In this document: positions 1 through 64,000 of the stretch, one piece after another
Layout: every line of letters starts with the position of its first letter
How positions within the stretch are numbered: the first letter of the stretch is position 1
From: Burkholderiales bacterium
Lineage (GTDB): Bacteria > Pseudomonadota > Gammaproteobacteria > Burkholderiales > Burkholderiaceae_C
Length of the DNA: 64,000 bases
Direction of reading: 5' to 3'
Assembly (NCBI GenBank): GCA_021414305.1
Contig: JAIOOS010000011.1
Location: 1-64,000, forward strand
Translations under genes and position numbers: made by a program
Notes under the pieces: model-generated
The model's database searches: none
Told to the model about the DNA's origin: nothing
What the model saw: only the letters and a program-made list of their open reading frames with translations

Positions 1-669
1 TGACGGCCTCGGCAGATCGATACGCTCGCCGGCGCCAATCTGTTCGAACTGCATGAAGACGAGATTCCAGATCTCGATAAAGCGATCGCCGTCGGCGTCC
101 ACGCTGCCCGGGGGACCACCGGCGATGTGATCGCCGTGATCGTAGAAAATCTCGGAGCACGGACCACACGGGCCGGTGTCGCCCATCTGCCAGCAGTTGT
201 CGCTGGTTGGGATGCGGATGATCCGGTCCTCGGACAGGCCGGCGATCTTGCGCCAGAGGTCAAAGGCGTGGTCGTCAGTGTGGTAGACGGTCACCAGCAG
301 GCGGTCCTTGGCCAGACCGAACTCCTTGGTGATCAGCGTCCACGCCAGTTCGATCGCGCGTTCCTTGAAGTAATCGCCGAACGAGAAATTCCCGAGCATC
401 TCGAAGAATGTGTGGTGCCGGGCCGTGTAGCCGACGTTGTCGAGGTCGTTGTGCTTGCCGCCGGCACGGATGCACTTCTGCGATGTCGCAGCGCGCACGT
501 AGGACCGCTTGTCGAAGCCGAGGAACACGTCCTTGAACTGGTTCATGCCGGCGTTGGTGAACAGCAGCGTCGGGTCGTCGCCCGGCACGACCGGGCTCGA
601 AGGCACGATCGTGTGGCCCTTCGATTCGAAGAACTTCAGGAAGCTGGAACGGATTTCGGCGGCTCTCAT
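1..669 (-). CDS. alaS: Alanyl-tRNA synthetase, N-terminal part (gene runs off the left edge)
   Basis: Minus-strand reading from ATG at 669 gives [51 protein letters not shown]..., typical AlaRS N-terminus; absent from the ORF track because it is open at the edge. Confidence 0.97.
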
Positions 670-810
670 CGGGATGCTTTGGGACTCGCAGGCAGGCGGC
701 GCGGGGGGCGCGGCGAAGCCGCAATGGTAGGGGCTGGCGTTCACGCGGCCCGGCGTGGGGCCGGAGCGGGCGGCCGGAGCGAGCGGCCGGCAGCCGCCGG
801 CCCGGCCGGT

Positions 811-1728
811 TCAGGCCTCGTCGTTGGCGGCGACGCGCACGCCGCCGGCGGCGTCCTGCAGCGCGGCGGGGCCGGCCTGGGTCAGCGCCGGCGCCACCGC
901 CGCCAGGGCGAGCGCCCGGCGCAGCAGCCGCTCGGCCTGGTTGCCGTCCTGCGGGTAGTGGGCGATGCCGAAGGCGACCGGCACCGAATGCTCGCGGGTG
1001 CCGACTCGAATGGGCCGGGCGACAGCGGCGACGAGCTTTTCGGCGACCCGTGCCGCGTCGCCGGGGACGAGCAGCATGCCGAGGACGACGGCGAAGTCCT
1101 CGCCGTCGATCGCGGCGACGATGTCGCTGGCGCGCACGCCGGCGCGCAGACGCACCGCGATCTTGCGCCGCAGCAGCTCGGCGTCCTCGCCCCCGCCCGG
1201 CGCCGAGGGCAGCTCGACGCGCAACGCGAGCACGGCCATCGGCGAGGGATCGCGCTCGCGCAGGGCAAGCAGCTGGCTCAGGTGCTCGACCACCTGGCGG
1301 CGATGCGGCAGGCCGGTGCCGGGGTCGGTGGCGTAGGCGGGCTCCCGTCCCTCGCCGCGACGCCGGCGCTCGACCGCGAAGCGCAGCCGCCGCCAGCCGG
1401 CCGGACCGAGCAGCTCATCGGGACCGAGCACGTCCTCGGCGCCGCTGCGCAGCCAGCCGAGCGTGTGCTCGGCGTCGGGCTCGACCACCACGGCGACGAG
1501 CGCGGCGCGAGCGGCGATCGCCTCGACCTCGCCGGCGGCGACGACCACGCCCGCCGCGTCGAGAACGATCGCGTCGTAGGCGAGATCGCTGCAGAGCATG
1601 GCCTCGGCCTCGGCCAGCGTCGCCGCGAGATCGGCGAACGCCGACGACTCCGGGCCGCAGTGGCGGCCGGCGAACGACGCCAGCGACGGCGTCGCGCCGA
1701 TCAGGAGCAGGCGGAGCGGCGAATGCAT
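811..1728 (-). CDS. Degenerate GGDEF-type regulatory protein
   Basis: DPGTGLPHRRQ resembles the GGDEF-domain DxLTGLxNR motif; IDGEDF in place of GGDEF; VAFGIAHYPQDG resembles the GGDEF C-terminal motif. Confidence 0.65.
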   Translation of the reverse strand: MHSPLRLLLIGATPSLASFAGRHCGPESSAFADLAATLAEAEAMLCSDLAYDAIVLDAAGVVVAAGEVEAIAARAALVAVVVEPDAEHTLGWLRSGAEDVLGPDELLGPAGWRRLRFAVERRRRGEGREPAYATDPGTGLPHRRQVVEHLSQLLALRERDPSPMAVLALRVELPSAPGGGEDAELLRRKIAVRLRAGVRASDIVAAIDGEDFAVVLGMLLVPGDAARVAEKLVAAVARPIRVGTREHSVPVAFGIAHYPQDGNQAERLLRRALALAAVAPALTQAGPAALQDAAGGVRVAANDEA

Positions 1729-1792
1729 GGGTCGACCCTGGCCACGCGCCTCGGGCGCCGCGGGCCCGCCCGCGCGCGGCCGGGGCGGAGCG

Positions 1793-2278
1793 CTACTTGG
1801 CGCGCGGCGCCGCCCCCGGCGCTGCGGGCACCGCCGCCGGGCTGCGCCGGCCGCGCTGCGCGCTGCTGACGTCCGACGGCGTCTCGGCGCCGACGGTATC
1901 GGCGCCTGGACGGGCGCCGGCGTTGTTCTGGAACAGCGGCGAGGCCTCGATCGCCGCCGAGCGCCCGCCCGCCCCCTTGTTGCTGAAGCCGAGCGTCGCG
2001 AACAGCTCGCTTTCGCCGTTGGCCAGCAGGTCGGGGCAGCCGGTCTCGTCGGGAATCATGACCAGGTGGCCGCCGGAGAAGCGGCCGCGCAGGCCCTCGG
2101 AGATCGGCCGCGAGAGGTCGACCGGAGAGAGCGTCGAGCGGTAGACGAGCTCGTTCTTCGCGCTGTAGACGAAATAGCAGCTGGCCGAGGCCGCCGCGGG
2201 AAGCGTGCCCGCGGCCGCGACGGCGAGCAAGGCGACAAGGGATTTCGTCATGTCCGACTCCTGATCATGTATCCGCAC
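1793..2278 (-). CDS. Small secreted hypothetical protein
   Basis: 161 aa with signal-peptide-like N-terminus (SLVALLAVAAAGTLPAAASA). Confidence 0.5.
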   Translation of the reverse strand: MRIHDQESDMTKSLVALLAVAAAGTLPAAASASCYFVYSAKNELVYRSTLSPVDLSRPISEGLRGRFSGGHLVMIPDETGCPDLLANGESELFATLGFSNKGAGGRSAAIEASPLFQNNAGARPGADTVGAETPSDVSSAQRGRRSPAAVPAAPGAAPRAK

Positions 2279-2287
2279 ACTGTACGT

Positions 2288-2572
2288 TCAGTTCGCCTTC
2301 CGGGCCAGATCGGCCGAGGGCCGGGGCGTGCGGCCGAGCACGCGGCCGGTCTTCGGCACATCGCTGGCGCTGACCGCAACGGCCTTGGGCGCCAGCCGCC
2401 CGTCCGGCATCACCAGCAGCCGGCCGCCGCTCTGGCCGAGCCCGGGGCAAGGCGACTGCTGCAGCGCGAAACCGTCGCCGTTCGGGCACTTGTAGATCTG
2501 TGCGCAAGCCGGAAAGCACGCCATCGCGAGGACGAGACCAAAGACCGGGGTCGCAAGCAATCGCCGTCGCAT
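2288..2572 (-). CDS. Small secreted protein (DUF4124-like)
   Basis: MRRRLLATPVFGLVLAMACFPACAQIYKCPNGDG...: signal peptide followed by a Y-K-C start; internal start within the long track ORF 2288..4159. Confidence 0.55.
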   Translation of the reverse strand: MRRRLLATPVFGLVLAMACFPACAQIYKCPNGDGFALQQSPCPGLGQSGGRLLVMPDGRLAPKAVAVSASDVPKTGRVLGRTPRPSADLARKAN

Positions 2573-2724
2573 GCGCTCCTTCCTGCATTCGAGCAGGCAC
2601 TGTAGGCGGCGGCCGTGCGGCGTGGCGCGAAGCCTTCGTGAAGGCCGACACGGTCGTGCCGCGATCCTGCCCGGCCGGTCGCGCGGCCGGCCTCGCCTCT
2701 CGGCCGAGACGGCGCAGCAGGGAC

Positions 2725-3986
2725 CTAGTCGATGAACAACGTCGCCGGCGCCTCGAGGAACCCGCGCAAGGTCTGCACGAACCGGGCGGCGTCGATGCCG
2801 TCGACGATGCGGTGGTCGAACGACGACGAGAGATTCATCAGCAGCCGCGGCACCACCGCGGCGCCGCGGAACATCGGCCGCTCGACGATGCGGTTGACGC
2901 CGACGATCGCCACCTCGGGGTGATTGATCACCGGCGTGGTGACGATGCCGCCGAGCGCGCCCAGGCTGGTGATGGTGATCGTCGAGCCGATCAGCTCGTC
3001 GCGGCTCATCTTGCCGCCGCGCGCGCCCTCGGCCACGCGCGCGACCTCGGCCGCGCTCGCCCACAGGTCCAGCGCCTCGGCGTGGCGCAGCACCGGCACC
3101 ATCAGGCCCACGTCGGTCTGCGTGGCGATGCCGACGTGCACCGAGCGGTAGCGGGTGACGATGCCGGCGTCGTCGTCGAAGCGGGCGTTGACCTGCGGGA
3201 ACTCGCGCACGCCGCGCACGACGGCGCGGATCAGGAAGGGCAGCAGCGTGAGCTTGGGCCGCTGCCCCGCCCATTGCGCATTGAGGCGGGCGCGCAGGTC
3301 CTCGAGCTCGGTGACGTCGACCTCCTCGACGTAGGTGAAGTGCGGGATCCGGCGCTTGGCCTCCTGCATCTTCTGCGCGATCTTCCGGCGCACGCCGATG
3401 ATCGGGATCGCCTGCTCGTCCTCGCCCGGCGCGGCGACGGGTGCGGGCGGCCGCGCCGGAGCGCGCGCCGCGACGGCCGGTGCCGGTGCGCGCCCGACCG
3501 CAGCCGCGGCCTCGAGGTCGGCGTGGACGATGCGACCGCCCGGGCCGGTGCCGGCGACGGCGCGCAGGTCCAGCCCGAGCTCCGTGGCCTGGCGCCGCAC
3601 CGAAGGCGAAGCGCGCGGCCGCTCGGCGGAATGCTCGGCCGGTGCGTGCATGGGCATCGCGGCCGCGGCCGGCGGCGGCGCCGGCGGCTCGCCGGCTGCC
3701 GCGGCCGGCGGCGCTGATGCCTTTCCCGACGGTGCGCCCTGCCCCGCCCCGGTCTCGATGCGGATCAGCTCGGAGCCGACGGCGAGCGTCTGGCCGACCT
3801 CGCCACCGAGCGCGAGCACCGTGCCGGCCACCGGCGACGGGATCTCGACGCTGGCCTTGTCGGTCATCACGTCGGCGAGCGGCTGGTCCTCGACGACGGC
3901 GTCGCCGGGCTTGACGTGCCAGGCGACGAGCTCGACCTCGGCGATGCCTTCGCCGATGTCGGGCATCTTGATGACGTGCTGGCCCA

Positions 3987-3987
<1 letters not shown>
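2725..3987 (-). CDS. bkdB: Branched-chain 2-oxoacid dehydrogenase E2 (lipoamide acyltransferase)
   Basis: MGQHVIKMPDIGEGIAEVELVAWHVKPGD..MTDKASVEIPSP (lipoyl domain), peripheral-subunit-binding motif, catalytic SFDHRIVDG near the C-terminus. Confidence 0.92.
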
Positions 3988-7435
<3,448 letters not shown>

Positions 7436-7439
<4 letters not shown>

Positions 7440-8308
7440 GCGAACCCGCCTACGTCCTCACGATCCGCTGCCGCGACGCCCTCGGCATCGTCGCCGCCGT
7501 CTCCTCGGCGCTCGCGGAAGCCGGCGCCTTCATCACCGAGAGCTCGCACTACGGCGACCCCGACACGGGTCTCTTCTTCATGCGCACCGTGTTCCGGGCC
7601 ACAGGGCGGGTTCGCGAAGCCGAGGGCTTTCACGCCGCGCTGGCCGCGGCGATCGCGAAGTTCGATCTCGACTTCAGCCTGCACGACGCGAACCGGCGCA
7701 TGAAGGTGATGCTCGCCGTTTCCCGGCACGGCCACTGCCTGGCCCACCTGCTGCACCGCTGGCACAGCGGCGAGCTCGCGATCGACGTTGTCGGCGTGTT
7801 CTCGAACCACGACGACCAGCGCCGTCTCGTCGAGTGGTACGGCCTGCCCTACCACCATGCACCGTCGGCAGCCGAGGGCGGCAGCCGGGCCGCGCAGGAG
7901 CAGGCGCTGCTCTCGACCTTCGCCGCCTCGGGCGCCGAGCTGCTGGTGCTCGCCCGCTACATGCAGATCCTTAGCGACGACCTGTGCCGCAAGCTCGAGG
8001 GCCGTTGCATCAACATCCACCACTCGTTCCTGCCCAGCTTCAAGGGGGCTCGCCCGTACCACCAGGCGCACGAGCGCGGCGTCAAGATCGTCGGCGCCAC
8101 CGCGCACTACGTCACCGGCGATCTCGACGAAGGCCCGATCATCGAGCAGGACACGGTCCGGGTCGACCACACGCTCGACGGCGACGCCTTCGTGCACCTG
8201 GGCAAGGATGTGGAGAACGTGGTCCTGGCGCGAGCGGTGCACTGGCACTCGGAGCATCGCGTGCTGCTCAACGGCGGCCGGACCGTCGTCTTCCGGCATG
8301 GCGCCTGA
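7436..8308 (+). CDS. purU: Formyltetrahydrofolate deformylase
   Basis: N-terminal ACT domain; FSNHDDQRRLVEWYGLPYHH, INIHHSFLPSFKGARPYHQAHERGVKIVGATAHYVTGDLDEGPIIEQD. Confidence 0.96.
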
Positions 8309-8766
8309 GTGGAGCGGGTGAGGTGAATCGAAACATTTCCGGAGAGCCAGCAAAGAAGCCGAATCGGCCGGCACCCAAGAGAGAAGGTACCCGGAAAGGT
8401 ACCCGTCGCCCCTTCATCGCAACCTTGCCGCCACCAGCGCTCTCAGATTCTGCATCGGCTGGAGCAGAAGCCCGTCCGATCAAGTAGCGATTCGAGAATC
8501 GTTGCCTCGAAGATGTACGTTCTTGGCAGCGCGCTGCTGTCGATCTCCGCGCCCTCGATCCTTTTTTCTGGCCCCGGAAGCATCCGAAACCGGCCGCCGA
8601 GACCACGCTTGTGGCCGAGAGCAACTGGCGATTGACGACCGCTGTCGACCCCGTTGCTGTCGTCCGCGTCGACCGATTAAATCCGCCAGCGATTGCGATC
8701 AGTGACCTGAAATACGGCGACGACTGCTTGTCGTCGAAGAGGTGACATTCGTCTTGGCCCGGATCT

Positions 8767-9303
8767 TCACGAGCCACAGGACTGCTTGTACAAGTCAGTA
8801 CGCGACAGGCGCCAGTCGCAGACACGCTGCGGCGACACGCTCCACAGCGCAAGGCCTTGTTCATCCACTAGGCGACCCACGATGAGCAATAGCAAGCCGT
8901 TGCTATTGAGCCTGGAGCGTGCGATGAGTTTGCGCATGGCGTCGTGGTCCAGGCTCGACGAGTTCGGAGTGTCTTCGGCGTGGGTGTGCCACTCGCCGAG
9001 ATAGAGCAGGCCCCGAGCGGCGTGTTGGTCAATGGCACGCTGTGCTGCCTTGGGGTTCGATCGATAGCGATAGCGTGTCCGTTCGTCGCCTGCATATGGT
9101 CCTGATGCGTTGAGAACGCAAACCTGCGAAAGCTCGATGGTCCCGAAGAGCTGGCCTCCAGCCTCGGTCGATGCCACCCTCGTCTGGCGATGTCGTTGGA
9201 CATGTCTGAGTGCCGCCGCATCGAGCACCACCAACTGGCTCCCGCCGTCAAGTCTACCGACGACGGAGGAGGCCGGCTCGCCGATCGACATCGTCAAGGC
9301 CAC
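8767..9303 (-). CDS. cap3: CBASS-1 JAB/JAMM isopeptidase (Cap3-like)
   Basis: EAGGQLFG...YLGEWHTHAEDTPNSSSLDHDAM matches JAMM E-x(n)-HxHx(7-10)SxxD; overlaps the E1/E2 gene. Confidence 0.88.
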   Translation of the reverse strand: MALTMSIGEPASSVVGRLDGGSQLVVLDAAALRHVQRHRQTRVASTEAGGQLFGTIELSQVCVLNASGPYAGDERTRYRYRSNPKAAQRAIDQHAARGLLYLGEWHTHAEDTPNSSSLDHDAMRKLIARSRLNSNGLLLLIVGRLVDEQGLALWSVSPQRVCDWRLSRTDLYKQSCGS

Positions 9304-10874
9304 GGGAACTCCCGCCGCGTCATCGCCGCGTCGAATGCCTCTCTCACCTCGCCGGCACGGGCCCTGACGATCGAAGGGTCACCGAGCCATGCGCGCCGAC
9401 ATGACTCTGGGACCTTGTCCTGAAGGGCATCCAACGCGAGCGCGCCCGCCATGGCGATGATCGGCTGCAGATCGACCACGCCATGAGGCTGAAAGACGTT
9501 TCCGCATCCGGCCTCCATGTGGAGGATGCCGGCGTCATCTGGCCAATCCGTGAGCCGGAAAGTGGGACGCTCGTCGGCGTCGAATGCTGCCAATATGGAC
9601 TCGACGCCGTACAGAAGGACCGCGTGGCCGGCGACTGCATAGGCCTCAGTCCAGGTGCTCAGGTAGGCCGGCGGCTGCGGCAGCGAGCGTCGCCACGAGT
9701 CCAAGGCGGTCTCGCCATCGAAGTCGATGCCCGCCGCGACGATCATGTCCATGTTCGACAGCCTGGCGAGCTGCTGTTGCGACAGGCGTTCAAATCGTGA
9801 CGCAAAGCCCTCAAAGGCGAGGTGAGGGAGTTGGCGGCGCAGCGTTGCAGCCAGGGTGGTCGCCTTGTTGAGTCCGACGGAGTCGAGGCCCAACGGGTGG
9901 CGCGAGATGTTCGCGACGGTGAGCTCATCGCCGTCGATCAGGAGCAGTTCCCCAACCCCTGCCTTAGCCAGCAGCATGGCCAGCGCCGCGCCGATGGCGC
10001 CGGATCCAACGATCGCCACCGAACGGCCCTTGACGGTGGTGAAGTCGGAAGGATGATCGCGCCCGTGGACCCAGGCGCCGTCGACCCGTGTGACTGGCTG
10101 TCGCTGCAGGGGACGTCCGAACGAGTTCACGATCCGTTCGAGCGGAACGAGGGCTGCGTTTCTGAAACCGTTGATGAGCGCTTTCGGGTCGCCCCCTTTC
10201 AGCACGACCGACACGAAGGTCGGCCCCGTCACGGTTTGCACCCCGAAGACAATGGGCACCGACCGGCCGGGGACGAGGCACCGGCGAAGCAGTTCTGGCG
10301 GCAGCAGCCGCGTCACCTCGGTGCCGGATTGCGGAAACTCGCTCGGAAGCCATGGCTCGGACAGCCGCACGAGGCAAGTCGGAAAGAGCTGCTTGTCGCC
10401 CGGGCTCAAGCCGACGTTACGCAACCACCGCTTGAGCTCGTCTACGCCGTCGGCCAAGACGAAGCGCGCATGCCGCACGTCGTGGTAGTAGACGACCTCG
10501 CGCGTCTTGCCGCTCGGCGTCAGGAGACTCTGCACCTCGATGCGCCCGGCGTCCTTCGTCGCCCGCTGTCCCCAGTACGCGATGAATTCGCGCTGAAACT
10601 CCTCGCGACATTTCATCGGCGAGTAGTTGAGCAGGACTTCGGCATCGGACAAGTGGCACAGGATCCGATCCACCACATCGGCGCCGTAGCGTGACGGCCG
10701 CAGGCAAAGAAGCCCGCCACTCTCTACGTGCGGCCACCGATAGTCGCTGCCCGCGGCCGGCGCGAACACTCGCGGCTGGGAGCTCGGGAACCAGCTGTCG
10801 ATTGCGACGATGAAGTGATCGACCTCGGCCAACTGGAGCGATCCGAGGGGAATCTCGATCCGCCAGGCGGCCAC
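9294..10874 (-). CDS. cap2: CBASS-1 E2-E1 ubiquitin-transfer-like protein (Cap2-like)
   Basis: C-terminal ThiF/E1 fold VAIVGSGAIGAALAMLLAKAGVGELLLIDGDELTVANISRHPL; N-terminal E2-like region (GGLLCLRPS). Frame stays open upstream to about 11,000, so the true start may be earlier than the track's GTG. Confidence 0.88.
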   Translation of the reverse strand: MAAWRIEIPLGSLQLAEVDHFIVAIDSWFPSSQPRVFAPAAGSDYRWPHVESGGLLCLRPSRYGADVVDRILCHLSDAEVLLNYSPMKCREEFQREFIAYWGQRATKDAGRIEVQSLLTPSGKTREVVYYHDVRHARFVLADGVDELKRWLRNVGLSPGDKQLFPTCLVRLSEPWLPSEFPQSGTEVTRLLPPELLRRCLVPGRSVPIVFGVQTVTGPTFVSVVLKGGDPKALINGFRNAALVPLERIVNSFGRPLQRQPVTRVDGAWVHGRDHPSDFTTVKGRSVAIVGSGAIGAALAMLLAKAGVGELLLIDGDELTVANISRHPLGLDSVGLNKATTLAATLRRQLPHLAFEGFASRFERLSQQQLARLSNMDMIVAAGIDFDGETALDSWRRSLPQPPAYLSTWTEAYAVAGHAVLLYGVESILAAFDADERPTFRLTDWPDDAGILHMEAGCGNVFQPHGVVDLQPIIAMAGALALDALQDKVPESCRRAWLGDPSIVRARAGEVREAFDAAMTRREFPWP

Positions 10875-10996
10875 GAAACGCTTGAGCTGCGAAGCGCCGA
10901 GTTCGGCAGTCGTCAGCCGACGCGATCGCCCACGCCGGTGTGACTCGAGTCCGGCAGTGATCGTGTCGGCGATATTCGCAAACTCGGCCTCGGGAG

Positions 10997-12037
10997 TCAG
11001 CCGAACCTCCCGCCGCCGTCGTTGCGGCGCGCCGTCTCGATCGAGGTGACCTCCAAGACACTTCCTTCGGCCTTTTTCGCCTCATCATTGTCGGGCTGGC
11101 TCGAGAAGAACGTAGTGTCGAACACCGTGTCCCACGTCTGGCGCGCCTGCTTGCGCGTGCAGTCCTTGGCGTCCAACGCCTGGAGGTCTGCGATCGCCTC
11201 GTGCAGACAATCGCGGAAGAAGCCAACCTCAGCATTGCCCTTCTTCGCCAGCTTGCTCGCGAGCACCGGGTGGTCGATCTCGGTCGATACCTGCAGACGG
11301 GCGTCGATGGCCTTCCAGGTCTCGCGCAGGGCCTGATCGTCGCGATCGGGGCGTGGCTTGAACTCATCCACGACGAGCTTGGTGATGCAGATCCCGCTGG
11401 TCGTGTCGTCCTTCCAACCACGGCGGCGCGCAAACTTCTTGGTCAGCTTGGTCACGCGCCGCATCTGGCTGCCGTCGGCCTCGCCGGCGTTGAGTTCGCC
11501 GACCAACTTGTTGTACCAGCGCGTGACGGCGCGGGCATCGGACCGCACCCAGTCATCGCCACTGGCCAGTTCGAAGTGCTCGACATCTTGGTCGTCCTCG
11601 TCCTTGGTGGTGACGATCCGGTAGACCGGGACGTCGATGTGGTAGCCCGCAGCATAGGTCTGGCGGACGCAGTTGGGCTTGACCGTGGCTTCCTGGCGGA
11701 AGCGGCCATCCCACTTCAGCGCGTCGCAGACCCGCTGCCTGGCGGCCAGCGGAGTCAGTGCGTTGTCGGCGTCGTCCTTCAGGTCCGCGGCAGCGAAGTA
11801 GGCGCCGTCGTCGATGTCGTAGTCGTTGTCGGCGTCCTGGACCATCGTGCGCATCTGATACGACCCCTGCGAGCGCACCTCTTTCGGCTGCGGCTTGTCG
11901 ACCTGGGTCAAGCCGTTCTCGAGACGAGTGCGGCCTGAGTTGCGCCGGTCGCGCATTTCGCCCTGTTCTTTCGTGGACAGCGTGACTCGGTCACGATGGA
12001 AGTTGGTCATCTCGCTGTCGCAATTGATGTCGGCCAT
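10997..12037 (-). CDS. CBASS-1 CD-NTase (oligonucleotide cyclase)
   Basis: [28 protein letters not shown] motif plus DxD; YHIDVPVY as candidate third acidic strand; operon with patatin, E1/E2 and JAB. Confidence 0.9.
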
Positions 12038-13172
12038 GTGCCTCCTCAGATGGTTGGACCTGTGCCCTGGGTCTGGCCAAGGCGGATCGAAATGCCTCCA
12101 TGCGCTCATCGCGCTGCGCGGAGGCCCATGCATAGTCGACGTCGGACACGGCCTGACGCACTAGTGCGTTGAGCACCTTCGACCGGGCGTCATCCATGTT
12201 CTCGAGGTAGTCGCGCAGCTCGTTGGACGGGCACTGCGCCGGGAGCCGGAACGCGAAGCTACCGTCACCCCGCATCTCAGCCATCTTGGCGGCGGCGTAG
12301 TCGTAGCCAACCGCCTGCGCGTTCAGGCTCGCGGCGATGGCCTTGAGGCCGAAGTTCCAGCCGAACGCGGCCCGGTGCAGCCCGCGCCGAGTCGGTTCTT
12401 CGCCCCCTTGGGACGGCAGCGTGCCGAGCATGAAAAGGTGGATCGGACGCCGCTGACCGCGGTCGCTGAGGATCTCAATTGCCTCCATCATTCCGATCAG
12501 GCCGGGATTGTTGGCCCACAGGCCGCCGTCGACATAGGTCGCGGTGGTTCCTGCGCCGCCAGGTTCCTGCAACAGCGCCATCGAGCGCAGGATCGGTGCG
12601 GCGCTGGTGGCCATGCAGACGTCGACCAGCGTGCGCGTATTGTCGCGGCCGTTCAAGCGGCCCAGGTGCTGCGTCTTGAAGACGACCGCGGCGTGTCGGT
12701 TCAGATCGAGCGTCGGCACGGCCAAGGCAATGCCGCGGTCGCGGTAGACCGAGTCCATCGTGCGGTCGCCCAGGATCCCAGTAAGAGTCGAGCGCAGCGC
12801 GGCATCACCGCGCCGCAAACCGAGTCCGAACGCGCGGACGAACTTGTTGACGACCGGCAGCGCGCGCGCACGCTGCCACGGGAAGATCTTCGCTCCCGCC
12901 TCGGCGTAGAGCGCCTGGATCCGCTGCAGCGGCACCCCCGCCGCCAGCCCGCAGGCCACGATGCCGCCGGTGCTCGTTCCGACCAGCAGATCGAACGCGC
13001 GGCCTACATCGATCGTCTCAGCGCCATCGAGCGGGGTCTGGAGGCGGTGCGCATAGGTTGCCAGATAGGCCGCCTGATAGGCGCCGCGCATCCCCCCGCC
13101 GTCCAGGCATAGAACCCGAAAGGGCTTCGACTCCGGCTCTCCGTCGTCGACCTCCCCGGTAGTGGTTTTCAT
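11991..13172 (-). CDS. capV: CBASS-1 patatin-like phospholipase effector (CapV-like)
   Basis: [15 protein letters not shown] oxyanion hole, GTSTGG nucleophile, [11 protein letters not shown] (DGG catalytic Asp). Alternative start at 13196. Confidence 0.92.
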
Positions 13173-13299
13173 CGGCGAAATATGGTGACGAAACACGTGA
13201 TTTCAAGCCAGGCCGCTCGCACGGGGCAGCCGATGGCTGGTTACCAATGCCTGCCCGCGCGGCCTGCCTGTGCGGTGTTGAATCCGAATACCCGGGCGA

Positions 13300-13524
13300 T
13301 CAACCCTTGGGCGGAAACGAGTCGTGCCCGTGGCTGTCCTTGAACTGGATCCTGCCGTCGAGCCCGTGAACCACCAACTCGGTCTGCTGGTTCTGAGCGA
13401 TCTCGCGGGCGCGGTCAACAGCATCTTGCTTGCGGTCGAACAGCTCCGTGTCACGTTGCGCCCCGGCGCCGCGGACAGCCCACCCGATGTCCCGCGGGAC
13501 GACGTGTTGATTGCGCTTGGTCAT
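13300..13524 (-). CDS. DUF2188-like small protein
   Basis: MTKRNQHVVPRDIGWAVRGAGAQRDTELFDRKQDAVDRAREIAQNQQTELVVHGLDGRIQFKDSHGHDSFPP. Confidence 0.75.
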   Translation of the reverse strand: MTKRNQHVVPRDIGWAVRGAGAQRDTELFDRKQDAVDRAREIAQNQQTELVVHGLDGRIQFKDSHGHDSFPPKG

Positions 13525-13652
13525 TCCTGCCTCCTTCGGCAAACACTTCACACAATAGGATGTGCGGTCGTCGGGCAGGCCGCGGACACTGCTGCCCGGA
13601 TGTCCGCGGTTTCGAAATCGACCGCACATCCGAAAAGACCCCTGGAGGCGCG

Positions 13653-14294
13653 GTGAGTAAACGCCCACGCGACGACATCGCAACACCGGAGGAGCTCAAC
13701 GCCGCCATCGCGGAACTCACTCCCGAGGAGCGGCTGCGGCTGTATAGGCAAGGCAATCTGTACGCTCTCGGCACGGAGTTCGCAAGCGGCAAGGAACTGC
13801 TGGGCGAGGCCGTCAAGCGCGCGCTCATCGGCACGTCTGGGCAGCGTCAGGGGCGGGAGCGAGGTCGTCCGTGGCCGAAAGACGAAAACATCGTCGGCTT
13901 CCTGATGGGCTGCATGAAGAGCATCGGGAACGGCTCGGCGGACTCCGTCGCTCAAAAGGTAGCTCGGACCGCGACGGTTCTGGTCGATGGCGAGAGCGAA
14001 CAGAGCCCGTCGCTGGTGGATCCGGTCGGCTTTCATCCGAGCGTTGAAGACGAGCTCATCGAGCGGGAGTCGGCGGAGGCGCGTCAGGCGGCCGCCGTTG
14101 CCGACGTGACTGCCATCGAGCAGCACTTCGCCCAGGATCAGGAGGTGCTCGGGATCCTGGAAGGCGAGAAGGACGGACTTACGGCGGCCGAGACCCGCGA
14201 AATCTTGGAGCTGACCCCGACGACCTACGACACCGCGCGCAGACGCCTGCGCCGCCACGTGGACAAACACTTCCCGGGAAGGATGCGCAAATGA
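13653..14294 (+). CDS. Sigma-factor-like / HTH regulatory protein
   Basis: C-terminal region GLTAAETREILELTPTTYDTARRRLRRHVDKHF resembles sigma-70 region-4 HTH; likely GTG start at 13653 (track start 13560). Confidence 0.55.
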   Translation: MSKRPRDDIATPEELNAAIAELTPEERLRLYRQGNLYALGTEFASGKELLGEAVKRALIGTSGQRQGRERGRPWPKDENIVGFLMGCMKSIGNGSADSVAQKVARTATVLVDGESEQSPSLVDPVGFHPSVEDELIERESAEARQAAAVADVTAIEQHFAQDQEVLGILEGEKDGLTAAETREILELTPTTYDTARRRLRRHVDKHFPGRMRK

Positions 14295-14695
14295 GCAACC
14301 AGGCGCGGCACGCACTTCTGGCGATCCAAAGGCTGAGCTCCGCGGATCTTGCTGGAACATCCGATGAGGACATTCGAGCCGAGATCGCCCAAGACGGTAT
14401 GGATCCTGACGCACTCGCGTGCGAGATTGCCGAGCATCTTGATTCCATTGCGGCCGAGTTCATGCGAAATTGTGTCGCCTCAACCAAGGCTTTGAAGAAG
14501 GCAGCCGATGTCCCTGCCACGAGCCACAGACCCACGCTCGAAAAGATCAAGCTCTTAATCCAGCTAGCGTTCGAGCGTGAGCCTGGTCTCGCCGCAGCAT
14601 TCCGAGAAGGCACCAAGCAGTCCGAGAACGACTTGGAGAGCCTGTTCGACGATCTGGTTGCGCTCGGGAAGATTCAAGTGGACTTAGATGGTTGA
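14291..14695 (+). CDS. Hypothetical protein, translationally coupled
   Basis: Start overlaps upstream stop (ATGA-type overlap), end overlaps the ImmA/IrrE gene. Confidence 0.6.
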   Translation: MSNQARHALLAIQRLSSADLAGTSDEDIRAEIAQDGMDPDALACEIAEHLDSIAAEFMRNCVASTKALKKAADVPATSHRPTLEKIKLLIQLAFEREPGLAAAFREGTKQSENDLESLFDDLVALGKIQVDLDG

Positions 14696-15455
14696 TCCGA
14701 ACCTCCTGTCCTCCGCGGAGCGATTGCTTTGGGATCACGGATTCAGAAAGGCTGAGCACATCGACCTCGAGGGGCTCGCCTCGGCGAAGGGTGCGCGCGT
14801 TGTCTTTCGACATCTTGATGGCTGTGCCGCCCGCCTCGTCACCGACGGCGCGACAGCCATCATCAGCGTCGAAGCGCGCGACACTGAGGGACGACAGCGT
14901 TTTTCCCTGGGACATGAGTTAGCCCATTGGATCAACGACGTTCGAACCGCCGCATTCAAGTGCGCAAGCACTGATATCGGCCCGCAAAATGCCGAGGCTG
15001 CCGACACTGAGGCTGCAGCCAACCTTTATGCCAGCCAGCTGCTTCTGCCCGACTACATGGTTGACCCGTGGATGCGCGGAAAGAAGATGACTTTGAACGT
15101 CGCGAAGGACCTCCACGACGAGTTCAGATCGAGCATGACCGCCTCGGCGATTAAGCTTGCCAAGCGTTCCGAGACCTCCACGTGCGTGATGTGCCACGAC
15201 ATGAGAGGTCGCCGCTGGTTCGTTCGCAGCAAGCGTTGGCCGCACGACGTCTATCCAAAGAAGGAACTCCACCACGAATCGGCAGCATTTGACATCGTGT
15301 TCAAGGCGACAACCCGAATGTCTACCCCGCGTAAGGAGCCTGCCGGACACTGGCTGACAGGACCGCCGGACATCTTTCGCTCGTCGGCGGAAGTGCAGTC
15401 GATGAAACTTCCTGACGGCAGTGCGCTGACAATGCTGATGCTAATACCGCGGTGA
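14688..15455 (+). CDS. ImmA/IrrE family zinc metallopeptidase
   Basis: RQRFSLGHELAHWIND (HEXXH) with downstream EAAANLYASQLLLPDYMV, diagnostic of the family. Confidence 0.9.
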   Translation: MVDPNLLSSAERLLWDHGFRKAEHIDLEGLASAKGARVVFRHLDGCAARLVTDGATAIISVEARDTEGRQRFSLGHELAHWINDVRTAAFKCASTDIGPQNAEAADTEAAANLYASQLLLPDYMVDPWMRGKKMTLNVAKDLHDEFRSSMTASAIKLAKRSETSTCVMCHDMRGRRWFVRSKRWPHDVYPKKELHHESAAFDIVFKATTRMSTPRKEPAGHWLTGPPDIFRSSAEVQSMKLPDGSALTMLMLIPR

Positions 15456-15617
15456 TGTGAGATTTACGGCTGCTTTCGGCAACTGCTGACGTTCAAGTGG
15501 CATAGGCCGGCGGTCCGCAAATAGTCTGAAGCGGTCAGGCGCGAACTTGCGCAAACCGTCGGTCTGCTACTCATGTCGAGTAGGGTTCCCATGGACTAGT
15601 CTCGTAGGACTCAAAAA

Positions 15618-15640
15618 AACGGGGCCTCGAAGGCCCCGTT
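15618..15640. terminator. Intrinsic bidirectional terminator between convergent genes
   Basis: AACGGGGCCTCGAAGGCCCCGTT perfect hairpin with an A-run on one side, between convergent 15455(+) and 15660(-). Confidence 0.85.
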
Positions 15641-15659
15641 TCACGTTCGGGAAAGTGTT

Positions 15660-15899
15660 TCAGCGAAAGACGTCTGGCGTCACCGCCTGAAGATCCACCG
15701 GCTCAGGCTTTCGCGACTGAGTCTGACGCTCGGACTGCGAGCCATGGACGCGCATCTGAGTTTGCTGCTCGAGACGCTTACGAACACTCTCGTCGCCGAG
15801 GTTCTTGGCGAACTCGACGATGCGACCGTAGTCGCGCACGCTGAGCTGCTTGCTCTTCAGCTGCAGCAGCCCGCCGGTGGTTCGTACGATGGTAGCCAC
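15660..15899 (-). CDS. Small hypothetical protein (79 aa)
   Basis: Short ORF directly downstream of and co-directional with the phosphoesterase gene. Confidence 0.5.
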   Translation of the reverse strand: MATIVRTTGGLLQLKSKQLSVRDYGRIVEFAKNLGDESVRKRLEQQTQMRVHGSQSERQTQSRKPEPVDLQAVTPDVFR

Positions 15900-15938
15900 G
15901 GTTATCGTGTGTTCCTTAACTGATATTCAGTGTAGCAC

Positions 15939-18674
15939 TTACAAGTGCCGTTCGTCTGAGGTTGGTTCAGGCTCACTTGGCCCATTGTCGACGACATATT
16001 CCAGCATGAGATGTGCCAATCCCCACACTTCCTGGGCGGTTGGCCGGCTCTCGGCGACGCTTTGAGCCGATTGGCTAGGGTCCGGCGCGCCAGGATCCAT
16101 TGCAGCTATTGAAAGTGATTGGTCGGCCGAAAGTGACCAGTCGGCCGGCTGCGGAGTCGCTGTCGATGGAGGTGGCGCCGAATCGTCCAAGACGGGCGCT
16201 TCCGAAGTTGGGTCGTCCGTGAGGTTGAGCAGGCCGCTGTCGCTCTCGGTCGACGAAATCGTCAGCACACCAACTGTCGACTGCGGATCCCAGTCTTCGA
16301 ATGACATGCCGTTAAGGCTCGCAAACGGATCGTCGAGCGCAAAGACCGGAAACGCAGCGACGAACTTCCACTTTGGATGCTCCCCAGCTTCGCCTGAGCG
16401 GTTGTAGAGGTACGCTGCGTCCTCCGTGCTTCCGGTCAGCGCGGGATCGATGTACATGACGAATTCGGATCGCTTGAATGCGGCCCCGACCACGCCTTCT
16501 CCTAGCGGAACGTCCAGCGGAATGGAAGCGGCCTCCGGCGTGTGACCAGGATAGGAAAGAACTTGCCGCAAAGACTGAGTCTCGCCGTCGTAGACAAAGG
16601 CCGCGATCTCAAGGTCGTCGACCTTGGGCAGGTGTGCCTTGAAGTGTGGCGATAACCAGTCGCGCAGGTCCCGCGCCCAGTTCTTCAAGCGCGCTTGGAG
16701 GGCCGCGTCTCCAAGCAAGGATTTGCGATAGGCCTCCGCCCTGCCACGGCGCGAAGTTTCCTCTCTGCGCTCGCTAAGGGTAAGCGTAGGCGCCTCTACA
16801 CGCCATCTGATGTCGTAGCGATGGCCGACAAGAGGAAACTCGACGCGCAACTCCCACGCGTTGCTGCCGATATGGACCAGGTTCCCTGCCTCGTGCGCCG
16901 TGAGATCCGTGTCGTGCGTCCATTCGCCGGGTCGCGCGTCAAAGAACTGCCTGGCTTCGCCGAGCGGAATGTCCGGATACCAGCTCCACCTGGAAACGTG
17001 GACATAGGGCTCGGTCGTCAACGAGTCGGCCGGAAGCTGCAGTCGGACCACCAGCGTTCGCATGGGCACGCGCACCACAAAAGAGGTGAACTCCAAGCCA
17101 GGCGAGCGACCCTGCAGATGGCCCACGAGCTCATCGCGCTGGCACGCGGCAATGGTTTCCCATTCCGTGATGGCATACGTGTTGAAGCAAACGAATTGAT
17201 AACCGTAGTCGACCGGTGGGCTCGTGGCCAGCCGTTGACCAAGGCTGATTCCGCAATTGATGGTGCGCTGAGGCGACGTCGGATGATCAACCCACATGTG
17301 ACCCGCACGTTTCGAAGCCTCCGTCAGCACAAGCGTCGTGTTGGCCACACGTCCCATCGTGACGTCGATGACAACCGGAACGACGTCGGTGGACAGACCT
17401 CGATCGAACACGTGGCCACTGATCTCATGCCTTACAACAGCGACGCCGCCGGCATCCACGGCTACAGCATGGGTGACCGTCGCCACCCACTGACCTTGTC
17501 GCTCCGCAGCTCGCCTGTGCACTCGCGCCTTGTGCATGGCCATGCCATGCACTTCGCGCTTGTTGCGAAACAGCTCGTTCACGGCCACTCCGCCACCACC
17601 GCCGAAATACACCGCCGTGTAGGACATTCTCCCGGTCTCGAACACGTCAATCAGATTGACGGAATTGCGGCCGGTCTCCGACAGCGTTACACCGCAACTT
17701 CCAGCCGCGAGCACGGCAATCTCGCCTTCGGACTTATGGTCCACCGTGTATCCCAGTCGACCGAACGCCGAGTAGTGCTTGTGTCCGTGGAGGATGAGGT
17801 CTACGTCGCAACGACTTAGCTCTCTGAGAACGAAGCCAGCGTTCCTCAACACCAGGAACGGTTCGAAGGAGGTAAGGCCTTCGACGATAGATGCCTCCGG
17901 AATGGGTAGCGGATGGTGATGGACCATCGCGACACGTGGAACAAAGGCTTGACCGCCCGGCTTGTCGCGGAGGTTGAGCATTCTGGACTTCAGCAGCGTC
18001 ACCTCCTTCGGGTTCACGCTCCCGCTCGCCAACCGCTGCGTGTAGTTGCTGTCCAGATAAACCAGTACCAACGACGACGGATCGTCGCTCCGAAGAATCG
18101 GCAGCGAATAGAGAGACCGTGAGTTCCATCGCCTGGCGATGGAGACAAAAGCTCTCTTCAGATACAGATACGGGGTGAACGCAACTCGCTCAAGCCAGCG
18201 CCGCGCCCAGCCATGGCTGCGATAGACGAGATAGCTCGGCATCTTGCTCGGGACATCCATGGCGTCGGGCCCGAACACTGATGCGAAGTTCGACGAGAAC
18301 GGCCAGACATTGATGTTTCCAAACGGTCCGCAGTCATGATTCCCCGGCACGCACCTGAGCAATGTCCTTTCGCCAACGGCCTTTCGCAACAGTTCGAGCT
18401 CGACGCGCGCCGCTGCCAGCATGAACAGCCCGCCGTGGTCGACCAAGTCACCCGTGCAAGCAATGAGGTCCGGTCGCTCCCGCTCGGCCAGTGCCGAAAC
18501 GTATTCCCAAACCGATTCATCGAAGTGCGCCCCGAAGTGGACGTCCGAGATGTGCAGGATTCGATACGGCCTTGCGGCCTTTCCGGCAGCGCTGCGCGAC
18601 CGTGCTCCGGGAGCATCCGGCAAAGCCTGCGATGTCTCTCGAAACGTAGCAGCGTCGGTCAGTACCTCCTCCAT
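15939..18674 (-). CDS. Calcineurin-like metallophosphoesterase with C-terminal GAF-like domain
   Basis: ILHISDVHFGAH..CTGDLVDHGG..VPGNHDCG..LILHGHKHYS motifs; C-terminal LDVPLGEGVVGAAFKRSEFVMYIDPALTG...FVAAFPVFALDD...VGVLTISSTESD reads as GAF-like. Confidence 0.85.
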   Translation of the reverse strand: MEEVLTDAATFRETSQALPDAPGARSRSAAGKAARPYRILHISDVHFGAHFDESVWEYVSALAERERPDLIACTGDLVDHGGLFMLAAARVELELLRKAVGERTLLRCVPGNHDCGPFGNINVWPFSSNFASVFGPDAMDVPSKMPSYLVYRSHGWARRWLERVAFTPYLYLKRAFVSIARRWNSRSLYSLPILRSDDPSSLVLVYLDSNYTQRLASGSVNPKEVTLLKSRMLNLRDKPGGQAFVPRVAMVHHHPLPIPEASIVEGLTSFEPFLVLRNAGFVLRELSRCDVDLILHGHKHYSAFGRLGYTVDHKSEGEIAVLAAGSCGVTLSETGRNSVNLIDVFETGRMSYTAVYFGGGGGVAVNELFRNKREVHGMAMHKARVHRRAAERQGQWVATVTHAVAVDAGGVAVVRHEISGHVFDRGLSTDVVPVVIDVTMGRVANTTLVLTEASKRAGHMWVDHPTSPQRTINCGISLGQRLATSPPVDYGYQFVCFNTYAITEWETIAACQRDELVGHLQGRSPGLEFTSFVVRVPMRTLVVRLQLPADSLTTEPYVHVSRWSWYPDIPLGEARQFFDARPGEWTHDTDLTAHEAGNLVHIGSNAWELRVEFPLVGHRYDIRWRVEAPTLTLSERREETSRRGRAEAYRKSLLGDAALQARLKNWARDLRDWLSPHFKAHLPKVDDLEIAAFVYDGETQSLRQVLSYPGHTPEAASIPLDVPLGEGVVGAAFKRSEFVMYIDPALTGSTEDAAYLYNRSGEAGEHPKWKFVAAFPVFALDDPFASLNGMSFEDWDPQSTVGVLTISSTESDSGLLNLTDDPTSEAPVLDDSAPPPSTATPQPADWSLSADQSLSIAAMDPGAPDPSQSAQSVAESRPTAQEVWGLAHLMLEYVVDNGPSEPEPTSDERHL

Positions 18675-18849
18675 CGCGCCTCCCCAGCCAGTGGCCGAAC
18701 TGCTGCGTGGGGTCGGCTTGCGCTCGACGCCTGCATCACCTTGTCACTATAGATCGCCGGTACCGAGAGCGCGGAATTGTGTCAGTCCAAGGCCGCTGGA
18801 AGAGATGCTGATCGATGGCCTACCGAGGGATCGCCTTCCTTGGCAGCCT

Positions 18850-19071
18850 TTACTTCAGCCAGCCTATCCGTTTGAGAAAATCTCGCCGCTCGGGAGTCAT
18901 TTTCTCGATCGGTTTCGGCTGGTCCGGGCGGTGGTACATGACGCCGCACACGTGGCAACTGACGAACTCGGTCATGTAGACCTCGCCGTTCCTCTGACGC
19001 ACGCGCACGCGCTCGAAGTCGACGGACCCGCAGTAGCACGGCCCGCGGACGATCGTCGAATCCTTTGCCAT
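18850..19071 (-). CDS. Small zinc-ribbon-like protein
   Basis: MAKDSTIVRGPCYCGSVDFERVRVRQRNGEVYMTEFVSCHVCGVMYHRPDQ: two CxC/CxxC pairs. Confidence 0.65.
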   Translation of the reverse strand: MAKDSTIVRGPCYCGSVDFERVRVRQRNGEVYMTEFVSCHVCGVMYHRPDQPKPIEKMTPERRDFLKRIGWLK

Positions 19072-19086
19072 CTCGCTTGCATCTAC

Positions 19087-19106
19087 TACTGTACGAACAT
19101 ACAGTA
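19087..19106. promoter_or_regulatory. LexA-like SOS box
   Basis: TACTGTACGAACATACAGTA: CTGT-N8-ACAG inverted repeat, 15 nt from the 19071 start and 6 nt from ATG 19113. Confidence 0.7.
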
Positions 19107-19155
19107 TCAGGCATGAACCGCGACGCTGACAACCTGGCTGATGTGTTTGCGTCTG

Positions 19156-19459
19156 CGGAGCAGAGAACTTCGAACGCGTCGTCGTCGAGCGGGTGCTCTC
19201 CCGCCCGGTGGTCACCGACCTGATCGCCTGCGTCGAATGCCGCTGCGTCTACTACTCGCCGCTGCCCAGGCCGGCGCCTGCGGCACCGCCGTCGGGACCA
19301 GCCATGCCATCCGGCGTGATCACGAACGAGCCCGGCCTGTTTCGCACGTGGGGTGGCATCCCTCCCGGGCACCCTCCGAGCCGGCAAACACCCCAGGAGC
19401 TGCAGGCCCTCAAGGACGCCGCCGCGCGTGCCAGCCGGAGCAAGAAAAGAAGCCGCTGA
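19156..19459 (+). pseudogene. Zinc-ribbon-like ORF, probable frameshifted 5' end
   Basis: Frame reads CGAENFERVVVERVLSRPVVTDLIACVECRCVYYSP, clearly similar to the divergent 18850-19071 protein, but has no in-frame ATG; MNRDADNLADV at 19113 is in another frame. Confidence 0.45.
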
Positions 19460-19598
19460 CCGTCGGCCTACTACGAAGGCTCTCCCGGATCCCTAGGACA
19501 CGCGCGAACGCATCGAACCACCTTGCCGCCATCTTCGAGTGGTCCGCACGATGGACCGAGCTGTCTGATCCGCCCGGGCCGTGGCCCCAGTCGCATCG

Positions 19599-19901
19599 TC
19601 AGGTCGCCGCGAGCTTCGCGAAAAGGCCGACGGCTACCGCAACGCTGAGCCAAATGCCCCAGCGCCAAGTGGTGAAGCGATAACGCTCGTTCCGAAGTAA
19701 GGCGCACCGGAGGCGACTGAGCGCCGAGGCGACGAGGCCGACGCCGGCAACCGTGCCGACGCTGCCGGTGTCGAAGGGGCCGCAGAGGGCCGCCGCGAGC
19801 CACAGGCCCGGCCACACCAGCGCATCCACTCCTGCCAGGAAGCGTCGACCCGGCCAGTACGCCGCATCCGGCCGTGGCGATCTCGCAAACAGAATCCACA
19901 T
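19599..19901 (-). CDS. Small membrane protein
   Basis: MWILFARSPRPDAAYWPGRRFLAGVDALVWPGLWLAAALCG...WGIWLSVAVAVGLFAKLAAT, hydrophobic segments. Confidence 0.5.
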   Translation of the reverse strand: MWILFARSPRPDAAYWPGRRFLAGVDALVWPGLWLAAALCGPFDTGSVGTVAGVGLVASALSRLRCALLRNERYRFTTWRWGIWLSVAVAVGLFAKLAAT

Positions 19902-20343
19902 GACTGTTCTCCCGAATCTCTCGTGCAGTGCTCCCGCGCACGAGCGGACACAACGCCCTCACCCTCCCCTCCCCCTGCCCTAAGTTCCGAGGGAGCCGCT
20001 CTCGGTTGTTCGTTCGGCGGTTCAGCCATGTCAGTACCGAGAGTCTTCCTGCCCCGCATTCGTCGATCGCCGTGCGAGACCGCCAGCACCGCGACCAAGC
20101 GCGGGTGCAAGGGCACCGTGGAATAAACGGAGGGGACCCGCCCGCGGGGAGAGGCCGTTTATGCCGTCGAAAGGCCCTTGCAGCCGCGCTCGCGGCGCTA
20201 CGGTTCGCCTAGGCGAGCGTCGGGTGCGGGGCTTGCTCGACAAACCGGCGTGAACGCCCGCGCGCACGGCGCGCGCCTCCTTTTCATCGGACTTGGCAGC
20301 GCCTGCGCATCGAGCACCTGTCCATCAAGGTCCGCAGCCGTCC

Positions 20344-20375
20344 GAGCGACGAAATTTCGCGAAATTTCGTCGCTC
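20344..20375. promoter_or_regulatory. 32-bp perfect palindrome upstream of the T4SS operon (putative operator)
   Basis: GAGCGACGAAATTTCGCGAAATTTCGTCGCTC; related copies at 51879, 54502 and 60139. Confidence 0.75.
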
Positions 20376-20407
20376 TCGAAGGGGTGATGCGGTTCTAGAT
20401 TGCTCGC

Positions 20408-20998
20408 ATGGCAAAGCAACCGACATCACCGGCACCGAGCAATCGAAGCCACGGATTGGCCTCACTGCATCCAGCCCCTTGGGCGAAGCGACTCCCCTTT
20501 GCTCATCTTCTTGCGGCGCTTGCTCTCTCGCTGGGCGCGTCATCGCCAGCGACGGCGGTCGACGGCTGCCTGGTCCTCCTGTGCTTTGCTGCGCCGAGCT
20601 GGAAAGCCATCCCCCAGTGCGTTCCACCGATCCAGGAGGTCCTGCGCGACCTCGCGCGCGGCAAGCCGTTCCCGAGCTGCGGCATGTCCGGGAGCGGCAA
20701 CACCGCCGAGAACCGCCGCTCGAGCCCGGACTTCTGTCCACCGCAATACCTCGTCCCCGTCATCCTCGAGAGCGGCTCCGCTTACTACTGCGGATACGAC
20801 GGCGCTATCTCGGTCACGATCAACGGCGCGCTCTGGTCGAGGACCTGGTGGAGCCTGAGTGGCGACAGCGTTACCGAATACACGCCGGAAGCGAAGGCGT
20901 CTCTCGGGACTTGGGACACGCGCTTCGACGACGACTACGCGGCCTGGCTCGCAGCCCAGCCACCGGTCTCCCCTGAAGTCTGCCCACCCTCTTGCTGA
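20408..20998 (+). CDS. T4SS-operon first gene, Cys-rich secreted hypothetical
   Basis: Signal-like segment then Cys-rich region; stop overlaps the virB1 ORF. Confidence 0.6.
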   Translation: MAKQPTSPAPSNRSHGLASLHPAPWAKRLPFAHLLAALALSLGASSPATAVDGCLVLLCFAAPSWKAIPQCVPPIQEVLRDLARGKPFPSCGMSGSGNTAENRRSSPDFCPPQYLVPVILESGSAYYCGYDGAISVTINGALWSRTWWSLSGDSVTEYTPEAKASLGTWDTRFDDDYAAWLAAQPPVSPEVCPPSC

Positions 20999-21489
20999 AG
21001 TTGGACATGGACGCCCTCGCCTTCGCCACGCTGCTCGCGGCCTGCGCACCGCTCGTCAATCCCGACACCGCCGGGGCCTTGGTCCAGGTAGAGAGCGGCT
21101 TCAATCCGCATGCCATAGGTGTCGTGGGCGGTGCGCTCACCCGCCAGCCGCGCAGCGCCGCGGAAGCACTGAGCACTGCCAAGGCACTGAATGCCGCCGG
21201 ACACAACTTCAGTCTCGGCCTGGCGCAGATCAACGTGGGCAACCTGCCGCGCCTCGGACTGACCATTCGCGATGCCCTCGACGGCTGCCAGAACCTGCAT
21301 GCCATGCAGACTGTCCTCGGGGAATGCTTCGAGCGCGCCGGTGGCGAGACAGATTCACAGAGGAACCTTCGCCGCGCCTTCTCCTGCTACTACAGCGGCA
21401 ACTTCACCGCTGGTTTCCGGCACGGCTACGTCGCACGCGTCGTCGCTGCACGACGCACGCAGGCCGCCGTGCGCGGACCCCCGGCCTGA
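20992..21489 (+). CDS. virB1: Lytic transglycosylase VirB1
   Basis: LVQVESGFNPHAIGVVGG...NFSLGLAQINVGNLPRLGLT: SLT-family catalytic E-S and GLAQIN motifs. Start may be 21007. Confidence 0.88.
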   Translation: MLKLDMDALAFATLLAACAPLVNPDTAGALVQVESGFNPHAIGVVGGALTRQPRSAAEALSTAKALNAAGHNFSLGLAQINVGNLPRLGLTIRDALDGCQNLHAMQTVLGECFERAGGETDSQRNLRRAFSCYYSGNFTAGFRHGYVARVVAARRTQAAVRGPPA

Positions 21490-21535
21490 CGTCTCGGATC
21501 TCCACCGGAACTCCATTCAACGAACGAGGTATCCC

Positions 21536-21832
21536 ATGCGCTTCAGTCCTTCCGACCGGTCCCGCTGGCCCGCGCCACACATCGCCGCCCTGCTTGCCGC
21601 TCTGTGCTGCACCCTCGCGTCAGCCCAGGGCTTCGACAAGATCAACACTACCGTCACCAACCTCAACGCCATCCTGGTGACGATCTCGATCGCCGTGGTC
21701 ACGATCGCGATCATCTGGGCCGGCTTCAAGATGATCTTCCAGGGCGCCAGGCTGGCCGACGTCGCCAACGTCCTGATCGGCGGCACCCTGATCGGCGGCG
21801 CCGCAGCGTTCGCCACCTACATCGTCAGCTGA
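21536..21832 (+). CDS. virB2: VirB2-type pilin
   Basis: Signal peptide ending ASAQ, two hydrophobic segments, position between virB1 and virB3. Confidence 0.8.
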   Translation: MRFSPSDRSRWPAPHIAALLAALCCTLASAQGFDKINTTVTNLNAILVTISIAVVTIAIIWAGFKMIFQGARLADVANVLIGGTLIGGAAAFATYIVS

Positions 21833-21848
21833 GAAATCGGGGCGAGCG

Positions 21849-22181
21849 ATGCAGGCCGAAGCCATCTACAAGGGTGCGACCCGTCCGGCCATGAAGATGG
21901 GCATCCCCCTTGTTCCCCTCGTCGTGCTGTTCGGTGGGGGAATGCTGTTGATCCTCTGGATCGGCACGCTACTGACCTGGTGGATTGTTCCCGTCGTTCT
22001 CGTCGCCTTCGTCCCTGCACTCGCCTGGATGCGCTTCGTGACCGCGCGCGACGACCAACGGTTCCGGCAGATGGCCATCGCCCTGAAGCTGCGCATCCGT
22101 AACCGCAACCGCCGCTTCTGGCGATCGCGCAGCTATGCGCCCTACTCCTACCGCGGAGCCCGTGATGCTTTCATTCGCTAG
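21849..22181 (+). CDS. virB3: VirB3
   Basis: IYKGATRPAMKMGIPLVPLVVLFGGGMLL, typical VirB3 N-terminus. Confidence 0.85.
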   Translation: MQAEAIYKGATRPAMKMGIPLVPLVVLFGGGMLLILWIGTLLTWWIVPVVLVAFVPALAWMRFVTARDDQRFRQMAIALKLRIRNRNRRFWRSRSYAPYSYRGARDAFIR

Positions 22182-24654
22182 CCGCTCGCGCCGCACAGGG
22201 GCGCCAGCCCTGCACTCACCGTCTGCCACACCGTTCCGCTGGAGCGAGGCGCTTCGTGAGAATCCGCTCGCCCGCTTCATCCCGTTCTCGTCACTCGTCA
22301 CGGCGCATGACGTGATCACCCGGGGCGGTGACTACCTGCGAGTCTGGCGCCTCGAGGGCGTGCCGTTCGAATGCGCCGACGAGCAGATGATCGCCGAGCG
22401 GCACGAGGCCAAATGCAGCCTGCTGCGCAACCTCACGGGCGGCCAGTTTGCCGTCTGGGAGCACCGGTTGCACCGCGCCATCGACGACCGGATGTCGCTG
22501 CCGCCCGAGACCGGCTTCGCCCGGGATCTCGCCGAGGCGTACGACCGGGTCGTGCGGACCGACCGGCTGATGAGCAACGAGCTCTACCTGACGCTCGTCT
22601 ATCGACCGAACGCGGTCTCGGCGGGTCGCGCGCTCCAGTCGCCGCAACGCAGCCGGGCCGAGATCACGGCGGCGCAGGCCGAGGCGCTCCGGGTCATGGC
22701 AGAAAAGTCGGCGCTGATCGAGCGCTTGCTGCGAGGGTTCGAGCCGACGCCACTCGGCCCGGTCCGCCGAAACGGCCGCGACTACTCCGAGGTGGCCGAA
22801 TTCCTGGGCTACCTGGTCAACGGCAAGCATCGCGCGGTACCGATGCACTCCGGACCGCTCTATCGAACCCTGCCTACCGCCCGACTCTCCTTCGGCACCG
22901 ACAAGCTCGAGATTCGCAACGGCGACGAGCGTCGCTACGCTGCCTTCGTCGACATCCACGAGTACGCCGACGCGGTCGAGCCCGGCGTTCTCGACACCCT
23001 GCTCTACGAGCGCAGCGAGTTCATCGAGACGCAGAGCCTGTCGATCCTGCCGCGCCGCGAAGCGACGCGAGCGCTCGAACTGCAGCGGGACCAGCTCATC
23101 GCCAGCGACGACGTCGTCGCCAGCCAGGTCGCCGAGATGGACCTCGCCTTGAACGAGCTCGGCGACGGCCAGTTCTGCATCGGCGAATACCACTACAGCC
23201 TGCTCGTCTTCGGCGACAACGTCGCCGACGCCGGCCGGCGCGCCGCGCAAGCAGTCGGTGCCGTCGGCGAGGCCTGCAGCATCCAGATGCGCCCGGTCGA
23301 CCTGGTCGCCGACGCCGCCTGGTTCGCGCAGCTTCCTGGAAACTGGCAATGGCGCCCCCGCGCCGCCAAGCTCTCCTCGCGCGCCTTTGCCGCCCTGGCA
23401 TGCGGCCACAACTTCACGCGCGGAAAGCGCGACGGCAACCCCTGGGGTGAGGCCCTGGCTCTCCTGAACTCACCAGGCGGTCAGCCCTTCTATCTGAACC
23501 TGCACAAGAGCCCCGAGTGCGAGGACTCGGAAGACAAGAAGCTTCCAGGCAACACCCTGATCCTTGGTTCGACCGGGGTCGGCAAGACCACTCTCGTCAT
23601 GTTCCTGCTGGCGCTCACCCGCAAATGGCAGCCCGCACCGCGCCTCGTCCTGTTCGACCTCGATCGAGGCAGCGAGATCGCCTTGCGTGCCTTGGGGGGC
23701 CGCTACTTCACCCTGGAAGCCGGCAAACCCACTGGTCTCAACCCGCTGCAGCGCGAGCCCAACGCCTGGCGGATCCAGTTCTGGCAGCAACTCGTTCGCA
23801 CGTGCATCGAGACGCCGAACCTGCTGCTCCTCCCGGCCGACAATCGGGCGATCGCCGACGCGGTGCGCGCCGTCGCCCTCATGCCGCGACATTTGCGGCG
23901 GTTCTCCACCGTCCGGCAGAACCTGCCCAAGGCGGGGGACAACAGCCTCTACGAGCGCCTGGGCCGCTGGTGCGAGGGCGGAGCCCTCGGCTGGGTCTTC
24001 GACGAGGCCGACGATCGTCTGACGGACCTCAGCGAGGCGAGCGCCATCGGCTTCGACACCACCGAGTTCCTGGACCTGCCGGAGGTGCGGACGCCCGTGA
24101 TGCTGTACCTGCTCGACGTCATGGGAGAGCTGGTCGATGGCAGCCGGCTGATCTACGTCATCTCCGAGTTCTGGAAGGCCCTCGACAACGAGATCTTCAG
24201 CGATTTCGCCAAGCAGAAGCAGAAGACGATCAGGAAGCAGAACGGCCTGGGCATCTTCGACACCCAGAGCCCTTCGGATGTGCTGCGTCACTCCATCGGC
24301 CGGACCATGGTCGAGCAGAGCGTGACCAAGATCTTTCTTGCCAACCCGGAGGCGCTGCGCCAGGAGTACGTCGAAGGCTTCGGCCTGACCGACGCCGAGT
24401 ACGAAACGGTCAAGAGCCTGGGGGCACGCAATGGCCGCGTTTTCATGGTCAAGCAGGGCGACCGCAGCGCCGTCTGCCAACTCGACCTGACCGGCATGGA
24501 GGACTTCGTGACAGTCCTCTCAGGTACCACCGACAACGTTGTATTGCTGGACACGATCCGCGCGCGAGTCGGCGACGACCCCGCAGTCTGGAGGCCACTC
24601 CTGCTCGATGCGATCCGTGCCCGCAAGTCATCGTCGGAAAGGAGAGTCCCATGA
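22165..24654 (+). CDS. virB4: VirB4 ATPase
   Basis: NTLILGSTGVGKTTLVMFLLAL Walker A; RLIYVISEFWKAL Walker-B-like; CagE/VirB4 N-terminal domain. Confidence 0.95.
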   Translation: MLSFASRSRRTGAPALHSPSATPFRWSEALRENPLARFIPFSSLVTAHDVITRGGDYLRVWRLEGVPFECADEQMIAERHEAKCSLLRNLTGGQFAVWEHRLHRAIDDRMSLPPETGFARDLAEAYDRVVRTDRLMSNELYLTLVYRPNAVSAGRALQSPQRSRAEITAAQAEALRVMAEKSALIERLLRGFEPTPLGPVRRNGRDYSEVAEFLGYLVNGKHRAVPMHSGPLYRTLPTARLSFGTDKLEIRNGDERRYAAFVDIHEYADAVEPGVLDTLLYERSEFIETQSLSILPRREATRALELQRDQLIASDDVVASQVAEMDLALNELGDGQFCIGEYHYSLLVFGDNVADAGRRAAQAVGAVGEACSIQMRPVDLVADAAWFAQLPGNWQWRPRAAKLSSRAFAALACGHNFTRGKRDGNPWGEALALLNSPGGQPFYLNLHKSPECEDSEDKKLPGNTLILGSTGVGKTTLVMFLLALTRKWQPAPRLVLFDLDRGSEIALRALGGRYFTLEAGKPTGLNPLQREPNAWRIQFWQQLVRTCIETPNLLLLPADNRAIADAVRAVALMPRHLRRFSTVRQNLPKAGDNSLYERLGRWCEGGALGWVFDEADDRLTDLSEASAIGFDTTEFLDLPEVRTPVMLYLLDVMGELVDGSRLIYVISEFWKALDNEIFSDFAKQKQKTIRKQNGLGIFDTQSPSDVLRHSIGRTMVEQSVTKIFLANPEALRQEYVEGFGLTDAEYETVKSLGARNGRVFMVKQGDRSAVCQLDLTGMEDFVTVLSGTTDNVVLLDTIRARVGDDPAVWRPLLLDAIRARKSSSERRVP

Positions 24655-25067
24655 ATCACGTCCCGTCAATCCTTCTCATCACAGCGGTTCTGGCATGCCA
24701 CGGCACTGCTTCGCGAGCCCAGACCGTTCCCGGCAACGAAGCGGTGCGAACCACTGGCACAGGCAAGTCCGTCGACCTGCCGCCGGTGCCGGCATCGGTC
24801 AGCAAGCCCTGCGCAGCGACGGCGGCCTGCCACGCTGGAGCCTGGCACATGGTCGAGACCTCCGATGGCCTGCGCGAGTGCACCGAGCCATATGCACGAC
24901 CGACGACTTGCCGTGTCTCCTCCTATGGGACACAGAAGCTACCGCGCCTCTGGATCGTAAAGACGCAGGCACGCTGGCGCTGGTGCCAGTACCCGGACCT
25001 AGGCAGCAAGTGCGTTGACATCTTTGCCAAGCCGCCGGCCAACCTTCCTTACGACGCCATTCAGTAA
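24651..25067 (+). CDS. T4SS-operon secreted hypothetical (139 aa)
   Basis: Signal peptide (ITAVLACHGTASRA), Cys-rich; between virB4 and virB6. Confidence 0.65.
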   Translation: MNHVPSILLITAVLACHGTASRAQTVPGNEAVRTTGTGKSVDLPPVPASVSKPCAATAACHAGAWHMVETSDGLRECTEPYARPTTCRVSSYGTQKLPRLWIVKTQARWRWCQYPDLGSKCVDIFAKPPANLPYDAIQ

Positions 25068-25079
25068 GCGGAGGCTAAT

Positions 25080-26189
25080 GTGTTTGCCTGGCTGGGCTCC
25101 AAGTTCACGTCGATCCTGAGCACCTATGTGCTCGGCGTCGTGTCCTCGCTGATGAGCGCGATCACACCGATCGCGCTCTCGGCGATGACCCTCTGGGTTC
25201 TGCTCTACGGCTGGGCGGTACTTCGGAACGAAGTGTCCGAGACCGTGCCGGCGTTCCTCTGGAACGTGACCAAGATCGGTCTCGTCCTCGCCTTCGCGTT
25301 GAATTCCGGGGTCTACGTAGCCAATGTCGTCGACACCGCCAACGGGTTGGCGACAGGTGTGGCGACAACCTTTCTTCCCGCTGGCGCACCTGCGGCAACG
25401 ATCACCTCTCCGTACAGCCTGCTCGACCAGTTCAATGACAAGGCCAGCAAGCAGGTGTCCGACATCATGGCGGAGGCCGGGATCACGCGGCTGGACCTCT
25501 TCCTCGCCGCGGGTGTGTTCTCGGTCGGCACCGTTGCCTTTCTATGCGTCGCGGTCTTCATCGTCACGCTGGCGACGGTCCTGCTCTCTTTCGTCATCGG
25601 GGTCGGCCCTGTCTTTGTGCTCTGCCTGGCCTGGAGGCCGACGCAACGTTTCTTCGACAGCTGGCTGTCGGTACTGCTCAACGCTGTCGTCCTGACCTGG
25701 TTCGCGTTCTTCGCGCTCGGCCTCAGCGCCTTCATCGGCGAGCAGATGTTTACGGCTATCGAGGGCAGCGGCGGATTCACGGACTCGGCGCTTAACGCCC
25801 TGGGTGAATCGATCCGCTACTGCGTGCTGATGATCGTCATGGCGATCATCTGTTTCCAGGCACCGAGCCTCGCCTCGGCCCTCACCGGCGGCGCCGCCGT
25901 GCAGCAGGGGATCCAGATGGTGCAGAACGCCATGATGGTCGCTGGGTTGCGGGCCAGTCGTTCACCATCTGCCGCCGCCGGCACCGCGTCGACCGCATCG
26001 GCCGGCGGCGTCATCCGCGCTGGATCGGGCATACCCCACGCCGCCGGCGTCGCGACGGGACGAGCCGCCCTGGCCGGCGCCCGCTTCGCCGGAACCATGG
26101 CCACCGGCGCCGGCGCCATGGTGCGTGGCGCATACACCCAGGCCCGTTCTGCCGCCTACCGCCTTGCCGCGCTGCGCGGCCGGGCCTGA
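25080..26189 (+). CDS. virB6: VirB6/TrbL-type inner-membrane protein
   Basis: Multiple TM segments, FVIGVGPVFVLCLAWRPTQRFFDSWLSVLLNAVV, Ala/Gly-rich C-terminus. Confidence 0.9.
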   Translation: MFAWLGSKFTSILSTYVLGVVSSLMSAITPIALSAMTLWVLLYGWAVLRNEVSETVPAFLWNVTKIGLVLAFALNSGVYVANVVDTANGLATGVATTFLPAGAPAATITSPYSLLDQFNDKASKQVSDIMAEAGITRLDLFLAAGVFSVGTVAFLCVAVFIVTLATVLLSFVIGVGPVFVLCLAWRPTQRFFDSWLSVLLNAVVLTWFAFFALGLSAFIGEQMFTAIEGSGGFTDSALNALGESIRYCVLMIVMAIICFQAPSLASALTGGAAVQQGIQMVQNAMMVAGLRASRSPSAAAGTASTASAGGVIRAGSGIPHAAGVATGRAALAGARFAGTMATGAGAMVRGAYTQARSAAYRLAALRGRA

Positions 26190-26205
26190 TACCGCAAGGA
26201 GTTCC

Positions 26206-26904
26206 ATGGAAAAGCCCTTCCGCCTCGCCGCCCTCGCCCTGGTCACCGGCCTGTCCATCCCGGGCGTTCACGCCCAAGGCATCCCGGTGATCGACGTGGC
26301 CAACCTCGTGCAGACGATCCAGCAGGTGATGAACGACATCACCGAAATCGAGAACCAGGTCGAGCAGATCCGGCAGATGCAGAACCAGGTCACCGGCATG
26401 ACCGGGAGCCGAAACCTCGGCAACGTCTTCAACAGCGCCACGCTGAAGAACTACGTCCCGGCGAACGCCTTCACGGTCGTCAATGCCGTCGATTCCGGTG
26501 GCTACGGAGGCTTGACGACCACGGGCAAGTCGCTCCGCGATGTTGGTATGGTCTACAACTGCCTGGACCGCACCGGTGCTGCGCGCACGAACTGCCAGGC
26601 CACCCTCGCCCAGCCGTACCAGCAGAAGGCGCTGCTCCAGGACGCCATGCAGGCGGCGTCAGGACGTCTCGGCCAGATCAGCTCGCTGATGAGCCAGATC
26701 AACTCGACCGACGATCAGAAGGCCGTGCTCGAGATCCAGGCCCGCATCGGCGCCGAGAACGCGATGCTCCAGCACGAGATGTCGCAGGTGCACATGCTCA
26801 CCGGCATGGCCGATAGCGAAGAGCGGATCGCCCGCTCGCGCGAGCGGGAACGGCAGTACGAGATGCTGACCCGCACCGGCAAGATCTCCGACTACCTGCG
26901 CTGA
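26206..26904 (+). CDS. virB5: VirB5
   Basis: Signal peptide, IPVIDVANLVQTIQQVMNDITEIENQVEQIRQMQNQ. Confidence 0.88.
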   Translation: MEKPFRLAALALVTGLSIPGVHAQGIPVIDVANLVQTIQQVMNDITEIENQVEQIRQMQNQVTGMTGSRNLGNVFNSATLKNYVPANAFTVVNAVDSGGYGGLTTTGKSLRDVGMVYNCLDRTGAARTNCQATLAQPYQQKALLQDAMQAASGRLGQISSLMSQINSTDDQKAVLEIQARIGAENAMLQHEMSQVHMLTGMADSEERIARSRERERQYEMLTRTGKISDYLR

Positions 26905-26911
26905 GGCAACT

Positions 26912-27667
26912 ATGGGCTCGATGCTGCAGGACCGGCTGCGCGCCGACCCGGCCGCGGTCCCCGACAAGGAAGTCTTCTTGGCGGTCAATCGCGCCTGGGA
27001 GCTCGACCGGGCCACCTTGCTGGAACGGTCGGAACGCCGCGCATGGATCGTCGGCGGCACGGGCGTCGTGACAGCCATCCTGGCGGTGATGGCGGTCTTC
27101 GCGCAGGGGCCGTTGCGCCAGGTCGTGGGCCTGCCCATCGTCGTCGACCGGGTCACCGGCGAGACCACGATCCAGCAGCGCCTCAACGTCGAATCCGTCC
27201 CGGTGATAGATGCGCTCGACAAGCACAACCTCGCCGTCTTTGTCCGCGCGAGGGAAGGCTACGGCTGGTGGTTCCTGCAACGCGACTTCGACCAGGTAGC
27301 GCGGATGGCAGTGCCGACGGTGTTCGCCGACTACAACCGGCAGTTCGAAGGCGAAGCTGCGCTGCAGAAGAAGCTCGCGGGCACCGAAGAGTGGCGGATC
27401 CAGATCGTCGGTGTTCGCCTGTCGGCCTCGGGGCGACGCGGCAACGCCGGCACGGCCACCGTCACCTACGACAAGGTCGTCCGCCTCGTCGAGAAGAACC
27501 TGCCGGACACGACCTCGCGCCACGTCGCCAGCGTTGTCTACGAGTACCAGCCCAAGGTGCTCGCCAAGGAGAAAGACCGGATCGAGAACCCGTTTGGATT
27601 CGTCGTCACCGCGTACCGATCCGACCCCGAGATCGCGGCGGCACCGGCGCCGGCGGCGACCAGGTAG
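26912..27667 (+). CDS. virB8: VirB8
   Basis: Single N-terminal TM; YGWWFLQRDFDQVARM and VVYEYQPKVLAKEKDRIENPFGFVVTAYRSDPE typical of VirB8. Confidence 0.9.
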   Translation: MGSMLQDRLRADPAAVPDKEVFLAVNRAWELDRATLLERSERRAWIVGGTGVVTAILAVMAVFAQGPLRQVVGLPIVVDRVTGETTIQQRLNVESVPVIDALDKHNLAVFVRAREGYGWWFLQRDFDQVARMAVPTVFADYNRQFEGEAALQKKLAGTEEWRIQIVGVRLSASGRRGNAGTATVTYDKVVRLVEKNLPDTTSRHVASVVYEYQPKVLAKEKDRIENPFGFVVTAYRSDPEIAAAPAPAATR

Positions 27668-27677
27668 CGAGGCTGCC

Positions 27678-28571
27678 ATGCACCTGATCCGAATCCTCGC
27701 TGCCGGATTGCTCACCTTCGCGATTGGCGGCGCGCTCGCGGCCGACACCTCCGATCCGCGCTTGCGTCAAGTCTGGTACGACCCGCAGGCCGTAGTCACC
27801 GTGCCGGTGAAGCGGGGCATCGTCACCGACATCGTCCTCGACGCCGACGAGGTCATCACCGACCTCGCCTCGGGCCTGGGCGGCGATTGCACCAAGGCCG
27901 AGGCGACCTGGTGCATCGCCGCGCAGCCAGGGGGCCGCCATATCTTCGTCAAGCCGAAGAGCACGGCAGGTACGGCGAACAACCTGGCTGTGGTTACCGA
28001 CAAGCGCAGCCACTCCTTCCGGCTCGAACTGCTGGCTGAGAACGACGCGCGCCCGCCGGTCTATCGGCTGTTGGTCCGGGCAGTACCGCCGCTACCGCCG
28101 CCGGCACTAGTCGCCGCGCCTCACCGTTTCGCCCCTGAAGCCGAGATCGCCGAACCAGCCGCACCACGCCAATCCGACGTGATCGCGGAAAGGCTCCGGA
28201 CCGCGCCGGTGCCCGTGAACTCCGACTATTCGCTCGCCGAAGGCACGGGCTCCGAGGACATCGTTCCGTCACTCGTCTTCGACGATGGCCGCTTCACCTA
28301 TCTGCGGTTTGCGAACAACCGGGAGGTGCCGGCGGTCTTCCACGTGCAGGGGGACGGCTCGGAGGCGCTGGTCAACGTGCGCATGGAGGGTGACCTGCTG
28401 ATCGTCGACCGGGTCAGTCGCCGGCTGATGCTGCGCGCCGGCAACGCCGTCGTGGGTCTCTGGAATGAGTCGTTCGACCCCGACGGAGTTCCGCCCGCAG
28501 GCGGCACCACCGTGCCGGGTGTCGAGCGGACGATCGTCGGACGAGGCGCATCGGCAAGGGGGCGGCCATGA
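27678..28571 (+). CDS. virB9: VirB9
   Basis: DPRLRQVWYDPQAVVTVPVKRGIVTDIVLDADEVI; PSLVFDDGRFTYLRFANNREVPAVF C-terminal VirB9 motif. Confidence 0.93.
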   Translation: MHLIRILAAGLLTFAIGGALAADTSDPRLRQVWYDPQAVVTVPVKRGIVTDIVLDADEVITDLASGLGGDCTKAEATWCIAAQPGGRHIFVKPKSTAGTANNLAVVTDKRSHSFRLELLAENDARPPVYRLLVRAVPPLPPPALVAAPHRFAPEAEIAEPAAPRQSDVIAERLRTAPVPVNSDYSLAEGTGSEDIVPSLVFDDGRFTYLRFANNREVPAVFHVQGDGSEALVNVRMEGDLLIVDRVSRRLMLRAGNAVVGLWNESFDPDGVPPAGGTTVPGVERTIVGRGASARGRP

Positions 28572-29929
28572 GCAACGATGTTCGCCCGGACAAGGACATG
28601 CCGGACGCCGCGAAGGCATCGGGCGACAGCGCGACCGGGTTGGAAAGCGAAGCCGGCATTCCGAGCGTCAGCCAGCCAAGGACCGTGACCGTGTCCCGCA
28701 AGGGTCTGTTCGCCCTCGCCTTTTTCGCCGTCTCGCTCGTCGCCGTCTCCGCTGTCTCGATCCATCGCGCCTTCGGCTCCAAGAACGAGATCCAGGAGGC
28801 GTCGAAGCGCGTGGCCGACCGTCCCGCTGCGGCAGGCACAGAGCCGCGACGCCTCGACCTCACCCTCCCGGTGGCCGCTTCGGCGGCAAGTGCACCCGCC
28901 GGCCGGATGATCCCGGCGATCCAACCCCTGCCCGACGACGGCCCTGCGCAACCAATCCCGGTTCGCCGCAACGAAACACCCCGGACCTTGCCCGAGGATG
29001 CACCCGCCGTACTGCTCTCCAGCCGGCCCGGCATCACTGGCGCAAACAGACAGGCGACCGCGGTCGCTGCAACCGGCGGCGAGGGCGCCGACAAAGGCGA
29101 TCCCCTGGACAACACCCGGCGGAACCTGGACGCCTATCAGCAACGCCTGCAGGGACTGCTCGACACGTTGACCGCGCGAACCGACGCTGTCACCAAGTCC
29201 GCCAACGGCACTCCCTCGCTGCCCCTTCCTCTGCTTCCATTACCCACTGGCGCTGGAGGCACGGCTCCGGCCGGCGCCGGCCTCTTCGGTGGTCAGCTGC
29301 AAGGCTCTGCGACCCCTCGGGTCGTTGCCGGCAGCATTGCCAACCGCAGCCTGACTCTGCCGAAAGGCACCGCCTTCACCTGCGCCCTGAAGACGCGCCT
29401 CGTCAACGCCGCGTCTGGCTTCGTCAGCTGCCAGGTCCTGCGCAATGTCTTCAGCGAGGACGGGCGGGTGCTCCTGATCGAGCGCGGCTCGCACCTCGAC
29501 GGTGAGTACCGGACCTCCTCCGCGCGACCCGGGACGGTCCGGATCCCTGTCCTCTGGACCCGCCTGCGCACACCAAATGCGGTGACTGTCGACATTGAGT
29601 CCCCCGGAACCGGCGCCTTGGGCGAGTCGGGTATCGACGGCTACGTCGACAACCGATGGTTCGAACGGATCGGAGCGGCCATGCTGCTCTCCGTCATCAA
29701 CGACGCGATGGCGTTCGCGATCCAGAAGCAGACCAGCAGCGGCGATGGCGACACCATCCTGTTGCCCGCGACGACGGGCAACACCAGCAAGCTCGCCGAG
29801 AAGGTGCTCGACAGCACGATCAACATCCCGCCCCTGATCTACCAGAACCAGGGCGCGGTCGTCGGCATCTACGTCGCCCGGGACGTCGACTTCTCGTCGG
29901 TTTACGAGCTGAAGGCGGTCGAGCGGTGA
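28568..29929 (+). CDS. virB10: VirB10
   Basis: TLPKGTAFTCALKTRLVNAASGFVSCQVLRNVFSEDGRVLLIERGSHLDGEY and YVDNRWFERIGAAML. Confidence 0.95.
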   Translation: MSNDVRPDKDMPDAAKASGDSATGLESEAGIPSVSQPRTVTVSRKGLFALAFFAVSLVAVSAVSIHRAFGSKNEIQEASKRVADRPAAAGTEPRRLDLTLPVAASAASAPAGRMIPAIQPLPDDGPAQPIPVRRNETPRTLPEDAPAVLLSSRPGITGANRQATAVAATGGEGADKGDPLDNTRRNLDAYQQRLQGLLDTLTARTDAVTKSANGTPSLPLPLLPLPTGAGGTAPAGAGLFGGQLQGSATPRVVAGSIANRSLTLPKGTAFTCALKTRLVNAASGFVSCQVLRNVFSEDGRVLLIERGSHLDGEYRTSSARPGTVRIPVLWTRLRTPNAVTVDIESPGTGALGESGIDGYVDNRWFERIGAAMLLSVINDAMAFAIQKQTSSGDGDTILLPATTGNTSKLAEKVLDSTINIPPLIYQNQGAVVGIYVARDVDFSSVYELKAVER

Positions 29930-31026
29930 GCATCTCGATCGCCCCAGCCGAATTGCGGAGCCCGCCGGCCTGCGCCGGGTGGTGCGGCGAGTCCACGTCG
30001 GTGGTCGAGTTCCTGCGCCCTCTCCGCGCCCGCCTGGACGAGCCCGGAGTGCTCGAGGTTTGCGTCAACCGTCCGGGCGAGATGATGGTCGAGACGGTGC
30101 GCGGCTGGAGCGTCGTCAAATCGGACGAACTGTCGCAGGAACGCTGCTTGTCGCTCGCCACCGCCCTGGCGACGCTCTCGGACCAGCAGATCAACCAGGA
30201 ACGGCCGCTGCTCGCGGCGACCCTGCCGACTGGGGAGCGCGTGCAGTTCGCCATCCCGCCGGCGGTCGCGAGGGGAACGGTCTCGATCACGATCCGCAAG
30301 CCCTCCGAACTGATCCGCGGCCTGGACGACTTCGAGAAGGAGGGCCTGTTCGATCGCACCGCCATCGTCAGCCGTACTCCCGATGCGGGACTCCTGCCCT
30401 TCGAGCACGAGCTCGCCGACCTGAAGCAGCGCGGCCGCTACGCCGAGTTCCTGCGCCTGGCCGTCCGCAAGCACCAGACCATCGTCGTCAGCGGCAAGAC
30501 CGGCTCGGGCAAGACCACGTTCATGAAAGGTCTCGTCGAGGAGGTGCCCAGGCACGAGCGCCTGATCACGATCGAGGACACGGCCGAGCTCACCCTCCCC
30601 AACCACCCGAACGTCGTCCACCTCTTCTACAGCAAGGACGCGCAGGGAACCGCCAAGGTCACCGCCAAGTCGCTGCTCGAGGCGTGCCTGCGGATGAAAC
30701 CCGACAGAATCTTCCTTGCGGAGATCCGCGGCGACGAGTGCTTCCACTTCGTCCGCCTGGCCGCATCGGGCCACCCGGGCAGCATCACCAGCGTCCACGC
30801 CGGCAGTTGTGCCCTCGCCTTCGAGCAGATGGCGCTCATGATCCGCGAGAGCGGCGCGGGCGGGGGGCTCCGCATGGATGAGATCAAGTGGCTGCTCGGC
30901 GTCGTCGTCGATGTCGTCGTCCAGTTCGACCGCGACGAGCGCGGTCGCTTCGTCTCCGAGATCTTTTACGAGCCACGGCGCCAGCGTCTCGCCCGCTGGG
31001 ACGACGCCGTGCCGGCAAAGCCATGA
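29926..31026 (+). CDS. virB11: VirB11 ATPase
   Basis: IVVSGKTGSGKTTFMKGL Walker A; LACLRMKPDRIFLAEIRGDE; GHPGSITSVHAG. GTG start. Confidence 0.96.
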   Translation: MSISIAPAELRSPPACAGWCGESTSVVEFLRPLRARLDEPGVLEVCVNRPGEMMVETVRGWSVVKSDELSQERCLSLATALATLSDQQINQERPLLAATLPTGERVQFAIPPAVARGTVSITIRKPSELIRGLDDFEKEGLFDRTAIVSRTPDAGLLPFEHELADLKQRGRYAEFLRLAVRKHQTIVVSGKTGSGKTTFMKGLVEEVPRHERLITIEDTAELTLPNHPNVVHLFYSKDAQGTAKVTAKSLLEACLRMKPDRIFLAEIRGDECFHFVRLAASGHPGSITSVHAGSCALAFEQMALMIRESGAGGGLRMDEIKWLLGVVVDVVVQFDRDERGRFVSEIFYEPRRQRLARWDDAVPAKP

Positions 31027-33041
31027 GCAGCGTCACCGCCCTGCCGTTCTCGAGCTGGCCTGTGGGCCGGAAGGCCGCAGCAGCAACCTTCGGGTTCATG
31101 GCAATGGCCGCGCTGGCCTGTGCCGCGCTCTACCTGTCGGCAGTGCTGTTCCTACTTCTCAACAAGGCGAACCCAAGCCAGGCGCAGTTCGCCAGCATCG
31201 TCGCCTACTGGGAGCGCTACTCGGACGATCCGCAGCTGCGCAAGAAACTGCTCGGTGCGATCGTCGTCTCCGGCATCGGCCTGCTCGTCGTCTTGCCCGG
31301 CGCCCTGCTGGCTGCGTCACGGCAGAGCCGGCCGCTGCACGGCGACGCGCGATTTGCGAACCCGACCGAGGTCACACGCGCCGGCCTGCTCCAGGTCGAA
31401 CCCCAGTCTGCCAGCCCCCGCATCCTGATCGGCCGGTACCGGGGCCGCTTTCTGGCGCTTCCCGGACAGCTCTCGGTGATGCTCTCGGCACCGACCCGCA
31501 GCGGAAAAGGCGTCGGCGTCGTCATTCCAAACCTCCTCAACTGGCCGGACTCAGTGGTCGTGCTCGACATCAAGGGTGAGAACTACGACGTCACTGCCGG
31601 ATTCCGCGCCAGGCACCGGCAGGCGGTCTACGCGTTCTCACCTTTCGACGAAGGGGCACGCAGCCATCGCTGGAACCCGCTCTCCGCCGTGCGCACCGAC
31701 CAGCTGCACCGGGTCGGCGACCTGCTGTCGATCGGTCAGGTGCTCTTCCCGAACGACGGCGGTAGCACGTCGTCCGAGGCGTTCTTCAACGACCAGGCGC
31801 GCAACCTCTTCCTCGGCATGGGCCTCTACCTGCTCGAGACGCCTGACATGCCGCGCACGATCGGCGAGATGCTGCGCCAGTCGTCAGGCAAGGGCCAGTC
31901 CCTAAAGGAGCACTTGAACGCCGTGATCAGGCGCCGAAAGGAGGAAGGCAAGGCGCTCTCGGACGAATGCACCGACGCATTGCGGCGCCTGACTACGAAC
32001 TCGGAGAACACGCTCCTGAGCATCGTCTCGACCTTCAATGCGCCGTTGACCGTATTCGCCGATGCGATCGTCGATGCCGCCACCAGCGCCGATGATTTCC
32101 GGCTCGGCGATGTCCGGCGTCGGCGCATATCCATCTATGTGCGGATCCCACCGAACCGCCTAGCCAACGCCCGACCGTTGCTGAACCTGTTCTTCTCGCA
32201 GCTCGTCAGTCTGAACACGCAGCATCGACCCGACCAGGACCCGACTCTCAAGCTACAGTGCCTGCTCGTCCACGACGAGTTCGCCGCTATGGGGCGGGTT
32301 GGCGTGGTCTCGTCGGCCGCTGCCTTCCTCGCCGGCTACAACTTGCGGCTTCTCACGGTCGTGCAGGCGATGGCGCAGCTCGACTCGGTCTACGGTGAGA
32401 AGGAGGCCCGCACCTTCGCGACCAACCACGGCCTGCAGATCCTGTTCGCCCCACGCGAGCAACGCGACGCCGAGGAATACAGCGCGATGCTCGGACACTT
32501 CACCGAGCGCGCCACCTCGCGCGGCAGGAGCCGCTCTTTCAGCAGCCACGGCCACACGACGGTCAGCCGAAACGATAGCGAGCAGCGCCGGGCTCTCCTC
32601 CTGCCCCAGGAGTTCAAGGAGATTGGCGCGGAACGGTTCGTCGCCATCGTCGAGAACTGCAAGCCGATCCTCGGCGAAAAGATCCGTTACCACCGCGACA
32701 AGATCTTCCAGGCTCGCCTGCGCCCTCCTCCAGTCGTGCCGCGGATGGACATGGACGCCCATTTCGCCCGAATCGAGCTGCGCTGGCGCTACCTGCCGGA
32801 CGAGCTCAAGCCTGGCGAAACGCTGGTTGTCGAGCAGCTCGCGCACGACGTGTCCGGCCTCCCGGAACTGACCGAAAAGTCCACCGAGGCCGAAGCCGGC
32901 GACTTCGCCGACTGCTACTTCGCGATCACCCGAGTCAGCTCCCCGGACGCGGGCGGGGCGATCGAGCCAGCAGACGTTCCGCCGGAGAGTCCTGCCGAGC
33001 TCGACGAACTCGACGTCGACAGGCTTGCGGAGCAGACCTAG
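31023..33041 (+). CDS. virD4: VirD4 coupling protein
   Basis: SAPTRSGKGVGVVIPNLL Walker A; LLVHDEFAAMGRVGVV Walker B; TraG/VirD4 architecture. Confidence 0.96.
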   Translation: MSSVTALPFSSWPVGRKAAAATFGFMAMAALACAALYLSAVLFLLLNKANPSQAQFASIVAYWERYSDDPQLRKKLLGAIVVSGIGLLVVLPGALLAASRQSRPLHGDARFANPTEVTRAGLLQVEPQSASPRILIGRYRGRFLALPGQLSVMLSAPTRSGKGVGVVIPNLLNWPDSVVVLDIKGENYDVTAGFRARHRQAVYAFSPFDEGARSHRWNPLSAVRTDQLHRVGDLLSIGQVLFPNDGGSTSSEAFFNDQARNLFLGMGLYLLETPDMPRTIGEMLRQSSGKGQSLKEHLNAVIRRRKEEGKALSDECTDALRRLTTNSENTLLSIVSTFNAPLTVFADAIVDAATSADDFRLGDVRRRRISIYVRIPPNRLANARPLLNLFFSQLVSLNTQHRPDQDPTLKLQCLLVHDEFAAMGRVGVVSSAAAFLAGYNLRLLTVVQAMAQLDSVYGEKEARTFATNHGLQILFAPREQRDAEEYSAMLGHFTERATSRGRSRSFSSHGHTTVSRNDSEQRRALLLPQEFKEIGAERFVAIVENCKPILGEKIRYHRDKIFQARLRPPPVVPRMDMDAHFARIELRWRYLPDELKPGETLVVEQLAHDVSGLPELTEKSTEAEAGDFADCYFAITRVSSPDAGGAIEPADVPPESPAELDELDVDRLAEQT

Positions 33042-33055
33042 CCCAGGAGGAGCCC

Positions 33056-33694
33056 ATGCGTTGCAACCTCTTTCTCCTTCCGTTGGTCTTGGCGATCGGC
33101 TCGTGCAGTTCGCCACCCCAGCCGCCGACCGTGGACGAGTCCCGACGGCGACCGGCGAACGTCGCCGGCGCCGTCGACCTGCAGGCCTGCCAGGGCCAGC
33201 TGCAGAACACCCGCATCGCCGCCAGCGAAAGCAGCCGCGCGGCGGAGACTGCCAAGATCACGGCGAAGCGACTCGCCGCCCAGCAGCAGGCGGTGGCCAC
33301 CCAGTCACTTCGCGCCGAGGATCGGCGCAATACGGTGTATTCGATCCTCTTTGCGTTCGGCGATACCAACGTCATGCTGCCCCAGAGCGAAGCGGCAAGG
33401 CTGGTTGAAGAGGCGCGAGCGTCGGCCTTGGTCGTGCTCCGGGGACGCACCGATGGCTCGACCGAGTCCCCGGCCGAAAGCCGAATCGCCCGCGGACGCG
33501 CCGACGCCGTGCGCGCCTACCTGGTTCAGGCAGGCGTCGACCCGGGTCGGATCCGTGCAACGTGGCAGCCGATCGGAGACATCGCCGCCGACAACGCATC
33601 GGACAGTGGCCGCAGGCTCAATCGCCGGGTCGAGGTCGAGCTCTACCGTGTCGCCCCGCGCATCGCGTCGCTCGTGCCAACGCCCGACGTTTGA
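33056..33694 (+). CDS. OmpA-family lipoprotein associated with T4SS
   Basis: Lipobox-like LAIGSC; OmpA-like C-terminal (SRIARGRADAVRAYLVQAGVDPGRIRATWQP..NRRVEVEL). Confidence 0.8.
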   Translation: MRCNLFLLPLVLAIGSCSSPPQPPTVDESRRRPANVAGAVDLQACQGQLQNTRIAASESSRAAETAKITAKRLAAQQQAVATQSLRAEDRRNTVYSILFAFGDTNVMLPQSEAARLVEEARASALVVLRGRTDGSTESPAESRIARGRADAVRAYLVQAGVDPGRIRATWQPIGDIAADNASDSGRRLNRRVEVELYRVAPRIASLVPTPDV

Positions 33695-33727
33695 GCGATT
33701 TTCTCCGCCTCGACATCGGGAGCCACC

Positions 33728-34813
33728 ATGGATGACACGCCAGCACTGGAACGCCGCCCGGGCGGCAACGTCGAGCCACTGGATCGCGGCTTCGTCGCGA
33801 AGGAAGCGCTTCGGACACCGGCCCTGCCGGCAGAGCGCTTCGAACTGCACGATCCACGCGAAGACCTTACCTACCGGATGAAGACGTTCTTCGAAACGGT
33901 GACCAAAGCCAACCAGATCGGTGCGAGCCGCTTCACCGTCATCGACGCGAACGGCAAGCGCTCCACCGTCTCCAAGGTCGACGGCACGTGGCAACGAGAC
34001 GATCGAGCGATTCAGATGCCGGCTCCGGCTGTGGCGAAGGCTTCTCGCACGACCAGCGTCGTGCCGGCCCTGGCGCCTACCGGCCCGACCGAGCCAGTCA
34101 GCACGAGGAGCGACGCCGAAGCCGAACGCGCAGCCCGGATATCCCGGATCGAAGCCGCGCTGAACGAGCGCTATGTGATCAAGCAGGCCCCGATCCGTAT
34201 CGGCGAAGTCACGATCGGCCAGACCGAGTACCGGCACCGCGGCGATACATCCCGGATCGCATTCACCGAGTCGACCTTCCGGCTCAGCACCGACAACAAC
34301 AACCCTTCGGTCGCGAGATCGATGGTCGACGTGGCCGAGGCGCGCGGCTGGAAGTCGCTGAGAGTATCGGGCAACGAGGATTTCAAGCGGATGGTGTGGC
34401 TCGAGGCATCGCTGCGCGGCGTCTGGACGGTGGGCTATGACGTTGCTCCCGCCGATCACGAGCTGCTGCGCAGGGAGCGGGAAGCACGGCAGATCAATCG
34501 GATCGAGCCGCTGCAAGACGCAGCTACGGCGTCAAGCTCGACGCCTCCGGTCAAGCAGTCGGAGCGCGGCAGCGGCGGCCGCAAGGCGGTCCTGGCCGCG
34601 CTCGAGGCGGTACTCGTTGCCAAAAACGTCCCCGAGAGACAGCGAGAAGCGGTGATGGCCGCCGCTGCCGAAAACCTGGCGGCGCGACTCAGAAACGGCG
34701 AGACGCACCGCGTCAAGATCTATGACAAGGCTGCACCCTCGCTGCAGCGGCCTGTCGTCACACCAGCGCGCGAGGTGCAACGCGATCGCGAACGCAGCGG
34801 TCCTGCGAGATGA
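33728..34813 (+). CDS. LPD7-domain protein (conjugation-associated)
   Basis: FRLSTDNNNPSVARSMVDVAEARGWKSLRVSGNEDFKRMVWLEASLRGV, typical LPD7 motif of TraI/relaxase-associated proteins. Confidence 0.8.
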   Translation: MDDTPALERRPGGNVEPLDRGFVAKEALRTPALPAERFELHDPREDLTYRMKTFFETVTKANQIGASRFTVIDANGKRSTVSKVDGTWQRDDRAIQMPAPAVAKASRTTSVVPALAPTGPTEPVSTRSDAEAERAARISRIEAALNERYVIKQAPIRIGEVTIGQTEYRHRGDTSRIAFTESTFRLSTDNNNPSVARSMVDVAEARGWKSLRVSGNEDFKRMVWLEASLRGVWTVGYDVAPADHELLRREREARQINRIEPLQDAATASSSTPPVKQSERGSGGRKAVLAALEAVLVAKNVPERQREAVMAAAAENLAARLRNGETHRVKIYDKAAPSLQRPVVTPAREVQRDRERSGPAR

Positions 34814-34844
34814 ATCGAGGTGGATCGCGGACCGGTAAGGCGCG

Positions 34845-36116
34845 ATGTCGGACTATCTTGTTGACGGCCAGCGCGTCTCCCAAGACGATGCAGGCTTCAC
34901 AACCGCTTTGGTCACGGCGTACGCCCGACACGATCGACCGCTCTGCCTATGCAGTCCGCGCCGACCTGCGATGTACGTCGCCCATCTGGGTGAAAAGTTC
35001 CTCGCCAAACGGATGCCCCGCACAGGCGGTCTCCACGCTCCGGATTGCCCGTCCTACGAACCTCCGGCAGAGATGTCCGGGCTCGCACAAGTCATCGGTA
35101 CGGCGATCACAGAACTGCCGGACTCCGGGACCACGCTGCTGAAGCTGGACTTCGCGTTGTCCAGGAAGGGCGTGCGGGCCGTCATACCTCATTGCGAAGA
35201 AGCCACTAGCGTGGCGAGGAACGTTCGAGGACTGACGCTGCGCGGGCTGCTTCACTACCTCTGGGACCAAGCCGGGATCACGCTCTGGAAACCCAGCTTT
35301 GCGGGAAGACGCTCTTGGTCGACAGTCCGCCGGCGCCTGCTGGCGGCTGCCCAAGGAAAGATCGCATGCGGCCGATCTCTCACGGACCTCCTTTACATCC
35401 CTGAAGCGTTCACTGTCGAGCAACGCAAAGAGATCGCGACACGTCGCACTGCGCAGTGGGAACATGCGAGCGTTGAAAAGGTTCGTCGTCCGTTGATGCT
35501 TCTGCTCGGCGAAGTGAAGGAGATCGTGCCCGCCCGATTCGGCTATGCCGCGGTGATCAAACACGTACCCGACCAGTCGTTTGCACTTGGGGAGGATCAG
35601 TACAGGCGAATGACCAGGCACTTCGAGCAAGAGCTGTTGCTGTGGGGAGCTTCCGCTACGTTGCACATGGTCATGATCGCCACCTTCGCAGCAAACAGCG
35701 CTGGCGTCCCGGCGATCGAGGAACTCTTGCTGATGCCCACGAATGCGCAGTGGATCCCCGTCGAGAATGCCTTCGACCTCCAGCTTGTTGATAGGCTCCA
35801 ACAAACGAGACGGCGGTTTATCAGAAGCCTCCGCTACAACGCCTACGAGGGGAATGCCCTTCCGACGGCGGTGTTGCTCGACACCCCCTATCCGCCGAGC
35901 CCGCTCCATATAGAGCGACCGGGAGCCACAAGGAGCGACTCCTCGGATCATCAGATGCCGGGAGTCTGGGTTTGGGATGTCAGCCGATCGTCGATGCCTC
36001 CCCTTCCGGGCGAAGCCACGGCGACGGCGGACCAAGTTCAAGGTGCCGCGAACAGTGCGAAATGTCCGCTACCGGCGTGGCTGACCAGACATAGGATTCG
36101 CAGGGATCGACTCTGA
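34845..36116 (+). CDS. DUF1173-family protein
   Basis: RPLCLCSPRRPAMYVAHLGEKFLAKRMPRTGGLHAPDCPSYEPP plus DLLYIPEAF; typical ICE backbone family. Confidence 0.8.
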   Translation: MSDYLVDGQRVSQDDAGFTTALVTAYARHDRPLCLCSPRRPAMYVAHLGEKFLAKRMPRTGGLHAPDCPSYEPPAEMSGLAQVIGTAITELPDSGTTLLKLDFALSRKGVRAVIPHCEEATSVARNVRGLTLRGLLHYLWDQAGITLWKPSFAGRRSWSTVRRRLLAAAQGKIACGRSLTDLLYIPEAFTVEQRKEIATRRTAQWEHASVEKVRRPLMLLLGEVKEIVPARFGYAAVIKHVPDQSFALGEDQYRRMTRHFEQELLLWGASATLHMVMIATFAANSAGVPAIEELLLMPTNAQWIPVENAFDLQLVDRLQQTRRRFIRSLRYNAYEGNALPTAVLLDTPYPPSPLHIERPGATRSDSSDHQMPGVWVWDVSRSSMPPLPGEATATADQVQGAANSAKCPLPAWLTRHRIRRDRL

Positions 36117-36260
36117 GCGGTCGGCGGCGAATTCCCGCGGGCTCTCATGGATAGCGAGGGTGCGGAGCGAGTCGCCTGCGATCTCCGATATGCGCCGTAC
36201 ACTTTCGATACCCTGAGGATCGGCGCGGGCCGACGCCTCAGCCAAGAACCGTCGCAAACC

Positions 36261-37418
36261 ATGCCCACAGGTCAACCGTCGGCTGCGCAGCTCTGGCAGG
36301 GAGACGTTTCGTTCTTTTCCATCGACACGGACCTTATTCAAGCGGCAGGCTATAACTTTGATGCAGGTGCTCTCCACCAGTTGCCGAAGCAGTTGCCGGC
36401 TTCGATGCACCTGCAACTCACGGAGGTCGTAGCTGAGGAAATCGTTCGGCACCGCATGGAGCCCGTCCATCAGGCGATCCAACAATTCACTGGCGCAACA
36501 GACAAGCTAAAGCGTCTCGCCGAGGCCGCCCTGGGTCCGATCGAGCAGTCCTTTCAGGAGCTCGATGCAGCGACAGCAGCGGCCGAGCGTTTCCGTGGTC
36601 AAGTGCATGCATACGCAGGTCGCTGTCGAGGGGGCGTACTACCTATTTCGGGTCCCATGCTTGCTTCAGACCTGTTCAAGCTGTACTTCGCCGATGCTGC
36701 CCCATTCGGAAAGCGCCTGGACAAGAAATCAGAGTTTCCGGATGCGACCTCGCTCCTGCTGCTTGAGCAATTCGCCCTAGAGAACAAGACGAAGGGAATC
36801 GTTGCATCGGGAGACGCGGGATGGACTGCCTACGCCGAAGCGTCGGCGAATCTTTACGCCGTCAGGTCTCTTGACGAGCTTGCAGCGCTGTTTGCTGCCA
36901 CCAGCGACCATGCCAAAGCACTGAAAGCGAAAATCCTGGGGGCGGTCAACGAGGCCGGATCCGCACTGCGAGCTCAGCTGACAGAGGCGCTTCGTCGGCA
37001 TGTGGCTGAAGCAGAGTGGGATGCCAGCGAACTGCATGCGAGCTCCGGGCGCATCGAAGCTGAGGTCTACGATGCCGAGCTCGCCGAGTACTCGTTCGAG
37101 GAACGTGACATCGGCGTTTGGCCGGCGGAAGGAGATCCGGCAACTTGGGTCGTGGAGCTCACTGCACTTGTGAAGGCAACGGTGCACGTCAGTGTTGCCT
37201 TCTACATCTGGGATTCGGTTGACCGCGAGGAGTTGAGTTTCGGCGGAGAGAGCTTTTCCTTTCCGGCCGAAGTCGAAGTGGAGGCCTTCCTCACTTGCAG
37301 CGACGTTCAACTTGAAGCTGAGCCAGACGCGTGGCACATCGACATCGACATCGCGAATGGCAGCTACTCGCTTGAGGACTTCGAGGTGGAACAAGACCTC
37401 GGGGACGACGGGCGTTAG
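36261..37418 (+). CDS. PIN-domain (DUF4935-like) protein
   Basis: FFSIDTDLIQAAGYNFDAGALHQLP...VVAEEIVRHRM...DKKSEFPDATSLLLLEQFA...GIVASGDAGW: acidic residues in PIN order. Confidence 0.7.
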   Translation: MPTGQPSAAQLWQGDVSFFSIDTDLIQAAGYNFDAGALHQLPKQLPASMHLQLTEVVAEEIVRHRMEPVHQAIQQFTGATDKLKRLAEAALGPIEQSFQELDAATAAAERFRGQVHAYAGRCRGGVLPISGPMLASDLFKLYFADAAPFGKRLDKKSEFPDATSLLLLEQFALENKTKGIVASGDAGWTAYAEASANLYAVRSLDELAALFAATSDHAKALKAKILGAVNEAGSALRAQLTEALRRHVAEAEWDASELHASSGRIEAEVYDAELAEYSFEERDIGVWPAEGDPATWVVELTALVKATVHVSVAFYIWDSVDREELSFGGESFSFPAEVEVEAFLTCSDVQLEAEPDAWHIDIDIANGSYSLEDFEVEQDLGDDGR

Positions 37419-37451
37419 CTCTGGACTAGTCCAACCTTTCAGCGGCGACGG

Positions 37452-37763
37452 TCAGCAGGGCCTGCCTGTGTGGGCGGCCTCGCCGAGGCGACCGTTGGTC
37501 TGGACGACGACGGCATTGGCCGGAAGGAACGCCTCCGAGATCGCGATCGCACGCTCGAGCAGGCCACCGGGATCGTTGCGCGGGTCCAGCACGAAGCCTC
37601 TGCAACTGCTGCTCGGCGTCGGCAAGTCGCTTGCGGGACGCTTGCTATGCTCGATGCTTGGGCCATGCAATGGGCCGAGATCCGGGGCCGATGCCTCGAC
37701 ATGCCGGGCAGCCCGGTTTCGTGCGGAGGACGTCAGCGGGCTCCGAGCGCGAACAAGTAGCAC
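37452..37763 (-). pseudogene. Fragment of S41 (C-terminal processing) peptidase
   Basis: Minus reading GFVLDPRNDPGGLLERAIAISEAFLPANAVVVQTNGR resembles the S41 DLRNNPGGLLxxAVxVxxxFL motif; flanking domains missing. Confidence 0.6.
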
Positions 37764-37885
37764 CGCTATCAGCCGCGGCGATGTAAATTCAACCGCATCA
37801 AGTAGCGGCCATCTTCATCCTCGCCGCGCGATCCGGATGCTCTCTGTTTACTAGTCGACGCGTCCCAACCGCAAAAGGACATCGC

Positions 37886-40528
37886 ATGCAGGTGAATCGA
37901 GAGACTGTCGTGCTTCAGGGTCCATTGGCCTTGCGCATGCAGCGACTCGACGCCGCGGGCGAAGGCACGGCGGGCCGACAGTTCACAACGCTGCCTCTTC
38001 TCGCCGCCCGCTTGGCAGGAGGCTTTTTACGCCCCGCGCATTCTGAGGATCTGGAATTGGCGCTGCAGGCAGCGTTGCAAGCAGGCGCGTTCCATGAGAT
38101 TGAACCCTTGACAGGACTGCCGGGGATGGGGCGAGCCGCCGCTCGGACGCTAAGAAGGATCTGGGATGCCGACTTGGACCCGCAAGCGTTCGACACACCC
38201 CGGCTGAAGGATCTGGCCCTTCTGGATCGCCGGGTGCGAGAGTGCTTGCCGGCGGATGTCATGCTTCCTCGAGAGTTGCGCGATCACGCGATACGTCGCA
38301 TTCACCACGCGCCCCGCGTCATTGGAAAGCTCGTACTCGACCGCCTCCTCTCGGTCCCACGAATCTGGCAGCCACTGATTCGATCCCTGAGCGACTGCAT
38401 CCCTGTGGAATGGATCGAGCCCGCCACAACGGACACCGCATGGTTCCCAGGACAGATTTCGTCGCCGCCGGCGCGCGCGTCAGTTTCGCCTCAGCTCGTC
38501 TCATGCGCCGGTCCTCGCTCTGAAGTCATCGAGTCCTTGCGTTGGGCACGTCAGCTACTCGCCTCTGGTCGCGCTCATCCTCAAGAGGTCGCCATTTGCG
38601 CGGCTAGAACGGACGAGTGGGACAACCACGTACTCACACTTGCACGAGGCGCTGGCCTACCGCTGCACCTTTCCAACGGTGTCCCAGCTCTTTCCACGCG
38701 CGCCGGACAGGCCTGCGCGTCATTAGCCGATGTTCTCCTGAACGGCCTGAGCCAGGACCGAGTGCAGCGCCTGTTCGGTCACGCGATTGGCAACAGTCGG
38801 CTCCTGAATGACTTGACACGTAACTGGACAGTCGGCATCAACCCGGAAGCGGGGTTGTTCCACCTCGAGCATTGGCGGCGTGCGCTCGCCAATGCCGAAT
38901 CGCGTCGCCCCACAGACGCACAGGTGTCTCTTGTTGAAACTGCGCTCGAACTCCTGGCACAAGGGATCTCCGTCGCATCCGAGGCGGGTGACGCATTCTT
39001 GGGAGCGAACGGACGACTCCTATGGGAACGTGCACTCAAGAGCGCTCCGGCCGCGGCACTAGAGATCTCGCTGCAGTCACTACGAATGAGCGATGAGTCC
39101 GAAGCCGCGGCATCGATCGTCTGGTGTCCCGCGTCGCATCTCGTAGGAGCGCCTCGCCCCTTCGTATGGCTGATGGGTCTCACAAGCGGTAGGTGGCCGT
39201 CTCGGCCGAACGAAGATCCGCTACTACCCGAACATGTTCTCGCGAGGGACCTTATAGATCCGGACCCAATCGGAAACCAGGAACGCCGGGCGTTCGATTC
39301 GATTCGGCGGCAAGCCCAAGGAGGCTGCATCATCTCGCGCAGCCGCCGCAGCGCGCATGGGGGATTGCTGCCGGTTAGTCCGCTGTTGGCCTCGCTGGGT
39401 CCCGCGAAGACGCTTAAGCGAGGGCGCATCCCGACGCACGCCTTCAGCGAGACAGACCGGCTCCTCGCACGCCCGCAAGATGCCGGTACGGTACCTCAGA
39501 TCCGCTCTGCTATGAGTTGCTGGTCCGATTGGTCTGCGGCGAAGGTTACGGAGCATGACGGGTGTGTGCGGGCCCAGCATCCCGTCATCGTCAGCGCACT
39601 CGGCCGTCAACAGTCAGCGACGTCCTTGAGCCGCCTTTTGCGCCATCCGCTGACATTTGTGTGGCGATATGCCCTTGGATGGAGGAGTCCAGCCCTCGTC
39701 GAGGAGCCCCTGTCCCTCGATGCGCGTGCTTGGGGCGAGCTCGTGCACGAGCTTCTTCGAAAGGCAGTGGACAAACTGGAGCCGGACCCTGGCTATACCC
39801 GCGCGAACGAGACGAGCCTGCGCGACGCCTTGTCCGCCGCCGCGCACCAAATAGGCGACCAGTGGCCGCTTGAGCGCTCTATACCACCTCTCCTGCTATG
39901 GCAATACACGTTGGCTCGCGCTGAAGCAGTTGCCTTCAGAGCCTTGACGCTTGATGCCGGGTTCAGCCCCGGTACACGGTCCTGGACAGAAGTGCCGTTC
40001 GGAGGCGTTGAGGTTCCCGTCGCGAGCTGGCCATGGGACACAACAGCGCCGGTTACCGTTCCTGGCACAGCGGTACTCATGCGCGGGTCCATTGATCGTC
40101 TGGACCTAAACGCACCGGCAACTTCCGTTCGCGTTACCGACTACAAGACCAGCGCAGAGCCACCACGCGCCGAGCAGATCGTGGTGAGCGGTGGAGCGTC
40201 TCTCCAACGGGTAATTTATGCCATCGCCGCCAAACAGCTGTTGCCAGACGCGCGTCGCGTGATTGCGCGCCTCTTCTACTTGGAGGAAGAACTACCCCGG
40301 GCGCGCGAACTGCTGGATGTGGACAAGGCGATTGAACAGGTAAGTGGCTACGTTCAGCAAGCCTGGGTGCTGCTCCAAGAAGGTACAACGCTGCCCAGTT
40401 TGGTGCCCGAACAGTACGAGGACTATCGATTGGCAATGCCGGCGGATGCTGAGAAGTACCGACGGACGAAGCGAGCATCTTTTCGCCGTGCCTTTGGAGC
40501 CTTCGCGCGCGTCTGGGAGGCGCCATGA
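37886..40528 (+). CDS. AddB-like protein with C-terminal PD-(D/E)XK nuclease domain
   Basis: GELVHELLRKAVD...RGSIDRLDLNAPATSVRVTDYKTSAEPP (RecB-family nuclease); 4-bp overlap with AddA-like helicase. Confidence 0.85.
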   Translation: MQVNRETVVLQGPLALRMQRLDAAGEGTAGRQFTTLPLLAARLAGGFLRPAHSEDLELALQAALQAGAFHEIEPLTGLPGMGRAAARTLRRIWDADLDPQAFDTPRLKDLALLDRRVRECLPADVMLPRELRDHAIRRIHHAPRVIGKLVLDRLLSVPRIWQPLIRSLSDCIPVEWIEPATTDTAWFPGQISSPPARASVSPQLVSCAGPRSEVIESLRWARQLLASGRAHPQEVAICAARTDEWDNHVLTLARGAGLPLHLSNGVPALSTRAGQACASLADVLLNGLSQDRVQRLFGHAIGNSRLLNDLTRNWTVGINPEAGLFHLEHWRRALANAESRRPTDAQVSLVETALELLAQGISVASEAGDAFLGANGRLLWERALKSAPAAALEISLQSLRMSDESEAAASIVWCPASHLVGAPRPFVWLMGLTSGRWPSRPNEDPLLPEHVLARDLIDPDPIGNQERRAFDSIRRQAQGGCIISRSRRSAHGGLLPVSPLLASLGPAKTLKRGRIPTHAFSETDRLLARPQDAGTVPQIRSAMSCWSDWSAAKVTEHDGCVRAQHPVIVSALGRQQSATSLSRLLRHPLTFVWRYALGWRSPALVEEPLSLDARAWGELVHELLRKAVDKLEPDPGYTRANETSLRDALSAAAHQIGDQWPLERSIPPLLLWQYTLARAEAVAFRALTLDAGFSPGTRSWTEVPFGGVEVPVASWPWDTTAPVTVPGTAVLMRGSIDRLDLNAPATSVRVTDYKTSAEPPRAEQIVVSGGASLQRVIYAIAAKQLLPDARRVIARLFYLEEELPRARELLDVDKAIEQVSGYVQQAWVLLQEGTTLPSLVPEQYEDYRLAMPADAEKYRRTKRASFRRAFGAFARVWEAP

Positions 40529-43500
40529 CCGGCGTTTCAGATCAAGCGGCGAGGCTCCGCGCACTAACGGATCTCGAGGCCACGCTGCTGGTTGAGGCCG
40601 CCGCGGGAACGGGCAAGACAGCCTTGATTGCCGGGCGGTTGACGATGCTGTTGGCCAGCGGGTCGGCTCCTTCATCACTGGCTGCGATAACGTTCACGGA
40701 AGCGGCCGCGAGCGAACTCTCAGATCGTGTCCACCGCTATGTGGACACCTTGCTCGAAGGCGGCTTGCCAACTCCGATCAAGGCGGCGCTTCCGAGCGGC
40801 CTGACGGCGCAACAACTCGCTCAGCTTTCTCAAGCACGCGGGAGGCTCGAGGAGCTCACAGCTACGACGATTCATGGCTTCTGTCAGAAACTCATTCAAA
40901 GCTACGCAGTGGAGGCCGACGTTGATCCGGGGGCACAGGTGCTCGACGAGACTCACGCGAAGATCGCCTTCGACAGAGTGTTCGATCAATGGCTTCGTCG
41001 GCGGCTAACAACAACCGCCGGGAGCGACGATCCGATCGCGTTGCTTTCCAAAGAGGATCCTACGCGCGTTGTCTCCACCCTGAGGCGTCTCGCAACATTC
41101 CGGCGCGATCATCGTAGCGCGCGCGCGATTGCACCGGACCTGAGCGGCCGGCCTGATGTGGAGCTCGTCGCGGCCGTAGACGCGTTCAGAGCCTGGCATA
41201 CGTGCGTTGACGCGGAGCCGAGGACGGCCGCCCTACTCGGCGACTTCGAAGTCCTCGCAAGCTTTTATCAGGATACGTTCAAGACCACGCCAACGTTCGC
41301 ATCGTTGTGGGCATTGGGGCATCCACCGCGAGTCCCGAGCATGCGCGACGAGTCCTACGACTTCAGGCTGCCGCAACTCAAGGGAGCTTGGCGGCAGGTG
41401 GCCGGAGAGGCCGAAGGTGATCGGCTGCACGATGAAGCTCTTTCCCACATCACACGCGTGCACGCCTGCTTCCGTGCGTTGCTAGGAAAGGTTGCCACTG
41501 CGCTCGTCTGGACGCTGTCCAGTGAGCTAGATGAGGTACTCGAGGCGTACTCGCAATTCAAACGTAGCGCTGCAGTGCTCGATTTCGACGACCTGCTCTA
41601 TGGAGCTCGTGATCTCGTGAAGGGACACGAGAATGTTCGGATTGCTCTGTCCCAGCGCTTTTCACGGATCCTAGTGGACGAGTTCCAGGACACCGATCCC
41701 ATTCAGGCAGAGATTCTCTTCCGCATCGCCGCTGTCGACTTCGCAGATAGGTGGGAGGACAGCACGCTCAGAAGCGGAGCTCTGTTCATGGTCGCCGATC
41801 CGAAGCAGGCCATCTACCGCTTCCGGGGGGCCGACATCGAGTGCTACGAACGGGCGCGGCGTGCGGTCCGGAATCAGCATGCAGAAGGCGTGCTACGTGT
41901 GACAAGTAGCTTTCGGTCGTTGCCCGAGATCTTGGCGCATGTCAATCGCTGCTTCGAAACGCAACTGTCAGCCCCGGGGCAGCCGGGCTACGTGCCCCTC
42001 ACCTCGACGCGTCGAGAGGCGCCGCGCGCCCTGCCATGTGTTGCAAAGAGGACCATCAAACTACCCCCTTCACCCAGAGTCAACGACGTCCGAGATGCCG
42101 AAGCTCGCGAGGTTGCCGAAATTTGCGCGCGACTGATCGGAAATATGGAGGTCGTCTTGGATGACGGGGCTCGACGCCCTCTTCTGCCAGCGGATATCGC
42201 ACTGCTTGCGCCTGCTGGCACGCAGTTGCAACGCTACGAGCATGCCCTGGACGAGATAGGGCTTCCGTATGCATCCCAGGCCGGCAAGAGTCTGTTCGAG
42301 CGGCAGGAGATCCAGGACCTCGTCTCCCTGGCCCGTTCGCTTGCAGACCCATTTGATACGCTGGCTCTCGGTGCACTATTGCGCGGTCCGCTGATCGGAC
42401 TCACGGAAGAGGAGTTGTTGGACATCACAGCGGCGTTGCCCGCCAATGCCGACAGGCCAAGCCTTGCGCCGCGGCTCAGTCTCTTCACGGATCCGGAAAG
42501 CGTCTCACACCCGCTCGCAAAGGAAGCTCTCATCGCGCTGCGCGCTCTCTGGCGGCGGTCCGCTACCACTACCCCGATGCTTCTTCTGAGTGACGCCATT
42601 GAGCGTCTCCGCGTGCGTGCCTTGCTTGCCGTTCGCGAGGGCGAGCGAAGCAGCAGGGCTTTAGCTAACGTCGATGTCTTTCTCGAAACGGCCAGAGCCT
42701 ATGACGTACGTGGCCTCCAACAATTCGTGCGCGATGTGAGCCGCGATTGGGCACAGCGGGAAGCGCGCGCCGAAGGCCGCGTAGAGTCTACCGGCGATGC
42801 GATCGAAATCGTCACCATCCACAGCTCGAAGGGTCTCGAATGGCCCGTAGTCATTCTGATCAACACGGTCACGCAATTTCCGTCCCGGGTTCAGTTTGTC
42901 CATCGACCGTCAGATGACACCCTTCATTGGGTACTCGGCGACGCCGTACCTCCCGACCTAAGCGCTGCACTCGAGAAGGATGAGGAAAGCTCGGCAAGAG
43001 AGCGCGAGCGACTCTTTTATGTAGCATTCACGAGGGCTCGCGACCTTCTCGTACTTCCGAAGCTCCCCAGCGGTAGTGCCAAGTCGTGGAACACGATCAT
43101 GCAGGATCCCTTTCAGGGCCTCTCAGAACTCGACGTCTCAGCCCTGCCCGTTAAGGGCCTCCCCGAAACGCGTACAGGCTCAAACGAACAAACGGCGGAA
43201 CTATTCGCTGAGCAGCAGCGCTCGATTGCCGCGGGTATACGGAACATCAGCTGGCTTCGGCCTAGCCAGGACGACTTGGATCGCGTGCCCACCTCCGAAC
43301 TTCTCATCTCCGAGCACGACCCGATTGAAGCCCAGGTTGCGACCGGGGGCGGACGTATGCGCGGTCTGATACTGCACAAGCTCATTGAGGAGGTGTTGAC
43401 GAGAGAGCTTGCGGATGACCTGCAAGCCTTGGGTAGTAGAGCGGGCGAGCTGATATCTCAATTTGGGACGAATGTGGCGCAAGTGTCCATGCCTGATCCG

Positions 43501-43824
43501 GACGAGTTGGCCAACACGGTTGCGAGGACGCTCGCCCTGCCGGAGATCGTCCAGTTGCGACCGGGCTTGCTAGCAGAAATCGCGGTGTACTCGACCCTGG
43601 GCGGTGCTGAACCGGTCTCACTCAGCGGCCGAGCCGACGCGCTCTACGTTGAGGATGGCCAGCCAAAGGTCGTGGTCGACTGGAAGAGTGATGTCAGGCC
43701 CAAGGCTGCGGACATTGAGCTGCATGCCGCACAGCTTCGCGTTTACATGCGTGCGACTCTCGCGGAGCGCGGCGCGCTTGTGTACATATCCACCGGTCAG
43801 GTGCATTGGCTGGCACGGGAGTGA
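40525..43824 (+). CDS. AddA-like UvrD/Rep helicase-nuclease
   Basis: LVEAAAGTGKTALIAGRL Walker A; ILVDEFQDTDPIQAEI; SSKGLEWPVVILINT; C-terminal SGRADALYVEDGQPKVVVDWKSD nuclease motif. Confidence 0.93.
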   Translation: MTGVSDQAARLRALTDLEATLLVEAAAGTGKTALIAGRLTMLLASGSAPSSLAAITFTEAAASELSDRVHRYVDTLLEGGLPTPIKAALPSGLTAQQLAQLSQARGRLEELTATTIHGFCQKLIQSYAVEADVDPGAQVLDETHAKIAFDRVFDQWLRRRLTTTAGSDDPIALLSKEDPTRVVSTLRRLATFRRDHRSARAIAPDLSGRPDVELVAAVDAFRAWHTCVDAEPRTAALLGDFEVLASFYQDTFKTTPTFASLWALGHPPRVPSMRDESYDFRLPQLKGAWRQVAGEAEGDRLHDEALSHITRVHACFRALLGKVATALVWTLSSELDEVLEAYSQFKRSAAVLDFDDLLYGARDLVKGHENVRIALSQRFSRILVDEFQDTDPIQAEILFRIAAVDFADRWEDSTLRSGALFMVADPKQAIYRFRGADIECYERARRAVRNQHAEGVLRVTSSFRSLPEILAHVNRCFETQLSAPGQPGYVPLTSTRREAPRALPCVAKRTIKLPPSPRVNDVRDAEAREVAEICARLIGNMEVVLDDGARRPLLPADIALLAPAGTQLQRYEHALDEIGLPYASQAGKSLFERQEIQDLVSLARSLADPFDTLALGALLRGPLIGLTEEELLDITAALPANADRPSLAPRLSLFTDPESVSHPLAKEALIALRALWRRSATTTPMLLLSDAIERLRVRALLAVREGERSSRALANVDVFLETARAYDVRGLQQFVRDVSRDWAQREARAEGRVESTGDAIEIVTIHSSKGLEWPVVILINTVTQFPSRVQFVHRPSDDTLHWVLGDAVPPDLSAALEKDEESSARERERLFYVAFTRARDLLVLPKLPSGSAKSWNTIMQDPFQGLSELDVSALPVKGLPETRTGSNEQTAELFAEQQRSIAAGIRNISWLRPSQDDLDRVPTSELLISEHDPIEAQVATGGGRMRGLILHKLIEEVLTRELADDLQALGSRAGELISQFGTNVAQVSMPDPDELANTVARTLALPEIVQLRPGLLAEIAVYSTLGGAEPVSLSGRADALYVEDGQPKVVVDWKSDVRPKAADIELHAAQLRVYMRATLAERGALVYISTGQVHWLARE

Positions 43825-43840
43825 CGGAGAGGACGGCCTG

Positions 43841-44644
43841 ATGGAATACTTTAAGCGGCCAATCCCCAAGGGTTACCAGATCTATTCGACATTCGAGGTC
43901 GCCGGTCTACACGTTGGGGACCGCCGCGCTAGGCTGGACCAGTTCGTTTCAGGCCAGAACATCGATGTCTGCTTGGAGCCAGAACCAACGAACATGCATG
44001 ATATGAACGCTGTACTCGTTGTTGGGCTCTATGACAAGAAGGGTCTGATGCAGTCACTTCTCGGACGGGGCGAAAGGGGCCGCGTCGTGCTGGGCTACGT
44101 TCCTGCCCGCGAGGCAGAGGCATTGCAGGTCACGGGCGCGCTTCCATTTATCGTCCCTCGTCTTAGCTCCGCCTCGACCGCGAACGACTCATGGGCGTCG
44201 CTTACGGTCGATGCGCTAGGTCCAAGAGGAACGCCTCTAAGCAAGCAGTACTTTGACCATGTAAAACGCCAGCAAGCTAGCGCCCCGGCAAGTCAACGTG
44301 ACCTCACATTCCTCAGGCTCTGTGGGGCTCCGGTGAAGAAGGGACTCACCACCGGGGACGCCAGCATGCAAGTCGAAGAGCTCCGCGCAAAGCTGTCGGA
44401 GCACGAGCCAAGCAAGCTTGCCGAGCTGGATGCATTGACGGGGGTGGTGGAATCATTGTTTGACGAATTCTCCGACGCCGAAAACGCGGATATGTACGAG
44501 CTGCGGAAAGCGCCCCCAGCTGTTGTTGTAGCTGCGGCCGTGAACCTTTCGGGGCGCGGCATGTCGGCAGCACAAATCGAAGACGACTTCGACCTGGTCG
44601 CGGAAGAGATCCGGAAACTGCGCCCATCGCTCAGCAAATCCTGA
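43841..44644 (+). CDS. HIRAN-domain protein
   Basis: STFEVAGLHVGDRRARLDQFVSGQNIDVCLEPEPTNMHDMNAVLVV...GRVVLGYVPAREAEAL matches HIRAN pattern. Confidence 0.75.
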   Translation: MEYFKRPIPKGYQIYSTFEVAGLHVGDRRARLDQFVSGQNIDVCLEPEPTNMHDMNAVLVVGLYDKKGLMQSLLGRGERGRVVLGYVPAREAEALQVTGALPFIVPRLSSASTANDSWASLTVDALGPRGTPLSKQYFDHVKRQQASAPASQRDLTFLRLCGAPVKKGLTTGDASMQVEELRAKLSEHEPSKLAELDALTGVVESLFDEFSDAENADMYELRKAPPAVVVAAAVNLSGRGMSAAQIEDDFDLVAEEIRKLRPSLSKS

Positions 44645-45026
44645 GTTCTTAGCGATTCCAAGGTCCATTTATGAAACGGAGTCCAAGGGCCGTGCCAGCG
44701 AACGCTCTAGTTCCAGTCGCCGAGCGTGCAATCACGTCTGTCGCCAGCTGCGAAGCACATCCTTGAGCAAAATGGCAGTCACGTCCAAGTTCTGAAACTC
44801 GAGGAGCTGGCCGCACGTTGCGATGTCGCGATGCGTTCTGCGGCCGTACCGCCCTCCTTTGCGCACGCGAAAAAAATGCCCAGGCATCGGTTCCGTTGAA
44901 CGCCTCAGCTCGGAGGCAAGCTGCTGCGGCGCGTCTACCAGATCAGATGCGCCATCGCAAAAGCGTGAGCCATTCGTGCCTGCATCAGGGGTGCGCTACA
45001 TGTTGTCAAATGAAACGTCACAAATA

Positions 45027-45941
45027 CTATGCGCTCGGGAGTCGGTAGCCAGGCGCCAATAGCGCGTTGCTGGCCCCATACATGGCCAACGAATCCCGCA
45101 GCCAAAGCATGTACTCGGGACCCTTCAGGCTGTGGTCTGGCGAACAGTCGACATTCCAGCGCCTCAGCATGTAACCAGCATTGGCGGCGCGAATCTTAAT
45201 TCGGAGCACACCCTCAGGCATATCGTAGTCAAGCAGAGCGACGTCGGGCCGTTTGTGCGAAGGATGTGGCACTAACTCGAGCTCGAGGATGCGGCTCCAC
45301 TGGACGTCGTGTTCAGAAGTCTCGGCCGGCAGGACGACGCTCGACTCCATCACAACCGGTTCGCTCATGCGTGTGAAAACGAAGTCGCGGAACTCGCCGC
45401 TCTTGCGGTCAAAGGCACGGACGTGCCACCGAATACCTGTGTCGACTAGGGCAAGCGGGACCAATTCGCGCTCGCTGTGCCCGCTGGTTATCGAGTAGTA
45501 CTTCAGGCGCACGACCTTGCCGCGGTGTATGGCACGCGTGATCGGTGCTACCACCGACATCGACGGAATACTGAGAGCGACGGGGGCTTCGCATCGAACC
45601 ATTGGATCGAGGGAGGCCTCAAACCCGTCCCCGAACCCCTGGGATAGGGCCGTCAGGACACGTTGTGGGGCGTGGTCGAACAGAGGCTCGAAAGCGCCGC
45701 TCGGCCGGTAGACCTTGGTGCCTTGGTCATAGTCCAGATTCCCCGGCGCAATCTCCTTGTACATCGCAATGTCGCGGGTGGCTGCTGCGGGGCCTGTGGC
45801 AAAGCGTTCCACCACGTCTGCTCTTCGCAGCTCGCCGAGGAAATAGAGCCGGAAGTCGATGTGCGAGAGGCGCTCGAGCTGGGTTCGTGGAAGGTTGGCC
45901 AGGATGTCCAGTCGAGGTCCCGCCGCGGTCGTCCCTTGCAT
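45027..45941 (-). CDS. WYL-domain transcriptional regulator (BrxR/CapW-like)
   Basis: N-terminal wHTH, central SMSVVAPITRAIHRGKVVRLKYYSITSGHSERELVPLALVDTGIRWHVRAFDRKSGEFRDFVFTRM (WYL); divergent from CBASS-2. Confidence 0.85.
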   Translation of the reverse strand: MQGTTAAGPRLDILANLPRTQLERLSHIDFRLYFLGELRRADVVERFATGPAAATRDIAMYKEIAPGNLDYDQGTKVYRPSGAFEPLFDHAPQRVLTALSQGFGDGFEASLDPMVRCEAPVALSIPSMSVVAPITRAIHRGKVVRLKYYSITSGHSERELVPLALVDTGIRWHVRAFDRKSGEFRDFVFTRMSEPVVMESSVVLPAETSEHDVQWSRILELELVPHPSHKRPDVALLDYDMPEGVLRIKIRAANAGYMLRRWNVDCSPDHSLKGPEYMLWLRDSLAMYGASNALLAPGYRLPSA

Positions 45942-45977
45942 AGCTCCATGATAGCGGCCGGCTGTCGCATCAAACCA

Positions 45978-46019
45978 ACAGTATCTGTACGACAGACCAA
46001 AATGATGACGTGCTATGAT
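45978..46019 (+). promoter_or_regulatory. Putative CBASS-2 promoter with overlapping inverted repeats
   Basis: ACAG-TAT-CTGT-ACG-ACAG (45978-45995) overlaps a -35-like GACAGA (45991), 17-nt spacer to TATGAT (46014-46019). Confidence 0.45.
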
Positions 46020-46042
46020 CGCGAGTATCAGGAGTGCATCCC

Positions 46043-46219
46043 ATGGCCAAGAACAACCCGCCCGGCGACGGGCACCGCATCGGCGCTGTTCGGGAACGCA
46101 GTCAGACGCAGACGCCGGCTGGCAACTATGTCAAGCGCGATGTGAACACCGGCCGATTTATGGATGTGAAGACGACCGACAAGACGCCCTTCAAGGGCGT
46201 GCGACGCGAAAAGAAGTGA
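46043..46219 (+). CDS. Small basic protein (58 aa), CBASS-2 operon
   Basis: MAKNNPPGDGHRIGAVRERSQTQTPAGNYVKRDVNTGRFMDVKTTDKTPFKGVRREKK. Confidence 0.6.
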   Translation: MAKNNPPGDGHRIGAVRERSQTQTPAGNYVKRDVNTGRFMDVKTTDKTPFKGVRREKK

Positions 46220-46226
46220 GAGCGCG

Positions 46227-46541
46227 ATGTTCGAGAGGATCGAGGAGTACTACCTGTCGGAGCCTAAGCGACTGACCTCGCTCGGTCAAACGATCCTCTC
46301 GGCGGCGATGGCACTCTCGATAGCTGGCGTCTACGGCTACCTGGTCACGACCATTCCTTCGCTCGTTCGAGTGGGAACGAAAGTTCCGGCGCCGTCGCTC
46401 GCACTAGCCGACGTGTTGACTGGCGTTCCGACCTGGTGGATTCCCGAGACCTTCCTCGGTTTCACACTAACCGGCGCGTTGGCCGTCGCAGGCGTTGTAG
46501 CGGTTCGAACTGGCCGCTTGTACGAGCGCTATATGAAGTAG
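46227..46541 (+). CDS. Small two-TM membrane protein, CBASS-2 operon
   Basis: ILSAAMALSIAGVYGYLVTTIPSLV and FLGFTLTGALAVAGVVAV hydrophobic segments. Confidence 0.6.
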   Translation: MFERIEEYYLSEPKRLTSLGQTILSAAMALSIAGVYGYLVTTIPSLVRVGTKVPAPSLALADVLTGVPTWWIPETFLGFTLTGALAVAGVVAVRTGRLYERYMK

Positions 46542-46596
46542 AGATAGCGCGATCCGCTGCCTGCGGTCTCGCGAAATTTAGTGGAGACCCGTCCGC

Positions 46597-47853
46597 ATGC
46601 ATCGCGATCTTCCTGTCTTTCCGTTGCCGCGGCGCTTCTCGGCAGGTTCATCTGCCCGGCTCTTGTATTTGGCCGAGTTGATCGGCCGCGCCTACGAGCC
46701 CACCGCGACGCAGCTTGCCGATCTCGACCGTGCATACCAAAGTACGGCTGACTTCCTGGTCACCTGCCCCGAGTTCGACGGGATGTTGTATCGGGTGCAC
46801 GCGCACGGATCGCGCCAGCTCGGCACCATGGTGCGGCCGCTCGACATCTGTCGCGATGGCGTTGACATTGACCTGGCCGCCTGCCTGACTCGGGAAGGCC
46901 TGCAGCGATACGGCGGCCCCGGTGGACCGGCGCTGTTGATCGAGCACCTGTGCGTGTGCCTGAAGCGCTACACGGATCGCCACGGCTTGAAGATCGGCCG
47001 CGACGCCCGATGCGTGACCATCACCTATGCCGGAGGGATGACGGCGGACTTCGCGCCGATCATCGATGATCCATCGCATGTCGTGCTTCACGGTGAAACG
47101 CACGGCCGGATTCCGGACCGCGAGCTCCAGCGTTACCTGTCGACCAATCCGCGCGGGTACTGCGCGGTTTTCGACCGAATCGCTCTCATCGCGCCAGCCT
47201 TCCAGCGAAGCGAGGAACTGAAGGCGACGTACGACTCTCTGCGCAAATCAGAGGTCTTGCCGCTTCCCGAAGCCGACGATGTATTCGGTCGCCTTCTCGC
47301 TCGCCTTGTTCAGCTCGCCAAGATCAATCGCAATATCACCTTTGGCGCGCCCGGCGTCGACGATGATCTAGCGCCGCCCTCCAGCTTCTTGACTTCGCTC
47401 ATCGCTGCCGCCTACGAAATCGAGGCGCAGAAGCGTCACGACGGGCCGATGGATCTTCTGCTCGATGTCATTCGCGTGATGGTCACGCTCATCCAGCGCT
47501 TTCAGATGCCTGACGGTAGCGAGCACTGGTTCCTCCCCAACCCGACAGCGCAGAACGGCAACCTCGCTGAATGCATGAACGACCGGGCCAGGCAGCAAGC
47601 CTTCGACGCCTGGCATGAACGACTACTCGAGGACCTGACAGCGATCGTCGACGCCATCGACGTGGGGTCAGGGACAGATGTGCTCGCGAGGGCCGTCGAG
47701 CGAGCGTTCGGCGAGCGTGGACGCATTGCCGTGCTGGAGGACAACGGCTCGCGTCGCGAGGCAAACAGATCCCTGGGCCGGGCCGTCTTCGTGGTAGGCG
47801 GTGTGACTCCGGTATCTACGGCAACCCGGGCACACACCCATTTCGGGGACTGA
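46597..47853 (+). CDS. CBASS-2 CD-NTase-1
   Basis: HAHGSRQLGTMVRPLDICRDGVDIDLAACL (GS + DxD), TADFAPII third acidic strand. Confidence 0.88.
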   Translation: MHRDLPVFPLPRRFSAGSSARLLYLAELIGRAYEPTATQLADLDRAYQSTADFLVTCPEFDGMLYRVHAHGSRQLGTMVRPLDICRDGVDIDLAACLTREGLQRYGGPGGPALLIEHLCVCLKRYTDRHGLKIGRDARCVTITYAGGMTADFAPIIDDPSHVVLHGETHGRIPDRELQRYLSTNPRGYCAVFDRIALIAPAFQRSEELKATYDSLRKSEVLPLPEADDVFGRLLARLVQLAKINRNITFGAPGVDDDLAPPSSFLTSLIAAAYEIEAQKRHDGPMDLLLDVIRVMVTLIQRFQMPDGSEHWFLPNPTAQNGNLAECMNDRARQQAFDAWHERLLEDLTAIVDAIDVGSGTDVLARAVERAFGERGRIAVLEDNGSRREANRSLGRAVFVVGGVTPVSTATRAHTHFGD

Positions 47854-48333
47854 ATGCGTCACCTTCCGCCTATCCGTGTTGCCACCCTCGCCGAGCGCGC
47901 CTTCGAGTTGCGTGCGCTGCGGCTACCCGGGGCGGAGGTTCGACTTGTCCGACGCGGGGAACTGCGTTTCGACTTCTCTCTAGCTCCCACTGCCTTTGCC
48001 CGCCTCTATCGCTGCAGGCTGCTCATGACACCTCGACGGGTGCCTGCGATGTTTGTCGTTCGACCGAATCTGCAAGAGTTGGCCAACGGTCGGGCACTTC
48101 CCCACGTCTACAAGCACGACGGACCGGAGACGAAGCTGTGTCTCTGGCTCCCGCGCAAGAACGAGTGGACCCCGCAGATGCGGTTGCTCGAGACCTATAT
48201 CTCGTGGACGAGCGAGTGGCTGAACTATTTCGAGGAGTGGCTGCTGACGAACGAGTGGGCCGGTGGAGGAGAGCATCCTGTACCGAGGCAAAAGAGGTGG
48301 GCGGCTGATAGGCGCCGAGAGGTTCCGCAATGA
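47854..48333 (+). CDS. CBASS-2 standalone E2-like protein
   Basis: KHDGPETKLCLWLPRKNEWTPQMRLLETYISWTSEWLNYFEEWLLTNEWAGGGEHP: E2-like region with candidate catalytic Cys; start immediately after CD-NTase-1. Confidence 0.8.
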   Translation: MRHLPPIRVATLAERAFELRALRLPGAEVRLVRRGELRFDFSLAPTAFARLYRCRLLMTPRRVPAMFVVRPNLQELANGRALPHVYKHDGPETKLCLWLPRKNEWTPQMRLLETYISWTSEWLNYFEEWLLTNEWAGGGEHPVPRQKRWAADRRREVPQ

Positions 48334-49232
48334 ATGGCATCACAACACGGCAGCTGCTCGGGCCGATGCTTGACCTTGTTCGCGCACGCCGCCTCGTCTT
48401 CCGCCGCGCCAAGCGATGCCAGGCGGCTCTCGTCACGGTCACCTTGCTGCTGCCCATTGCCGCCGCCTTGTCGTCAGCGCTGTTGCCGCCGGCTCGTCCG
48501 GCGGTGGCGCTCTTCGCGGTTCTTCTTGGCATCTTTGAGGTAACAAGCATTGACCGCTGGATGAAGGCGCGGTTGAAGGAAGGTGCCAAGCTCCAAGAGG
48601 AGTTCGATTGCCAAGTGCTCGACATCAGCTGGAACGAGTTTGTTGTCGGCGCGCGAGTCGACGCCGAAGACGTTTTCGAGAATGCCCGCGAAAACCTCAG
48701 CGCTAGCGACGAGCAGCGGCTTCGCGACTGGTATCCGACGGTCGTTGCCGACGCTCCGATCGAAGTTGCCCGCCTGATTTGCCAGCGCGAGAACCTCGTC
48801 TACGACAGCGAGTTGCGGATCGCCTACGGCCGCGTCCTTTTCTGGTCAATCGTCTGCTTCATCGGCGTTTCGGGAGCGGCTGGCCTCTATTTCAACTTCA
48901 CCTTCACGGCATTCGTGCTCGGCGCGCTCGTGCCCGCGGCACCAGCGCTGACGTGGGCTCTCCGTGAGCGAAAGCGACAGACCGACACCCTGGAAACCAT
49001 AGCGCGCCTAAAGACCGAGTCCGAGACCTTGCTTAGGTCCACCATGAAAGACCAGGACCCTGCCAAGGCGCGCGGGCGCGCGCGGGAGTTGCAGGACGCG
49101 ATCTACAACCATCGGCTGACGAGCTCTCTTGTCTTCGAGTGGCTCTACAGCCGTTTGCGACCGAGGCTTGAATCCAAGCTCAGTCACGGCGCGGCGTACT
49201 GGGTCGATGAGTACAGGCGGACTTCGGCGTGA
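48330..49232 (+). CDS. S-4TM family putative pore-forming effector
   Basis: AALVTVTLLLPIAAALSSALL, LQEEFDCQVLDISWNEF, two C-terminal hydrophobic helices; typical S-4TM layout. Confidence 0.85.
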   Translation: MNGITTRQLLGPMLDLVRARRLVFRRAKRCQAALVTVTLLLPIAAALSSALLPPARPAVALFAVLLGIFEVTSIDRWMKARLKEGAKLQEEFDCQVLDISWNEFVVGARVDAEDVFENARENLSASDEQRLRDWYPTVVADAPIEVARLICQRENLVYDSELRIAYGRVLFWSIVCFIGVSGAAGLYFNFTFTAFVLGALVPAAPALTWALRERKRQTDTLETIARLKTESETLLRSTMKDQDPAKARGRARELQDAIYNHRLTSSLVFEWLYSRLRPRLESKLSHGAAYWVDEYRRTSA

Positions 49233-50110
49233 GACAGGGCGCGTCTCCTCAACTGAATTTCATGCAGCTAGGCGCCCGCATTCAGCCGCACAGCGGCGAA
49301 CTGCTGGCTGCGCGGGGCCACCGGGGGTCCACGCGAACGCGACTCGCGAATTCGTTTTCGGTGAGTGGCATGCATCCCATTGGGAGCCACGCTCGAGGCA
49401 CCGCCATTCGCCGGCACAGCGACCTCGACAGCATGGTGATTCTGCGCAAACAGGAAGTGATGTGGGGCGGCAAGATGGTCTCATCCGACACCCTTCTTCG
49501 TCGAATCCTGGACGACCTTCGCGAGCGCTACCCGTCGTCAGGCGTCTTCAAAGATGGTCTCGCCGCGGCCATCGAGTTCGGCAGCACCAAGCAAAGCCTC
49601 GACGTCGTTCCGGCCATCTTCCAGCGCTTCAACAAAGGTAGGCCCGTTTATCTCATCCCGGACGGGATGGGCGACTGGTTCGAAACGAGCCCTCAGACCC
49701 ATGATCGCTACTTCGCCGAGGCACATGATCGGAGCGGTAAGAAGCTGGCCAAGGTTTCCCAGCTGTTGAGGTGGTGGAAACACGCCCGAAACCCATCGCT
49801 TCCAATACGCAGCTTCTACATCGACATGGTGCTCGCTGCCACGAGTCTTTGCGGACCTGCAAAGACCTACGCGAGCTGCCTCCGCGACTTCTTCTTCACC
49901 GTTTCCAGGGGTCGGTGCGGTGCCCTGCCCGACCCTTGTGGAATAGCTGGCGCAATCGAAGCGACAGACACAGACGTGCAGCGCGACCTGCTACGACGTG
50001 CTGTCGAGTACGCTCTTGGTCACGCCGACGCCGCGATCGCCGCGGAGGCGCGCCGCGACTTCGAAGAGGCGAACCGCCAATGGAACCTGGTCTTCAACGG
50101 CGAATTCTGA
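49229..50110 (+). CDS. CBASS-2 CD-NTase-2 (SMODS-type nucleotidyltransferase)
   Basis: HPIGSHARGTAIRRHSDLDSMVIL (GS + DxD), SLDVVPAIF third acidic strand; RSGKKLAKVSQLLRWWKHARNPSLPIRSFYIDMV. Confidence 0.85.
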   Translation: MRQGASPQLNFMQLGARIQPHSGELLAARGHRGSTRTRLANSFSVSGMHPIGSHARGTAIRRHSDLDSMVILRKQEVMWGGKMVSSDTLLRRILDDLRERYPSSGVFKDGLAAAIEFGSTKQSLDVVPAIFQRFNKGRPVYLIPDGMGDWFETSPQTHDRYFAEAHDRSGKKLAKVSQLLRWWKHARNPSLPIRSFYIDMVLAATSLCGPAKTYASCLRDFFFTVSRGRCGALPDPCGIAGAIEATDTDVQRDLLRRAVEYALGHADAAIAAEARRDFEEANRQWNLVFNGEF

Positions 50111-50226
50111 AGCGCGCCGAGCGGTTGACATAATCGATCTTGCGCACCGGACGGGAAACAGCCGCCTCCAACCCGCCACAGGTCGGGATTCCCACTCGCG
50201 GGAGGCTTTTGTCGGATCCCAACTGT

Positions 50227-51207
50227 TCATTTTTGATGCTCGATGTCGCTCGCCGGTCCTTGCCTGACATGGGGATCGGGCACGACGTGCTCACGACCGA
50301 CAGGCATCTCGCGGTGGGTCCGCCCGGTGGCTACCTCTCGCGCGAATCGCCCAATGGCCGCCGCCAGGTTGCGATCCCTGGGATCCGTCGACACGACCAG
50401 CGCTCCGGCGATGTGGCGCCAGGATTCGGCCGCCTGAGCACGACTCTCCAGGGCGCCGAGGCCGGACTTGCGATCCGGGCGCGTCGTGAGTAACCGCCCG
50501 TCCTCCCTTGCCTTCAACCGCCACAACGGCTCGTAGTTGCGCGTGACACCGCGGCTCGCCTGACGCGTCGCCTCGGCATCGATTCCCCACTCGCGGAGTC
50601 TCTCGGCAAAGGTCTCCCGCCACCGCTGCAGGTCGGCCTTGCGGGGGTTGAGGCGCCTGCCGTGCATGGACTCGGCCCGCACGCTGAGGTGGACGTGCGG
50701 ATTGGCCTGGTGGTCGTGCAGCACCATGACGTACTTGTGGTCGGCGAGCTCGGCCTTCGCGAACTCCCGGGCGGCTCGCTGCACTGTCAGCGCGTCGACA
50801 CCTCTCGGCATGGACAGCATGATGTTGAACGCCTCGCGGCGGTCACTGACATCCTCGATCAGCGATCCACCGAGACGCCAGTCCTCCACCAGCTCACGAA
50901 CCGCATCCCTGCCCAGGCCGGGCTGGCCCCGCTCGTCCTCGATCTCGAGGCGCCCGTTCTTGCTGATGTACCGGAAGTGCGCGGCAATGGCCTTCATGCC
51001 TCGCCCCCCGCCGGTGACCTTGACCATGACCTGCGGTGCCCGGCGCACGACCGTCGCGGCGATGCGCTCGCGGATGAGCGCTGCCCTGCCCCACCCGAAT
51101 CCCGAAAGGCGCGGCTGAGGGGTCGGCTTGACCATCCGGTTGCTCGGATAGAAGAGCCGGTCGCCCCATTGGACCAGGACACCGTCGATGTCGCGCGGGT
51201 CAGGCAT
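50227..51207 (-). CDS. Relaxase (MOBP/VirD2-like)
   Basis: MKAIAAHFRYISKNG...MVLHDHQANPHVHLSVRAESMHGRRLNPRKADLQRWRETFAERLRE (HxDxxNPHVH motif III). Confidence 0.92.
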   Translation of the reverse strand: MPDPRDIDGVLVQWGDRLFYPSNRMVKPTPQPRLSGFGWGRAALIRERIAATVVRRAPQVMVKVTGGGRGMKAIAAHFRYISKNGRLEIEDERGQPGLGRDAVRELVEDWRLGGSLIEDVSDRREAFNIMLSMPRGVDALTVQRAAREFAKAELADHKYVMVLHDHQANPHVHLSVRAESMHGRRLNPRKADLQRWRETFAERLREWGIDAEATRQASRGVTRNYEPLWRLKAREDGRLLTTRPDRKSGLGALESRAQAAESWRHIAGALVVSTDPRDRNLAAAIGRFAREVATGRTHREMPVGREHVVPDPHVRQGPASDIEHQK

Positions 51208-51769
51208 GCTTCTTCTCCCCCTCCTTGCTTCGCTGCGGCCCGGCTGCTCGGCCGTATCGCGGACGCAGATCGGCCAAGGCGTCCGCGGCCACCTTGAGAT
51301 GCCGACGCACCTCGCCCTTGAGCGAGTCGAGCATCTCGCGGTATTCCTCGGCTGCTCGCAGGGAGCCGTGCCGGAGCAGTGCCGTCAGGTGATGGATGTT
51401 CCGGCTCAGGACCGCCAGCTCGCCGCAGGAGGCGGTCAGGGCGGCTAGATGGTCCTTGCGCCGCGACAGGACAGCCACGCCGCTGACCAGGGCGCCAACG
51501 TATGCACCTCGGGAGAGCTCCGCCTCTCGGGCGCCCGCTGCGAGCTGCGCAGCTTCGGCTGAAGAGAGGCGAATCGATACCTTCACGACCTCCGGGGCGA
51601 AGGCACCGGCTCTCGCTTCGGGCGAATCCAGTGGTCTTTCGAGACCGAGCTCTCGGGCGACCGCGGCTCGCACGATCGTCGACACGCCTACGCGCCGAGC
51701 ACGCGCATGCGCCACCAGCGCGGCCTTCATGCCGCGCATGTCGACGCTGACGAAGTCGTGCGAGACCAT
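51200..51769 (-). CDS. mobC: MobC/TraJ-like relaxosome accessory protein
   Basis: RLSSAEAAQLAAGAREAELSRGAYVGALVSG (RHH-like), NIHHLTALL; overlaps the relaxase gene. Confidence 0.75.
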   Translation of the reverse strand: MVSHDFVSVDMRGMKAALVAHARARRVGVSTIVRAAVARELGLERPLDSPEARAGAFAPEVVKVSIRLSSAEAAQLAAGAREAELSRGAYVGALVSGVAVLSRRKDHLAALTASCGELAVLSRNIHHLTALLRHGSLRAAEEYREMLDSLKGEVRRHLKVAADALADLRPRYGRAAGPQRSKEGEKKHA

Positions 51770-51878
51770 CCTGAGCCTGCGAAGAAAAACGAGCGAAGCG
51801 AGTTCTGAAATCCGCGGCGGCGACGCCTATCGCTGCACTCACCAACGCATTGATCTTCGTCCCGATCCGATCTCTTCG

Positions 51879-51910
51879 GAGCGACGAAATTTCGCGATTT
51901 TTCGTCGCTG
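51879..51910. promoter_or_regulatory. Palindrome copy upstream of mobC-relaxase
   Basis: GAGCGACGAAATTTCGCGATTTTTCGTCGCTG, near-perfect copy of 20344-20375. Confidence 0.7.
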
Positions 51911-52019
51911 CGTCCTCGGTTGTAGGACGGACGAGATGGCCCGCAAAGCACTTGCCGCGAAGCGAAGCGCGTTGCCAAAGAGCCGAAGTAGTGGCGACCT
52001 GCGTCGCCGCGGAGTCGGA

Positions 52020-52454
52020 TCAGTCGAGCGACTGCAGGTGCGCGCGAGCGGCGCGCTTTCCCAACCCTCTGAGGGCGGCAATGGCCGCCAGGTGCTTGGC
52101 ACGCGGGCGAGCCTTGCCCTCCTCCCAGTTGTAGACGGTCTGGGCGGACGTCCCGAAAAGCAGCCCACATTCGCGCGCAGAGATCCCCAGGCGTTTCCGC
52201 TGCGCGACCAATCCCTTGGCACTGAAGCGGAGCGACGGGGACGCATCGATCGCCTCGGGCGGCGCTTCGACACGCGAGGACCGCCGACCCATGCTCCGCA
52301 ACTGCTTCTCCAGCGATTGGGCGCGCCGCTTCAGCGCGGCGATCTCCGTGCGGTAGGCGGCAATGGCCTTCTTGAGGGAACCGGTCTCGGCGCGAATCTC
52401 CTTGCGGGCAATTCGACTGATTTCGGCTTTTAGTGCATTTGCGATATTTGGCAT
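52020..52454 (-). CDS. XRE-type HTH protein with N-terminal coiled coil
   Basis: KGLVAQRKRLGISARECGLLFGTSAQTVYNWEEGKARPRAKHLAAIAALR. Confidence 0.8.
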   Translation of the reverse strand: MPNIANALKAEISRIARKEIRAETGSLKKAIAAYRTEIAALKRRAQSLEKQLRSMGRRSSRVEAPPEAIDASPSLRFSAKGLVAQRKRLGISARECGLLFGTSAQTVYNWEEGKARPRAKHLAAIAALRGLGKRAARAHLQSLD

Positions 52455-52589
52455 GCGGCCGATTGTGAATCAACTTGTCGTGCTCGCGCTTGACGCGATT
52501 CCCAAGGCTAAATTCGCGCAAGTGAACGCCAGATGAACGCGCGTGCGTCGGCGTGTTGCCTCGAGTTTGTCAAACCGTTTGACAAATCG

Positions 52590-53528
52590 TCAACGATCCA
52601 CGAAGCCGCGCAGGGTGAGCGACGAGGCTCGCACTTCCGTGCGGGGGCCTCCCGACAGCGGGCGGATGTAGAAGCTCTCCCCCGTCGGCGGTGCCGCATT
52701 CACGTCCAGCTCGAAGTCCTGGCCTTCGAATTCGACGTGAATTCGTGTGTGGACTGAATGCCGGCGGGTCAGCGTGGCGCTGGAACCAACGAACGGGGCT
52801 GCGGGCCGCGCATCGTGCGGGCCAGGAGCTGCTTCGCGAACGGAAGGCCGGACAGCGAGAGCTGGCTCTCGCCGCGCCTGCAGTTCGCTCCTCAGGCTGG
52901 CCAGGCGCTCTCGCGTGATCGAAGGCGTGGCCCCGACCCAGGCTTCGACGCGTTGCGGATGCTCGGCATGAAGGTGGCGCAGTTCGTAGAGCTCGGCCAT
53001 TCCCCTGCATCGGCCCTGTCGATAAGTGTCCAGCAGCCAGTCTGGAGCCTCGATCAATGCGGTCGCGAGCGTCAGGTATTGCCGGCTCTTGCCGAGACGA
53101 CGGGCAATCTCTGCCTTCTTGTCGCCCGCCGCCAGTCTCTTCTGCACGAACCCGGCGAGCTCGAGAGGCGTCAGGCCCTCTCGCTGCTCGTTCTCGATCA
53201 ACTGGTCGTACGTGTCCCCGGTAGTGTCAACCAGGACAGGGATCTCCTCGAGGCCAGCCAATTTCGATGCCCGCACGCGGCGCGCCCCGAAATTCAGTAC
53301 CCAGCGTCCCGACTCCTGCGGATTCGGGCGAACGGAAACCGGCTGCAGCACGCCGCGCTCGCGAATCGTCGCCGCGAGCTCGAGCAGCGTGTCGTGATCG
53401 AACTCATGGCGCGGCTGCGCGGGATCCTCGTCGATCTGCTCCAGGCGAAGCAAGAACGGTCGGCCATCGGGGTCCGGCGATGTCTCCTCGAGCGTCGGCA
53501 GATAGTCCTCAAGCTGCAGCTTGGCCAT
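52590..53528 (-). CDS. parB: ParB-like partition protein
   Basis: LRLEQIDEDPAQPRHEFDHDTLLELAATIRERGVLQPVSVRP...ENEQREGLTPLELAGFVQKRLAAGDKKAEIARRLGKSRQYL. Confidence 0.93.
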   Translation of the reverse strand: MAKLQLEDYLPTLEETSPDPDGRPFLLRLEQIDEDPAQPRHEFDHDTLLELAATIRERGVLQPVSVRPNPQESGRWVLNFGARRVRASKLAGLEEIPVLVDTTGDTYDQLIENEQREGLTPLELAGFVQKRLAAGDKKAEIARRLGKSRQYLTLATALIEAPDWLLDTYRQGRCRGMAELYELRHLHAEHPQRVEAWVGATPSITRERLASLRSELQARREPALAVRPSVREAAPGPHDARPAAPFVGSSATLTRRHSVHTRIHVEFEGQDFELDVNAAPPTGESFYIRPLSGGPRTEVRASSLTLRGFVDR

Positions 53529-54333
53529 TCGGACTCTCCTTCGATGTGACGATGTCGGCAATCCGCGCCAGCGATGGCTCGATCTCTTTCCAGGCATCGC
53601 GCGCGGCCGTCTTCCTGACCTCCCACAGCAGCGCACCGTCGGCCTGCGCCTCGGCGATCGCCGTCCGTTTCGGCAGGGAGGCGATGTCGCCCACCCGGTC
53701 GCTGAGCGGGATCATCAGCGACCGATATTGCTGCAGGACCTGCACGAAGTTCGCTCTCTGGAAAGGCGTCGCTTCGACCTTCGACGGCAACAGGCCGATG
53801 AGCCGCAGCTTGGGATTGAGGACCGCCTTGATCTTGCGCAGGCCGACCCGCTCGTGGTTGAGCAGCGCTGCCAGGCCATCGAGCGCCTCCTGCGCCAGCT
53901 CCACCGGCGAGAGCACGAAGTCGGCCGACGCCAGCGCCGCAATCAGCCGGATGTCCGGGTTGGGATTCGTGTCGATGACGCAGACATCGAACTGGTGGTC
54001 CATCGCCGCCAGAAAGGCCCGCAGGTTGCGTGCGAATGGCGTGTGCATCGCTGGCTGCCGCTCCAGGCCGATGAGGTCGCGGTGGCTGGGAACGAGAACC
54101 ATGCTTGCCATGGGCAAGCTGGAGACGGCGCTTGTCATCACTTCGTGCCCTGTGACCGGCGCGACCTCGGCGCGTCCGGACTTTCGCAGTGGCTTGCTGA
54201 AGTTGCCCTGGTGGTCGAGGTCGATCGCCAGGACGCGGAGCTTGCGCGAGACGACGAAGTAGTGCGCCAGAAGCGTTGCCACCGCGGACTTGCCGACACC
54301 TCCCTTGTGGTTCGCGAGGACGAGGGTTTTCAT
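53509..54333 (-). CDS. parA: ParA-like ATPase
   Basis: MKTLVLANHKGGVGKSAVATLLAHYF deviant Walker A; VCVIDTNPNPDIR. Confidence 0.94.
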   Translation of the reverse strand: MKTLVLANHKGGVGKSAVATLLAHYFVVSRKLRVLAIDLDHQGNFSKPLRKSGRAEVAPVTGHEVMTSAVSSLPMASMVLVPSHRDLIGLERQPAMHTPFARNLRAFLAAMDHQFDVCVIDTNPNPDIRLIAALASADFVLSPVELAQEALDGLAALLNHERVGLRKIKAVLNPKLRLIGLLPSKVEATPFQRANFVQVLQQYRSLMIPLSDRVGDIASLPKRTAIAEAQADGALLWEVRKTAARDAWKEIEPSLARIADIVTSKESPNGQAAA

Positions 54334-54464
54334 GGGCACCTCCAAGGACCGGGCGACGACCGGCGGCCCGATGCATCACAACGCCGGACGGCTGCCCTCG
54401 ATGGGCGCCGGCCGGCCAACGCGAGCCGGCTCAGCCGGCGAGCCCGATTTGCACGCGTCAGAAC

Positions 54465-54487
54465 GCCGGCTCGATCTTCGAGCCGGC
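54465..54487. repeat. Perfect hairpin (9-bp stem, 5-nt loop)
   Basis: GCCGGCTCG-ATCTT-CGAGCCGGC. Confidence 0.7.
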
Positions 54488-54501
54488 GCAGGCACGGGAA
54501 C

Positions 54502-54529
54502 GCGACGAAATTCGGTCGAATTTCGTCGC
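54502..54529. promoter_or_regulatory. Palindrome copy upstream of parA
   Basis: GCGACGAAATTCG-GT-CGAATTTCGTCGC: perfect 13-bp arms. Confidence 0.7.
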
Positions 54530-54537
54530 CCGGGATG

Positions 54538-55398
54538 TCAGTGCTTGAGCTTGCGCATTTCCTCGGCCAGGACCCAGAGGGCGCGATTGAGGCTCACGCC
54601 TCGGTCGATGCTCGCAACCTCGCGCGTCCGGATGCGCCGCCCCTGTGTGCTTCGCCCCGGCTGGCCGCCGCGGATCGCGTTCTCCTGGACCCGGTTGAAC
54701 GCCTTCCAGAGATTGCGCCCGAAGTCCTCGGGACGACGCGCCTCCATCAGCTGCTCGACCGTGATCGGCGCCGGGGGCTGGCCTTCGGTCCGATCCCCGT
54801 AGCGCAGTGCGAGCGCCGCGGTCGCGAAAGCCCGCTCCTCGCCCTCGTCCAGCGTGACCCGCTTCATCGCCGCGGTGCAGTCTTCCACCGCCTCGAAGTC
54901 CTCAAGCACCCGGAACGCACCCTCGATCACCTCGTCCTGCACGTTGCCCTTGTGCGGAATGCGGACGTCGTTGGAGACGCTGCCGCAGACCAGACCGTTG
55001 CAGCAGACGAAGGAGAAGACCCCCGCCAGCATCTGGTACGAGCTCGCGCCGTCGTGACTGTTAATGAGGATGATCTCGTTCGCCTCGCCCCGGGCCTCGC
55101 CTCTTGGCTCGGCCTGCCCGGCGTGACGCATCCGGATCAGGTGCTTGGTGAACTCGGTCTTGCCGGCGATCCGGCTCCTGCTCTGCGCGACCATGAATGG
55201 CTCGAAGCCTTCCTTCCTCAGGCCGCGCAGGACGTCGATGGTCGGTATGTAGGTGTAGCGCTCGGAGCGGCTGGCGTGCTTGCCGAGAGCGAAGATGGAC
55301 GGCGCGGCCAGGCGCATCTGTTCCTCGACCAGCGGGAAGTCGCTGCGAACGACGTGGACGTTGCGCGCAAAGCGCGTTGCCAATGCGGGTGTGTACAT
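54538..55398 (-). CDS. DUF932 family protein
   Basis: YTYIPTIDVLRGLRKEGFEPFMVAQSRSR...INSHDGASSYQMLAGVFSFVCCNGLVCG. Confidence 0.88.
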   Translation of the reverse strand: MYTPALATRFARNVHVVRSDFPLVEEQMRLAAPSIFALGKHASRSERYTYIPTIDVLRGLRKEGFEPFMVAQSRSRIAGKTEFTKHLIRMRHAGQAEPRGEARGEANEIILINSHDGASSYQMLAGVFSFVCCNGLVCGSVSNDVRIPHKGNVQDEVIEGAFRVLEDFEAVEDCTAAMKRVTLDEGEERAFATAALALRYGDRTEGQPPAPITVEQLMEARRPEDFGRNLWKAFNRVQENAIRGGQPGRSTQGRRIRTREVASIDRGVSLNRALWVLAEEMRKLKH

Positions 55399-55459
55399 GA
55401 TGGTTCCTCCATGGGAGTGCTGTCCAGGCGGGACGCCCGAGCGCCCCGCCCTCCTCGCT

Positions 55460-55954
55460 TCAGAACGGGACGTCGTCGTCCGGCGCGGCCGATTTGCCGG
55501 GCTTGCCGGCCACGCGCTTGCGACCGTTGCCCTTCTCGGGTGCCGCTGCGGCAGCCGGCTCCTGCGCCTGCGCCTGCGGCGCCGCGCCTGCCCGCTCGCG
55601 CCGTGCGTCCACGTCCGCCTTGCTGTCGAGGTAGTCGATCTCCTCGACGGTGAAGGTCAGCCCGTAGACGAGCTCGTCCTCGGCGTTCTTGTAGTTGTTG
55701 TTCTGCAACCGCCCGACGATGTTGACCCGGGCGCCCTTGCCGAGGTACTCGGCCGCGTTCTCGGCGAGCTTGCCCCAGAAGGTCCACATGATCGAGGTCG
55801 CCTCCTCCTCGCGCTGCTCCCCGTTGCCCTTCCGGACGTTGGAGATGGCGACGGCGGTGCCCTTGACGAGCGGGCCGTCCTTGCCCTGGACCGTATCAAT
55901 CCTCACGCCTGCGGCCAGGCGGGCGTTCCTCTGTTCGACTCTGACGTATGCCAT
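55460..55954 (-). CDS. ssb: Single-stranded DNA-binding protein
   Basis: OB-fold GKLAENAAEYLGKGARVNIVGRLQNNNYKN and acidic tail ending DDDVPF. Confidence 0.9.
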   Translation of the reverse strand: MAYVRVEQRNARLAAGVRIDTVQGKDGPLVKGTAVAISNVRKGNGEQREEEATSIMWTFWGKLAENAAEYLGKGARVNIVGRLQNNNYKNAEDELVYGLTFTVEEIDYLDSKADVDARRERAGAAPQAQAQEPAAAAAPEKGNGRKRVAGKPGKSAAPDDDVPF

Positions 55955-56099
55955 GAGATGCTCCTTGCAGAAGGCGAGAGCCCTGCCCCATGCATTGCTC
56001 TTCTGATCCACCTTCTGCTTGGACTCCTCGCTCCCGCCCAGGGGCGGGCGGGGGGTGGGCAAGCCCCCTTCCCTCACGGGTGTTCGGACCGGTAACACC

Positions 56100-57313
56100 G
56101 GTTCCAGGTGTACGAAGACATGGGTGACACATTTCCCGCTTGTCAGCGGGAGGCAACTTTGGGCTGGAGCGAACTAACTGTGAGAGAGCAGCGCGAGGAG
56201 TTCGTCCGCCTGGCGAGCCAGGCGGACGCGAACGTCAGTGAGATCTGCAGGCGGTATGGGATCAGCCGCAAGACGGGCTACAAGTGGCTTGGTAGAGACC
56301 AGTTCGATGACCGGTCTCGGCGTCCACACAGTTCGCCGAACAGAACCTCAGCCGAGCTCGAAGCGCGAGTCATCGCTGTCCGATCCAAGCATCCGGCCTG
56401 GGGCGGACGCAAGATCGCGCACGTGCTCGCACGGGACGACGGCATCCAGCTGGCCGCGAGCACGGTAACCTCAGTGCTGCGCCGCCACGGCTTGATCACT
56501 CGAGCAGCAAGTGAAGCGTCGGTGGCTTGGCATCGGTTCGAGCACGACTCGCCCAACGCCTTGTGGCAGATCGACTTCAAGGGCCACTTCGCCACCGACA
56601 CTGCACGCTGCCATCCTCTGACCGTGCTCGATGACCACTCGCGCTTCAATGTGGTCCTCAAGGCCCTCGGCAATGAGCGACACGACTCCGTCCAAGAAGC
56701 GCTTCAGGACGCCTTCGAGCGCTATGGGCTGCCCGAGCGCATTAACGCTGACAACGGGCCGCCTTGGGGCACCGGAGGCGTCGGCGTGATGAGCGCTCTC
56801 GGAGTGTGGCTGGTTCGGCTGGGTGTTCGGCTCAGCCACAGCCGGCCAGCTCATCCGCAGACCAACGGCAAGGACGAACGCTTCCATCGGACGCTAGTTG
56901 CCGAAGTGCTGTCGAATCGCCGCTTCCGAGGCCTCGAAGAAGCGGAGCGGCAATTCCGGCAATGGCGCCACGTCTACAACTTTGAACGGCCACATCAAGC
57001 TCTCGACATGCAGACTCCAGCTAGCCGCTACGCGGCTAGCTCTCGCTCGATGCCGAGCACCCTACCGCCAGTGGAATACGGACCCGATGACGAGGTTCGC
57101 CGTGTCCAGGACGGCGGCTGGATCAGCTTCCACGGCCGACAGTTCCGCCTTTGCACAGCACTGGCCGGAGAACCCGTCGCGCTGCGGCCCAAAGTTGAAT
57201 TGGATGGGACCTTCGACGTCTACTTCTGCCATCAGAAGGTCGACGCCATTCGATTCGATCAGGCCCGCTGACCTGAATTTGAATGTCACCCATGTCTTCG
57301 TACACCTGGAACC
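56100..57313 (+). mobile_element. IS481-like insertion sequence with terminal inverted repeats
   Basis: TIR GGTTCCAGGTGTACGAAGACATGGGTGACA at 56100-56129 and its exact reverse complement at 57284-57313. Confidence 0.9.
56108..57271 (+). CDS. IS481-like transposase (DDE)
   Basis: HTH NVSEICRRYGISRKTGYKW; WQIDFKGHF...LPERINADNGPPWG...HPQTNGKDERFHRTL DDE motifs. Confidence 0.92.
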   Translation: MYEDMGDTFPACQREATLGWSELTVREQREEFVRLASQADANVSEICRRYGISRKTGYKWLGRDQFDDRSRRPHSSPNRTSAELEARVIAVRSKHPAWGGRKIAHVLARDDGIQLAASTVTSVLRRHGLITRAASEASVAWHRFEHDSPNALWQIDFKGHFATDTARCHPLTVLDDHSRFNVVLKALGNERHDSVQEALQDAFERYGLPERINADNGPPWGTGGVGVMSALGVWLVRLGVRLSHSRPAHPQTNGKDERFHRTLVAEVLSNRRFRGLEEAERQFRQWRHVYNFERPHQALDMQTPASRYAASSRSMPSTLPPVEYGPDDEVRRVQDGGWISFHGRQFRLCTALAGEPVALRPKVELDGTFDVYFCHQKVDAIRFDQAR

Positions 57314-58042
57314 CCTCAGTCCGGTCTGTACAACGGGAAGGGGTGGGGGATGGGTGGTCTTTTCTCAGCAGCCGAAAGCAGTGCGCCGTTCACTCGGCCC
57401 ACCGCCTTGAATTGATCCCCCCACAAGTCCCCCTCGACGAAGGACGGGGGCGCAGCTGGGGGGATGGCGGTGGGTCGTACGGCGCACGAGCTGCAACCTC
57501 CACAGAGGTGGCGCAGCAAAGCGGAGACGCCGACACGCCGAGAACCGGCGTCTCCGCGAACGACGTGACACCAAGCAACGCGACTGGCGCGGCGGACGAG
57601 CCGGTGCTCCCCGATCAAAGGAGCGGCCCGGCTTCGGGCGTGGCGGGTGACCGGGGTGACGGGCTGAGGGACGAGCCGCGCGGGACCGCAGGGAGGAAGC
57701 GGATTGGCCCTCAGGCCGTCAAGAGGGCTCGCTCACGCGCAGCGGGAGGGAAGCAAAGCCCGCGATCCCCGGGCACGGGAACGGCCGCGATTTCGCCGCA
57801 CGGTCAATACCCTAGAAATCGGGCATGCAAGAAATGGGGTATTGCGAGGAGCTTGCTTCTCGCTGCAATCTGCGCGTGTGAGTGCCATGAACGCGAAGGC
57901 CACACCTGATGCTCAGTCAGACGCGAGCATTCAGTTCTCATTGATCGCTCTTCGGGGGTTTGTCCGCATCACAGGGTCGAGTCCTTTTGAGATATTCGAG
58001 CTAACCACTGGCGTCCTTTTCGGGTAGACAAGAGAACGAGAA

Positions 58043-58366
58043 ATGGATCTGGCACAGCGCCTGGCGCTACGGCGGCGTCTCGCTGAGAGTCGGCGGACTG
58101 CCCCGATGCCCGCGGCCTGCAGCAAGGAAGGTGGAGCGTCCTTCCGCCTGTTCTCGAGTGTCCAGCGCCTGTGTGTGGAGCTCCGGCGACCCCGACCGGA
58201 ACGGGGGATCGCGACGCACGTGATGTGCTTCGAGAGCGAAGCGGACTTTCTCCTCTGGTGCGAAGCGGACCCGCTGAAGTACAGCAACCCGCTCCTGCAC
58301 GCCAAGTTGATGAGGCACGGCTGTGACCTCCTCGCCTCCCGGTCGCCAGCAAGTCCCTCTGCGTGA
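58043..58366 (+). CDS. Hypothetical protein
   Basis: 107 aa ORF upstream of and overlapping the LuxR-type gene. Confidence 0.45.
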   Translation: MDLAQRLALRRRLAESRRTAPMPAACSKEGGASFRLFSSVQRLCVELRRPRPERGIATHVMCFESEADFLLWCEADPLKYSNPLLHAKLMRHGCDLLASRSPASPSA

Positions 58367-59090
58367 CCTCATAGCGTCACCGGACTACTTCGCCCGGATG
58401 AGCGAAGTGACTCTCAAGGTGGATTCGGCAGCAGACGTTTCAGCGGTCGCCGACTTTCTCAAAGAAGCGGTCGCGCTGATAGGAGCCGATGTCGGTACGT
58501 TCTTCAGTCGCACGGCGACGTCGTTCCGCTTCTTCCTCGCATGCGACCCGCATTGGTACGTCGAGTACGAGCGCTGCGCGTGGTACGCCGACGATCCCTG
58601 GCTCGAGTACGCCGCCCACCATGCCGAACCGATCCTGGCCTGCGACATCCCGGTTCGTGACGGGCCACAGGCGGACATCGTGCGAATCGCGAAGCGCTAC
58701 GGCTTCGACTCAGTCGTCGTGGTGCCGGCGCCGGCCGGGCGCGATCTGAAACTGCTCGGAGTCCTGTGTCTGGGATCGCGGCAGCCCGAGTACTTCGATC
58801 CGGAAACCCTCCCCGCTCTGGGCGTCGCGGCGCTGCCCCTGGCCGCGAGCCTTCTCAGCTGGAGCACCCGTGAGGCGCGCGATGAGCTGCTCCGATCCGT
58901 CCGGCTCACGCCCGACGATCTCGTTCTTCTGGAACTCGACTGGCGTGGCGTGTCGACCAAGGAGATTGCCAAGGTGCTCGACTCTTCGCCCTCGGCGATC
59001 CACTCACGCTTTCAGCGCGTGAAGGCGAAATTGGGAGTCCGGAGCCGAAAGAAGGCGGCGCAGCTGGCAGCGGAGTACGGCTTGATCTGA
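58323..59090 (+). CDS. LuxR-family regulator with autoinducer-binding-like domain
   Basis: CDPHWYVEYERCAWYADDPWLEYAAHHAEPI...; C-terminal LTPDDLVLLELDWRGVSTKEIAKVLDSSPSAIHSRFQRVKAKLGVRSRKKAAQLA. Confidence 0.8.
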   Translation: MTSSPPGRQQVPLRDLIASPDYFARMSEVTLKVDSAADVSAVADFLKEAVALIGADVGTFFSRTATSFRFFLACDPHWYVEYERCAWYADDPWLEYAAHHAEPILACDIPVRDGPQADIVRIAKRYGFDSVVVVPAPAGRDLKLLGVLCLGSRQPEYFDPETLPALGVAALPLAASLLSWSTREARDELLRSVRLTPDDLVLLELDWRGVSTKEIAKVLDSSPSAIHSRFQRVKAKLGVRSRKKAAQLAAEYGLI

Positions 59091-59119
59091 CCCGGCGCCT
59101 CCCCGCACCGCGTCTCTGG

Positions 59120-59962
59120 TCACTGGGCGTCCAAAGCGCGCAGCAATTGCGAGGACACGAGCGGCAGCCGGGTAGGTTTCTGAAAGAACATGAGGCGATG
59201 CGTCGAAAGTGCCTCCGCCACGGCGTTTTCCAGCGCGAGGTCCGATTCCATCTTGCCGGTCAGCACGGCGATCGGGCAGAGAGGATCGTCCGCCCGGATC
59301 ATGGCCACCAGCTCGGCCGCGTTACCTTCGTCGAGCACCCAGTCGATCACGTAGGCGTCGAAGGGGCGTAGCTTCATGTGGCTGAGGAGCGCTTCTGTTC
59401 GGGTGAACGCCTCCGACTCGCAGCCCCGCTCCGCAAAGTGCTCGGAAATGCTGGCGACCTCGTCTGCATCGTCATCGAGGATGGCGATCCGCCGTGGCCG
59501 CCCTTCGGGCGCCGCGACGATGAGCTCCCGGACCGCGTATGCCGGGCCGGGGCCAGCTTGAGGGGCGGCGCAGACGACCCATTGGGATCCGATTCGGACT
59601 GCCGCGAGAAGATTCGGATCGCTATCGCGGATGGCACCGCCCAGCAGGAGTTTGCACGGGACTCGGGCACCGTCGGCGACCAGGACGGCGGATACGTACT
59701 CGTCGGAACGGACCGCACCGAAGACCGTCGCCAACGTCTCGCCGAAATGGGCGGCCACCGTCTCGATTTCCTCGATTTCCCAGGCGACATCACCCTTCAT
59801 CCGCCGATGGACCAGCGTGTAGCGAAACCCTAGCAATTCCGCGACAAGTGTCGTGTGGCGCGAGGACGGTATTCCGTGTCGCTCGAGTAGAGCCCGCACG
59901 AATCGCGATCCGACCGGACCGGCGGCATTGCTGCCTCTGGCCTCGATGTCTCCCATGCTCAT
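59120..59962 (-). CDS. BetR-like N-terminus fused to response-regulator receiver domain
   Basis: SRFVRALLERHGIPSSRHTTLVAELLGFRYTLVHRRMKGDVAWEIEEIETVAAHFGETL then IAILDDDADEVASISEHFAERG..DAYVIDWVLDEGNAAELVAMIR. Alternative start 59956. Confidence 0.75.
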   Translation of the reverse strand: MSMGDIEARGSNAAGPVGSRFVRALLERHGIPSSRHTTLVAELLGFRYTLVHRRMKGDVAWEIEEIETVAAHFGETLATVFGAVRSDEYVSAVLVADGARVPCKLLLGGAIRDSDPNLLAAVRIGSQWVVCAAPQAGPGPAYAVRELIVAAPEGRPRRIAILDDDADEVASISEHFAERGCESEAFTRTEALLSHMKLRPFDAYVIDWVLDEGNAAELVAMIRADDPLCPIAVLTGKMESDLALENAVAEALSTHRLMFFQKPTRLPLVSSQLLRALDAQ

Positions 59963-60138
59963 CCTTCGTCCTATTCGCTGCTCCAGCGGAGCGAAACGGC
60001 CATGCCCTTTTCGGCACTTGGCACTTTCGTTTTGTAGCCGGAATATAGCAGCGCAGATCAAAGCCGCGAGTCGGCGCGCGGCCGCGTCGAGAAGGCTCGC
60101 CAGGCGAACGGAAGAGCACTCCTGACAGTAGGTCTATC

Positions 60139-60164
60139 GACGAAACGCGAGCGAATTTCGTCGC
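60139..60164. promoter_or_regulatory. Imperfect palindrome copy between the BetR-REC gene and alpA
   Basis: CGACGAAACGCGAGCGAATTTCGTCG, arms match the 20344/54502 family. Confidence 0.55.
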
Positions 60165-60219
60165 GTCAGGCGTTGCGAGCTGGCGCTACGCTCCGCCCTC
60201 CAACTTGAGCGCCCGTCCT

Positions 60220-60621
60220 ATGAGAGTCTCTTCACAACCGGCGGTGAGCGACGATCGGACGGCCCTGCACAGCAGCACGTCTGATCGAGCCGTCCGGGCC
60301 GCGCATCTATTGCACGAGGCGTTGGCCCTGTTGGGAGCGGAGCCTCAGTCACCCTCGCATGCAGGGCGCCCGAACGACCGCCTGCTGCGACTTCCAGAAG
60401 TTCAGCAGTTGACCGGACTTCGGCGATCCGCACTCTATGACCTGATGCAGCGTGGCGCATTCCCTCGGTCGGTCAAGACGGGTCCGCGCGCGGCGGGCTG
60501 GTCGGAAGCAGCCGTACAACGTTGGATCTCCGATCGGATCGAGGGGCAGCCGCTCATCCGACAGGGTCGGATCAGCCGGTCCGCGGCTACCACCTACGGG
60601 CGCACACCGCGCCCTACATAG
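60220..60621 (+). CDS. AlpA-family regulator
   Basis: RLLRLPEVQQLTGLRRSALYDLMQRGAFPRSVKTGPRAAGWSEAAVQRWISDRIEGQPL. Confidence 0.88.
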   Translation: MRVSSQPAVSDDRTALHSSTSDRAVRAAHLLHEALALLGAEPQSPSHAGRPNDRLLRLPEVQQLTGLRRSALYDLMQRGAFPRSVKTGPRAAGWSEAAVQRWISDRIEGQPLIRQGRISRSAATTYGRTPRPT

Positions 60622-60737
60622 CCCCGCACGCCGGGGCAGGTCGTCATCGCTGCTCTCTGTTGACTACGCAGCACCAGAAGTTGCATTTCCACTGTGTTTG
60701 TTGACTTTCACCGCTGTTAAGCAACAGATTGCGCGCC

Positions 60738-61361
60738 ATGAAAGCCGCCGCTTTTGCCGGTACGACGCATGAACAGCAGGTGCTGCGCCTCGCGCGCGCC
60801 AGAAAGCTGCTGCGCGCGCGCGATGTAGCGCAGCACGGCCTGCCCACGATCGCGCTGACCCGCCTGGTGCAAGCCGGCAAGCTCGAGCGCGTTGCCCGTG
60901 GGCTGTATGGCGTCCCCGGTGCCCCGACAAGCGAGCACCGCTCGCTCGCCGAGGTCTCGGCCCGCGTACCCAAGGGCGTCATCTGCCTGCTGTCCGCGCT
61001 GCGGGTCCATGAGATCGGCACGCAGGCCCCCTTCGAGGTCTGGCTCGCCATCCCGCTGCACATGGTCACGCCGCGTCTGGAGCAGCCCGAGATCCGCGTC
61101 GTTCGCATGTCCGACGAGGCACTTGCCGAGGGCGTCGAGCGACACAACATCGATGGTGTGAAGGTGCCCGTCTTCAACGCAGCCCGAACCGTCGTCGACT
61201 GCTTCAGGTTTCGCAACAAGATTGGCCTCGATGTCGCCCTTGAAGCGCTGCGGGATGGATGGGCAAAGCGCAAGTTCACGATCGATGACGTCTGGCGCCA
61301 TGCCACTCGCGGTCGTGTGGCCAACGTCATGCGCCCCTACATCGAAGCGATCACGGCATGA
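60738..61361 (+). CDS. AbiEi-type antitoxin
   Basis: RARKLLRARDVAQHGLPTIALTRLVQAGKLERVARGLYGVPGA (wHTH) and FNAARTVVDCFRFRNKIGLDVALEALRDG. Confidence 0.88.
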   Translation: MKAAAFAGTTHEQQVLRLARARKLLRARDVAQHGLPTIALTRLVQAGKLERVARGLYGVPGAPTSEHRSLAEVSARVPKGVICLLSALRVHEIGTQAPFEVWLAIPLHMVTPRLEQPEIRVVRMSDEALAEGVERHNIDGVKVPVFNAARTVVDCFRFRNKIGLDVALEALRDGWAKRKFTIDDVWRHATRGRVANVMRPYIEAITA

Positions 61362-62155
61362 CGACGAATCGGGCCGCGTCGATCCGCGCAAGGCTCAAGC
61401 AGCACACCGATGCATCGAAGCAGGATTTCAACCTGACGCTGACGCAGTACGGCCTGGAGCGACTGCTGTACCGGCTATCCGTCTCCGAGCACGCGTCGAA
61501 CTTCCTGCTGAAGGGCGCCCTGCTGTTCCAGCTCTGGTACGGTCAGCCGCACCGGCCGACCCGTGACGCAGACCTGCTCGGCTTCGGCGCCGACGATGTC
61601 CCGGCCCTGGTCGACATCTTCCGGGCCCTCTGCAAGGTCCAGGTGGACGACGGCATCGTGTTCGACCCCGACTCGGTCGCGGGCGCCGAGATACGCAAGG
61701 ACGGCGGCTACGGTGGAGTGCGCATCGATCTGCGCGCCACCCTCGACGGTGCACGCCTGGCCTTGCAGATCGACATCGGATTCGGTGACGCCGTCACGCC
61801 CGCCGCCGAGACGGTCACCTACCCCACGCTTCTGGCCGACGTGCCGGCGCCGACATTGCGGACCTATCCCAAGGCCACGGTCGTCGCTGAAAAGCTGCAC
61901 GCCGTATCCATCCTCGGCATGCCCAACAGCCGCATGAAGGACTTCTTCGATCTTTGGGTGCTGCTGCACGACCCGACTCTGGATGATGCAGAGCTGCGGC
62001 GCGCGATCCAGGCGACCTTTGCGCGCAGGCAAACGGCAATGCCAAAGGAGGTGCAATGGAAAGCATTCCTGAGGAGGAACAAGCTTGCTCCGATGGAGTG
62101 GGCCGAGGTGGTCCGAGACATCCGCGGGCGAGCTATGCAACTTGGCTTCACCTAG
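61358..62155 (+). CDS. AbiEii-type nucleotidyltransferase toxin
   Basis: NFLLKGALLFQLWYGQPHRPTRDADLLGFG (GAxL..RxTRDxDLL) coupled to AbiEi. Confidence 0.9.
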   Translation: MTTNRAASIRARLKQHTDASKQDFNLTLTQYGLERLLYRLSVSEHASNFLLKGALLFQLWYGQPHRPTRDADLLGFGADDVPALVDIFRALCKVQVDDGIVFDPDSVAGAEIRKDGGYGGVRIDLRATLDGARLALQIDIGFGDAVTPAAETVTYPTLLADVPAPTLRTYPKATVVAEKLHAVSILGMPNSRMKDFFDLWVLLHDPTLDDAELRRAIQATFARRQTAMPKEVQWKAFLRRNKLAPMEWAEVVRDIRGRAMQLGFT

Positions 62156-62307
62156 GCGTAATCCGGGGGCGACGCACCGCGCTGTACGAGCAGATGCAGC
62201 GTGGCGGTTTTCCTCGGTCCGTGAAGACCGGACGACGTCTGGCGTCCTGGTCGGAAGCAGCCCTGCAAAGCTGGATCGATGAACGCCTGGAAGGAAGGCC
62301 GCTCTAG
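62156..62307 (+). pseudogene. Truncated AlpA-like C-terminal remnant
   Basis: RGRRTALYEQMQRGGFPRSVKTGRRLASWSEAALQSWIDERLEGRPL parallels the intact AlpA at 60220. Confidence 0.65.
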
Positions 62308-63254
62308 ACGCCGGGCATTGCAGGATTGCCCTCGACCCGGTCGGGTGGCCTTGCCGATGACAAGTTCCGGAAGTGAACGTTCTTCCGAGTCGAGGTTTCG
62401 AATGTCGAGACGCCCGTCGCGGTCGAAGTCGGCGATGTGGCCGATCGGAGCTCACCTCGACAGCCACTGGGCGTACGACGCCGCGACCAAGGGAGTCGCC
62501 GAGCTTACGAAGAGCTACACGTTCACAGGGGACGTCAAGGACATCCGGCGAATCTATCGCGACGACAGCCTGGGGCGGTAAGGCGCCGTGACCGCAAGTA
62601 TCGACTGGGGACTATAAAGACCCACCTTTCCGGCTAGCATGGAGTGGGTCACTGTACTGCCAGGAAAACTTGCCTTCCCGCGCGATCCGACAGGCAGTCT
62701 GTCGATATGGTGCATGCACGGCACGCGCAGTTACTCCACGCGAACATATTCTTGCCCTTCGATGGATTGGAGCCCCGAATGAACGTCGAGCGCTGCGGTA
62801 GTGCCAAAGTGTGTCGCAAACTGCGGTGGCAGTGCGCGCTTGTAAGACGGGTTGGGGTGATTGCGGATGCGAGATCTCATGGGTTTCGATTCAATCAGGT
62901 TTCGACCCCATAGAGGATTGCACAACCATCCCCCTGGGAACGTTCGGGAGCGGATCTGGCTATGCGGTTGGCCACTTGGCTGGCGATCGGAGTCGTCAGG
63001 CCCGATTGCCGTCTTGATCGTTGGTAGGCCAAAAGGGGGCCAAGGGCGATGTCCCGCGTTAATACTGGCTTGAACGTCCGCAGGTCAGTGCGTGCCACCT
63101 GCGCTGCTGCGCGGCGGCGGCTCTTTCGGAGTTCGACACGGAGGCGATGTGTGTTGCCGCCTGACGTGATAGGCAGCTGGATAACTGGTACTCCGGTTCG
63201 CGAGTCGGCAGCACGCCGCGAGCGCTGTGTGCAGCAAGGTCGAGGTGAACAGTC

Positions 63255-64000
63255 ATGACAGTACGGGTTGCACAGAAACAATTCATCTCCCTGCCTACTC
63301 CCATGAAGATGGGTGCGCAGGACTTGGATGTGCAGCGATCGATTGACGGAATCGGCCAGGCCTTGATCGCCATGGCAGACGCTGCGTTGATCAGCGATGA
63401 AGTCGTCAAGACTGTGGCAGCGACGAGTTTTGCCATCTTCGCGGATGGAGGAAGCGCCAGCGTCCTGGAGCGCTCCGGCGAGGACTGGAAGCATGCCGAC
63501 GACCGGTCCGACGTGCCTACTCCGTTGGCGCGAATGCTGAACGCCGTATCGCAATCCGCGCAGGTAAGCCGCGTTGAAGGCGTTGGTGTCCTCGTTTCTG
63601 TCAATTCAGGATCCATCGGTGTCTTGTTGCGCAACTTGGAGATCTCGGAAAGCCGATGGCCCGCGCTACGGATCTTGGCAACTGGCTTCGAGCTTGCCTT
63701 GGCGTCTGCAATGCAGAGTCGCGGAAAGCTGGACGCATTGGAGGAGATCCGAGGATTCCAGCAGATAGCCCGCCGCATTCTCTGCGCAGGCGATCTCGAC
63801 GAAATACTGTTCTCTATCTGCCAGGAGACGAAGCGACTGCTTGCGGCTGACATCTGTGGCGTATTCCTGCGCGATCAGGATTACATGGTGATGCGTGATT
63901 GTGTGGGCAATCAGACGAAGAATATCGAAAAGATCCGGCTGGCGCGCGGGCAAGGACTGGCAGGTCGAGTTTTCGAGACAGGCCTCCACTGCGTGGTAAG
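63255..64000 (+). CDS. GAF-domain sensory/regulatory protein (truncated by window edge)
   Basis: Open frame from ATG 63255 to the edge: ...IARRILCAGDLDEILFSICQETKRLLAADICGVFLRDQDYMVMRDCVGN...GQGLAGRVFETG (GAF-like). Missing from ORF track because it runs off the edge. Confidence 0.8.
   Translation, partial: MTVRVAQKQFISLPTPMKMGAQDLDVQRSIDGIGQALIAMADAALISDEVVKTVAATSFAIFADGGSASVLERSGEDWKHADDRSDVPTPLARMLNAVSQSAQVSRVEGVGVLVSVNSGSIGVLLRNLEISESRWPALRILATGFELALASAMQSRGKLDALEEIRGFQQIARRILCAGDLDEILFSICQETKRLLAADICGVFLRDQDYMVMRDCVGNQTKNIEKIRLARGQGLAGRVFETGLHCVV

Follow-up and report, generated by a model that had tools for sequence, protein, structure and literature searches.

A mobile AddAB-like helicase–nuclease gene pair with recurrent linkage to defence genes: a candidate portable module of bacterial immunity

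The stretch of Burkholderiales DNA analysed here, 64,000 nucleotides long and referred to below as the window, carries on its forward strand two overlapping genes for an AddAB-like helicase–nuclease, which we call AddBA. The first gene (37886..40528) encodes an AddB-like subunit of 880 aa, with a degenerate helicase-fold N-terminus and a C-terminal RecB-family PD-(D/E)XK nuclease (Pfam PDDEXK_1, 6e-21). The second (40525..43824) encodes an AddA-like subunit of 1099 aa, composed of an SF1A UvrD-type helicase (UvrD-helicase, 2e-49, and UvrD_C) and a C-terminal PD-(D/E)XK nuclease (PDDEXK_1, 4e-7). The end of the former is joined to the start of the latter by a 4-bp ATGA stop/start overlap, and both genes appear real, intact and translationally coupled, much as the original prediction had described them. 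The nuclease residues of the AddB-like subunit are H621, D737, D752-Y-K754 and Q774..Y778, among which H621, D737, D752, K754, Q774 and Y778 are conserved in 71–72 of 72 homologues. The AddA-like subunit contains the helicase motifs GTGKT (Walker A) and DEFQD, as well as the nuclease residues H951, D1038, D1052-W-K1054 and Q1070..Y1074; its helicase (Walker A/B, Q and R motifs) and nuclease residues are conserved in 40–41 of 41 homologues. Judged by these residues, both subunits retain a predicted active PD-(D/E)XK nuclease site, and the AddA-like subunit retains predicted active SF1A helicase motifs.

The pair was predicted to be cargo lying between a type IV secretion system (T4SS) and a relaxase, and this placement is correct. 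Pfam matches identify conjugative T4SS genes at 22135..33041 (forward strand), including VirB4/TrbE-like (starting at 22135), VirB6/TrbL (25080), VirB11-like (29656) and VirD4/TraG (30888) genes, and a MobA/VirD2-type relaxase on the reverse strand at 50227..51207 (PF03432, 1.5e-11). A PIN_12-domain protein (36147-37418, 46 bits) is encoded between a DUF1173 gene and the AddB-like gene; it was considered as a further member of the system and rejected, as no relative of it lies near any other AddBA pair. On the other side, a WYL-domain regulator of the CapW/BrxR-like type (45027..45941, reverse strand; Pfam WYL, 1e-12) sits between AddBA with its HIRAN-like neighbour, described below, and a CBASS operon on the forward strand (46597..50110). 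In this operon PADLOC recognizes a cyclase (46597-47853, Cyclase, 578 bits), an E2 protein (47854-48333, 170 bits), an S-4TM effector (48330-49232, 4TM effector, 362 bits) and a second cyclase (49229-50110, Cyclase, 176 bits). The operon thus has two cyclases, the second being an unrelated CD-NTase encoded directly after the S-4TM effector. Another CBASS system occupies 9294-15455 of the window, with E1-E2 (9294-10874), a DncV-like cyclase (10997-12133) and a phospholipase effector (11991-13196) on the reverse strand and a CapP-like protease (14688-15455) on the forward strand. An AbiEii toxin gene (61358-62155, forward strand) with an opposite-strand open reading frame alongside was also seen at 60644-62155. 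The region as a whole has no close DNA relatives on plasmids. AddBA has a G+C content of 61–62%, below that of the T4SS stretch (about 66%) and further below that of the surroundings of the host's chromosomal addAB genes (about 72%); the difference from the latter fits horizontal acquisition.

A third gene, co-directional with the pair, begins 16 bp past the AddA-like stop codon behind a ribosome-binding-like site (ggagagg). It occupies 43841..44644 on the forward strand and encodes 267 aa; the sequence favours the ATG at 43841 as its start over the GTG at 43604 that opens the longest reading frame. The original prediction took the product for a HIRAN protein and for the partner of the other two in a three-gene system. 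The position of the gene agrees with this; its domain assignment is weak. The protein shares a short motif (EPTNMHDMNA ... LGYVP) with the HIRAN family PF08797, which it matches at 20.4–21.6 bits, under the curated gathering cut-off of 24.7. A local profile made from 20 HIRAN domains of the host's class gave 15 bits, in two fragments, and a single-sequence structural model (pLDDT 40) was too poor for use. No HIRAN-like neighbour of AddBA was found in 86 other loci, either by tblastn with the window protein or with the HIRAN profile, a result to be read with the proviso that a very divergent HIRAN could escape such a search, given the weak match of the window protein itself. Searches with the whole protein detected no relative in the plasmids, phages, viral contigs, genome contigs and 150 family genomes covered. 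HIRAN domains as such occur in 35 of 369 genomes of the class, so that the family is not rare.

Could the HIRAN-like protein nevertheless sense unusual DNA ends and load AddBA on them, in a dedicated system of three genes? The co-directional layout with its own ribosome-binding-like site would suit such an arrangement, and the HIRAN domain of eukaryotic HLTF binds 3′ DNA ends. Set against the sub-threshold score, the lack of a HIRAN-like gene at the other loci and the lack of protein relatives in the collections searched, this proposal is very improbable, and HIRAN as a conserved third gene was rejected on these grounds. The gene appears to be peculiar to this one locus, a locus-specific accessory, and its product would be at most an optional local aid to end recognition. 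The original prediction had named a lack of conserved HIRAN linkage as an argument against itself; that argument holds for the three-gene system and leaves the two-gene AddBA untouched.

AddBA is mobile and is not the only AddAB of its host, as had been anticipated. The host's own AddA and AddB are encoded side by side on the chromosome (G000:C30), and AddA of this chromosomal type was found in 16 of 21 relatives searched. The window AddA-like protein shows up to 56% identity to its mobile relatives, as against 30% to the host's own AddA, and the latter figure holds for the best stretch only. The phylogenetic comparison with housekeeping AddAB that had been proposed places the mobile AddA-like proteins in one clade apart from housekeeping AddA with a support of 100; the tree (41 mobile and 8 housekeeping sequences) was made by a quick method and has long branches, and this split is more trustworthy than the placing of the window protein within the mobile clade. 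The AddA-like protein scores 267 bits against addA_alphas, with an equivalog cut-off of 861, and addB_alphas does not match the AddB-like protein; the host's own AddAB also falls under these cut-offs, and the equivalog test is therefore weak. The separate chromosomal pair and the separate clades led us to reject AddBA as the host's own AddAB.

AddBA resembles housekeeping AddAB, such as B. subtilis AddAB (3u4q), alphaproteobacterial AddAB and the host enzyme, in having two adjacent subunits, an AddB fold, an SF1A helicase in AddA and RecB-family nucleases in both subunits. It differs in clade, in its mobility and defence-island context and in the absence from the AddB-like subunit of four Fe-S-type cysteines. 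RecBCD and AdnAB belong to the same broad helicase–nuclease class, yet AddBA is without RecD and is closest in sequence to the AddA group. RecC lacks an active nuclease site, whereas that of the AddB-like subunit is predicted to be kept active.

The assignment of the smaller subunit comes from its fold. Its sequence profile matched none of the PDB chains searched, and a match was obtained by the fold search alone. An AlphaFold model built on a 44-sequence alignment (pLDDT 87.7) had as its best Foldseek match in the PDB B. subtilis AddB (3u4q_B, E 5.6e-26), followed by AdnA and then RecC, and this model points to an AddB fold. The host's chromosomal AddB carries four cysteines, C654 and C886-x2-C889-x5-C895, with a spacing that we take to be that of the Fe-S staple of B. 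subtilis AddB. The AddB-like protein of the window has none of these four and no cysteine after residue 560; its region of the first one reads LLRHPLTF versus LRGCPYRF in the host AddB, and the only cysteine conserved among the AddB-like homologues is C545. The mobile protein thus seems to be without the Fe-S staple, one of the defining features of AddB.

Relatives of AddBA are present on 61 plasmid records, 40 of them conjugative, and in at least 187 confirmed genome loci, 80 of which are among the matches listed. The loci are mostly alphaproteobacterial, above all on plasmids and chromosomes of Hyphomicrobiales, and large conjugative rhizobial plasmids commonly carry the pair. Apart from the host, no AddB-like relative was found in 398 genomes of its order or 368 of its class (E 1e-30). 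That AddBA is phage-borne was considered and rejected, as searches of 50,697 phage records and of viral contigs gave no match. The AddA-like gene follows the AddB-like gene wherever the contig extends far enough, save for a few cut or broken copies, and an ATGA/GTGA stop overlap ends 75 of 85 AddB genes; from these arrangements AddBA is best described as a conserved two-gene module. In four loci (L023, L024, L026 and L029) an identical order of genes over about 22 kb, with SIR2-HerA-AddB-AddA, is shared by two records named Afipia, one named Bradyrhizobium and a Sphingorhabdus MAG, with AddB at least 95% identical, which suggests either recent transfer or a binning error.

Such a distribution raises the question of whether AddBA simply serves the elements that carry it, as a spare enzyme of double-strand-break repair or recombination that helps large plasmids and conjugative elements to withstand transfer and the nucleases of the host, its nearness to defence genes being incidental. 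The chemistry of AddAB is repair chemistry, the pair is frequent on the rhizobial plasmids just mentioned, and 46 of 86 AddBA loci have no labelled defence system within 10 kb. However, the host already possesses AddAB, the partner of AddBA differs between loci, and the tight coupling to Shango, SIR2-HerA, Azaca, Gabija and JetD-like genes described below would be unexpected of a backbone maintenance gene. We consider a maintenance role unlikely, although it is the most credible of the alternatives to defence.

Of 86 AddBA loci, 40 have a labelled defence gene within 10 kb (29 of 70 once the loci are dereplicated by clustering AddB at 95% identity), and of 12 chromosomal AddAB loci none has one; since the defence reference set was drawn from these same AddBA loci and the 12 controls are taxonomically different from them, the contrast between 40/86 and 0/12 shows a direction and not a size. 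The number of independent events is also far below 40, as the associations with divergent Gabija and with Azaca/HMA/BREX are each largely confined to a single branch. With this bias of the reference set in mind, the gene maps argue for a recurrent linkage of AddBA to defence genes, and the survey of conserved linkage that had been suggested succeeded for these genes and failed for HIRAN.

A stronger argument than the count is that the partners are of distinct types and tightly coupled. Shango (sngABC) lies directly upstream of AddBA in L079, L091 and L006, and in the last of these only 2 bp separate SngC from the pair. Overlaps of 4 bp with AddB occur in L023 (a SIR2-HerA pair) and in L020 (a JetD-like gene). 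Azaca (zacABC) starts just after AddA in L080 and L084, with ZacA directly downstream; a ResIII helicase gene separates AddA from zacABC in L067 and L083. HMA or BREX operons are found in this Azaca/ResIII group, divergent across a WYL gene, and the WYL gene of the window falls into one blastp cluster with those beside AddB in Azaca/HMA/BREX-type loci. An AbiGi-like gene (L027) and a weak reverse-transcriptase match (L042) adjoin AddBA elsewhere. At various loci Shango, Azaca, SIR2-HerA, HMA and BREX thus share an operon with AddBA or directly adjoin it; to our knowledge, none of them is defined as containing AddAB-like proteins, and AddBA is an add-on to these systems. PADLOC does not include the AddB-like family and so does not list it as a defence component, a point against the defence reading; we found no account of the AddBA family, or of Shango, Azaca or SIR2-HerA linkage to AddAB, in the literature searched. 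Seven loci (L025, L036, L072, L076, L086, L096 and L098) carry near AddBA the gene of another large UvrD helicase, of about 1130 aa. In L086 this protein has an IrrE-like (M78) peptidase domain at its N-terminus and a PD-(D/E)XK domain at its C-terminus; it is possibly the product of a further uncatalogued defence gene.

Gabija deserves separate consideration, being a common neighbour of AddBA and, like it, a two-gene module of a nuclease and a UvrD-type helicase. The two differ in that GajA is an OLD/TOPRIM protein, which AddBA lacks; no GajA was found among the window proteins scanned, and the PADLOC GajB matches on the AddA-like protein span the shared UvrD core only. Gabija genes stand beside AddBA in 11 loci and in more than one orientation, with gajAB directly upstream and co-directional in L055 and divergent in the L007 group. 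We know of no RecBCD dependence of Shango, Azaca or SIR2-HerA. Work on P. aeruginosa (PMC12407980) shows that self DNA is kept safe from Gabija by the activity of RecBCD, and that Gabija targeting is licensed by phage proteins which exclude RecBCD; on this evidence AddBA might plausibly either attack or guard. As a guard, AddBA would stay active while phages block the host RecBCD or AddAB, so that partners which, as shown for Gabija, attack DNA ends devoid of RecBCD-type activity would spare self DNA, and its function would be protection and not attack. The recurrent Gabija neighbours in differing orientations speak for such a function, but most AddBA loci are without Gabija, the other partners offer no known parallel, and the invariance or near-invariance of the nuclease residues in both subunits suggests that DNA degradation matters. 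A guarding role therefore seems rather improbable.

On balance we favour, by a modest margin of belief, the view that AddBA is a mobile AddAB-like helicase–nuclease that processes DNA ends as a portable defence module against phages or plasmids. The pair probably represents a plug-in part of bacterial immunity that is not yet catalogued. The support for the defence reading is all drawn from gene context, and passive gathering of defence genes by mobile elements could explain much of the linkage. The original idea of a candidate defence system survives in the form of two genes carried as mobile cargo in defence islands across many genomes, and has lost HIRAN as its defining partner. A more specific and more tentative proposal is that AddBA, having lost the housekeeping Fe-S staple, may be an interchangeable end-resection effector added on to at least five unrelated systems. 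Those meant are Shango, Azaca, SIR2-HerA, Gabija and the JetD-containing locus, for which AddBA might conceivably act as a general module to ‘finish the DNA off’.

As a defence module, the AddBA heterodimer would load on the free or broken ends of double-stranded DNA. Such ends might be produced by the partner systems through nicks, cuts or stalled replication, or be offered by phage or conjugating DNA as it enters the cell; the enzyme would then unwind the DNA and degrade both strands. The loss of the Fe-S staple, together with the divergence from host AddAB, would presumably alter its regulation, and may also let it escape phage inhibitors of the host enzyme. In the element of the window, one may speculate that single-stranded DNA from resection could feed the adjoining WYL/CBASS layer.

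Host RecBCD and AddAB serve both as a barrier to phages and as a signal monitored by defence systems, Gabija and OLD among them. If the defence reading is true, bacterial cells would also acquire spare machines for end processing as parts of their immunity, by way of a mobile clade of AddAB paralogues. The AddBA clade would then make it possible to test directly whether Shango, Azaca and SIR2-HerA all end in resection.
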